Positions 1 through 28,482 of a DNA stretch of 28,482 bases are shown here, piece by piece. How positions within the stretch are numbered: the first letter of the stretch is position 1; each line of letters starts with the position of its first letter. The stretch lies in IMG/VR virus record IMGVR_UViG_3300025030_000355, positions 1 to 28,482 of that record; one strand, given 5' to 3'. The DNA comes from a virus. A model generated the notes under the pieces. That model saw only the letters and a list, made by a program, of their open reading frames with translations. It did not search any database and was not told the origin of the DNA. A program made the position numbers and the translations under genes.

Positions 1-1
1 A

Positions 2-121
2 TATACCAAATATGATACCTTGCGCAAATCTGAAAGTGATTTAATCGCAGAATTATCTAAAGAATATGGGGATGGAACATTGAGTATTGAAACCGGTGAG
101 TTTATTCCGGTACAGAAATAA
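2..121 (+). CDS. 3' end of an unidentified phage gene
   Basis: An open frame enters from the left edge and ends at TAA 119-121, giving 39 C-terminal residues ending in IPVQK. It is followed directly by a terminator-like hairpin with a T run, which suits the end of a transcription unit. In T4 the gene before the sheath is the large terminase gene 17, so position makes terminase one possibility. No diagnostic motif is visible in this fragment, so I do not assign a function. Confidence 0.6.
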   Translation, partial: YTKYDTLRKSESDLIAELSKEYGDGTLSIETGEFIPVQK

Positions 122-122
122 T

Positions 123-152
123 CTGCTAAAATGGCAGTGTTTTTTTTTTTTT
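123..152 (+). terminator. Rho-independent terminator
   Basis: CTGC (123-126) pairs with GCAG (134-137) and the stem can be extended by a T-G pair. A run of about 13 T residues follows at once. The stem is short but the T tract is strong. It lies just after the stop codon at 121 and just before a promoter-like element at 151. Confidence 0.6.
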
Positions 153-170
153 ATACTTATTAGTAGTATA
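151..170 (+). promoter_or_regulatory. Putative late promoter element
   Basis: This is a copy of the recurring element TTATACTTATTAGTA, followed here by GTATA so that the two ends can pair. It lies between a terminator and the first endonuclease gene and would serve both that gene and the sheath gene behind it. The match to the other copies is direct; the promoter role is inferred from placement. Confidence 0.5.
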
Positions 171-247
171 TAAGGGATTTTAATTCCGTTTCTTAAGGAA
201 TTTTCCAAAAATAAATTTTCAAAATTTCCATGGTTTGACCTGATTCG

Positions 248-278
248 CTGATATTTATTATCAGTATAGCCTTGCTAT
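248..278 (+). promoter_or_regulatory. Tandem hairpins upstream of an endonuclease start
   Basis: CTGATA (248-253) pairs with TATCAG (259-264), and directly after it ATAGC (266-270) pairs with GCTAT (274-278). The second hairpin ends 6 bases before the ATG at 285, where no good Shine-Dalgarno is seen. The structure could limit ribosome access to this endonuclease gene; that role is inference. Confidence 0.35.
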
Positions 279-284
279 GAATAC

Positions 285-1136
285 ATGAGTCAAAAACGAA
301 AATATCCAAAAAGAAAATACAAATTAGTCACAGTTAAATGTGAAATTTGTAGTGAAATATTTCCAAACAAATGTAGGTTGTCAAATCACATTGGAAAATA
401 TCATCCAGATGATGACAAAGTAGAATATAGCAAAACACATTTTTATAATGGCGTTCGTCCAAAATGTAAGTGTGGTTGTGGAGAAGAAACAAGATACGAA
501 TCATTAGGTGAGTTTGCAATTTATGTTTCTGGCCATAATTCGAGGGTGTTTAATGGGTTTAAAGGAAAGCATCATTCAAACGAAAGTATTGAAAAATTTA
601 ACAAGAGTAAAGCGATATTTTGGTCATTTCATTCACATCCAAACAAAAAACCAAAAATTCAATTGTATTGTTTAAATTGTAATAAGTCAATGGAAGTAAT
701 TCCGGCGGCAAAAAACAAAAAATATTGCTCTCGAATTTGTTATTCTGAATATAAAAGAAATAATAATTTAATATATTTCCCGTCAGAAGAAACGCGTAAA
801 AAATTGAGATTATCATTAATTACGGCTTGGCAAAAAAGAACCGGTCAACAATATCCTTGTTACAACCCATTAGCAATTCCAATACTCGAAGCAAAGGCAA
901 AAGAACTTGGAATAACAGATTTAATGCACGCTGAAAACGGAGGAGAATATTACATCAAAGAACTTGGTTATTGGGTAGACGGCTATTCACCAGAAAAGAA
1001 TATTGCATTTGAATACGATGAATTGGGACATTTTAATAAAGATGGAGAATATACAATTCGAGATATCCGTCGACAAACCGAAATAGAAAAATATTTAGGT
1101 TGTAAATTTATACGAATTAAAGATAAACAAATTTAA
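285..1136 (+). CDS. Homing endonuclease, zinc finger + PD-(D/E)XK (Vsr/DUF559-like)
   Basis: A 283-residue free-standing homing endonuclease candidate. The N-terminus has a C2H2-like finger (C19, C22, H35, H40), then a CKCGCG knuckle near residues 61-66 and a second pair of CxxC-type clusters near 128-152. The C-terminus (about 215-283) reads GYWVDGYSPEKNIAFEYDE, then an R-R-Q-rich helix and GCKFIRI. This is the layout of Vsr/DUF559-like PD-(D/E)XK nucleases, with D, E and D as likely metal ligands. It sits between the unidentified gene at the left edge and the tail sheath gene, a typical site for T4-type endonuclease insertion. The N-terminal half resembles that of the HNH enzyme at 11666. 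Fold assignment is from motif reading only. Confidence 0.75.
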   Translation: MSQKRKYPKRKYKLVTVKCEICSEIFPNKCRLSNHIGKYHPDDDKVEYSKTHFYNGVRPKCKCGCGEETRYESLGEFAIYVSGHNSRVFNGFKGKHHSNESIEKFNKSKAIFWSFHSHPNKKPKIQLYCLNCNKSMEVIPAAKNKKYCSRICYSEYKRNNNLIYFPSEETRKKLRLSLITAWQKRTGQQYPCYNPLAIPILEAKAKELGITDLMHAENGGEYYIKELGYWVDGYSPEKNIAFEYDELGHFNKDGEYTIRDIRRQTEIEKYLGCKFIRIKDKQI

Positions 1137-1152
1137 AACAAGGAAATAAGCA

Positions 1153-3612
1153 ATGGAGAAAATCGTAAGCCCCGGAGTCTTTACTTCGGAAAATGACATA
1201 TCCTTCCTACCACAGGGAATAGGAGAAATCGGAGCTGCCTTTATCGGAGCCACAGTAAAAGGTCGTGCCTTCGAGCCGACAGTAATTGAATCACCAAATG
1301 AATTTGAACGAGTATTTGGACCGGAAACAGAAAGATCATATCTACCATTTGCCGTAAAAAATTATTTGAAAAATGCCGGCAAAGCAACGGTAATACGATT
1401 ACTCGGCGAAGATGGATATACTATTAGACAACCATTGGTATTGGCATTGTCTGGTTCATATGGAACAAGAGCAGTTGCCGTATTACATCCAACCGTTGTA
1501 TTGACAAATGCAGACACCGTAAATTATTTCGAAGCGACGACAGTACAACCAACACTATCAGTATCAGGTTCATCAACTGGTGGAGATTTCGTACTTACTT
1601 TATCTGGCTCATTTACAACTGACACAGGTGACGACGCGTACATTGCAGGAACGGTTGATAAAAACGGAACTAATTACTCAGCATCACTTGACCCAACAGA
1701 CACAAAGTTTATCGGAGATTTATTTCCTAGATTAGCCGAATCAAAAGAGCCACTTTACAATTACATTTTATTTGACAATGTTATTTCCGCGTCACTTTCA
1801 CAAGATTCATCTTCGTTTGTAGTTCGTCAAGGAAGCGGCTCATTAACAGGATGGGCTTTCACATCAGGATATGCTTCGGGTGTAACACCATGGATTCAAT
1901 CACAAAAAATATCCGAGGTTGCAACAGATTTGTTTAGGGTCTATCACCGTTCACATGGTACCGACACAAATTATGAAGTAAAAATTCAAATCACCAATGT
2001 TCGTGCAGCCGGATCAATTCCAGGTACCGACTATGGTTCATTTAGTTTGCAAGTTCGTGCAGTTGACCAAGATAACATTTGGGGTTCACCATATTCATAC
2101 GATGACTCAGATTCAAGACAAAACATTCTTGAGCAATTCGACAATTTGTCACTTGACCCAAATGCAACAAATTATATAGTAAGAAAAATTGGTGACCGTT
2201 ATACACAATGGAATTCAACTGATTTGAAACTTGAATACAAAGGAGATTATCCAAATAAATCGGAGTATATCCGCATCGACCCAACAGACGCTCTTAAAGA
2301 AGGAGCATTGAGTGCAGTGCTTGTACCGTTTGGACACCAACCGTTGTACCAACCAATTTCCAGTGTATTTTCAAACACACCATCAGCTTCATTTGTAACC
2401 GACCAAAATATCGGCGGAATTTACAATAAGAAAAAACCATGGGGAGTCGATTTTACCAATACAGATAATCTTAACTACCTAAAACCACTACCAGATGCTG
2501 CGTTGCTAACTACCGGTTCTAACGTAGCTTTTTATCTTGGAAATTTCAACCAACCAGCAGCAGCAAACTACCCAACAGTAGCAACAGCATTTTCAGGGGC
2601 AATTGACTTAACATCAAACACTTCGGCAGAGACAAGAAAGTTTATTGTACCAATGCAAGGTGGATTCGATGGATTTAGACCTCATGTACAAAGAAAAATG
2701 GCAGCTAAGATTACAAATGTCAATACACAGGGATTCGACATGACTTCTGGAGCATGGGGAGATGATGCATATCGTAGAGCACTTGATATTATTTCAAATG
2801 CAGATGAATATGACATCAACATGCTTGTTCTTCCAGGTGTAATCAATGAATTACATAGTGGAGTAGCAGCAAGGGCAATTGAGGTTTGTGAAGATAGAGG
2901 GGATGCATTTTATCCAATGGACGGATTCAGTATCGACACCAATGTTGCTTCGGCAATAGTCGAAAGCAATTTGCTTACCACCGATTCAAATTATACTTCG
3001 GTATGGTTTCCATGGGTTAAGATCATGAACAAAACCAAAAACAAACCAATGTGGGTTCCACCAAGCGTTGTGCTGCCGGAAATAATTGCATATTCCGATA
3101 AAGTTTCTCAACCATGGTTTGCACCAGCTGGATTGAATAGAGGAGGAATTACCGAGGCGTTAGAAGCATATACTCGTTTGAATCATGCGGAACGTGATGA
3201 CCTTTATGAAAACAGAATTAATCCAATTGCAACATTTCCGGGACAAGGAATTGTGGTTTGGGGCCAAAAGACATTACAAGCAAAAGCCTCTGCGTTGGAC
3301 AGAATTAACGTGAGGAGATTGTTAATTGCACTGAAAAAATTTGTGGCTTCTGCAAGCAAATATTTGGTTTTCGAACAGAATTCAAGCTCGACAAGAAATC
3401 AATTTTTGAACATTGTTAATCCATATATGGAAAGTGTTCAACAGAGACAGGGGCTTCATGCGTTTAAGGTAGTGTGCTCAGAAGAGAACAATACACCCGA
3501 TTTGATTGATCGCAATATTTTGAAAGGTGATATTTATTTACAACCAACAAAAACTTCAGAATTCATTATAATTGGGTTCAATGTGCTTCCAACTGGAGCA
3601 ACATTTTCTTAA
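1153..3612 (+). CDS. 18: Contractile tail sheath protein (T4 gp18-like)
   Basis: An 819-residue tail sheath protein that polymerises around the tail tube and contracts during DNA injection. T4 gp18 is 659 residues, so this one carries extra material, mostly in a Ser/Gly/Thr-rich middle part (about 110-420) likely to be exposed on the sheath surface. The N-terminus (PGVFTSENDISFLPQGIGEI) and the C-terminal third are typical of sheaths: MNMLVLPGV, ARAIEVCEDRGDAFYPMD, GQGIVVWGQKTL and a nearby ALDRINVRRLL. AAGGAAAT precedes the ATG. A strong terminator follows the stop. In T4 the tube gene follows directly; here it is about 7.5 kb away. Confidence 0.95.
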   Translation: MEKIVSPGVFTSENDISFLPQGIGEIGAAFIGATVKGRAFEPTVIESPNEFERVFGPETERSYLPFAVKNYLKNAGKATVIRLLGEDGYTIRQPLVLALSGSYGTRAVAVLHPTVVLTNADTVNYFEATTVQPTLSVSGSSTGGDFVLTLSGSFTTDTGDDAYIAGTVDKNGTNYSASLDPTDTKFIGDLFPRLAESKEPLYNYILFDNVISASLSQDSSSFVVRQGSGSLTGWAFTSGYASGVTPWIQSQKISEVATDLFRVYHRSHGTDTNYEVKIQITNVRAAGSIPGTDYGSFSLQVRAVDQDNIWGSPYSYDDSDSRQNILEQFDNLSLDPNATNYIVRKIGDRYTQWNSTDLKLEYKGDYPNKSEYIRIDPTDALKEGALSAVLVPFGHQPLYQPISSVFSNTPSASFVTDQNIGGIYNKKKPWGVDFTNTDNLNYLKPLPDAALLTTGSNVAFYLGNFNQPAAANYPTVATAFSGAIDLTSNTSAETRKFIVPMQGGFDGFRPHVQRKMAAKITNVNTQGFDMTSGAWGDDAYRRALDIISNADEYDINMLVLPGVINELHSGVAARAIEVCEDRGDAFYPMDGFSIDTNVASAIVESNLLTTDSNYTSVWFPWVKIMNKTKNKPMWVPPSVVLPEIIAYSDKVSQPWFAPAGLNRGGITEALEAYTRLNHAERDDLYENRINPIATFPGQGIVVWGQKTLQAKASALDRINVRRLLIALKKFVASASKYLVFEQNSSSTRNQFLNIVNPYMESVQQRQGLHAFKVVCSEENNTPDLIDRNILKGDIYLQPTKTSEFIIIGFNVLPTGATFS

Positions 3613-3636
3613 AGCAAATTAAAAATGAGATTTTTG

Positions 3637-3669
3637 AAATGTAGTAATGAAAATTACTACATTTTTTTT
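3637..3669 (+). terminator. Strong Rho-independent terminator after the sheath gene
   Basis: A perfect 12-bp inverted repeat (3637-3648 with 3653-3664) encloses a GAAA tetraloop, and the descending arm runs into a T tract (3662-3669). It lies 25 bases after the sheath stop codon, the expected place for late transcript termination. Confidence 0.9.
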
Positions 3670-3697
3670 GACTTTTTCATAGTGTTTGGTGAATTTG

Positions 3698-3716
3698 CTT
3701 ATACTTATTAGTATAA
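3698..3716 (+). promoter_or_regulatory. Putative late promoter, palindromic copy
   Basis: TTATACT-TATT-AGTATAA (3699-3716) is a perfect inverted repeat and the most symmetrical copy of the recurring element. It comes right after the sheath terminator and about 22 bases before the start of the small ribbon-helix-helix gene at 3738, so it can start a new transcript. A protein-binding operator is an alternative reading because of the symmetry. Confidence 0.55.
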
Positions 3717-3737
3717 ATCAATTAAAAATAATTAATC

Positions 3738-3884
3738 ATGAAACGAAGTAAAATATACTCAACCATTACAATTAAAAAAGAATTGTACACTAGATTAAAA
3801 AACTATTCAGAAAAAAATGGATATGCAATCACAAAACTAATTTCATTAATGATAGAAAATAAAATTTCGGATAAAGTAAAATGA
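3738..3884 (+). CDS. Small ribbon-helix-helix (CopG/Arc-like) protein
   Basis: A 48-residue basic protein. A short strand (YSTITI, residues 7-12) is followed by KKELYTRLKNYSEKNG and AITKLISLMIENKI, which fit the strand-helix-helix plan of ribbon-helix-helix DNA-binding proteins. Such proteins usually act as dimeric repressors. Its TGA overlaps the ATG of the large endonuclease at 3881 (ATGA), so the two are translationally coupled. A palindromic promoter-like element (3699-3716) lies just upstream and could be its operator. The fold is read from pattern only; autoregulation of the endonuclease operon is inference. Confidence 0.65.
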   Translation: MKRSKIYSTITIKKELYTRLKNYSEKNGYAITKLISLMIENKISDKVK

Positions 3885-5680
3885 TATTAAGTAATAAAGA
3901 AATAGTAAAAATACACAGGATATCGGGTAATGGTGTTTCAGTTGTTTTAAAGAGAAAACACAAAGAAACATATGATTTTATCTCAAATAAATACACAGCC
4001 GGTTGTAAATTCGTTGAAAAATTGTACCAGCATATTTTACAGGATTTTGGAAAATGCGTTGTTTGTGAATCACAGTGTGTATTTCTTAGCTTTAAAGAAG
4101 GATATCGTAAGCATTGTTCTGTAGCATGTGCTTCACGTGATACAAATATAAAAGAAGATAAAAGAAGAACAATGATCAAAAGATATGGTGTTGATAATAT
4201 TTTTAAATCAGAGGAATTCAAAACAAAAGCAAAGAAAACAAAAAAAGAAAAATATGGTGATGAAAATTTCAATAATCGTATTAAGGCAAGTGAAACTAAA
4301 TTGAATTTATACGGCAATGCAAATTTCAATAATCACAACAAATCTGAAGAAACAAATCTTCAAAAATATGGCGTTAAATGTTATTTAGAAACGGATGAAT
4401 GTAAAAAAAGAACAAATGAAATAAATCAAGAAAAATACGGAGTTGATTGGATAACACAATCTGAACATTTCAAAGAAAAAGCCAAAGATACAACCCTTGA
4501 AAAATATGGAGTTGACAATTTTGCAAAATCGCCTTTATTCTTAGAAAAATACAAAGAAACTTGTATGATGAATCATGGCACAGAATACGCTTCACAATCA
4601 AACACATTTAAGGACAAGGCTAAAATAACATATTTTAAAAGATTATTATCTGCAGATAGGTTTAACGGCAAAATAAAGTTACTTTTCGATCTATCAGAAT
4701 ATGACGGTGCTAAAAAATCATATTCATTTGAATGTCTTAAATGTAATCAACCATTTAACAGTAAATTAGGAGGCAGTATGATACCAAGATGCCCGTCTTG
4801 TTTTTCTCCACGTAATACGTCAATTGGAGAAAAGGAAGCCACTGAATATGTTCGTAAATTAATTCCTACTACAACAATAATTGAAAATTCAAAGAAAATA
4901 ATATCTCCACTTGAATTAGACATATATCTACCAGAATATAAATTGGCAATTGAATATAATGGCATTACGTGGCATTCAGAAGGATTTGGTGGCAAAACCA
5001 AACATTACCATATATCAAAGACAAAGAAATGTGAAGAATTGGGTATTAGATTAATTCATATTTTTGATACAGAATGGGTAGATTCTACCGACATAGTAAA
5101 ATCAATTCTTAAGAACGCACTTATTGGCTCGTCGAATAAAATACATGCAAGAAAGTGTGCTTTGATAGAAGTCCCTAAAGCTAAGTCAGATTTATTTTTG
5201 TTTGATAATCACCTGCAGGGCATTGATAATAGCCATATTCGCATTGCGGCAACACATAATAATGAAATAGTTGCGTTAATGACATTTAGCAAACCTAGGT
5301 ACAATAAATCATATGAATGGGAAATTGTGCGTTATGCAATTAAACAAGATTGTCAAATAACCGGAATTGCGGCAAGACTATTAAATTATTTCAAAGAAAA
5401 ATATCATCCAAAATCAATTATATCATATGCAGACAGACGATATTTTACTGGAAAAATTTATGAAAAACTTGGATTTCAACTAATCGGCGAAACACCGCCA
5501 AATTACTTTTATTTTGGTAAAGGATATGATTTAACTTCAAGACTACAATTTCAAAAACACAAATTAAAATCATTACTGGAAATCTTCGACCCAGCTCTAA
5601 CAGAATGGCAAAATATGCAATTAAACGGATTTGATAGAATCTGGGACTGTGGTTCACTAAAATATTCTATGGTTTTCTAA
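3881..5680 (+). CDS. Large homing endonuclease: YGV repeats, PD-(D/E)XK, GNAT-like tail
   Basis: A 599-residue modular protein. Residues about 50-90 hold cysteine knuckles (CVVCESQC, later HCSVAC). From about 95 to 250 there are six or so repeats of 25-30 residues with the core K-Y-G-V-D-N and a K-x-x-x-T helix, a modular DNA-binding array found in phage homing endonucleases. Residues about 314-395 form a Vsr/DUF559-like PD-(D/E)XK nuclease (LELDIYLPEYKLAIEYNG, then WH). Residues about 420-547 resemble a GNAT acyltransferase fold (DNHLQG, EIVRYA, ISYADRRYFTGKIYEKLGF). The protein ends in WQNMQLNGFDRIWDCG. The gene at 12697 is a full-length paralogue with the same domain order. The start overlaps the stop of the upstream small regulator. 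Confidence 0.8.
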   Translation: MILSNKEIVKIHRISGNGVSVVLKRKHKETYDFISNKYTAGCKFVEKLYQHILQDFGKCVVCESQCVFLSFKEGYRKHCSVACASRDTNIKEDKRRTMIKRYGVDNIFKSEEFKTKAKKTKKEKYGDENFNNRIKASETKLNLYGNANFNNHNKSEETNLQKYGVKCYLETDECKKRTNEINQEKYGVDWITQSEHFKEKAKDTTLEKYGVDNFAKSPLFLEKYKETCMMNHGTEYASQSNTFKDKAKITYFKRLLSADRFNGKIKLLFDLSEYDGAKKSYSFECLKCNQPFNSKLGGSMIPRCPSCFSPRNTSIGEKEATEYVRKLIPTTTIIENSKKIISPLELDIYLPEYKLAIEYNGITWHSEGFGGKTKHYHISKTKKCEELGIRLIHIFDTEWVDSTDIVKSILKNALIGSSNKIHARKCALIEVPKAKSDLFLFDNHLQGIDNSHIRIAATHNNEIVALMTFSKPRYNKSYEWEIVRYAIKQDCQITGIAARLLNYFKEKYHPKSIISYADRRYFTGKIYEKLGFQLIGETPPNYFYFGKGYDLTSRLQFQKHKLKSLLEIFDPALTEWQNMQLNGFDRIWDCGSLKYSMVF

Positions 5681-5683
5681 AAT

Positions 5684-5700
5684 TCCTTATAATTATACAT
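5684..5700 (+). promoter_or_regulatory. Weak promoter-like element
   Basis: TCCTTATAATTATACAT runs directly into the ATG at 5701. It shares the CTTATA start and alternating T/A symmetry of the late element but has diverged, and it is so close to the start codon that it could only drive a nearly leaderless transcript or the genes further downstream. Confidence 0.3.
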
Positions 5701-5943
5701 ATGAAATCATCACAACTCAAATCACTAATAAAAGAATGTATTAAAGAAGTTCATAATGAAAATGCAAACACAGAACGAACTGAACGTAAAAAACTTTTAG
5801 CACTTGGGCATAAATACGTAGATAAAATTAAAGCAGAGTGGATCAAAGAACATTCTTCATTAGAAGAAGAAAATGATCGAACCGAAGAACAAGTTATAGA
5901 TGCCTTATTGGAATTAATAAACTACTCGAATAAATTAAAATAA
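5701..5943 (+). CDS. Tagged small protein A (putative internal virion protein)
   Basis: An 80-residue, highly charged, helical protein. Its first 20 residues, MKSSQLKSLIKECIKEVHNE, are the tag shared by at least eight neighbours; the rest (lysine and glutamate rich, with a possible coiled coil near 25-78) resembles none of them. The tag forms an amphipathic helix and ends in Glu. In T4, internal head proteins carry a short N-terminal capsid-targeting sequence that the prohead protease removes after (L/I)-x-E. This copy ends in V-H-N-E, the weakest match to that rule. First gene of the chain of small genes, followed after 2 bases by the next tagged gene. Function of the cargo is unknown. Confidence 0.7.
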   Translation: MKSSQLKSLIKECIKEVHNENANTERTERKKLLALGHKYVDKIKAEWIKEHSSLEEENDRTEEQVIDALLELINYSNKLK

Positions 5944-5945
5944 TT

Positions 5946-6089
5946 ATGAAAACATCACAACTCAAATCACGTATCAAAGAATGCGTCAAAGAAGTTCTTA
6001 AAGAATCAAATGATCTTAAGAACCTTGAATCAATGGCTAAAGATTTTGTATCAAAGTACGGTAAAGTCAAAATTAAGACTAAGCTATGA
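5946..6089 (+). CDS. Tagged small protein B
   Basis: A 47-residue protein almost half of which is the shared tag: MKTSQLKSRIKECVKEVLKE. The L-K-E at residues 18-20 fits the T4-type prohead protease rule, leaving a 27-residue basic peptide with repeated Lys. The segment 5972-6000 is identical over 29 bases to 8161-8189 in another tagged gene, which shows recent copying of the tag. Its TGA overlaps the next ATG at 6086. Confidence 0.65.
   Translation: MKTSQLKSRIKECVKEVLKESNDLKNLESMAKDFVSKYGKVKIKTKL
5972..6000 (+). repeat. Repeated tag-coding segment (first of pair)
   Basis: These 29 bases are identical to 8161-8189. Both code for the I-K-E-C-V-K-E-V-L part of the shared tag in otherwise unrelated genes. 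Confidence 0.8.
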
Positions 6090-6187
6090 GTAAATTTGAT
6101 AAAATTCGTTTGTTAGATAAATCGTTGATGAGTGCGTTTAAGGAATTAAATGATATTCAGGCCGTGCTTAATTTAATGAAAATTTAA
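6086..6187 (+). CDS. Very small hypothetical protein (33 aa)
   Basis: MSKFDKIRLLDKSLMSAFKE is followed by 13 more residues, and the ATG overlaps the preceding stop (ATGA), the arrangement used throughout this gene chain. The product would be a single amphipathic helix. I recognise no family. Support rests on the overlap and on the absence of any other gene here; it could be a decayed relative of the coiled-coil genes at 6712, 7862 and 9041. Confidence 0.45.
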   Translation: MSKFDKIRLLDKSLMSAFKELNDIQAVLNLMKI

Positions 6188-6189
6188 CT

Positions 6190-6210
6190 TTCTTATATTT
6201 ATATTAAACA
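6190..6210 (+). promoter_or_regulatory. Promoter-like element before the gene at 6222
   Basis: TTCTTATATTTATATTAAAC resembles the late element (CTTATACTTAT followed by A/T symmetry) and ends about 12 bases before the ATG at 6222. Divergent copy, moderate support. Confidence 0.4.
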
Positions 6211-6221
6211 AATAAAATCAT

Positions 6222-6539
6222 ATGACACCATTTATCGATTGGCGCGAATTTTCCAAACGGGACAAAATTAAACGATTGCCCATTTACGAGCAAAAGCGTT
6301 TATACTTTCTTGAAATGCAAAAGCAACAATATCTTAATGATATTATGACTCTTCAAGAACATACCCCACAAGAAACAAATCCAGTATTCCAACAAGGGTG
6401 GGCAGTAGCACCACAATCAGGACCAGGAGCCGCGGCGGGGTCACCAGGATATCAACCGCCCACAGATGATATTAATGATTATTGTGTAAATGATTATGTT
6501 GAGTCGTACTTTGTCCTTGCAGACCCAATACATTACTAA
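6222..6539 (+). CDS. Small structural-type protein with Pro/Gly-rich tail
   Basis: A 105-residue protein. The first 45 residues (WREFSKRDKIKRLPIYEQKR, then LYFLEMQKQQY) form a charged helical head. The rest is rich in Gln, Pro, Gly and Ala (FQQGWAVAPQSGPGAAAGSP), followed by a DINDYCVNDYVESYF end. The central stretch is more GC-rich than its surroundings. Short proteins with a helical head and a Pro/Gly-rich body are common among phage virion proteins, and the gene lies in the late region. It lacks the shared tag. No firm family assignment. Confidence 0.65.
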   Translation: MTPFIDWREFSKRDKIKRLPIYEQKRLYFLEMQKQQYLNDIMTLQEHTPQETNPVFQQGWAVAPQSGPGAAAGSPGYQPPTDDINDYCVNDYVESYFVLADPIHY

Positions 6540-6541
6540 TC

Positions 6542-6715
6542 ATGAAAAAATCTCAACTTATATTGCTTATCAAAGAAACGATTAATGAGGTTCTTAAAGA
6601 GTATAATCTTTTACAGGAAAGTGATATTCTTATAAGAGAACGAAGTCAATTGGTACTTAAAGCAAAAAAACATGCCCAAAAATTTAAAGATGAAATTAAA
6701 AGGTTGGGATTATGA
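6542..6715 (+). CDS. Tagged small protein C
   Basis: A 57-residue protein. Residues 1-20 are MKKSQLILLIKETINEVLKE, a tag copy with T-I-N in place of the common C-V-K. L-K-E at 18-20 fits a prohead protease site. The remaining 37 residues are a charged helix rich in Lys, Arg and Gln. Its TGA overlaps the ATG at 6712. Confidence 0.65.
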   Translation: MKKSQLILLIKETINEVLKEYNLLQESDILIRERSQLVLKAKKHAQKFKDEIKRLGL

Positions 6716-6984
6716 TACTTGAAAATAAAGAAGATGTTGAAAAATTAATTAGTTTCCTTGATAGAAAAATTATCGACTTAAGAAATAGCAAACTTCTTTA
6801 CAATGATAAAAAGTTTAAATCTGCAATGTTGCTTGCTAAAGAATTTTATGACAATATAGTGATGCCATGGTATGATAAATTTTTAAGAACTCAAAATGAG
6901 CCAAGCACCAAGGAAGAACAGGAAATGAATGATACAATATTAGATGTCATCAGTGGAATTAACAAACTTTTAAACCAAAAATAA
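6712..6984 (+). CDS. Small helical hypothetical protein
   Basis: A 90-residue, predominantly helical and charged protein (MILENKEDVEKLISFLDRKI at the start, INKLLNQK at the end). It has no tag of its own but overlaps the stop of tagged gene C by ATGA. The same tag-gene/coiled-coil-gene pairing occurs at 8877/9041, so such pairs may work together. A chaperone or partner role is only a suggestion. Confidence 0.6.
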   Translation: MILENKEDVEKLISFLDRKIIDLRNSKLLYNDKKFKSAMLLAKEFYDNIVMPWYDKFLRTQNEPSTKEEQEMNDTILDVISGINKLLNQK

Positions 6985-7009
6985 ACAACAATCAAATAAA
7001 TTAAATACT

Positions 7010-7276
7010 ATGCCACTAACATTAAGAGCAACCAAAGGATCAAAATTAACCATCGCAGAGATGGACTCAAATCTAACGTACTTAGATACTAAGACAGCAT
7101 ATAGTGGATCGTTCACCGGCACCGCGATATCAGGGTCATTGAAATTAAACGCCACGGCATCATACGCACCTGACTGGGCCGCGTCAGATGGAACAATCGT
7201 TCCTGCGACAATTAGTGGTGTATCATACTTGTATATGTCAATGGGTGGTACCTGGACCTCGAGGTCATTCGCTTAA
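7010..7276 (+). CDS. Small virion protein with tail-fibre-like N-terminus
   Basis: An 88-residue protein. It starts MPLTLRATKGSKLTIAEMDS, a start seen in many structural proteins of T4-like phages, and continues with Thr/Ser/Gly/Ala-rich beta-type sequence (SGSFTGTAISGSLKLNATAS) to a short Gly-Thr-Trp end. The composition is unlike the charged helical neighbours and like fibre or decoration proteins. It is far too short for a full fibre, so it is either a small decoration protein or the remains of a longer gene. Confidence 0.65.
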   Translation: MPLTLRATKGSKLTIAEMDSNLTYLDTKTAYSGSFTGTAISGSLKLNATASYAPDWAASDGTIVPATISGVSYLYMSMGGTWTSRSFA

Positions 7277-7277
7277 T

Positions 7278-7553
7278 ATGATAAAACTCAAAACACTTTT
7301 AGAAGGATATGTTCCACAATTAAAGAAGTATCAACGAGTCAAGGTATTATCAAAATTAGGTAATATCTTTTCACGTGCAATTGACGTTGATCCATCACAA
7401 TGGCCACAGCCAGGTCAAACATATGATATTTCTGGAATAGATGTACGTGGAAATATGTATGGGTTTACAAGTTATGAAGATGGCGAAGTTCGGTGGCATG
7501 ATACAAAATGGATCGATGATCAAATGAAAAAAGGAAAAATAAAAGTAGTATAA
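7278..7553 (+). CDS. Small protein with tag-like start, SH3-like body
   Basis: A 91-residue protein. I place the start at ATG 7278, one base after the previous stop, rather than at an in-frame ATG at 7188 inside the previous gene. It begins MIKLKTLLEG, a shorter amphipathic start with L-L-E at 7-9 that also fits a T4-type capsid-targeting sequence. The rest (PSQWPQPGQTYDISGIDVRG, then FTSYEDGEVRWHDTKWI) looks like a small beta-barrel. No family recognised. Confidence 0.65.
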   Translation: MIKLKTLLEGYVPQLKKYQRVKVLSKLGNIFSRAIDVDPSQWPQPGQTYDISGIDVRGNMYGFTSYEDGEVRWHDTKWIDDQMKKGKIKVV

Positions 7554-7572
7554 TACCAAATAAAGGATTACA

Positions 7573-7872
7573 ATGTATAAAGAATCGATTATCAAGAACC
7601 TCAAAGAAGGTGGAGAAGAATACAAAACATTTTTTAAAGGTGCAATGAAGAAATTCAATGTCACAACCATAGCAGGAATGACCGATGAAAAGAAAAAAGA
7701 GTTCTTTGATTATGTCGAGAAAAATTTCAAAGCCAAGAATGAATCGATTAAAGAAATGATTCGAGCAACGATTAAAGAAGTATTAAAAGAAGAATCATCA
7801 AACAAAGGGTTACCTGAATTAAATATATTAATTTCAATGTGCAAGGAGTATATCAAGAAGCATGGAAAGTAA
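7573..7872 (+). CDS. Small protein with an internal tag-like segment
   Basis: A 99-residue protein preceded by AAAGGA. It starts MYKESIIKNLKEGGEEYKTF. Around residues 57-73 it contains ESIKEMIRATIKEVLKE, a good copy of the shared tag lying inside the protein. Either an older untagged protein fused upstream of a tagged one, or the segment works at an internal position. An N-terminal L-K-E also occurs at 10-12. Overlaps the next gene by 11 bases. Confidence 0.65.
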   Translation: MYKESIIKNLKEGGEEYKTFFKGAMKKFNVTTIAGMTDEKKKEFFDYVEKNFKAKNESIKEMIRATIKEVLKEESSNKGLPELNILISMCKEYIKKHGK

Positions 7873-8374
7873 TTTCAATCAAATTCGTAAATTACAAACA
7901 GAACTGAAAGCTGCATTTGAAAGAATTGAGAAATCATCACAAACTAAAAATGTCGAAAGGGCAATTGCACTTGGAAAAATAATTAAATTCTTTAAAGAAA
8001 AAGAATCTCAAGCAATTAATAATTTGTTCAACGCAGGGTTAGAAATTAGTAATGATGACGTAATTAAACAACTTAAATCACTGCAAGACTTATTAAAGGT
8101 CATACTGTTATTAGAACAAAATATCAAGGAAAATATGAAAAAATCAGAACTATTATCAATTATCAAAGAATGCGTCAAAGAAGTTCTTATTACTGAAGCA
8201 GAATCTGAAGATCGTTTAAAATCCATTCAAATCAAAATTGACAATAAGAAAAAAACATTAAGTGACCCGACCCTTAAACCGGAACGTAAAAGTGAATTGC
8301 AACAATCACTTAATAAACTAATTATCCAACAATCGGAATTAAAAAAGAAATCATCAAAACCAAAAGATAAATGA
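7862..8374 (+). CDS. Coiled-coil protein fused in frame to a tagged protein (E)
   Basis: A 170-residue protein in two parts. Residues 1-91 are a helical domain related to the separate protein at 9041 (shared NFN-x-IR, LF(N/D)A and LKSL-x-x-(I/L)L patterns). From residue 92 it reads MKKSELLSIIKECVKEVL, the shared tag, then a 60-residue charged helical cargo. At 9041/9304 the same two parts are separate overlapping genes. The internal ATG at 8135 is preceded by AAGGA at a usable distance, so a separate 79-residue tagged protein may also be made from it. Confidence 0.7.
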   Translation: MESNFNQIRKLQTELKAAFERIEKSSQTKNVERAIALGKIIKFFKEKESQAINNLFNAGLEISNDDVIKQLKSLQDLLKVILLLEQNIKENMKKSELLSIIKECVKEVLITEAESEDRLKSIQIKIDNKKKTLSDPTLKPERKSELQQSLNKLIIQQSELKKKSSKPKDK

Positions 8375-8880
8375 CATCAGACGAAATTAAGTTATTTATT
8401 AAATCAGAAATTCAGCGAGTAATGACTGAAGAATTTTATGAGGTAGTTAATTCAACGGAATTAAACGATGTAAACGATACACTGCTCATGGAACGGTTAA
8501 ATTATAATTTAAGCGATGTTTATCATATTACCCATGAATTACCAACTTCAATTGAATTTAAAGATGAGTTCGGTGTAACTCACATTACAAAGATTACCAA
8601 AAATAATGATTTTATGGAAGTAAAATTATATTGGTTGGATGATACAAATACATTGAGATTAGATGCACCCACAAAAACAACGAATAAAACATTAAATACT
8701 CATTTATCTAATTTAATTAATAAGTTTTTACCTAAGTATAAATATTTTGTAATTCAACCAACTGATGCAATTAGACATAGATTATTTTGGTTAGTTCTAA
8801 ATAAATATGTAGACATAACTAAATGGGACGTAACTCAATTGCAGCGAAAAATTTTAATCATTAAAAAACCAACAACATGA
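8371..8880 (+). CDS. Tagged protein F (169 aa)
   Basis: A 169-residue protein starting MTSDEIKLFIKSEIQRVMTE, a diverged copy of the tag that keeps the hydrophobic spacing and the final M-T-E. The rest is the largest and most globular-looking cargo of the set (ITHELPTSIEFKDEFGVTHI, then MEVKLYWLDD, then a helical part and WDVTQLQRKILII). No family recognised. ATGA overlap at both ends. Confidence 0.7.
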   Translation: MTSDEIKLFIKSEIQRVMTEEFYEVVNSTELNDVNDTLLMERLNYNLSDVYHITHELPTSIEFKDEFGVTHITKITKNNDFMEVKLYWLDDTNTLRLDAPTKTTNKTLNTHLSNLINKFLPKYKYFVIQPTDAIRHRLFWLVLNKYVDITKWDVTQLQRKILIIKKPTT

Positions 8881-8930
8881 AAAAATCAGAACTAATAACA
8901 CTTATCCGCGAATGCGTGAAAGAAGTAATT
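8877..8930 (+). repeat. Repeated tag-coding segment (first of second pair)
   Basis: Matches 9304-9357 at 50 of 54 positions; both are the complete tag region. Beyond it the two genes have no resemblance, so similarity stops where the tag stops. Confidence 0.8.
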
Positions 8931-9044
8931 AAAGAAAAATCTGGTAGACTTCAAGAGGCTGTTAAACCATATTCGTCCTTAAAAGAGTATAATAAAGATT
9001 TAGATAAAATGATAGTTTTAGCTAAACAACTGATTAAGAAATGA
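8877..9044 (+). CDS. Tagged small protein G
   Basis: A 55-residue protein. Tag: MKKSELITLIRECVKEVIKE, with I-K-E at 18-20. The 35-residue remainder is Lys/Leu-rich and helical. The first 54 bases match 9304-9357 at 50 positions, with three of the four differences silent, so the tag is under protein-level selection or was copied recently. ATGA overlap with genes on both sides. Confidence 0.65.
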   Translation: MKKSELITLIRECVKEVIKEKSGRLQEAVKPYSSLKEYNKDLDKMIVLAKQLIKK

Positions 9045-9307
9045 ATAATTTCAATGTAATAAGAATATTGCAGCATGAGGTTGAAACTTTATTCACCAGC
9101 ATAAATAAAAACAGAAGTTCTTTAGACACAAATAAATTAATTGTATTAGACCAGTTATTGAAAATGTTTGAAGCTTCGAAGACACGAGTAATAACCGACT
9201 TATTCGATGCAGAACAAACTGTTACCGAACAAGAGAGTATAACCAAATTAAAATCATTAAAAACAATACTAACCATATTATTAGAAACAACCAATTGGAA
9301 ATCATGA
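9041..9307 (+). CDS. Small coiled-coil protein, relative of the 7862 N-terminal domain
   Basis: An 88-residue helical protein (MNNFNVIRILQHEVETLFTS at the start). It shares the NFN-x-IR start, the LF-D/N-A segment and the LKSLKTILTILLE end with residues 1-90 of the fused protein at 7862. Here a stop codon separates it from the tagged gene at 9304 by an ATGA overlap. The pair suggests tandem duplication of a two-gene block. Confidence 0.65.
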   Translation: MNNFNVIRILQHEVETLFTSINKNRSSLDTNKLIVLDQLLKMFEASKTRVITDLFDAEQTVTEQESITKLKSLKTILTILLETTNWKS

Positions 9308-9633
9308 AAAAATCAGACCTAATAACACTTATCCGTGAATGCGTTAAAGAAGTAATCGCAGAAAACAAACCCGTGAAAAGCACCGATCCAACACCTAAAG
9401 CTGGAGAAGCCCAAAAGACCGAAGCGAAAGTTGATGCTAATATCCTAAACAAATCAGGAAAGGCAATAAAAGGTAAAGCATCTGATGCAGAGATGAAAGC
9501 TGCTGTTGCAAAAGCAAATGCAAATACTAAAAACGTCGCAGCATATCAACCATCAAAAGAAAAATACACTATGATCAAAGGTGTACCACATAAAACGGTA
9601 AATGGAAAATTAGTACCACTGACTAAGAAATAA
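9304..9633 (+). CDS. Tagged protein H, Lys/Ala-rich
   Basis: A 109-residue protein; I start it at ATG 9304 (ATGA overlap with 9307) rather than the in-frame ATG at 9295. Tag: MKKSDLITLIRECVKEVIAE. The I-A-E at 18-20 is the same tripeptide at which T4 internal protein targeting peptides are cut, as I recall them. The mature part would be very basic and low in hydrophobic residues (Lys/Ala/Pro, e.g. MKAAVAKANANTKNVAAY), as expected for a protein packed with DNA in the head. This is the best single case for an internal protein. Confidence 0.7.
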   Translation: MKKSDLITLIRECVKEVIAENKPVKSTDPTPKAGEAQKTEAKVDANILNKSGKAIKGKASDAEMKAAVAKANANTKNVAAYQPSKEKYTMIKGVPHKTVNGKLVPLTKK

Positions 9634-9638
9634 AATCT

Positions 9639-9656
9639 CTTATACTTATATATAAC
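9639..9656 (+). promoter_or_regulatory. Putative late promoter element
   Basis: CTTATACTTATATATAAC is a close variant of the recurring element, in the 44-base gap after gene H and about 22 bases before the presumed ATA start of gene I at 9678. Confidence 0.5.
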
Positions 9657-9677
9657 AATTATTAACACCAAAACACT

Positions 9678-9971
9678 ATAAAAAAATCCGAGTTAAAATC
9701 ATTGATAAAAGAATGTGCCAAAGAAGTACTTTTAGAAAAGAAATCAAGTCTTAATGAAAGTGCCTTTGAATATTGGTACAATGAAAAGGAATTTATCAAC
9801 CAACTTAAAAAAGTAGAAAAGGCCTTTCCAAAGAACACAAAGGTAATCGCCGCTCTTAACACAATTTTAAAAGACCCAAAGAATCGAGCATTTGCTTTTG
9901 ACGATGATGAATTTGTAAAAGTTTTAACTCGTAACGGAGTAGATAAAGATTGGGTCTGGGACAATTTTTAG
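9678..9971 (+). CDS. Tagged protein I with an apparent ATA start
   Basis: A 97-residue protein. The frame reads KKSELKSLIKECAKEVLLE directly after an ATA codon exactly where every other tagged gene has ATG. The only upstream in-frame codons before a stop at 9663 are CAC, CAA, AAC and ACT, so no standard start gives the full tag. A TTG at 9702 would give an 89-residue product lacking the first eight tag residues. The cargo (EYWYNEKEFINQLKKVEKAF, then FAFDDDEFVKVLTRNGVDKD) is intact, which argues against simple decay. Either ATA is used, the TTG is used, or this copy has lost its start. Confidence 0.55.
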   Translation: MKKSELKSLIKECAKEVLLEKKSSLNESAFEYWYNEKEFINQLKKVEKAFPKNTKVIAALNTILKDPKNRAFAFDDDEFVKVLTRNGVDKDWVWDNF

Positions 9972-10006
9972 AGCTATCAGACCTAAATTATTGAAAATCA
10001 AAAACT

Positions 10007-10026
10007 CTTATACTTATATGTATAAC
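10007..10026 (+). promoter_or_regulatory. Putative late promoter element
   Basis: CTTATACTTATATGTATAAC is a symmetrical copy of the recurring element (the outer TTATAC/GTATAA pair) in the gap before the HNH endonuclease at 10035. It ends 8 bases before that ATG. Confidence 0.5.
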
Positions 10027-10034
10027 AGTTGATA

Positions 10035-11075
10035 ATGGCAAGACCCAAGAAACATAGGGAATTACTTACCAAACAATGTAAAAACATAAATTGTGATGAT
10101 ACATTTGAAGTGGTAATTGGTACTCAAAAAGAAAAGAAACAATGGTGTTCTCACAAATGTCGCAGTAGTGATGTAGATGAAATTGAAAGGATGAAAATTT
10201 CTCAACGGAAGACTTGGAATGAAAAGTATAATGGCAAACATCCAATGGCCACCGCAGAAACTCAAAAGCGACACAAAGCGGCGGTAATGAAAAATTTAGG
10301 TGTCGAACATGCCCTACAATCTGATAAATGTAAGAAGAAAGTAAAGGCAACTCTATTAGAAAGATATGGTGACGAGAATTATAATAATCCGGATAAGATG
10401 AAGGAAACTTGTTTGAAAAATTATGGTGTTGAGAATCCACAACAGGTTAAAGAAATTAGAGAAAAATCTTTAAAGACTAAAATAATTAAGTACGGAGAAG
10501 GCAATTCGTCAAATAGTAAAAAGGCAGTTGCAACTTCCAAAGAAAGATGGGGCGATAATTTTAATAACCGAGTAAAGACAAAAGAAACTTGTATTGAAAG
10601 ATTTGGTTGTGAATATGCCGCTCAATCACCGGAAGTACAGAATAAAATTAAGAAGACTAATTTGGAGAGATATGGAGTTGAATTTCCACTGCAGTCAAAA
10701 GAAATTGTCAAGAAGACACATGATACATGGAAGAAAAATTATAAAACACTCCATGGAATTACATACGAACAATATCTAGAAACTTTACCTGAAGTAAAAT
10801 TATATAAGCGACAGGTTTCTATTATCACTAATAGGCAACCAATTAAAATTTTATCTAATTATAATAAGCGAGGAAAAGCAGGTATAAACGGTGCTTATAA
10901 TCTCGATCATATATTTCCTATCATCGAAGGATTTAAAAATAATATTCCACCTGAAGTAATCGGCGATATCAGTAATCTACAGTTTATTTCGTGGGAAGAA
11001 AACAATAAAAAAAGTGATAACATTCATGAAAATCTTGAAAATGTTATACTTATTAGTAACAAATATTTAAAATAA
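10035..11075 (+). CDS. Homing endonuclease: YGV repeats + HNH
   Basis: A 346-residue protein starting at ATG 10035 (a TTG six bases upstream is also in frame). An N-terminal cysteine knuckle (QCKNINCDDTFEV, then WCSHKC) is followed from about 60 to 235 by repeats with the core Y-G-(V/D)-E-N and K-x-x-x-T, the same DNA-binding array as in the 3881 and 12697 genes. The C-terminus (about 289-328) is an HNH nuclease: NLDHIFPIIEGFKNNIPPEV, then NLQFISWEENNKKSD. So the binding array of one enzyme type is joined to the catalytic domain of another. It lies directly upstream of the tail tube gene. Confidence 0.8.
   Translation: MARPKKHRELLTKQCKNINCDDTFEVVIGTQKEKKQWCSHKCRSSDVDEIERMKISQRKTWNEKYNGKHPMATAETQKRHKAAVMKNLGVEHALQSDKCKKKVKATLLERYGDENYNNPDKMKETCLKNYGVENPQQVKEIREKSLKTKIIKYGEGNSSNSKKAVATSKERWGDNFNNRVKTKETCIERFGCEYAAQSPEVQNKIKKTNLERYGVEFPLQSKEIVKKTHDTWKKNYKTLHGITYEQYLETLPEVKLYKRQVSIITNRQPIKILSNYNKRGKAGINGAYNLDHIFPIIEGFKNNIPPEVIGDISNLQFISWEENNKKSDNIHENLENVILISNKYLK
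11043..11060 (+). promoter_or_regulatory. Putative late promoter for the tail tube gene, inside the preceding ORF
   Basis: GTTATACTTATTAGTAAC keeps the core of the recurring element and lies within the last codons of the HNH endonuclease gene, 27 bases before the ATG of gp19. The element thus also encodes the V-I-L-I-S-N of the endonuclease C-terminus. Confidence 0.5.
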
Positions 11076-11086
11076 GGAAATACATT

Positions 11087-11575
11087 ATGGCAGAGCTAAT
11101 AGATCCTCAAGCTATCTTTTTCACCGCTTTCGAGCCCAAAACTCAAAATCGCTTCATCATGTCAATTGAAGGCATACCTGCTTTCTTAATCAAAGCAGCC
11201 GGAAGACCTTCGGTAAAATTTGGCGACGTGGTACTTGATCACATCAACGTAAAACGTAAACTCAAAGGCAAAGCAGATTGGGATCCAATTACAATTAAAA
11301 TGTACGACCCGGTTGTACCCTCAGCCGCACAGGCAGTAATGGAGTGGGTAAGGTTGAGTCATGAAAGCGTTACGGGTCGTGATGGGTATAGTGATTTTTA
11401 TAAGAAAGATATTACGTTCAATGCACTTGGACCGGTTGGTGATCGTGTAGAAGAATGGACATTGAAAGGTGCTTATATTCAATCTGCACAATTCGGCGAC
11501 ATGGACTGGTCACAGGAAGGACCGGTAGAAATAACAGTGGTGTTGGCATATGATTTTGCGGTGCTTCAGTTTTAG
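11087..11575 (+). CDS. 19: Tail tube protein (T4 gp19-like)
   Basis: A 162-residue tail tube subunit; T4 gp19 has 163 residues. It forms stacked hexameric rings inside the sheath through which DNA passes. Recognisable parts are FEPKTQNRFIMSIEGIPAFL, IKAAGRPSVKFGDVVLDHIN, the KGKADWDPITIKMYDP strand pair and the C-terminal DWSQEGPVEITVVLAYDFAV. AAGGAAAT precedes the ATG at good spacing, as for gp18. It sits between two HNH endonuclease genes and is separated from gp18 by the chain of small tagged genes. Confidence 0.95.
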   Translation: MAELIDPQAIFFTAFEPKTQNRFIMSIEGIPAFLIKAAGRPSVKFGDVVLDHINVKRKLKGKADWDPITIKMYDPVVPSAAQAVMEWVRLSHESVTGRDGYSDFYKKDITFNALGPVGDRVEEWTLKGAYIQSAQFGDMDWSQEGPVEITVVLAYDFAVLQF

Positions 11576-11604
11576 AGTATAATAATACAGCAACGTAACA
11601 CGAA

Positions 11605-11645
11605 TTTCTTAATTTCCTTATACTTATTAGTACAACAAAATACTA
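11605..11645 (+). repeat. Direct repeat, copy 1, containing a late promoter element
   Basis: About 41 bases match 12514-12555 with a single inserted A. The repeat contains the CTTATACTTATTAGTAC core (11617-11633). The two copies flank the HNH endonuclease gene at 11666-12502. Confidence 0.85.
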
Positions 11646-11665
11646 ATAATTATAAGGAAATTTTT

Positions 11666-12502
11666 ATGAATAAATGTCAATATTGCAATAAAGAATACCC
11701 AACCATCCGCGGGCTAGAAGTCCACAAAGGACGAAAACACATCGACGAAGTCGCACAAGAAAACAAAGATAAAATACAATCTAAACCATGTCAATGTCCA
11801 AGATGTGAAGCTAAATTTGATTCGTATATGGGAGTTGCAACCCACTCAAAAATTACACACAAATTAACAGGGCAAAAATTATTTATGGAGTATAACCACA
11901 TCACAGAAATTCCAAAGTGTAAATGTGGGTGTGGTCATAACACCAATTACTCTCCAGGTAAAGGTGGACGTTTCGGTGAATATCTTCAAGGCCACGTTTC
12001 TAGAGTTAATGGTGGATTTTATTCTTTGGAAGGCTCACGCAAGTCACATGAGACTCAAAGAAAACACTTTGCATCTGGTGAAATTACACAATGGAATAAA
12101 GGCAAATCATATGAAGAAACATTTGGTAAAGAACGAGCCCAAAAAATAAAAGACACCATCAGCAGTAATAAAGAGCGGGCAAATAAAATTTCAATTGGTA
12201 GGAAGGAGTTTTTAGCGAAAGAGGCGGGTTATTCATCATGGCAAGAATGGTACAACGATTTAACAGCCCGTGATCAATATTATTACCTCGTACGAGTTCT
12301 AACTGAAGCAAATTCTCATCTAATTCCAGGATATGATAAATCAACTCGTGGACTTGCAGGAAAAGAAGGTGCCCACCAAATTGACCATATTATTTCAATA
12401 GCAAAAGGATTTAAACAAGGCATTTCACCTGAAGTAATAGGTTCCGTTGATAATTTGCGATTTATACCTTGGAAACAGAATTTACAGAAGGGGTCTAGAT
12501 AA
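11666..12502 (+). CDS. Homing endonuclease: two zinc fingers, NUMOD-like helix, HNH
   Basis: A 278-residue protein. Two C2H2 fingers open it (CQYCNKEYPTIRGLEVHKGR with a following KH, and CPRCEAKFDSYMGVATHSKI with TH). Then come a CKCGCG knuckle near 90-95 and a helical segment about 141-175 (NKGKSYEETFGKERAQKIKD) resembling NUMOD3 DNA-binding motifs. The HNH domain is at about 238-278 (QIDHIISIAKGFKQGISPEV, then NLRFIPWKQN). The fingers match those of the gene at 285; the HNH matches that of the gene at 10035. AAGGAAAT precedes the ATG. Nearly identical 41-base repeats flank the gene. Confidence 0.8.
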   Translation: MNKCQYCNKEYPTIRGLEVHKGRKHIDEVAQENKDKIQSKPCQCPRCEAKFDSYMGVATHSKITHKLTGQKLFMEYNHITEIPKCKCGCGHNTNYSPGKGGRFGEYLQGHVSRVNGGFYSLEGSRKSHETQRKHFASGEITQWNKGKSYEETFGKERAQKIKDTISSNKERANKISIGRKEFLAKEAGYSSWQEWYNDLTARDQYYYLVRVLTEANSHLIPGYDKSTRGLAGKEGAHQIDHIISIAKGFKQGISPEVIGSVDNLRFIPWKQNLQKGSR

Positions 12503-12513
12503 TCATTAATGGG

Positions 12514-12555
12514 TTTCTTAATTTCCTTATACTTATTAGTACAACAAAAATACTA
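12514..12555 (+). repeat. Direct repeat, copy 2, containing a late promoter element
   Basis: Second copy of the repeat at 11605-11645, with one extra A in the CAACAAAAA run. It contains CTTATACTTATTAGTAC at 12526-12542, so the promoter was duplicated along with it. Confidence 0.85.
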
Positions 12556-12577
12556 TTAAGGGCCGCGCGTATTGAAT

Positions 12578-12604
12578 TTTGTCATTGAAAATTTTTTACT
12601 ATAT
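12578..12604 (+). promoter_or_regulatory. Possible sigma70-type promoter
   Basis: TTGTCA, then 15 bases, then TATATT, similar to the better elements at 14822 and 20724 (shared ...TTTTTACTATATT). It lies in the untranslated stretch before the endonuclease at 12697. The spacer is shorter than ideal. Confidence 0.35.
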
Positions 12605-12614
12605 TAAAAATAAA

Positions 12615-12691
12615 GAGTGGACAGTAGGTAGCTCCTATTTCCCGAAACCGAATAAGTACGGATTACACTCATTTTATAAATCTATTCGGAG
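12615..12691 (+). promoter_or_regulatory. Structured leader with possible pseudoknot over the ribosome site
   Basis: GAGTG (12615-12619) can pair with CACTC (12666-12670), and CCGAATA (12648-12654) with TATTCGG (12683-12689). The two pairings cross, which defines a pseudoknot topology. A small TAGG/CCTA hairpin lies inside the first. The second stem covers the GG of the GGAG Shine-Dalgarno (12688-12691) of the endonuclease at 12697, so folding would hide the ribosome site. T4 endonuclease genes are known to be held back by hairpins over their ribosome sites; use of that mechanism here is inference. Confidence 0.45.
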
Positions 12692-12696
12692 ATAAA

Positions 12697-14451
12697 ATGA
12701 AATGTTCCTACCCAAGTTGCAATACTGTTATTCTGAATAACAATAAATATTGCTCAAAAGAATGTCGATACGACCACGTTAAATTGAAATCACGTGAAAC
12801 TCGACAATGTTCAAATCCTCAATGTACAAATACTTTTGAAGTTGGCAAATCATCGACTAAAACTTCTTGCTGCCTAAAGTGCTCAAGGAAATCACCAGAA
12901 TATCTTGCTCAAATTAAAACAACTAATATTGCAAAGTATGGAGTTGATAATCCTTCTAAGTCTCCAGAAATAATCGAAAAGATCCGAAAAACCAATCAGA
13001 AAAAATACGGAGTAGATAGTTACTATCAAACCGAAGAATTTAAAGAAAAGTCGAAAAAAACAAAAAAAGAAAAATATAATGAAGAATTTTTTAATAACCG
13101 TGATAAATGTAATGCAACCAAAACTGAAAAATATGGCGATCCAACATATTGCAATAAAGAGCAAATAATAACAACTAACCAAGAAAGGTACGGAGCAAAT
13201 TCATTTACATCAACAGAAGAAGGTAAAGAAAAGGTTACTACAACTAATCTAGAACGATATGGGGAAGAATGTTATTTTGATACAGACAAATTTAAAGAGA
13301 CATACCAACAAATGCTCAGTGAGCGAGGAGTTATTAATATATCACAATTACCAGAAGTTAAACAAAAAAACAGAGACAGCCATCTTAAACGATTCTTTGG
13401 ATTATTAATTAATTCAGACAGACTTAAAGAAAAAGTTATTCCGTTGTTTTCAATTAATGATTATAAAGGAGTAAAAGAAGGAAATCAATACGAATTTCAA
13501 TGTAAAATATGTTCAACAAAATTCTATACTACTATTGATAACGGAACAATACCAAGATGTCCAAAATGTTATCCTCCGTTAAATGGTGAATCAATTGGTG
13601 AAATCGAACTATATGAATTTATTTGTACATTAGTTGGAAAAGAAAATGTTATACGTGGTAATCGTAAAATTTTAAAAGGCCGTGAGCTTGATATTTATAT
13701 TCCATCAATGAGTATTGCGATAGAGTATAATGGATTATATTGGCACACTGATCTTCATGGTAAAGGTACAAAATCATATCATATTTCAAAAACCGAGGAA
13801 TGTGAGAAATTAGGAATACAATTAATACACGTTTGGGATTTTGAATGGCTGAACAAACAAGAAATTGTAAAATCAATCATTAGACAAAAATTGAGTTATG
13901 TAAAGACAAAAATATATGCTCGTAAATGTAATGTGCAAGAAATTAATAATGAACAATATACTAGATTTATTTTAGACAACCATTTACAAGGCATTAAGTC
14001 TTCGTCTATTAAAATTGGATTATTTCAAAACGAAGAACTATTGTCAATTATGTCATTTAGTAAAAAAGGTATAAATCAGTATGAAATGGATCGGTTTTGT
14101 AATAAAATTAATACAAGTGTAATCGGGGGAGCGGATAGACTATTCAAATATTTTTTGAAAATTTATAACCCAAAATTCATCACTACATTTTCAGACAGAC
14201 GATTTTTTGATGGTAAAATATATTTGAAATTAGGATTTGAATTTAAAGGTTTCACCTCACCTAATTACCAGTACACCCATCGATTTAAGGTTATTGGTTC
14301 GAGACTTAAATTTCAGAAACATAAACTAAAAGGACTGCTTGAAATATTTGATCCTAATTTATCGGAATGGCAAAATATGCAATTGAATAAATATGACAGA
14401 ATTTGGGACTGTGGACATAGAAAATTTACATGGAGTAATCATTCTCACTGA
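12697..14451 (+). CDS. Large homing endonuclease paralogue: YGV repeats, PD-(D/E)XK, GNAT-like tail
   Basis: A 584-residue paralogue of the gene at 3881. It has cysteine knuckles at the N-terminus (CSYPSCNTV, CSKEC, CSNPQCTNTF, CCLKC), about six K-Y-G-V/D repeats between about 75 and 215, and a PD-(D/E)XK core near 329-350 (RELDIYIPSMSIAIEYNG, then WH). A GNAT-like region lies at about 408-531 (DNHLQGIKSSSIKIGL, ITTFSDRRFFDGKIYLKLGF), and the end is WQNMQLNKYDRIWDCG. It lies between the tail tube region and tagged gene J. Its leader is the structured element at 12615-12691, with GGAG six bases before ATG. Confidence 0.8.
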   Translation: MKCSYPSCNTVILNNNKYCSKECRYDHVKLKSRETRQCSNPQCTNTFEVGKSSTKTSCCLKCSRKSPEYLAQIKTTNIAKYGVDNPSKSPEIIEKIRKTNQKKYGVDSYYQTEEFKEKSKKTKKEKYNEEFFNNRDKCNATKTEKYGDPTYCNKEQIITTNQERYGANSFTSTEEGKEKVTTTNLERYGEECYFDTDKFKETYQQMLSERGVINISQLPEVKQKNRDSHLKRFFGLLINSDRLKEKVIPLFSINDYKGVKEGNQYEFQCKICSTKFYTTIDNGTIPRCPKCYPPLNGESIGEIELYEFICTLVGKENVIRGNRKILKGRELDIYIPSMSIAIEYNGLYWHTDLHGKGTKSYHISKTEECEKLGIQLIHVWDFEWLNKQEIVKSIIRQKLSYVKTKIYARKCNVQEINNEQYTRFILDNHLQGIKSSSIKIGLFQNEELLSIMSFSKKGINQYEMDRFCNKINTSVIGGADRLFKYFLKIYNPKFITTFSDRRFFDGKIYLKLGFEFKGFTSPNYQYTHRFKVIGSRLKFQKHKLKGLLEIFDPNLSEWQNMQLNKYDRIWDCGHRKFTWSNHSH

Positions 14452-14489
14452 AAACCTAAACTTCATATAATTATTACAAACATAATATC

Positions 14490-14819
14490 ATGAAACCCTC
14501 ACAACTCAAAGATCTCATTAAAGAACAAGTCAAATTAATACTTACCGAAGCCCCAGAAGGTACCAAAAACGTATCTCATCATTTACTTGGGCTTCGTCAA
14601 GAAAGACTTGTAATTTCAGGTCCAACCGTTCCACAACTAAAAGACCAAATTATCAAAATTGCAAAAAAGCATGACCCAGAATCTAAAATGCAATTTTTTC
14701 CTGCCACTCAAAAAGTAGTTGGATTATTTGCCGTCGCGAAACTTCAATTTATGCAGCGTGATATGAAACAACTCGACAAATCCATTAAACTGGAATTTAA
14801 AGCCAGACAATTAAAATAG
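14490..14819 (+). CDS. Tagged protein J
   Basis: A 109-residue protein starting MKPSQLKDLIKEQVKLILTE, the shared tag with L-T-E at 18-20 followed by A-P-E. The cargo has a compact alpha/beta look (LVISGPTVPQLKDQIIKIAK, then KMQFFPATQKVVGLFAVAKL) and a basic helical end. It is the only tagged gene on the far side of gp19 and was perhaps separated from the main chain by endonuclease insertions. No family recognised. Confidence 0.7.
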   Translation: MKPSQLKDLIKEQVKLILTEAPEGTKNVSHHLLGLRQERLVISGPTVPQLKDQIIKIAKKHDPESKMQFFPATQKVVGLFAVAKLQFMQRDMKQLDKSIKLEFKARQLK

Positions 14820-14821
14820 AT

Positions 14822-14850
14822 TTGGTAGTTTCAAGAACTTTCATTATATT
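14822..14850 (+). promoter_or_regulatory. Sigma70-type promoter for the modification/replication array
   Basis: TTGGTA (14822-14827), a 17-base spacer, then TATATT (14845-14850) match a host sigma70 promoter. It lies in the 51-base gap before queD and is unlike the late element, so this is probably where the early/middle array begins. Confidence 0.6.
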
Positions 14851-14870
14851 AAGTAACATAAATTAATATT

Positions 14871-15437
14871 ATGAAAAAAGGTTATTATGTAATTGCAAAA
14901 GAGTTTTCGTTTTGCTACTCGCATCGAGTGCACAGTCAGTCCCTTAACTCGGAATATTCAATTGACACAGCTTGTAAATGTAGACACCTCCATGGTCATC
15001 AAGGTACCGTTAATGTCTATATAAAAGCAGACAAACTAAAAGACGGAATGTGCACAGATTTTAAACATTTGAATTGGTTTAAAAAATTCATCGACGAAAC
15101 CCTAGACCATAAATTTATCATGGACAGTAGTGACCCATTACTCTATAATATCTTTCCAGCATTAAATTTCCAGGAATTTGGTACAGACCCTGCCGATACA
15201 TATGACGTCCATTCCGAAGGATTCAACACCGTCAAACCATCGTTATATTCCGCAGCCGATACTCACATTCAAGAACTTTATGAAGGACTTGTCGTGGTAC
15301 CATTTGTACCTACATCGGAAAATTTATCAAAGTGGTTATTTGATATTGTGTCGAAGAAGATGAAAAAAATTGGAGTTACCGTCAGTCAAGTACAATTTTG
15401 TGAAACACCTAAATCACAGGCAAATTATCATGTATAA
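14871..15437 (+). CDS. queD: 6-carboxytetrahydropterin synthase, QueD
   Basis: A 188-residue T-fold enzyme of the 7-deazaguanine pathway, converting dihydroneopterin triphosphate to 6-carboxytetrahydropterin. Likely zinc ligands are H18, H41 and H43 (CRHLHGHQG). A nucleophilic cysteine is C35 or C37, the D-H pair is D79-H80, and PTSEN (147-151) plus the glutamate of CETP (E178) complete the site. It is longer than bacterial QueD (about 120 residues) owing to an insert near 85-145. A sigma70-like promoter precedes it. It works with FolE (17409) and QueE (15744), encoded in the same array. Confidence 0.88.
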   Translation: MKKGYYVIAKEFSFCYSHRVHSQSLNSEYSIDTACKCRHLHGHQGTVNVYIKADKLKDGMCTDFKHLNWFKKFIDETLDHKFIMDSSDPLLYNIFPALNFQEFGTDPADTYDVHSEGFNTVKPSLYSAADTHIQELYEGLVVVPFVPTSENLSKWLFDIVSKKMKKIGVTVSQVQFCETPKSQANYHV

Positions 15438-15738
15438 CACCGAAGCTGCACTGGTACAAGAATTTATAAAAAATGTCAACCAAGTAGGTGCCCATTTAGA
15501 AGTAATTTCTTCTGCAAAGATTTTACTTGGTCGTGATAATAATGTATTTCCTGTTGCACATGACCCAGCTATATTTTTTGCATGTATTGTTGGATACCTT
15601 GAATCTGTTGAAGAATATGAATTGTGTGGCCGCCTCATTAAAAATAAAAAAAAGGTATTAAAAAGATTGGTTCCGATGGATGATCACTATAAAAAAGTGT
15701 TAGCTTCCTTTAAAGATTTATTTGACGACTTAATTTAA
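15430..15738 (+). CDS. Hypothetical protein between queD and queE
   Basis: A 102-residue protein. I use ATG 15430, which overlaps the end of queD by 8 bases; an in-frame start further upstream would lie well inside queD. The sequence (MYNTEAALVQEFIKNVNQVG, then HDPAIFFACIVGYLESVEEY) looks soluble and mostly helical with a basic middle. No family recognised. Its position between two steps of the deazaguanine pathway is the only clue to a role. Confidence 0.7.
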   Translation: MYNTEAALVQEFIKNVNQVGAHLEVISSAKILLGRDNNVFPVAHDPAIFFACIVGYLESVEEYELCGRLIKNKKKVLKRLVPMDDHYKKVLASFKDLFDDLI

Positions 15739-15743
15739 AAACA

Positions 15744-16502
15744 ATGCCTAAAACTTTAATAGAATCGTTCCCAACAGAAAGTAGAATTGCTGTAATAGAT
15801 GGAAGCTCAATATTAAATATTTCAGAATGTTTTATGGATACTGTTCAAGGAGAAAACTTTGCCGGTATTCCTTCGACATTTCTTAGATTACAGAATTGTA
15901 CACTCGCATGCGGCTGGTGTGATACTTTAGAAGTATGGAAACAAGGAAATCCATATTCAGTAAAAGAACTTATTGAAATATTTCAAAAAAATGGAACTTT
16001 AGACAAATTCAAACTTGGACAAAATTTAATATTTACCGGTGGCAGCCCATTGTTACAACAAAATGCATTAATTGAATTGATACATGGTTTAGTTAATGAA
16101 AACTCATTACCATTTATTCAAATCGAAAATGAATGTACTCGACTACCTGCTAATAGGTTAGTTGAATATATTTCAATTTGGAATAATTCACCAAAACTAT
16201 CAAATAGTGGGATGCGAAAAGAATTAAGATATAAACCAGACATTCTAAAATTTTTATCCAAATTAGAAAATAGTTGGTTTAAATTTGTCATTTCGAATAT
16301 GGAGGACTGGAGCGAAATTCAAAGAGATTTTTTAGATACAAATTTAATTCGAAAAGATCAAATTGTAATAATGCCAGAAGGACAAACTCGCGAACAATTA
16401 CAAAAGAATTACAATTTTGTAGTCAAAATGGCAGTTGAACATAATGTTAGAATGAGTGATAGAATGCATGTTACCATATGGAACAAAAAAACTGGTGTGT
16501 AA
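15744..16502 (+). CDS. queE: 7-carboxy-7-deazaguanine synthase, QueE (radical SAM)
   Basis: A 252-residue radical SAM enzyme that turns 6-carboxytetrahydropterin into 7-carboxy-7-deazaguanine. The cluster motif is C-x3-C-x2-C at C52, C56 and C59 (NCTLACGWCD), the FLRLQ segment before it is typical of QueE, and TGGSP (98-102) is the SAM-binding GGEP-like motif. The start MPKTLIESFP... with SECFMDTVQGENFAGIPSTF matches the substrate-side N-terminus of the family. It begins 5 bases after the previous gene. Confidence 0.9.
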   Translation: MPKTLIESFPTESRIAVIDGSSILNISECFMDTVQGENFAGIPSTFLRLQNCTLACGWCDTLEVWKQGNPYSVKELIEIFQKNGTLDKFKLGQNLIFTGGSPLLQQNALIELIHGLVNENSLPFIQIENECTRLPANRLVEYISIWNNSPKLSNSGMRKELRYKPDILKFLSKLENSWFKFVISNMEDWSEIQRDFLDTNLIRKDQIVIMPEGQTREQLQKNYNFVVKMAVEHNVRMSDRMHVTIWNKKTGV

Positions 16503-16546
16503 AATCAATTGAGATTTAGTGATAAACGAAAATTAAGTAATCAATC

Positions 16547-16750
16547 ATGAAATGTAAAATTTGCAACGAAGAAATTAATCTATCAGTTTTTGGTATGCCT
16601 AATAATATTTGTTATGGATGTTTTACCGAACCAGAGAAGAAAGAAGTACTAAATAAAAATTTGAAAGAAGTAAAAATTAAAAAAAAATTAAAAAGTGAAA
16701 AGACAAATCATACACGAAAAAATCTTTACAAAACACTACGATGGAATTAG
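16547..16750 (+). CDS. Small zinc-ribbon-like protein
   Basis: A 67-residue protein starting MKCKICNEEINLSVFGMPNN and continuing to ICYGCF. Two CxxC pairs (C3/C6 and C22/C25) form a likely zinc site, followed by a Lys-rich tail. The 3' end overlaps the GTG start of the next gene by 56 bases, long for this genome, so one of the two ends may be mis-set. Function unknown. Confidence 0.6.
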   Translation: MKCKICNEEINLSVFGMPNNICYGCFTEPEKKEVLNKNLKEVKIKKKLKSEKTNHTRKNLYKTLRWN

Positions 16751-17003
16751 AAGTAGGATTCTATTTTCAGATTTACCAACGAATATATTACCAACAGATT
16801 TTATTGATATTGTAAAAGTAGAAGGGTATTATTCAGAAAATAATTCATGGGACGACCATACTATATTAATTGTAACTCGCGACAGAGAAGAAACTGATGT
16901 AGAATTTGAAAAATCAAAAAAATTCCAGGAAAAGAGAAAGGAAATGAGTAGACAAGCTCGTTTAGAGCAATATCAAAAATTAAAAAAAGAATTTGAACCA
17001 TGA
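16695..17003 (+). CDS. Hypothetical protein with charged coiled-coil end
   Basis: A 102-residue protein with GTG 16695 as the first start in frame. The front half (SRILFSDLPTNILPTDFIDI, VKVEGYYSENNSWDDHTILI) looks like a beta-sheet domain. From residue 75 to the end it is a Lys/Glu/Arg coiled coil. Its TGA overlaps the next ATG at 17000. The overlap with the previous gene may mean the true start is further in. Confidence 0.6.
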   Translation: MKRQIIHEKIFTKHYDGIRSRILFSDLPTNILPTDFIDIVKVEGYYSENNSWDDHTILIVTRDREETDVEFEKSKKFQEKRKEMSRQARLEQYQKLKKEFEP

Positions 17004-17173
17004 ATTACTTTTTAGAAATAGCGTTCTCCGGTTTCTGGCAATTCGTTGGATGTTGGATACTTTTATGTACGGCAGCAACAATTCCACTTGCAATAATCAA
17101 TCGAGTACTTCGCCATTGGACTCTTATCAAACACGGATATCCACCACCACATTGTAACGCCGACGGAGAATGA
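17000..17173 (+). CDS. Small single-span membrane protein
   Basis: A 57-residue protein with one clear hydrophobic segment (about 7-33: AFSGFWQFVGCWILLCTAAT, IPLAII) followed by a basic, then Pro/His/Cys-containing tail ([14 protein letters not shown]). ATGA overlaps link it to genes on both sides, including the next membrane protein. No family recognised; it may be a partner of the protein at 17170. Confidence 0.65.
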   Translation: MNYFLEIAFSGFWQFVGCWILLCTAATIPLAIINRVLRHWTLIKHGYPPPHCNADGE

Positions 17174-17418
17174 TTATACAGATTTTAGGATGGCTGAGCA
17201 CAGCCCTTGTGCTCGTTGGATATTTTTTAAACTCACAACAAAAAGTTAAATTGGCAATGATAACTTGGATAACCGGGGATATTGGATGGATAATTTATGA
17301 CATTGGAATAAATAACCTCAGCCACGCGGTTTTATCATTTGTGATTATTGGTTTAAATATTTACGGAATTATTAATATATTAAGAAATAATAAAATCAAT
17401 AAATCGGTATGGCCATAA
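17170..17418 (+). CDS. Small three-span membrane protein, transporter-like
   Basis: An 82-residue protein with three hydrophobic segments (about 3-19, 28-46 and 51-72). [20 protein letters not shown] and [14 protein letters not shown] recall small transporter half-units of the SemiSWEET/PnuC type, with polar and Trp residues in the helices. It sits in the array just before folE and overlaps it by 10 bases, so a role in precursor or cofactor uptake is imaginable. A holin-like or host-membrane role is equally possible. The family call is weak. Confidence 0.6.
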
Positions 17419-18002
17419 AAAAACAAAACAACGCAAAAATAATAGAAAACGCAACAGTTAAATTTGGTGAGTTTTTAACTGCCTTAGGATTTGACTGGGC
17501 TCAAGATCCAAATCAAAAAGATACACCTGCACGAGTTGCAAAAATGTATGTTAATGAATTATACCAAGGCATATTTCATCCTGCACCAAAAATTACCGCG
17601 TTTGATAATACCGATAAATATGATGGTATAGTTTTTGAAGGCAACATTACCTTAAATTCTTCGTGCGCCCATCACTGCTTACCATTTATTGGTAAAGCCC
17701 ACGTCGCATACATTCCAGGAAAAAAAGTAATTGGATTAAGTAAATTAAATAGAATAGTTGAATACTTTGCAAAACGGCCACAAATCCAAGAATCACTTAC
17801 CATGCAAATTCACGATTATGTAAATACAATTTGTGAAGGGAATAATGGAGTAGCCGTTGTAATCGAAGCAGCCCACCAATGTACATGCATCCGAGGTGTC
17901 GGACACAATAGTACAATGATGACATCAAAACTTTCCGGTGCATTTACAAAGGCAGATACCAAAAGAGAGTTTTATGAATTTATTTCAAACTTAAGAAAGT
18001 AA
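17409..18002 (+). CDS. folE: GTP cyclohydrolase I, FolE
   Basis: A 197-residue enzyme converting GTP to dihydroneopterin triphosphate, the first step of 7-deazaguanine (and folate) synthesis. The family motifs are complete: [69 protein letters not shown]. Zinc ligands are the cysteine and second histidine of CAHHC and the cysteine before IRGV. With QueD and QueE in the same array it points to 7-deazaguanine rather than folate. Overlaps the upstream membrane gene and ends 4 bases before the polymerase start. Confidence 0.93.
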
Positions 18003-18006
18003 ATAG

Positions 18007-20721
18007 GTGTATAAAAATTGTTATTTTCATAAAACTACCAATTCCATTTATTTATGGGACGACATAAAAGGACTTTTAAAAATACCATACAATCATTATG
18101 GTTTTATAAAAGACCCAAATGGAGACCATGTAAATTTATTTGGTGATAGAGTTCGTAAAGTATCGCGTTGGGGAGTCGAAGACGAAAAAAATATGTTCGA
18201 ATCTGACCTCCGACCTGTCACCCGGACTTTAATTGATAGGTATTTGGATTCTGACGATATGTCAATTAATGTCAATGTAATGACCATTGACATCGAGGTG
18301 GCAAAGAATAAACTTACTGGTTATAGCACAGTTGAAAACGCCGACAATACAATTACAGCAATTGCCATTCATGAATCACTAAATAATAAAGCGTATGCTT
18401 TTATTTTAGATGTTAAAAGTAAAATACAATTAAAAACACTTGATTCAGCCGAAATTTTTTCTTGTAAAACCGAAGAAGAATTACTACAAAAATTTTATAA
18501 GAAATACACTGAAATCCATCCGGACATTATTACTGGATGGAATATTGATGAGTTTGATATTCCATACTTATACGGCCGCACCATTAAGGTATTAAATAAG
18601 AAATTTGCCAATGCACTTTCACCAATTGGTATAGTTGAAAAAAGATTTTCCCATGACGATGATGCATATTCATTTGCCATTGCAGGAGTTAGCTGTTTGG
18701 ATTATATGACACTATACAAAAAATTTACATATTCAGAGGAATCATCATATGCGTTAAATGCAATTGCTATTAAGGAACTTAGACAAACCAAACTTGAATA
18801 CGATGGCGATTTGGATATGCTATATGAAAGTGACATTGAACGATTTGTACGATATAACATTAAAGACATACAACTTGTAATTGATTTAGATAAAAAATTG
18901 GAATTTATTTCGTTGGCACGAGGAATTTGTCATAAAGGCCACGTGGTGTATGAAGATGTTTTTGCTTCATCAAAATCACTTGAAGGAGCCTCACTTACAT
19001 ATTTAAAAAGAATGGACATTGTTGCTCCTAATAGGCAACACCCTATTTCATTGAAAATTGGACCAAAGCAATATAAAGGAGCAGCTAAAATAATTGTAGT
19101 CGACACCATTCCATTAAGAGTACCTGCAACGGGACAATTAAAAATACGCAAAACAAAATCTAGTTATTTCAAAGTAAAGTATAAAGGATTTAAAGATGAT
19201 TACTTTATTCTTGAAGAACCGCTTCCCGAAGAAATTAATAATTCAATGGAACTAACGCTTGATTTAATTGGTGCGTATGTTAAGGAACCACAAGTCGGTA
19301 GACATGACTGGGTGTATGATTTGGATTTGACCGCTCTATATCCCATGATTATCATTTCATTGGGTATTTCACCAGAAACAAAAGTCGGGCGAGTATTGAA
19401 TTTTGATGGCAAACAATTTGTAAATAAACTTGAAAAAATATATGAAGTCAAAATTGGCAGCCATGTTGATAAGTACAATACCAATGACTTTATAAAGTAT
19501 TTAACTGACAAAAATTATTCAATTTCAGCATCGGGTGTATTATACAATAAAAATGTAAAAGGATTCATTCCAAGTATTTTGGAAGCGTGGTTCAATGAAC
19601 GGGTCGAGTATAAGGACTTAATGAAAAAGTATAAGAAAGAAGGCGACAAAGATAAAACAAAGTTTTACCATAATCGCCAGCTCATACAAAAAGTTATTTT
19701 GAATAGTTTCTATGGAGTTCTTGCTCTTCCATCATTTCGTTTCTACGATGTGGCGAACGCAGAATCGGTGACCGCAGGCGGCCAACAGCTCATCAAATTT
19801 ACTGCAACTATTGCAAATCAATACTATAACCAAGTATGTGGTTCCAAAGGAATTGATTATGCAATATATTCTGACACAGATTCTTCCTTCTTTTCATCCT
19901 GGCCAATTATACAAAAAAGATTTCCTGATGTTAAAATAAATGATATACCTAGATGTACCAACGAAACACTAAAGATTGCAACTGAAGTACAAACATTTAT
20001 TAATAAGTCATATGATTTATATGCCAACCGATTTCACAATATTAAATCACATAGGTTCTTCATTAAGCAAGAACTCATAGCCCGGGCGGGTCTTTGGATT
20101 GCAAAGAAACGATATGCACAACTTATTATTAATGAAGAAGGAATTATGTTACCCGCTCCAAAACTTGATGTAAAGGGAATCGATGTGGTTCGTTCAAATT
20201 TTCCAAACGCATTTAGAACGTTAATGTCCGATGTAATAACAAAAATACTCGAAGGGTCCGACGCAACTATCATAAATAAATTTATTGGAGAATTTAGGAA
20301 TGGAGTACCAGCATTGTCACTATTGGAAATAATGTTTCCGTCTGGCATATCCGATATTAAAAAATATGAGTCAATACAAATGGAATTATTTAATTTTCCA
20401 AAAGGCACACCCGCCCATGTCAAGGCCGCTATAGCATATAATAATATTTTACAAAAAGGAAAACTAATCAATATCAAACCGATTACAAACGGCGATAAGA
20501 TTAAATATACATACCTCAAGCAAAACCCATATGGGCTCGAATCAATGGCACTTAAAGGATTCGAAGATCCTATTCAAATTGAAAAATTTATACGACAATA
20601 TATTGACCATGAAAAGGTATTTGATACTGCACTTGGTAATAAATTACAGGATATTTTCAACGCAATGAAATGGGGCTCTGTAATCTCAAACACAGCTGTT
20701 TCTGATTTTTTTAGTTTTTGA
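18007..20721 (+). CDS. 43: Family B DNA polymerase (T4 gp43-like)
   Basis: A 904-residue replicative polymerase with 3'-5' exonuclease; T4 gp43 has 898 residues. It starts at GTG 18007. Exonuclease motifs: Exo I TIDIEVA (about 94-100), Exo II ITGWNIDEFDIPYLYGR, Exo III YNIKDIQLVIDLD. Polymerase motifs: A DLDLTALYPMII (about 438), B KVILNSFYGVLALPSFRFYD, C YSDTDSS (about 621), then KKRY. The C-terminal AVSDFFSF fits a clamp-binding peptide. A GTG start and a poor Shine-Dalgarno may keep expression low. In T4 gp43 is followed by regA; no regA is seen here. Confidence 0.97.
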   Translation: MYKNCYFHKTTNSIYLWDDIKGLLKIPYNHYGFIKDPNGDHVNLFGDRVRKVSRWGVEDEKNMFESDLRPVTRTLIDRYLDSDDMSINVNVMTIDIEVAKNKLTGYSTVENADNTITAIAIHESLNNKAYAFILDVKSKIQLKTLDSAEIFSCKTEEELLQKFYKKYTEIHPDIITGWNIDEFDIPYLYGRTIKVLNKKFANALSPIGIVEKRFSHDDDAYSFAIAGVSCLDYMTLYKKFTYSEESSYALNAIAIKELRQTKLEYDGDLDMLYESDIERFVRYNIKDIQLVIDLDKKLEFISLARGICHKGHVVYEDVFASSKSLEGASLTYLKRMDIVAPNRQHPISLKIGPKQYKGAAKIIVVDTIPLRVPATGQLKIRKTKSSYFKVKYKGFKDDYFILEEPLPEEINNSMELTLDLIGAYVKEPQVGRHDWVYDLDLTALYPMIIISLGISPETKVGRVLNFDGKQFVNKLEKIYEVKIGSHVDKYNTNDFIKYLTDKNYSISASGVLYNKNVKGFIPSILEAWFNERVEYKDLMKKYKKEGDKDKTKFYHNRQLIQKVILNSFYGVLALPSFRFYDVANAESVTAGGQQLIKFTATIANQYYNQVCGSKGIDYAIYSDTDSSFFSSWPIIQKRFPDVKINDIPRCTNETLKIATEVQTFINKSYDLYANRFHNIKSHRFFIKQELIARAGLWIAKKRYAQLIINEEGIMLPAPKLDVKGIDVVRSNFPNAFRTLMSDVITKILEGSDATIINKFIGEFRNGVPALSLLEIMFPSGISDIKKYESIQMELFNFPKGTPAHVKAAIAYNNILQKGKLINIKPITNGDKIKYTYLKQNPYGLESMALKGFEDPIQIEKFIRQYIDHEKVFDTALGNKLQDIFNAMKWGSVISNTAVSDFFSF

Positions 20722-20723
20722 GT

Positions 20724-20751
20724 TTGATATTTACAAAACTTTTACTATATT
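20724..20751 (+). promoter_or_regulatory. Sigma70-type promoter downstream of the polymerase gene
   Basis: TTGATA (20724-20729), a 16-base spacer, then TATATT (20746-20751). Its flanking sequence resembles the promoter at 14822 (ACTTT...TATATTA). The predicted start of transcription (about 20758) falls on the ATG at 20757, so the first gene would be leaderless or only the later genes would gain. Confidence 0.5.
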
Positions 20752-20756
20752 ACTAT

Positions 20757-20957
20757 ATGAAAATAATATTACATTCAAAGAACGTTAAAAATTTTAACTT
20801 ATCACAAGATTTAATTAATGATGTTAAGATTTATGATGAGAAAAATCTAGTTAATTGTTATTCTACGTTGCAATTTGCCATTGATTCAAAAAATCATGAT
20901 AAAGTATATTGTCGACATTTTACTTTTGATAAACCTACTAAATGGGAAATATTTTAA
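20757..20957 (+). CDS. Small hypothetical protein
   Basis: A 66-residue protein from ATG 20757 (an in-frame TTG at 20718 overlaps the polymerase end and is less likely). It begins MKIILHSKNVKNFNLSQDLI and ends HFTFDKPTKWEIF. No family recognised. It lies between the polymerase gene and a group of modification genes, and a promoter-like element lies directly on its start. Confidence 0.55.
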   Translation: MKIILHSKNVKNFNLSQDLINDVKIYDEKNLVNCYSTLQFAIDSKNHDKVYCRHFTFDKPTKWEIF

Positions 20958-20968
20958 ACTAAAATTAT

Positions 20969-21400
20969 ATGCACGGTAAATCAATATGGCAAGGTATCGA
21001 AGTCGAAGGACGTTTGTCCGATATAATGACATTGTATATTCGAGATGGAAACTTGCCAATAGGTTGGGGAAATTATCCGCACGTATATTTTACAATTGAA
21101 TATATTAGAAAGGCAATTATCGATAATAAATGGGGACAAATCCTTGCAGTATTAGATGAAACCAAGAATATGGTTACAATAGAGTCGGACCAACAAACAT
21201 TCGATGATATTCCAATTTTTCTTTTTAATAGGGTCCATGTAATTTATAGAATAAAGATTCCAGCCAACCATATATCAAAATTAAAAAAGATGGACACGAT
21301 TAGTATGGATGAAGGATGGTACCATTGCACACAAATAACCAAACATAATTGCCTGATAACGACGCCGGATGATTACAAATTTGATACCGAAATAAAATGA
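20969..21400 (+). CDS. Hypothetical protein next to T-fold protein
   Basis: A 143-residue soluble protein (MHGKSIWQGIEVEGRLSDIM, then GNYPHVYFTIEYIRKAIIDN and a C-terminal DEGWYHCTQITKHNCLITTP). It looks like a mixed alpha/beta fold. No family recognised. Its TGA overlaps the ATG of the QueD-like gene at 21397 and it precedes the glycosyltransferase and DpdA genes, so it may belong to the modification module. Confidence 0.7.
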   Translation: MHGKSIWQGIEVEGRLSDIMTLYIRDGNLPIGWGNYPHVYFTIEYIRKAIIDNKWGQILAVLDETKNMVTIESDQQTFDDIPIFLFNRVHVIYRIKIPANHISKLKKMDTISMDEGWYHCTQITKHNCLITTPDDYKFDTEIK

Positions 21401-21762
21401 GGCAAAACATAATAATTTCATTGCAAGTAGAGGGGCTACATTGTTGGCCGGCGGCGAAGGAAGTATTTCCAGATGTTGCATTCCTTTCAAATCCACATAG
21501 ACATATTTTTCATATATGCTGTAAGAAACGAGTTAGTCACAGCGACAGAGATGTGGAAATTATACGTTTCAAACGAAGTGTACTTGCATATCTAAATAAA
21601 ACGTATGGTACATCAATCATAACAGATGTAAATTATCGACACCTAGAATTTGGCTCAAAGTCATGTGAAATGATATGCGAAGAACTACTTGAGAAATTTG
21701 ATTTGGAGTATGTAAGTGTATTAGAGGACGGAGAAGTAGGTGCGGAGCTTTATAAAAATTAA
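21397..21762 (+). CDS. Small QueD/PTPS-like T-fold protein
   Basis: A 121-residue protein that looks like a degenerate 6-pyruvoyl-tetrahydropterin-synthase/QueD fold. H15 (GLHCWPAA) and the pair H34/H36 (NPHRHIFHI) match the three zinc histidines. GSKSCEMICEELLEKF (about 86-101) takes the place of PTAENLA, and VSVLEDGEVGAEL (106-118) resembles the V-x-V-x-E end of the family. The nucleophilic cysteine and the D-H pair of true QueD are not obvious. So it may bind a pterin or deazaguanine without QueD chemistry. The assignment is from pattern alone. It lies two genes before dpdA. Confidence 0.6.
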   Translation: MRQNIIISLQVEGLHCWPAAKEVFPDVAFLSNPHRHIFHICCKKRVSHSDRDVEIIRFKRSVLAYLNKTYGTSIITDVNYRHLEFGSKSCEMICEELLEKFDLEYVSVLEDGEVGAELYKN

Positions 21763-21765
21763 TTT

Positions 21766-22926
21766 ATGAAAAAGAGAAAAATATTTTACTTTCCGTTAGA
21801 GCCTCTTAAGAGCCGATATACATACCAACTCTGTACCAGCTGGATTCCTTCGACTTTTTTGAGATATAAAGAAACTCATAAGTTTATTCGAGTAGATGGG
21901 GATTTTGATTCCAATGAAGAAATTAAAGTGGGAGCGGTGCTCGATGCCATCGGACGTGGTAAATTTTCACTATCACAATGTGCAACCTTTCTCGAAATGA
22001 TTCGCACCAACCAAGTAACTGATGATTCGATTATTTACTTACAGGATTATTTCACGCCGGGATTAGATTCAATCTTTTATGCTTTAGATTTATACAATAT
22101 CAAAAACATAAAAATCTATGCAATGCTCCACGCACAATCAGTCGACGAATATGACTTTACATATCCGATGCGAAATTGGATGCGACACTATGAATTAGGA
22201 CAAGATAAACGAATGGCAGGAATATTTGTTGGTTCGTCTATACATAAAGAACAATTACGAGCCGCAGGATTCACTGCTCCGATTCATGTAGTTTCATTAC
22301 CAATACACAAACAACTGACAATCGATGTATTACCAAATTACAAGGAACTTGAAAAGAAGGATGTGGTTGTATATTCATCGCGATTAGACAAAGAAAAGAA
22401 TCCACACTTTATGATGGAAGTTGCTAAAAAGTTTTTAGAACAATATGAAAAGGTAGAGTGGCATTTCACAACTTCGGGTAAGTCAATAAGAAGCATGCTC
22501 CCCGGAGTAGTTGAGGCAATGTATAAATTGGCTAAAGAACAACCTAGATTTAAAATATTAACTGGGTTGACTAAAGAAGAATATTACACCGAGCTTGCAA
22601 CTTGTCGCGTACAATTTAATAGTTCGTTGCAGGACTATGTAAGTTGGACGGTAATTGAATCGACTATATTTGGTGCCGACATTGTATTTCCGAAGTTTAG
22701 ATCATTTCCAGAATTTATTTCAGAGGATAGAATGTACACTCCGTTTGATGTAACAAGTGCAATGAAAGTAATATTGGCAGCATTTTCTGCACCGAGAACA
22801 CATGATTATATCGGTGACATTTCAGATATGGGCCGCCAACTCGAAGCATACATTATGGTAAATGATGTTACAAACGAACTAAATGTTTGGCACGAAACTG
22901 AATACATTAAAACACTTTTGAAATGA
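21766..22926 (+). CDS. GT-B fold glycosyltransferase (GT4-like)
   Basis: A 386-residue glycosyltransferase with two Rossmann-like halves. The second half shows the nucleotide-sugar-binding pattern of GT4: VVVYSSRLDKEKNPHFMMEV (about 206-225), a W-H-F-T-T-S-G strand end, and WTVIESTIFGADIVFPKFRS then FPEFI (about 302-326) in place of E-x7-E with G-x-P. The acceptor half has an MLHAQS segment. Its stop overlaps the dpdA start by 4 bases (ATGA), so the two are co-translated. DNA-base glycosylation is a known phage strategy (T4 glucosylates its hydroxymethylcytosine). That the acceptor here is a 7-deazaguanine in DNA is inference; protein or host-surface targets remain possible. Confidence 0.8.
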   Translation: MKKRKIFYFPLEPLKSRYTYQLCTSWIPSTFLRYKETHKFIRVDGDFDSNEEIKVGAVLDAIGRGKFSLSQCATFLEMIRTNQVTDDSIIYLQDYFTPGLDSIFYALDLYNIKNIKIYAMLHAQSVDEYDFTYPMRNWMRHYELGQDKRMAGIFVGSSIHKEQLRAAGFTAPIHVVSLPIHKQLTIDVLPNYKELEKKDVVVYSSRLDKEKNPHFMMEVAKKFLEQYEKVEWHFTTSGKSIRSMLPGVVEAMYKLAKEQPRFKILTGLTKEEYYTELATCRVQFNSSLQDYVSWTVIESTIFGADIVFPKFRSFPEFISEDRMYTPFDVTSAMKVILAAFSAPRTHDYIGDISDMGRQLEAYIMVNDVTNELNVWHETEYIKTLLK

Positions 22927-24143
22927 CTTTAGACAATAAACAATTACAGCGTAAATTTATTTATTTCCCATCATTTGATGCGGGCCCTGCGGGTAATTCG
23001 TATAAAAAGGATTTAAGATTTAAAGATGGTACACCATATCGTTTTTATCAAGAAGGATTTCCAAAAAATTATCTTCACAAAAGATTTCTATTTCCTGCAG
23101 GGCACAACTATAAAAATATGAATCTCCGTAAGCAATTCCAATTTCCTCCTGGAACGATTGTATTTGGAGATTCTGGAGGATACCAAATTGCCACAGGAAT
23201 TTTAAAATGGGACTCTACTATTCGGCAGAAAATATTTGAATGGCTTGAAGAAAATTCGGATATTGCAATGAATATAGATATTCCTACTCGTGGAATGTAT
23301 GAAGGTAAATTCGAAGAATGCCTTAAAATATCATCTGAAAATTTTAAGTATTTTCACGACAACCAAACAGGTAAAACTCGTTTCTTAAATGTACTGCAGG
23401 GCACTAATCAAGGAGAGTATAAACGGTGGTATGACGAAGTTAAACAATATGATTTTCAAGGATGGGCAATAGGAGGCGGCCGCAATATTTATAATTTAAT
23501 GTCTGCACTTGCCATTTTACTCGAAGGAAAAGAACATCTAAACAAAAATAATAAAGTATTGCATATATTAGGAGTAAGTAAAATTGCAGACTTTTTATTA
23601 CTTGGGCAATTGCAACGCTCATTAAATGAAATCGGCAGTAATATGCAAGTCACAACCGATAGTTCGTCTCCATCACGTTCAACCGTATATGGCTTTTGGT
23701 ACACAGGGTTTGATATAAAAGAAGAAGTGTTTAGGTGTGTACATATTCCACGAAAAGACAAGGCCAATATACTTGACACTTGTACATTCGGAAGGTTACC
23801 TGCAATGTGCCCTGAAATTGATAAAGTTATTTTTGATAATTTTACACTCGATGAATTTATGGAAATGAAAACCGAGCACTATGCAGCCATGGTTTTACAT
23901 AATTTTGGTATATTCATCGATGCAATTAATCAATGTAACGAATTGGTATATTCTGACAGATATATTTTAGATCAATTGTTATGTCACGATTCAGCACTTA
24001 TTTTGAAAAGCATTGATGAAATGATTAAAACCGGTAAACCAATGGAAGTATTTAATAAGTATCTACCAATTTACAAAAAGGTTGCAGCAAAACAAGACGC
24101 AGCTGCAGGCCAAGAAACAGTCAACGAATTTTTCCAACTTTAA
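22923..24143 (+). CDS. dpdA: DpdA-type 7-deazaguanine DNA transglycosylase (TGT-like)
   Basis: A 406-residue TGT-family protein of the phage DpdA type, which exchanges guanine in DNA for a 7-deazaguanine. VFGDSGGYQIATG (D83) matches the general-acid Asp motif of TGT; NIDIPTRG (D119), FLNVLQGT and GWAIGGG (181-186) line the base pocket. TTDSSSPSRS (D246) corresponds to the nucleophile Asp motif. A late cluster of cysteines (CTFGRLPAMC) may be the zinc site. It is preceded by a glycosyltransferase gene with an ATGA overlap and followed by the sliding clamp gene. Together with FolE, QueD and QueE it predicts modified guanines in this phage's DNA. Confidence 0.88.
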   Translation: MTLDNKQLQRKFIYFPSFDAGPAGNSYKKDLRFKDGTPYRFYQEGFPKNYLHKRFLFPAGHNYKNMNLRKQFQFPPGTIVFGDSGGYQIATGILKWDSTIRQKIFEWLEENSDIAMNIDIPTRGMYEGKFEECLKISSENFKYFHDNQTGKTRFLNVLQGTNQGEYKRWYDEVKQYDFQGWAIGGGRNIYNLMSALAILLEGKEHLNKNNKVLHILGVSKIADFLLLGQLQRSLNEIGSNMQVTTDSSSPSRSTVYGFWYTGFDIKEEVFRCVHIPRKDKANILDTCTFGRLPAMCPEIDKVIFDNFTLDEFMEMKTEHYAAMVLHNFGIFIDAINQCNELVYSDRYILDQLLCHDSALILKSIDEMIKTGKPMEVFNKYLPIYKKVAAKQDAAAGQETVNEFFQL

Positions 24144-24161
24144 TTTTTAATTTATATTTTT

Positions 24162-24872
24162 ATGAAAAAATCACTATTACAAAACTTTATTAACAAATAC
24201 CATTTAGCAGGAATTGCTGAATCAGTGAAAGTAGTATCCAATGGTAAATTAGAATGCAACTTCGTATCCGACGATCAGAATCTTGTCGGTAATGTTACAC
24301 TTAATTCCAATCAACTTGAAAATGCAGAACTTGGTATTTATCAAACATCACAACTCAATAAGTTACTTACAGCCCTTGACGAAGATTTGGATATTAAACT
24401 TGACAAAGCAAATGATACCGTTTTCTCAATGGTACTCAGCGACAAAAAAACAAATGTAAAATTCATGCTCGCCGATTTGTCAATTATTAAAAAAACACCG
24501 GCACTTAAAGATTTACCTGCTTTTGACATTGAACTTGAACTTGATTCAGATGTCGTGGACAAATTTATTCGCGCAAAGAACGCATTATCCGATGCAAATA
24601 TTTTTGCGGTAAAATGTGATGGCAAAACAACCCAATTCATTCTTAACTATTCAACTACATTAACCAATCGAATTACATTTGATGTTAAAACCACAAAGGC
24701 AAGTAACACCGACATGGTTGCATTTTCCGCAAATACGTTCAAAGAAATTTTAGTTGCAAATAAAGGCATGAAAGGAACAATGAAAATCAGCTCCAAAGGT
24801 ATTGCCAAGATTGAATTTAGTGATAAAGAGTTCTCCTGTTTTTACTACATTGTTAAACAATTAATATCATAA
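24162..24872 (+). CDS. 45: DNA polymerase sliding clamp (T4 gp45-like)
   Basis: A 236-residue clamp; T4 gp45 has 228 residues. It forms a trimeric ring around DNA that tethers gp43 and, in T4, also activates late transcription. It starts MKKSLLQNFINKYHLAGIAE and shows the clamp pattern of repeated beta-strands (VKVVSNGKLECNFVSDDQNL, and a second domain from about 125). MKGTMKISSKGIAKIEFSD (about 203-221) and the final YYIVKQLIS are typical. If late transcription works as in T4, this clamp should act at the late elements found upstream of the structural genes. Confidence 0.92.
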   Translation: MKKSLLQNFINKYHLAGIAESVKVVSNGKLECNFVSDDQNLVGNVTLNSNQLENAELGIYQTSQLNKLLTALDEDLDIKLDKANDTVFSMVLSDKKTNVKFMLADLSIIKKTPALKDLPAFDIELELDSDVVDKFIRAKNALSDANIFAVKCDGKTTQFILNYSTTLTNRITFDVKTTKASNTDMVAFSANTFKEILVANKGMKGTMKISSKGIAKIEFSDKEFSCFYYIVKQLIS

Positions 24873-25002
24873 AATATCAAATAATAAATAGGGATGAATT
24901 AACCCAAATTAACGCTTCTGGAGAGCAGCCAATAGGTACTCAAAGAAAGAAGAAAAATCAAAATAAAAATTTAGTTTTATAGATTTTATAAGATTTATCA
25001 TT

Positions 25003-25941
25003 ATGTTTAATGAAGAACACACATTGTGGGCAGAAAAATTCCGTCCTAAAAAACTTGAAGATTATATTGGAAATGAATCAATAATCGATAAGTTTCGTAT
25101 TTGGCTGCAGAGTGGAGAAATACCACATATTCTTCTACATTCACATTCTCCTGGAACAGGGAAAACCTCCGCTGCTAAAATGTTGGCTATGAACGTCGAC
25201 GCCGACATTTTATATGTAAATGCATCTGACGAAAACTCAGTTGATGTAATGAGAGATAAAATTAAAAATTTCTCAAGTACAATTGGTTTCAAAAAATGGA
25301 AGATTGTGATACTCGACGAGATGGATTTCCTTAGTGCCGGGGCAATGGCAATCTTAAGAAATTTAATGGAATCGTTTAGTAAGACAACCAGATTCATTCT
25401 AACTTGTAATTATATTGAAAAAGTAATCGATCCAATCCAGTCACGGTGTCAAGTATTTCATATTCAAACCATAAGTAAAAAGGACATTGCAAAAAGATTG
25501 GTTTATATATTACAAACCGAAAATGTGTCGTTTGATATGAATGATGTTGCTGCAATTGTTAATTTGAATTACCCAGACATCCGTCGAGTTATTAATATGG
25601 CACAGCAACATTCTGTAAGTGGAAGGCTTGTGCTTGATAAACAATCGGTCATAGAAAATGATTACACTACAAAAGTAATTACAATTCTTAAAGATACCAG
25701 TTCGCCAAAAGATAAGCTGGCAACCATTCGCCAATTAATAGCAGACGCAAAAGTACGGACATTTGAAAGTTTGTATCGCGAACTATTTGCCACAATTGAT
25801 GATTGGGCTATTGGCCATGTCGGACCATGCCTATTGATAATGGCAGAAGCACAATATAAAGATGCTTTTGTAGTTGCAAAGGATATGAATTGTGCAGCGA
25901 TGTTTATGCAGATTATAAATGAAATGAACCAAACCAATTAA
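25003..25941 (+). CDS. 44: Clamp loader large subunit (T4 gp44-like AAA+ ATPase)
   Basis: A 312-residue AAA+ ATPase; T4 gp44 has 319 residues. It starts LWAEKFRPKKLEDYIGN, a standard clamp-loader opening. Walker A is SPGTGKTS (49-56), Walker B VILDEMD (102-108), sensor 1 FILTCNY (131-137) and the SRC arginine-finger motif 147-149. The C-terminal collar domain follows from about 225. The start lies 130 bases after gp45 with no clear Shine-Dalgarno. It works with gp62 (26193) to load gp45. Confidence 0.95.
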   Translation: MFNEEHTLWAEKFRPKKLEDYIGNESIIDKFRIWLQSGEIPHILLHSHSPGTGKTSAAKMLAMNVDADILYVNASDENSVDVMRDKIKNFSSTIGFKKWKIVILDEMDFLSAGAMAILRNLMESFSKTTRFILTCNYIEKVIDPIQSRCQVFHIQTISKKDIAKRLVYILQTENVSFDMNDVAAIVNLNYPDIRRVINMAQQHSVSGRLVLDKQSVIENDYTTKVITILKDTSSPKDKLATIRQLIADAKVRTFESLYRELFATIDDWAIGHVGPCLLIMAEAQYKDAFVVAKDMNCAAMFMQIINEMNQTN

Positions 25942-25951
25942 ACTATAAATT

Positions 25952-26191
25952 ATGATAGTAGGACCAGACGGAAACACTCCGCCGCCACGTAAACCACAAG
26001 TACAAGTCGATGTAATGTCACAACCAAACATCAGATGTACTGAATGCAACGGACTTTATTTTGAGCCGGTAATGATGTTTAAAAAAGTAAGTAAATTATT
26101 AACAGGTACACATCAAGATCAAGTGGCTCCTATCCAAGTAATGCGTTGCTGTGATTGCGGAACACCTTGTGAGGAGCTCACGCCTAAATGA
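25952..26191 (+). CDS. Small zinc-ribbon protein between gp44 and gp62
   Basis: A 79-residue protein. A Pro-rich start (IVGPDGNTPPPRKPQVQVDV) leads to a zinc ribbon: CTECN (29-33) and CCDCG near 65-69. Its stop overlaps the gp62 region. Zinc ribbons in this position are common as small accessory proteins in phage replication clusters, but I cannot name a function. Confidence 0.7.
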   Translation: MIVGPDGNTPPPRKPQVQVDVMSQPNIRCTECNGLYFEPVMMFKKVSKLLTGTHQDQVAPIQVMRCCDCGTPCEELTPK

Positions 26192-26192
26192 A

Positions 26193-26645
26193 ATGGAAAG
26201 GAAACCACGCACACCAATTGATTTTATTAAGGATTTAACCGAAAGGAAAACTCCATGGTCAAGTCTTAGTGAAAATGACCAGAAAGGCTTTAGCGTCTTT
26301 ATCATTAACCTTTTCTTGAGCATGCACCTAGATTTAGTTGAGTTCATTAATGATTTACAACGATACACAATAGGACAACTGACATCGGAGCAGGTGTATA
26401 AATTGTATTTAGATTTGTTACCGAAAAGTAAGTTACCTTTCTGTAAGTTTATAAAAGCAACGAAGGGTGATAAATATAATCCTGAATTGGTTAAACTTAT
26501 TGCCAATCACTTTTATATTTCAAAACGAATTGCCTGTGAGTATATTAATTTGTATATTTCTGTAGACAAAGAAAAACTCCGAGACATTGTAAAACTTTAC
26601 GGCAAAACTGAAAAAGAAATTACAGCACTTACAAAATATGAATGA
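26193..26645 (+). CDS. 62: Clamp loader small subunit (T4 gp62-like)
   Basis: A 150-residue, mostly helical protein; T4 gp62 has 187. I use ATG 26193 rather than a GTG at 26151 buried in the previous gene. The segments LSENDQKGFSVFIINLFLSM and LDLVEFINDLQRY match the pattern of gp62 relatives (a conserved F-I-I/V-N-R/L start, then helices). LPFCKFIKATKGDKYNPELV stands where others have K-R-F-x-K-W. The C-terminal helix ends KLYGKTEKEITALTKYE. Position next to gp44 supports the call, which is otherwise moderate. Confidence 0.72.
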   Translation: MERKPRTPIDFIKDLTERKTPWSSLSENDQKGFSVFIINLFLSMHLDLVEFINDLQRYTIGQLTSEQVYKLYLDLLPKSKLPFCKFIKATKGDKYNPELVKLIANHFYISKRIACEYINLYISVDKEKLRDIVKLYGKTEKEITALTKYE

Positions 26646-27306
26646 ACTGATCGGTCCAGGACAATTTGGGTATGGTAAAAAATACTCACAAACAAAAATG
26701 GAAACAGACCCGGCTAAAATAGTATGTGGACCAATCCCACATCAAGACCCTATGAATGTAGTATATGGACCACCGCCAACTGATTGGAATGAAATACTTA
26801 AACAACTGGGCATGCAACTTCCAATGGAAGAAAAATTCGACCGACTCGGTCCAACTGGTTGTATAACTAAAAATAAACTTAATAAAGACTTGCAAGAAAT
26901 GAAAAAAGAATTAATACAAGACAGCCCAACCCTTAAACATCCAAACGACACACCTACCAAACCAGTGTCATTAGCAATTGATACTGCCGAACATGAATAT
27001 CCACAAACCACACAAATGTTTAAAGATATCATGAACGCACAATATGAACTATGGTGCAAAAAAATGTTATCATACGGGGCATCAAATATATCACTTGGTT
27101 CTGACTTACAAAAAAACGAAGATGTAAGAATAAGTTTGACGGGCATTTGGTTTAGAATGGCTGATAAAGTCGCGCGGATAAAACAATTGGTTCTTTTAAA
27201 TAAAGAGAATACATTAAAAGACGAAACAATAAATGACACTTATGTCGACCTATCAATTTATAGCATTATAGCACAGATCGTCAAACGAAAAGTGTGGGGA
27301 AAATGA
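26638..27306 (+). CDS. Nmad1/DUF1599-like protein with N-terminal extension
   Basis: A 222-residue protein. Residues 1-120 are a Pro/Gly-rich, probably flexible extension. Residues 123-222 fit the DUF1599 family, named nucleotide modification associated domain 1: WCKKMLSYGASNISLGSD (139-156), ISLTGIWFRMADKVARIKQL (165-184) and KDETINDTYVDLSIYSII (194-211). That is the family's K-x-x-x-YG, R-x-x-D-K-x-x-R and E-x-x-x-D-T-x-x-D-L pattern. The family is associated by genome context with DNA-base modification in phages, which suits this window. Overlaps gp62 by 8 bases and the next gene by ATGA. Confidence 0.75.
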   Translation: MNELIGPGQFGYGKKYSQTKMETDPAKIVCGPIPHQDPMNVVYGPPPTDWNEILKQLGMQLPMEEKFDRLGPTGCITKNKLNKDLQEMKKELIQDSPTLKHPNDTPTKPVSLAIDTAEHEYPQTTQMFKDIMNAQYELWCKKMLSYGASNISLGSDLQKNEDVRISLTGIWFRMADKVARIKQLVLLNKENTLKDETINDTYVDLSIYSIIAQIVKRKVWGK

Positions 27307-27536
27307 AATTTTGTGATGTAAGAATTGTCACCGGAGATGTACTAACCGACGGAATAATAACCGACGAAACAATATGGCGAGACGGAGCATTAAAAATAAT
27401 CAGTGATATGCCATTCGAAGAATTGCAATGTATATTTGAATTTAAAAAAACTCCAGCAGCATTACCGTACGGACAAAATGATGTAAAATACCAAACCAAC
27501 CTAGATACTGATATTTATGACTTACCAAGAATTTAA
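27303..27536 (+). CDS. Hypothetical protein
   Basis: A 77-residue protein from ATG 27303, which overlaps the Nmad1 stop (ATGA); an in-frame ATG three codons upstream is less likely. It begins MKFCDVRIVTGDVLTDGIIT and ends YQTNLDTDIYDLPRI. The sequence looks like a small soluble beta-type domain. No family recognised. Overlaps the next gene by 20 bases. Confidence 0.65.
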   Translation: MKFCDVRIVTGDVLTDGIITDETIWRDGALKIISDMPFEELQCIFEFKKTPAALPYGQNDVKYQTNLDTDIYDLPRI

Positions 27537-27840
27537 AGACCTACTCGAAAAAACCAAGGACTTTCATTGTAAAGTAATGGAATTGCACAATATAGGTATT
27601 GATATCGACCAAATTATATTTAGTTTAGAATCGGTAAATGAAAAACTATGGGTACATATTCTAACACCAGAAGGCGCCGAGTGGGTGAATTGGTTTTTAT
27701 ATGAACGCGGATATGCTTTTGGTGAAGAAGTATTTGAGGTAAAAAAATACCTCAAAGCATATGATCAAAATAAAAAAGAAATTTGTAAAGATGTCAAAGG
27801 ACTTTATAATATGCTTGTCACTGATAAATACGTTAAATGA
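27517..27840 (+). CDS. Hypothetical protein
   Basis: A 107-residue soluble protein (MTYQEFKDLLEKTKDFHCKV, then WVHILTPEGAEWVNWFLYER and a Lys-rich end). It is probably an alpha/beta protein. No family recognised. Its stop overlaps the start of the interrupted nuclease gene by ATGA. Confidence 0.7.
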   Translation: MTYQEFKDLLEKTKDFHCKVMELHNIGIDIDQIIFSLESVNEKLWVHILTPEGAEWVNWFLYERGYAFGEEVFEVKKYLKAYDQNKKEICKDVKGLYNMLVTDKYVK

Positions 27841-28028
27841 AATCTGGATTTGTAAAAGGAGCATTACAATTTACAATCAGTGAAAAGAAACCTGAGCATA
27901 AGACCATTTCTTATTCTCAATTTTCCTTATTTCAAACTTGCCCACTTAGTTGGAAATTAAAATACATAGATAAGATTAAGGAAGATACTCCGAGTATCGC
28001 GCTCCTTTTTGGGAATATTTTTCATTAA
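27837..28028 (+). CDS. PD-(D/E)XK (RecB/Cas4-like) nuclease, 5' part, interrupted
   Basis: Sixty-three residues that match only the N-terminus of a RecB/Cas4-type PD-(D/E)XK nuclease: SYSQFSLFQTCPLSWKLKYI (about 25-44), then ALLFGNIFH followed by a stop. The S-x-S-x-x-x-x-x-x-C-P-x-x-W/Y/F start and the FG-x-x-x-H motif are hallmarks of the family. The catalytic core that should follow (about 150 residues more) is missing. The stop comes directly after the His of the motif, and a GIY-YIG endonuclease gene follows, so the gene is probably split by an intron or insertion, with the rest beyond the window. Confidence 0.7.
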   Translation: MKSGFVKGALQFTISEKKPEHKTISYSQFSLFQTCPLSWKLKYIDKIKEDTPSIALLFGNIFH

Positions 28029-28187
28029 AACATCATTATTTTTTGAGTTCTATATAATTATTAGTGGAACTTAAACACTACATAATGAATTATCTTTTAT
28101 CAAATAACAGGCAAGGGTGCAATATAATTACCTCCAATGGTAGTGTGTTGGTTCCACGCCCTTGCTCTGTTTCAATTAGGAGCCACC
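28029..28187 (+). other. Structured untranslated stretch, possible intron 5' part
   Basis: No coding frame crosses this stretch. It contains a folded element: GGCAAGG (28110-28116) pairs with CCTTGCT (28160-28166), enclosing TACC/GGTA (28129-28132 with 28139-28142) and GTGTG/CACGC (28143-28147 with 28155-28159, 7-base loop). This gives a three-way-junction layout close to a tRNA without a D arm, but at 57 bases it is too short for a normal tRNA and its loop is not a T loop. It may be part of a group I intron core or a control structure for the following endonuclease. Confidence 0.4.
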
Positions 28188-28482
28188 ATGGTTATTTACA
28201 AAACTACAAACAAAATAAATGGTAAAATTTATATTGGGCAAACAACACGAACAGGTAATAGACTTGTTAAATATTTAGGGTCAGGAACTCATTTAACTCA
28301 TGCTATTAAAAAATATGGTAAAGAAAATTTTGTTAAGGAAATTATCGAAGAATGTAATTCTGTACAAGAATTGGATATCAGAGAAAAATTTTGGATTTAT
28401 GAGTTAAATTCACAAAATCCAATTATTGGTTACAATATTGCTTCAGGTGGAGACGGTGGCGATACTCTATCAAATCATCCAA
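28188..28482 (+). CDS. GIY-YIG homing endonuclease, 5' part
   Basis: The N-terminal 98 residues of a GIY-YIG nuclease; the window ends inside the gene. The signature is spread over VIYKTTNKINGKIYIGQTTR: the first strand has I-Y and the second K-I-Y-I-G-Q. The usual R-K-Y-L-G-S-G-T-H, AIKKYGKENF and EKFWIYELNSQNP-x-I-G-YN-I-A-S-G-G segments follow, with Glu of REKFWI as the likely metal ligand. AGGAG at 28178-28182 is a good Shine-Dalgarno. It lies just behind the interrupted nuclease gene. Confidence 0.9.
   Translation, partial: MVIYKTTNKINGKIYIGQTTRTGNRLVKYLGSGTHLTHAIKKYGKENFVKEIIEECNSVQELDIREKFWIYELNSQNPIIGYNIASGGDGGDTLSNHP

What the first reader, a model, noticed from the sequence alone, without database searches (positions are those of the whole stretch)
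5701..14819. Shared 20-residue tag on many small late proteins: candidate capsid-targeting and protease-processed internal proteins
Ten proteins carry one amphipathic segment (consensus M-K-K-S-(E/Q)-L-x-x-L-I-K-E-C-V-K-E-V-L-x-E) in front of unrelated cargo: 5701, 5946, 6542, 7573 (internal), 8135 (internal start), 8371, 8877, 9304, 9678 and 14490. Nearly all end at residue 20 in L/I/M-x-E (LKE, LKE, LKE, MTE, IKE, IAE, LLE, LTE). T4 internal head proteins use a short N-terminal targeting peptide that the prohead protease cuts after (L/I)-x-E. The genes lie between gp18 and gp19 with late-type promoters. I infer a cassette of cargo proteins packed in the head and delivered to the host with the DNA, perhaps against host defences. 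A set of about ten with one swappable tag would be unusually large.
Basis: partly seen in the sequence, partly recalled or inferred. Interest (0 to 1): 0.85.

Follow-up and report, generated by a model that had tools for sequence, protein, structure and literature searches.

The report
Shared capsid-entry tag on phage proteins
This T4-like virus, like many uncultured relatives, puts the same roughly 20-residue leader in front of about ten otherwise unrelated small proteins, and the leader ends in the sequence a T4-type head protease cuts, so these are probably proteins loaded into the virus head and perhaps injected into the host.

Summary
Ten window proteins share the tag; reversed-protein controls never approach its scores. 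Two carry it internally, one tag has no ATG (ATA), and 14490 lies after gp19.

(1) In 53 other viral contigs a near-identical tag heads a small protein in the head operon, just after the gp21 prohead protease where gp21 is on the contig, and before gp23.
(2) A related tag, MKITKSQLxxIIKEE, occurs in about 190 IMG/VR loci. It forms tandem cassettes of 9-23 tags per genome or contig with unrelated orphan cargo.
(3) With 264 non-redundant tags chosen only on residues 1-14, the most enriched residue pair in residues 15-25 is L-x-E (140 versus 40 expected, z about 20). Glu only, spacing 1 only. This is the T4 gp21 cleavage consensus, and it is absent further downstream.
(4) No gp23-bearing tag contig lacks the protease.

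The tag does not match T4's own capsid-targeting peptide in sequence. It is therefore a distinct version of the same kind of system, and much larger in copy number. A set of ten is ordinary for this tag family. Virion packaging, cleavage, injection and anti-defence roles remain untested.

The parts
5701..5943 (+). Tag carrier 1 (MKSSQLKSLIKECIKEVHNE), 80 aa. In this genome a deletion product: tag gene joined to the C-terminal half of the untagged protein seen at L012:6813-7067
5946..6089 (+). Tag carrier 2 (MKTSQLKSRIKECVKEVLKE), 47 aa
6542..6715 (+). Tag carrier 3 (MKKSQLILLIKETINEVLKE), 57 aa
7573..7872 (+). Carrier 4 with the tag internal (about 7732-7791, AKNESIKEMIRATIKEVLKE). Its N-terminal part is a small domain also found in other large phages
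8135..8374 (+). Tag carrier 5 (MKKSELLSIIKECVKEVLITE): internal ATG with Shine-Dalgarno-like AAGGA inside ORF 7862-8374
8371..8880 (+). Tag carrier 6, divergent tag (MTSDEIKLFIKSEIQRVMTE), 169 aa
8877..9044 (+). Tag carrier 7 (MKKSELITLIRECVKEVIKE), 55 aa
9304..9633 (+). Tag carrier 8 (MKKSDLITLIRECVKEVIAE), 109 aa
9678..9971 (+). Tag carrier 9 (IKKSELKSLIKECAKEVLLE), begins at ATA; identical in L012
14490..14819 (+). Tag carrier 10 (MKPSQLKDLIKEQVKLILTE), 109 aa, downstream of gp19. The same tag with other cargo occurs in L193/L194
6712..6984 (+). Untagged partner protein, overlaps the stop of carrier 3; relative at L012:6813-7067
6089..6190 (+). Short untagged ORF resembling the N-termini of 7862 and 9041
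7862..8134 (+). Untagged helical partner protein, read in frame into the 8135 tag
9041..9307 (+). Untagged helical partner protein, about 32% identical to 7862-8134; overlaps carriers 7 and 8
7278..7553 (+). ORF starting MIKLKTLLEGY: possible second, short leader ending LLE|G; similar N-termini in Mel-JY01
5686..5697 (+). Late-promoter-like CTTATAATTATA, only 3 nt before ATG 5701
6192..6203 (+). Late-promoter-like CTTATATTTATA before ORF 6222
9639..9650 (+). Late-promoter-like CTTATACTTATA before carrier 9
1153..3612 (+). gp18 tail sheath (left neighbour)
11087..11575 (+). gp19 tail tube (right neighbour of nine tags)

Best explanation
The tag is a capsid-targeting leader working like the propeptides of T4 internal proteins. 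It is an amphipathic helix of about 18 residues. It most likely docks the carrier onto the prohead core during head assembly. A T4-type prohead protease (gp21, Peptidase_S77) then cuts after a (L/I)-x-E motif at residues 17-23, freeing the cargo inside the head to be ejected with the DNA. Genes for new cargo are gained and lost in tandem cassettes near late genes. Shown by sequence: the shared tag, its widespread cassettes, its placement on a head-operon protein, and the motif's position and specificity. Inferred: docking, cleavage, packaging, ejection and cargo function (perhaps counter-defence).
For: In 53 other contigs a closely similar tag (64-76% identical to the query tag) heads a roughly 130-aa protein before gp22/gp23; it lies downstream of gp21 in every contig that reaches gp21; 15 of its 20 tag columns are invariant versus 9 of the remaining columns. 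PF03420 protease is found in 28 of the 40 tag-bearing IMG/VR records first tested; most of the others begin at or just before the tag gene. 264 tags selected on residues 1-14 only: L-x-E is the top pair of all in residues 15-25 (140 vs 40.4, z 19.7) and is not enriched in residues 28-38 (9 vs 16). Only Glu and only gap 1 are enriched; 61% of tagged versus 17% of untagged ORFs of the same contigs have it; A, G, E, Q, N follow the Glu more often than background. It holds in stricter subsets (123/217 vs 42; one per locus 43/80 vs 17). This is the published gp21 consensus L/I-X-E (PMC9026906). gp23 of these phages has four near-invariant L-x-E sites in its first 60 residues. Every gp23-positive tag contig has gp21 (15/15); all IMG/VR tag contigs tested of 150 kb or more have the protease (5/5: G033, G044-G047), and so does a 484-kb phage with 16 tag hits. 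No confirmed tag in 84,980 bacterial and archaeal genomes. AlphaFold2 of the head-operon family: helix 3-19, break at 20-22, just after the predicted cut (tag region pLDDT 75-81, rest low).
Against: No virion proteomics or N-terminal sequencing exists for any carrier. About 40% of tags lack a canonical (L/I)-x-E, including the window's 5701 (HNE). The tag has no sequence match to T4 leaders (scores -15 to -32). The window is a 28-kb fragment without head genes, so its own protease was not seen. Most tag contigs without gp21 also lack gp23, so the co-occurrence test has limited power. Internal tags do not fit a simple N-terminal leader.
Confidence: 0.76

Rival explanations
1. The tag is a docking helix for another structural assembly (tail, baseplate, or a scaffold-bound accessory) or for a host target. 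It is not a cleaved capsid-entry leader; the L-x-E is only part of the docking helix or its end.
For: Nine window tags lie between tail genes gp18 and gp19. AlphaFold2 shows a helix ending near residue 19. The E is followed by G or N in part of the cases, which could be helix capping.
Against: The enrichment is for Glu only and not Asp, Gln or Lys, and for spacing 1 only and not the helical spacings. Glu at a helix C-terminus is unfavourable for the helix dipole (general knowledge). The motif shifts register with L and E moving together. The closest tag-bearing protein sits in the head operon.
Confidence: 0.13
2. The carriers are prohead core or scaffold proteins (gp67/gp68-like) that are degraded and leave the head, so they are assembly factors rather than injected cargo.
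For: The conserved family sits between gp21 and gp22. T4 core proteins carry multiple L/I-x-E sites and are cut to fragments (PMC9026906). The head-operon family has a second conserved I-T/S/A-E at residue 30.
Against: L-x-E is concentrated at residues 17-23 of tag carriers and not enriched further downstream. The cassettes are large, variable and made of mutually unrelated cargo. That is more like internal proteins than essential core proteins.
Confidence: 0.15
3. Repeated DNA or recent duplication: the tags are recombination-homology islands in a mobile hot spot without a targeting role.
For: DNA identity of 60-81% between window tags. Homing-endonuclease-like genes and an IS605-type transposase lie around and in the array. 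A deletion fused the window's 5701 gene.
Against: Conservation is at the protein level (pS 0.50, pN 0.22; 29 DNA spellings of one 20-aa tag). The same tag is in place in the head operon of 53 contigs and in many other phages with unrelated DNA.
Confidence: 0.03

Closest known systems
Phage T4 internal proteins IPI, IPII, IPIII and Alt with their capsid-targeting propeptides
   Same: Short N-terminal leader shared by otherwise unrelated small proteins; 10-19 residues in T4 (PMC9026906), about 20 here; leader ends in L/I-x-E, the gp21 consensus. T-even relatives carry at least ten different Ips found by their leader, and Ip1-3 each inhibit a different GmrSD restriction enzyme (PMC12373910).
   Different: No sequence match between the leaders (T4 proteins score -15 to -32 against this profile). 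A longer amphipathic helix of the type MK(ITK)xxL(K/R)xIIKEE. 9-23 copies per genome or contig instead of 3-4. Some tags are internal. One tagged protein sits in the head operon next to gp21.
T4 prohead core proteins gp67, gp68 and gp22
   Same: Encoded around gp21; carry L/I-x-E sites.
   Different: No 20-residue tag is seen in gp67, gp68 or gp22, and they are not cassettes of unrelated cargo.
Ejection-protein systems of giant phages phiKZ and SPN3US
   Same: Many head proteins are processed after Glu by a gp21 homologue and ejected (PMC9026906).
   Different: A common short swappable tag of this sequence is not described for them in what was read. Cleavage motif S/A-x-E in phiKZ.

Membership tests
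T4-type capsid-targeted internal proteins | Common short N-terminal leader on unrelated proteins of one phage | tested here: met
T4-type capsid-targeted internal proteins | (L/I)-x-E cleavage motif at the end of the leader | tested here: met
   8 of 10 window tags L/I/M-x-E at residue 20; family-wide enrichment
T4-type capsid-targeted internal proteins | Leader sequence homologous to T4 MKTYQEFIAE | tested here: not met
   T4 Ips and Alt score -15 to -32 against the tag profile
T4-type capsid-targeted internal proteins | Genome encodes a gp21-type prohead protease | tested here: inconclusive
   Window is a fragment without head genes. In relatives: present in every gp23-positive tag contig (15/15) and in Mel-JY01
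T4-type capsid-targeted internal proteins | Protein found in virions with the leader removed | not testable with these tools
   needs mass spectrometry
T4-type capsid-targeted internal proteins | Injected with DNA; anti-restriction or host-takeover activity | not testable with these tools
   112 of 113 sampled carriers have no Pfam family; only isolated weak PADLOC hits
T4 prohead core proteins gp67/gp68/gp22 | Encoded in the gp20-gp23 cluster | tested here: not met
   Window carriers lie near gp18/gp19; one related tagged family does lie there in other phages

The most novel reading that the evidence does not exclude
A separate, previously undescribed capsid-entry code, ubiquitous in uncultured aquatic T4-like phages and at least one 484-kb phage. 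It lets each virion carry 10-20 or more interchangeable, mutually unrelated effector proteins, some made as fused multi-tag precursors that the head protease cuts into pieces. It would be a readable label for thousands of injected early effectors.
Probability: 0.45. Interest if true: 0.9.

Novelty: new variant of a known kind. Interest (0 to 1): 0.75.

Why it matters
If true, one short sequence pattern marks the injected proteome of many uncultured phages. Such proteins are almost all orphans today and would be prime candidates for counter-defence and host-takeover factors. The tag also gives a modular way to load foreign proteins into the heads of these phages, and the claim is directly testable by virion proteomics.

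Tried and rejected
tblastn of single tags against isolate phages gave only chance hits or one huge phage, because the tag is too short; the signal came from profile and pattern searches of IMG/VR.
Pfam, PHROG and PADLOC scans of the cargo gave essentially nothing.
An N-terminal cluster search limited to 20-kb loci missed other cassettes because the flanks did not reach them; whole records showed them.
A common C-terminal helix in the short carriers was noticed but is not supported by BLASTP.
The AlphaFold2 model was too poor outside the tag for a fold search.
The exact tag peptides are in no paper of the library.
Full report
What is there. The window is a 28-kb IMG/VR fragment of a T4-like phage: tail sheath gp18 1153-3612, tail tube gp19 11087-11575, DNA polymerase, clamp and clamp loader further right. 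By DNA polymerase its nearest isolate is Microcystis phage Mel-JY01, 40% identical. Ten proteins carry the tag. A matrix built from the ten scores each at 36.8 or more, while reversed translations of 1.1 Mb stay at about 16 or below. Selection is on the protein: pS 0.50 against pN 0.22 among the seven core tags. 9678 starts at ATA; 7573 and 8135 are internal tags, the latter with its own ATG and Shine-Dalgarno-like sequence; 14490 lies beyond gp19; 5701 lacks L-x-E.

A close relative shows turnover. Contig L012 (gp18 97% identical) has one more tagged gene (L012:5080), an IS605-type transposase gene and an untagged partner gene. In the window that stretch is deleted, which fused the first tag gene to the partner's C-terminal half. 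The rest of the array is nearly identical in the two.

The tag sits in the head operon of other phages. A search with the tag alignment returned 55 viral contigs. In 53 of them, all except L012 and L065, a protein of about 130 aa starts with a tag such as MKKSELKNIIKECVKEVIFE. It lies before gp22/gp23 and, wherever the contig reaches that far, downstream of gp21, either directly or after one or more other genes. The usual order is gp17-gp20-gp21-(x)-tag protein-S21-gp22-gp23. The Peptidase_S77 profile hits 28 of the 40 tag-bearing IMG/VR records tested there, plus Mel-JY01; most of the others begin at or just before the tag gene. In this family 15 of 20 tag columns are invariant. In Mel-JY01 the gene after gp21 has a similar N-terminal stretch, IVQEVVREVIAEN.

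The tag is a large family. The 172-kb contig behind L055 has ten further tags, mostly of the form MKITKSQLRKIIKEE. That form gave 189 confirmed IMG/VR loci, of which 80 were kept, and none in 84,980 bacterial and archaeal genomes. Tag hits per record: 11 (172 kb), 14 (190 kb), 14 (179 kb), 10 (186 kb), 9 (155 kb), 23 in a 101-kb contig, 16 in a 484-kb phage (E up to 1, so the weakest few are uncertain). Within the 101-kb contig's cassette no two of 20 cargos are related by BLASTP, and 112 of 113 sampled carriers have no Pfam family. So ten is normal for this system. T4 in the same tag-blind test yields IPII, IPIII and 61.1.

The motif after the tag. Tags were selected on residues 1-14 only and made non-redundant (264). 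Of all residue pairs in residues 15-25, L-x-E is by far the most enriched: 140 versus 40.4 in shuffles, z 19.7; in residues 28-38 it is 9 versus 16. No other residue replaces Glu and no other spacing works; 61% of tagged against 17% of untagged ORFs of the same contigs have it. The L and the E shift together between registers. Stricter sets agree. The cleavage consensus of T4 gp21 is L/I-X-E (PMC9026906), and T4 IP propeptides are 10-19 residues. The gp23 N-termini of these phages hold four near-invariant L-x-E sites. AlphaFold2 gives a helix over residues 3-19 and a break at 20-22.

Co-occurrence. Among 39 tag records, every one with gp23 also has the gp21 profile (15/15). All of those without gp21 also lack gp23 and are fragments. 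All IMG/VR tag contigs tested of 150 kb or more, five in all, have it, as does the 484-kb phage, with tag hits on both sides of it. No counter-example was found, but the test is limited by fragments.

Mechanism. Most likely the helix binds the prohead core, the protease cuts after L/I-x-E, and the cargo stays in the head and is ejected with DNA. Shown: tag, family, placement, motif. Inferred: docking, cutting, packaging, ejection, function. A counter-defence role is analogy with T4 Ip1-3, each of which inhibits a different GmrSD enzyme (PMC12373910). It would suit this phage, whose window also encodes GTP cyclohydrolase I, a QueD-type protein, a radical-SAM protein and a TGT-like protein, suggesting 7-deazaguanine DNA modification.

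Verdict. It is a distinct variant of the T4 capsid-targeting system, not a member by leader homology, and it is widespread and much larger in copy number than in T4.

Noticed in passing
window 7573-7740: The N-terminal part of the 7573 protein (EYKTFFKGAMKKFNV...FFDYVEKNFKA) matches a small domain in Pseudomonas and Vibrio phages, there within proteins annotated as tape measure, DNA ligase or hypothetical: a promiscuous phage domain.
   Followed up: partly
window 14871-18002 and 22923-24143: QueD-like, radical-SAM, FolE and TGT-like genes suggest 7-deazaguanine modification of the phage DNA.
   Followed up: partly
L012:5444-6788: IS605-type OrfB/TnpB gene inside the tag array of the sister contig, absent from the window, where a deletion fused two genes.
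   Followed up: partly
window 9678: The tag reading frame starts at ATA in both the window and L012; either a rare start codon or a decayed gene.
   Followed up: no
window 7278-7553; L011:7079, 7726, 8859: Short N-terminus MIKLKxLLxE shared with Mel-JY01 proteins: possibly a second, shorter leader ending in L-x-E.
   Followed up: partly
T4 gene 61.1 (L171:18966-19130): Starts MKTFKEFIKE, close to the IPII/IPIII leader MKTYQEFIAE: a possible unrecognised T4 internal protein.
   Followed up: no
L174:1723-2910: A 395-aa ORF with two in-frame internal tags, like the window's 7573 and 8135: possible multi-tag precursor proteins.
   Followed up: partly
window 3881-5680, 10029-11075, 12697-14451: Three large DUF7487 proteins (homing-endonuclease-like by eye) flank the array; two share a 77%-identical 117-nt stretch, and identical 36-nt promoter-like repeats lie at 11605 and 12514.
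   Followed up: no
L274 (LR756508.1, 155-220 kb): A 484-kb uncultured phage has 16 tag hits, some on both sides of its S77-type protease.
   Followed up: partly

Follow-up and report, generated by a model that had tools for sequence, protein, structure and literature searches.

Among the described systems, the closest to the locus studied here are those of phages 9g and Dp-1, in which DpdA is encoded with FolE, QueD, QueE and QueC. Cellulophaga phage phiST also carries FolE-QueD-QueE, together with a small protein family that recurs in the present locus, a different small TGT-like type (ST42) and a kinase-like ATPase (PF13238), and it has no glycosyltransferase (GT). In Xanthomonas phage PhiXhv-12, a cluster of Gat-QueC, PIG-L deacetylase, GT and GFO/IDH/MocA oxidoreductase is found, with a TGT-like gene at another site of the phage genome; a protein of this phage annotated as an aminotransferase was rejected as such, being Gat-QueC. 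Sugars on phage DNA bases are known for pyrimidines, and the T-even DNA glucosyltransferases are phage GT-B enzymes that place a sugar onto 5-hydroxymethylcytosine. DpdA itself is held to act in DNA through base exchange, according to part of the account in PMC6884629.

The window (the whole stretch of DNA that was analysed, 28,482 nucleotides of IMG/VR record IMGVR_UViG_3300025030_000355) derives from a T4-like phage. Between positions 14871 and 27306, genes for QueD, QueE, FolE, a TGT-like protein, a GT and a small QueD-like protein are interspersed with gp43, gp45, gp44 and gp62, all on the + strand:

14871..15437, +, QueD (6-carboxytetrahydropterin synthase); PF01242, E 1.1e-28; canonical Cys and HGH motif
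15430..15738, +, intervening ORF (queD to queE) with an uncertain start codon; nothing at E<=1 in Pfam, PHROG or NCBIfam
15744..16502, +, QueE (radical SAM, 7-carboxy-7-deazaguanine synthase); phrog_2076, 5.9e-49; CxxxCxxC present
17409..18002, +, FolE (GTP cyclohydrolase I); PF01227, 6.4e-51
18007..20721, +, gp43-like family B DNA polymerase, a neighbour outside the pathway; phrog_262, 2.3e-187
20969..21400, +, 143-aa 'IEVEG' protein, co-occurring with the GT in other phages
21397..21762, +, small QueD-like protein, probable T-fold; phrog_17812, 7e-25
21766..22926, +, GT4-fold glycosyltransferase (GT); weak Pfam and PHROG matches, predicted fold GT4
22923..24143, +, TGT-fold protein, probable DpdA-like DNA guanine transglycosylase; PF01702 E 3.5e-5, predicted TGT fold
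24162..24872, +, gp45-like sliding clamp, a neighbour; phrog_223, 5.9e-10
25003..25941, +, gp44-like clamp loader, a neighbour; phrog_168, 2.9e-75
26151..26645, +, gp62-like clamp loader subunit, a neighbour, start uncertain; phrog_225, 1.1e-16
26638..27306, +, protein with a weak Nmad1 (DUF1599) match; PF07659 20.8 bits, phrog_1485 3.3e-10

All genes named in the initial annotation were found on this strand and in the places given there. The overlapping starts that it described are real, amounting to 4 nt at 21397-21400 (IEVEG/small protein) and 4 nt at 22923-22926 (GT/TGT), and the small protein and the GT are separated by 3 nt. Its Nmad1 assignment stays weak, as the Pfam score falls under the cut-off of 25 bits; the same protein matches phrog_1485, and its participation in the deazaguanine pathway is at most putative. 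The Rfam scan returned no RNA family and ARAGORN no tRNA.

As in 9g and Dp-1, FolE-QueD-QueE and a TGT-fold base exchanger are located beside polymerase and clamp genes. In contrast to those phages, the window cassette includes the small QueD-like protein and the GT, its TGT falls outside the 9g-type profile, and QueC is mostly absent from GT-bearing phages. PhiXhv-12 shares the GT family with the window and differs in having the Gat-QueC fusion and no small QueD-like protein. On balance, we favour the reading that the cassette makes a 7-deazaguanine base and places it in phage DNA for guanine, probably with the addition of a sugar, the chemistry being deduced from the gene content.

There is good support for a 7-deazaguanine DNA-modification pathway that starts with FolE-QueD-QueE, passes through 7-carboxy-7-deazaguanine (CDG) and ends with a TGT-fold base exchanger. 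All three enzymes of the proposed CDG route were identified, and by the known pathway they would convert GTP to CDG. In QueD, the motif residues C37, H41, H43, D79-H80, E150 and E178 are present. No QueC was noted in the window, which is a fragment; among relatives, QueC (PF06508) exceeded the cut-off in none of the four nearest contigs, none of the five cultured phages and 2 of 16 relatives overall. The route therefore probably ends at carboxy-deazaguanine, and the phage's own enzymes would not be expected to yield preQ0 or Q.

The sequence match of the window TGT to PF01702 was sub-threshold (23.5 bits versus a cut-off of 26.3); the assignment was settled by a fold search. All 50 PDB matches listed for the predicted structure were TGTs (Z 20.0-22.3), and D83, D119 and D246 were invariant in 28 of 28 sequences. 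The predicted fold confirms the TGT/DpdA-like call for this divergent protein. Searching PDB sequences with the TGT profile gave no match, and neither did running the window TGT by itself against viral contigs; relatives were instead found via alignments of the small protein and of the GT. The name DpdA, given initially, stands as to the TGT fold and the invariant Asp residues and fails as to the known DpdA profiles: with the profile of the window type (type A), Dp-1 DpdA scored E 0.65 and 9g DpdA was absent among the matches listed, and the window TGT reached 12.5 bits against the curated cut-off of 200 of the NCBIfam DpdA model NF041059. Another type, type C, corresponds to the proven DpdA family (9g DpdA 7.8e-46, Dp-1 DpdA 1.4e-27). 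The window protein is probably a DpdA-like DNA guanine transglycosylase, DNA being its likely substrate; its fold and residues are consistent with an enzyme that would excise guanine and insert deazaguanine in DNA after replication.

The GT was predicted by AlphaFold2 with a pLDDT of 94.2, and the PDB matches listed were GT-B/GT4 structures. The closest folds listed include the GT4 enzymes BshA, MshA and TarM (Z 24.9-26.3), which differ in having small-molecule or polymer acceptors and are 10-16% identical to the window GT in these matches. R206, K211, D/E290 and E298 are conserved; D or E occupies position 290 in 143 of 144 sequences and E298 is kept in 142 of 144, matching the E/D-x7-E pattern that we take to be the GT4 catalytic motif. 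On the model, the protein has the GT4 fold and retains the whole catalytic motif. The median pI of the GT, 5.49, is not that of a basic protein, a point against the favoured reading, but type A TGTs have a comparable value (5.87); isoelectric point was uninformative as a sign of DNA binding. The initial annotation had listed this gene without noticing that it is the distinguishing and unusual part of the cassette. In the proposed pathway, the GT would use a nucleotide sugar as donor and glycosylate deazaguanine, either as the free base or in DNA, as its gene company suggests.

The small protein was initially called a QueD-like T-fold. Its motifs agree with this, as H15, H34, H36 and E110 (a His triad and a C-terminal Glu) are each kept in 155-156 of 157 sequences, and so does a weak hhalign profile match to QueD (E 6e-5, probability 65%). 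Pfam and PDB sequences did not add to it: no PTPS match was obtained in Pfam among 48 family members, and the PDB sequence search gave nothing relevant and no PTPS match. Judged from sequence, a T-fold is probable. The protein probably binds a pterin- or deazaguanine-like ring at a metal site and alters C7. DpdL is a CDG decarboxylase, and the small protein is perhaps one as well. Such an activity would be a point against glycosylation, as C7 of the product would have no obvious O or N acceptor.

The distribution of the GT was examined in loci collected by two seeds, the small protein (80 loci) and the GT (76 further loci). It bears on the possibility of an ordinary, sugar-free 7-deazaguanine cassette, in which CDG or 7-deazaguanine would enter DNA and the GT would act elsewhere, on the cell envelope or another base. 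In favour of such a cassette, the sugar itself is only predicted, envelope-related GTs are frequent in phages, and three loci (L010, L011, L012) contain the small protein and type C DpdA without a GT, showing that some cassettes can do without it. Against it, the small protein or a TGT accompanied the GT in 73 of the 76 GT-seeded loci, the remaining three having short or cut flanks, while the small-protein-seeded loci contained the GT in 63 of 80 and some TGT type in 74 of 80. In the 146 GT loci, the TGT partner is of type A in 111, type B in 10 and type C in 13; on the GT tree the partner switches at least 11 times, which a single ancestral linkage does not explain. Counts over these loci are not independent, since no fewer than four contigs occur in duplicate and many of the phages are related. 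The GT was present in 0 of 13 loci of the fourth type, ST42. It was co-stranded with the TGT or the small protein in every pair counted. The contig L017 encodes a GT 63% identical to that of the window, with type C DpdA, the small protein, QueD, QueE and FolE within 4 kb of it. ACP17-type GTs occurred in 20 cultured-phage records, all from phages with a TGT-like gene (one being a duplicate ACP17 record that was not checked apart). The GT is directly followed by the TGT in 25 other viral contigs, a recurrence that places the arrangement beyond chance; as far as their flanks reach, these contigs repeat the order polB ... GT-TGT-clamp-clamp loader-gp62, except that polB follows the TGT in L118. 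We regard the sugar-free cassette as unlikely.

Genes within 10 kb of the GT were counted in the 146 GT loci and compared with the 13 ST42 loci. NAD epimerase/dehydratase was found in 54/146 versus 0/13, cytidylyltransferase-like proteins in 39/146 versus 2/13 and mannose-phosphate-isomerase-type cupins in 24/146 versus 0/13. Phosphoribosyltransferase (40/146 versus 2/13) and IMP dehydrogenase (23/146 versus 0/13) were also counted. Many loci thus have sugar-nucleotide genes close to the GT, but none of these was seen in this window. A broader proposal, which we consider evenly poised between right and wrong, is that a widespread class of large phages, represented in metagenomes and in culture, replaces guanine in DNA with a glycosylated 7-deazaguanine. 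CDG would be its precursor and QueC would not be required; the sugar would come from a dedicated GT4 that has passed among three TGT types, in many cases accompanied by sugar-nucleotide genes of its own and by a phosphoribosyltransferase possibly recycling the released guanine.

Glycosylated queuosine occurs in animal tRNA, and the window TGT lies outside the proven DpdA profile; the TGT might thus modify tRNA of the host or of the phage, with the GT producing a glycosylated queuosine-like tRNA base. This is improbable given the general lack of QueC and the fact that the same GT family accompanies 9g-type DpdA, which part of the account in PMC6884629 describes as a DNA modifier.

GT4 enzymes accept many substrates, tetrahydrobiopterin among them in the PDB matches listed, and the structural neighbours of the GT include the BH4 glucosyltransferases 9v0l (Z 23.9) and 5zes (Z 23.0). 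FolE and the two PTPS-like proteins could accordingly be imagined to make a pterin that the GT glycosylates, like the cyanobacterial BH4 glucosyltransferases. However, both structures rank under BshA, TarM and MshA among the matches listed, the GT of PhiXhv-12 adjoins Gat-QueC, and we know of no role for QueE and TGTs in a BH4-type pterin pathway, which leaves this reading very improbable.

The initial annotation had taken the interleaving of the genes as a sign that modification is coupled to replication in time or physically. The gene order is kept in close relatives and polB was found in 103 of the 146 GT loci, but in phage 9g dpdA, folE, queD and gat-queC directly follow clamp and polymerase genes and in Dp-1 the que genes are near dnaN, which indicates a recurrent early-gene arrangement. 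Moreover, Synechococcus phage BUCT-ZZ01 carries the cassette although the 17-kb stretch examined gave no polB match, and plasmid DNA is modified by 9g genes when no phage is replicating, according to part of PMC6884629. The coupling claim was dropped as highly doubtful.

A GT acting on 5-hydroxymethylcytosine or hydroxymethyluracil in T-even style, suggested by the T4-like phage and the known T-even GTs, is scarcely credible, as PF00303 (the thymidylate synthase family, to which dCMP hydroxymethylase belongs) turned up in just 5 of the 16 GT-bearing records, of which several may be fragments. The T-even enzymes also differ in their pyrimidine acceptor, and none was among the PDB matches listed for the window GT, which may still be their kin.

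None of the titles and abstract openings listed in literature searches linked deazaguanine DNA cassettes with a GT; an earlier description may exist. The position-7 face of guanine is read by many nucleases. A glycosylated 7-deazaguanine, if it is made, would mean that a purine in DNA carries a sugar, widening DNA chemistry and adding bulk at the position-7 face, and its likely benefit would be protection against host nucleases. The genes provide a signature for spotting such phages in metagenomes. Modified DNA may go missing during metagenome library preparation, as stated in part of PMC11515303. Since GT-bearing carriers include cultured phages, among them ACP17, the prediction is testable at once, with BUCT-ZZ01 on a laboratory cyanobacterium or PA5oct-like phages on PAO1. 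The IEVEG family was found near the GT in 29 of 146 GT loci and in 0 of 13 ST42 loci. The IEVEG and F13 families look related (hhalign 94%).

The make-up of the 28,482-base viral record was T4-like. Its plus strand at 14871-27306 carried, in order, QueD, an ORF, QueE, small ORFs, FolE, gp43, a 143-aa protein (IEVEG, 20969-21400), a small QueD-like protein (21397-21762; the small protein), a GT4-fold glycosyltransferase (GT, 21766-22926), a TGT-like protein (22923-24143; type A), gp45, gp44, a short ORF, gp62 and a weak Nmad1 match. This gene order bore out the initial annotation, which had placed deazaguanine-type genes among gp43, gp45, gp44 and gp62. The genes from IEVEG to the TGT followed one another closely, overlapping by 4 nt or separated by 3 nt. 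Within the limits of their flanks, 25 further contigs repeated this order, the one exception being L118, with polB after the TGT gene. Similarly, dpdA of phage 9g directly adjoins clamp and polymerase genes. The replisome interleaving was read as a shared early-gene neighbourhood. Deazaguanine modification of the DNA is judged likely, with good confidence, and the balance tips modestly towards glycosylation of that base.

By sequence, the TGT-like protein was a marginal match to PF01702 (23.5 bits; cut-off 26.3), and 2 of 28 aligned relatives matched that family at E ≤ 0.1. Its predicted structure had a mean pLDDT of 78.8 with four low segments, and TGTs made up all 50 PDB matches listed by each aligner (Z 20.0-22.3 by one). 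D83, D119 and D246, which we take from TGT enzymology to be the catalytic residues, were invariant in the 28 aligned sequences. The type A and type C profiles matched negligibly (hhalign probability 2%) and are thus very divergent. The type C profile, made before the DpdA sequences of 9g and Dp-1 were fetched, matched them at 7.8e-46 and 1.4e-27, respectively; these sequence matches identify type C as the proven DpdA family. The GT model (mean pLDDT 94.2) had a GT-B fold and lay near sucrose-phosphate synthase, BshA, TarM and MshA (Z 24.9-27.1), with Z of 22.6-23.9 against BH4 glucosyltransferases. R206 and K211 were conserved in 144/144 GT sequences, E298 in 142/144, and position 290 was D or E in 143/144.

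The linkage of these genes was determined in viral contigs. Of the 80 loci given by the best 80 of 579 small-protein relatives, 63 contained the GT, 74 a TGT of any type and seven ST42, the small TGT-like type of the phiST cassette; GT and ST42 never occurred together. Fisher's test for this pair gave 6e-6, a guide only, given the relatedness of the phages and the double occurrence of at least four contigs (L062/L155, L071/L163, L072/L160, L076/L132). Among the 17 loci without GT, seven had ST42, three type C DpdA (L010-L012), five type A TGT (distance from the small protein to the end of the available stretch, 0-2.2 kb), and two (L008, L024) none of these TGT types. The best 80 of 335 GT relatives added 76 new loci, of which 64 had the small protein, 70 a TGT and 73 one or the other; the exceptions (L119, L125, L156) were short of flanking sequence, or had none, on one side or both. 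In the pooled 146 GT loci, including the window and cultured phages, partners were the small protein (133) and TGT types A (111), B (10) and C (13), alongside FolE (103), QueE (72), QueD (62) and polB (103). All 13 ST42 loci had the small protein and none had the GT or a type A, B or C TGT, so that GT and ST42 loci were disjoint. IEVEG occurred in 29/146 GT loci and 0/13 ST42 loci, and the GT in 22 of 23 loci of the F13 protein family (an example is L005, 6248-6733); IEVEG and F13 proteins, both found with GT, appear to form one superfamily (hhalign 94%). Some nearest relatives (L097, L100, L108, L117, L119) had no small protein between IEVEG and GT; L117 encoded it elsewhere, and the other four contigs were short. 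A second radical SAM protein lay between small protein and GT in L022 (10323-11621, PF04055) and L043 (10278-11684, by sequence likeness).

In a quickly built tree of 76 GTs (68 labelled rows), the TGT partner type switched at least 11 times, a rough number because several rows sat on long branches and 27/73 inner branches were poorly supported. The starred clade of the window GT (n = 17) comprised 11 type A and six type C partners. In L017, a GT 63% identical to that of the window accompanied type C DpdA, the small protein, QueD, QueE and FolE.

The GT family was found in 20 cultured-phage records (11 PA5oct-like Pseudomonas phages, ACP17 in two records, X1, Phosso, BUCT-ZZ01, Ep032 and three PhiXhv), and every phage behind them had a TGT-like gene, ACP17's two records being checked as one phage. 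The small protein was present in 26 records, 16 with GT and 10 without (RHph_I1_18, Bakedbeans, D479, Ahp1, MA9V-3 and five Cellulophaga records); ST42 was found in 6/6 examined of these ten, and the same ST42 protein was present in the other four (Cellulophaga). The BUCT-ZZ01 cassette held a second GT4-like gene (L003, 5007-6350; PF13692 3.4e-5, slightly under cut-off).

QueC exceeded the cut-off in 2/16 GT-bearing records (G005, G007), 0/4 nearest relatives and 0/5 cultured phages, the X1 match falling under it. This scarcity suggests that the route in the window's lineage probably stops at 7-carboxy-7-deazaguanine (CDG). The small protein retains a His triad and a Glu, as would be expected for a PTPS enzyme. 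In one study the name DpdL was reportedly given to a CDG decarboxylase, and additional DpdA subfamilies were named; because phiST encodes the small protein, this protein may correspond to DpdL. Sugar-nucleotide genes lay near the GT, as did, in 40/146 loci, a phosphoribosyltransferase, which could salvage guanine set free by base exchange. In PhiXhv-12 the GT adjoins Gat-QueC and a PIG-L deacetylase, an independent hint that it belongs with deazaguanine and perhaps also with GlcNAc. No such sugar-nucleotide, phosphoribosyltransferase, Gat-QueC or deacetylase gene was noted in the window. The window QueD was of the canonical kind; in 59 of 69 aligned QueD-like proteins of the fetched loci, HGY took the place of the HGH of the expected metal site, and the upstream sequence differed too.

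Further features of the window were:
27837-28481, RecB-like exonuclease start (phrog_69), then GIY-YIG endonuclease (PF01541)
5701-5943, small ORF with the common N-terminal motif
8877-9044, small ORF with the motif
9295-9633, small ORF with the motif
9702-9971, small ORF with the motif
14490-14819, small ORF with the motif
285-1136, candidate free-standing homing endonuclease
3881-5680, candidate homing endonuclease
10029-11075, candidate homing endonuclease
11666-12502, candidate homing endonuclease
12697-14451, candidate homing endonuclease

The exonuclease start breaks off at 28028, followed by the endonuclease, pointing to a probable intron or insertion; an Rfam scan of the window detected no group I intron at the gathering threshold. 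The five candidate homing endonucleases, identified by eye, sit amid tail genes, likewise judged by eye. The common motif (MKxSxLxxLIKECVKEVLxE-like) is reminiscent of a capsid-targeting peptide that carries a gp21-type protease site.
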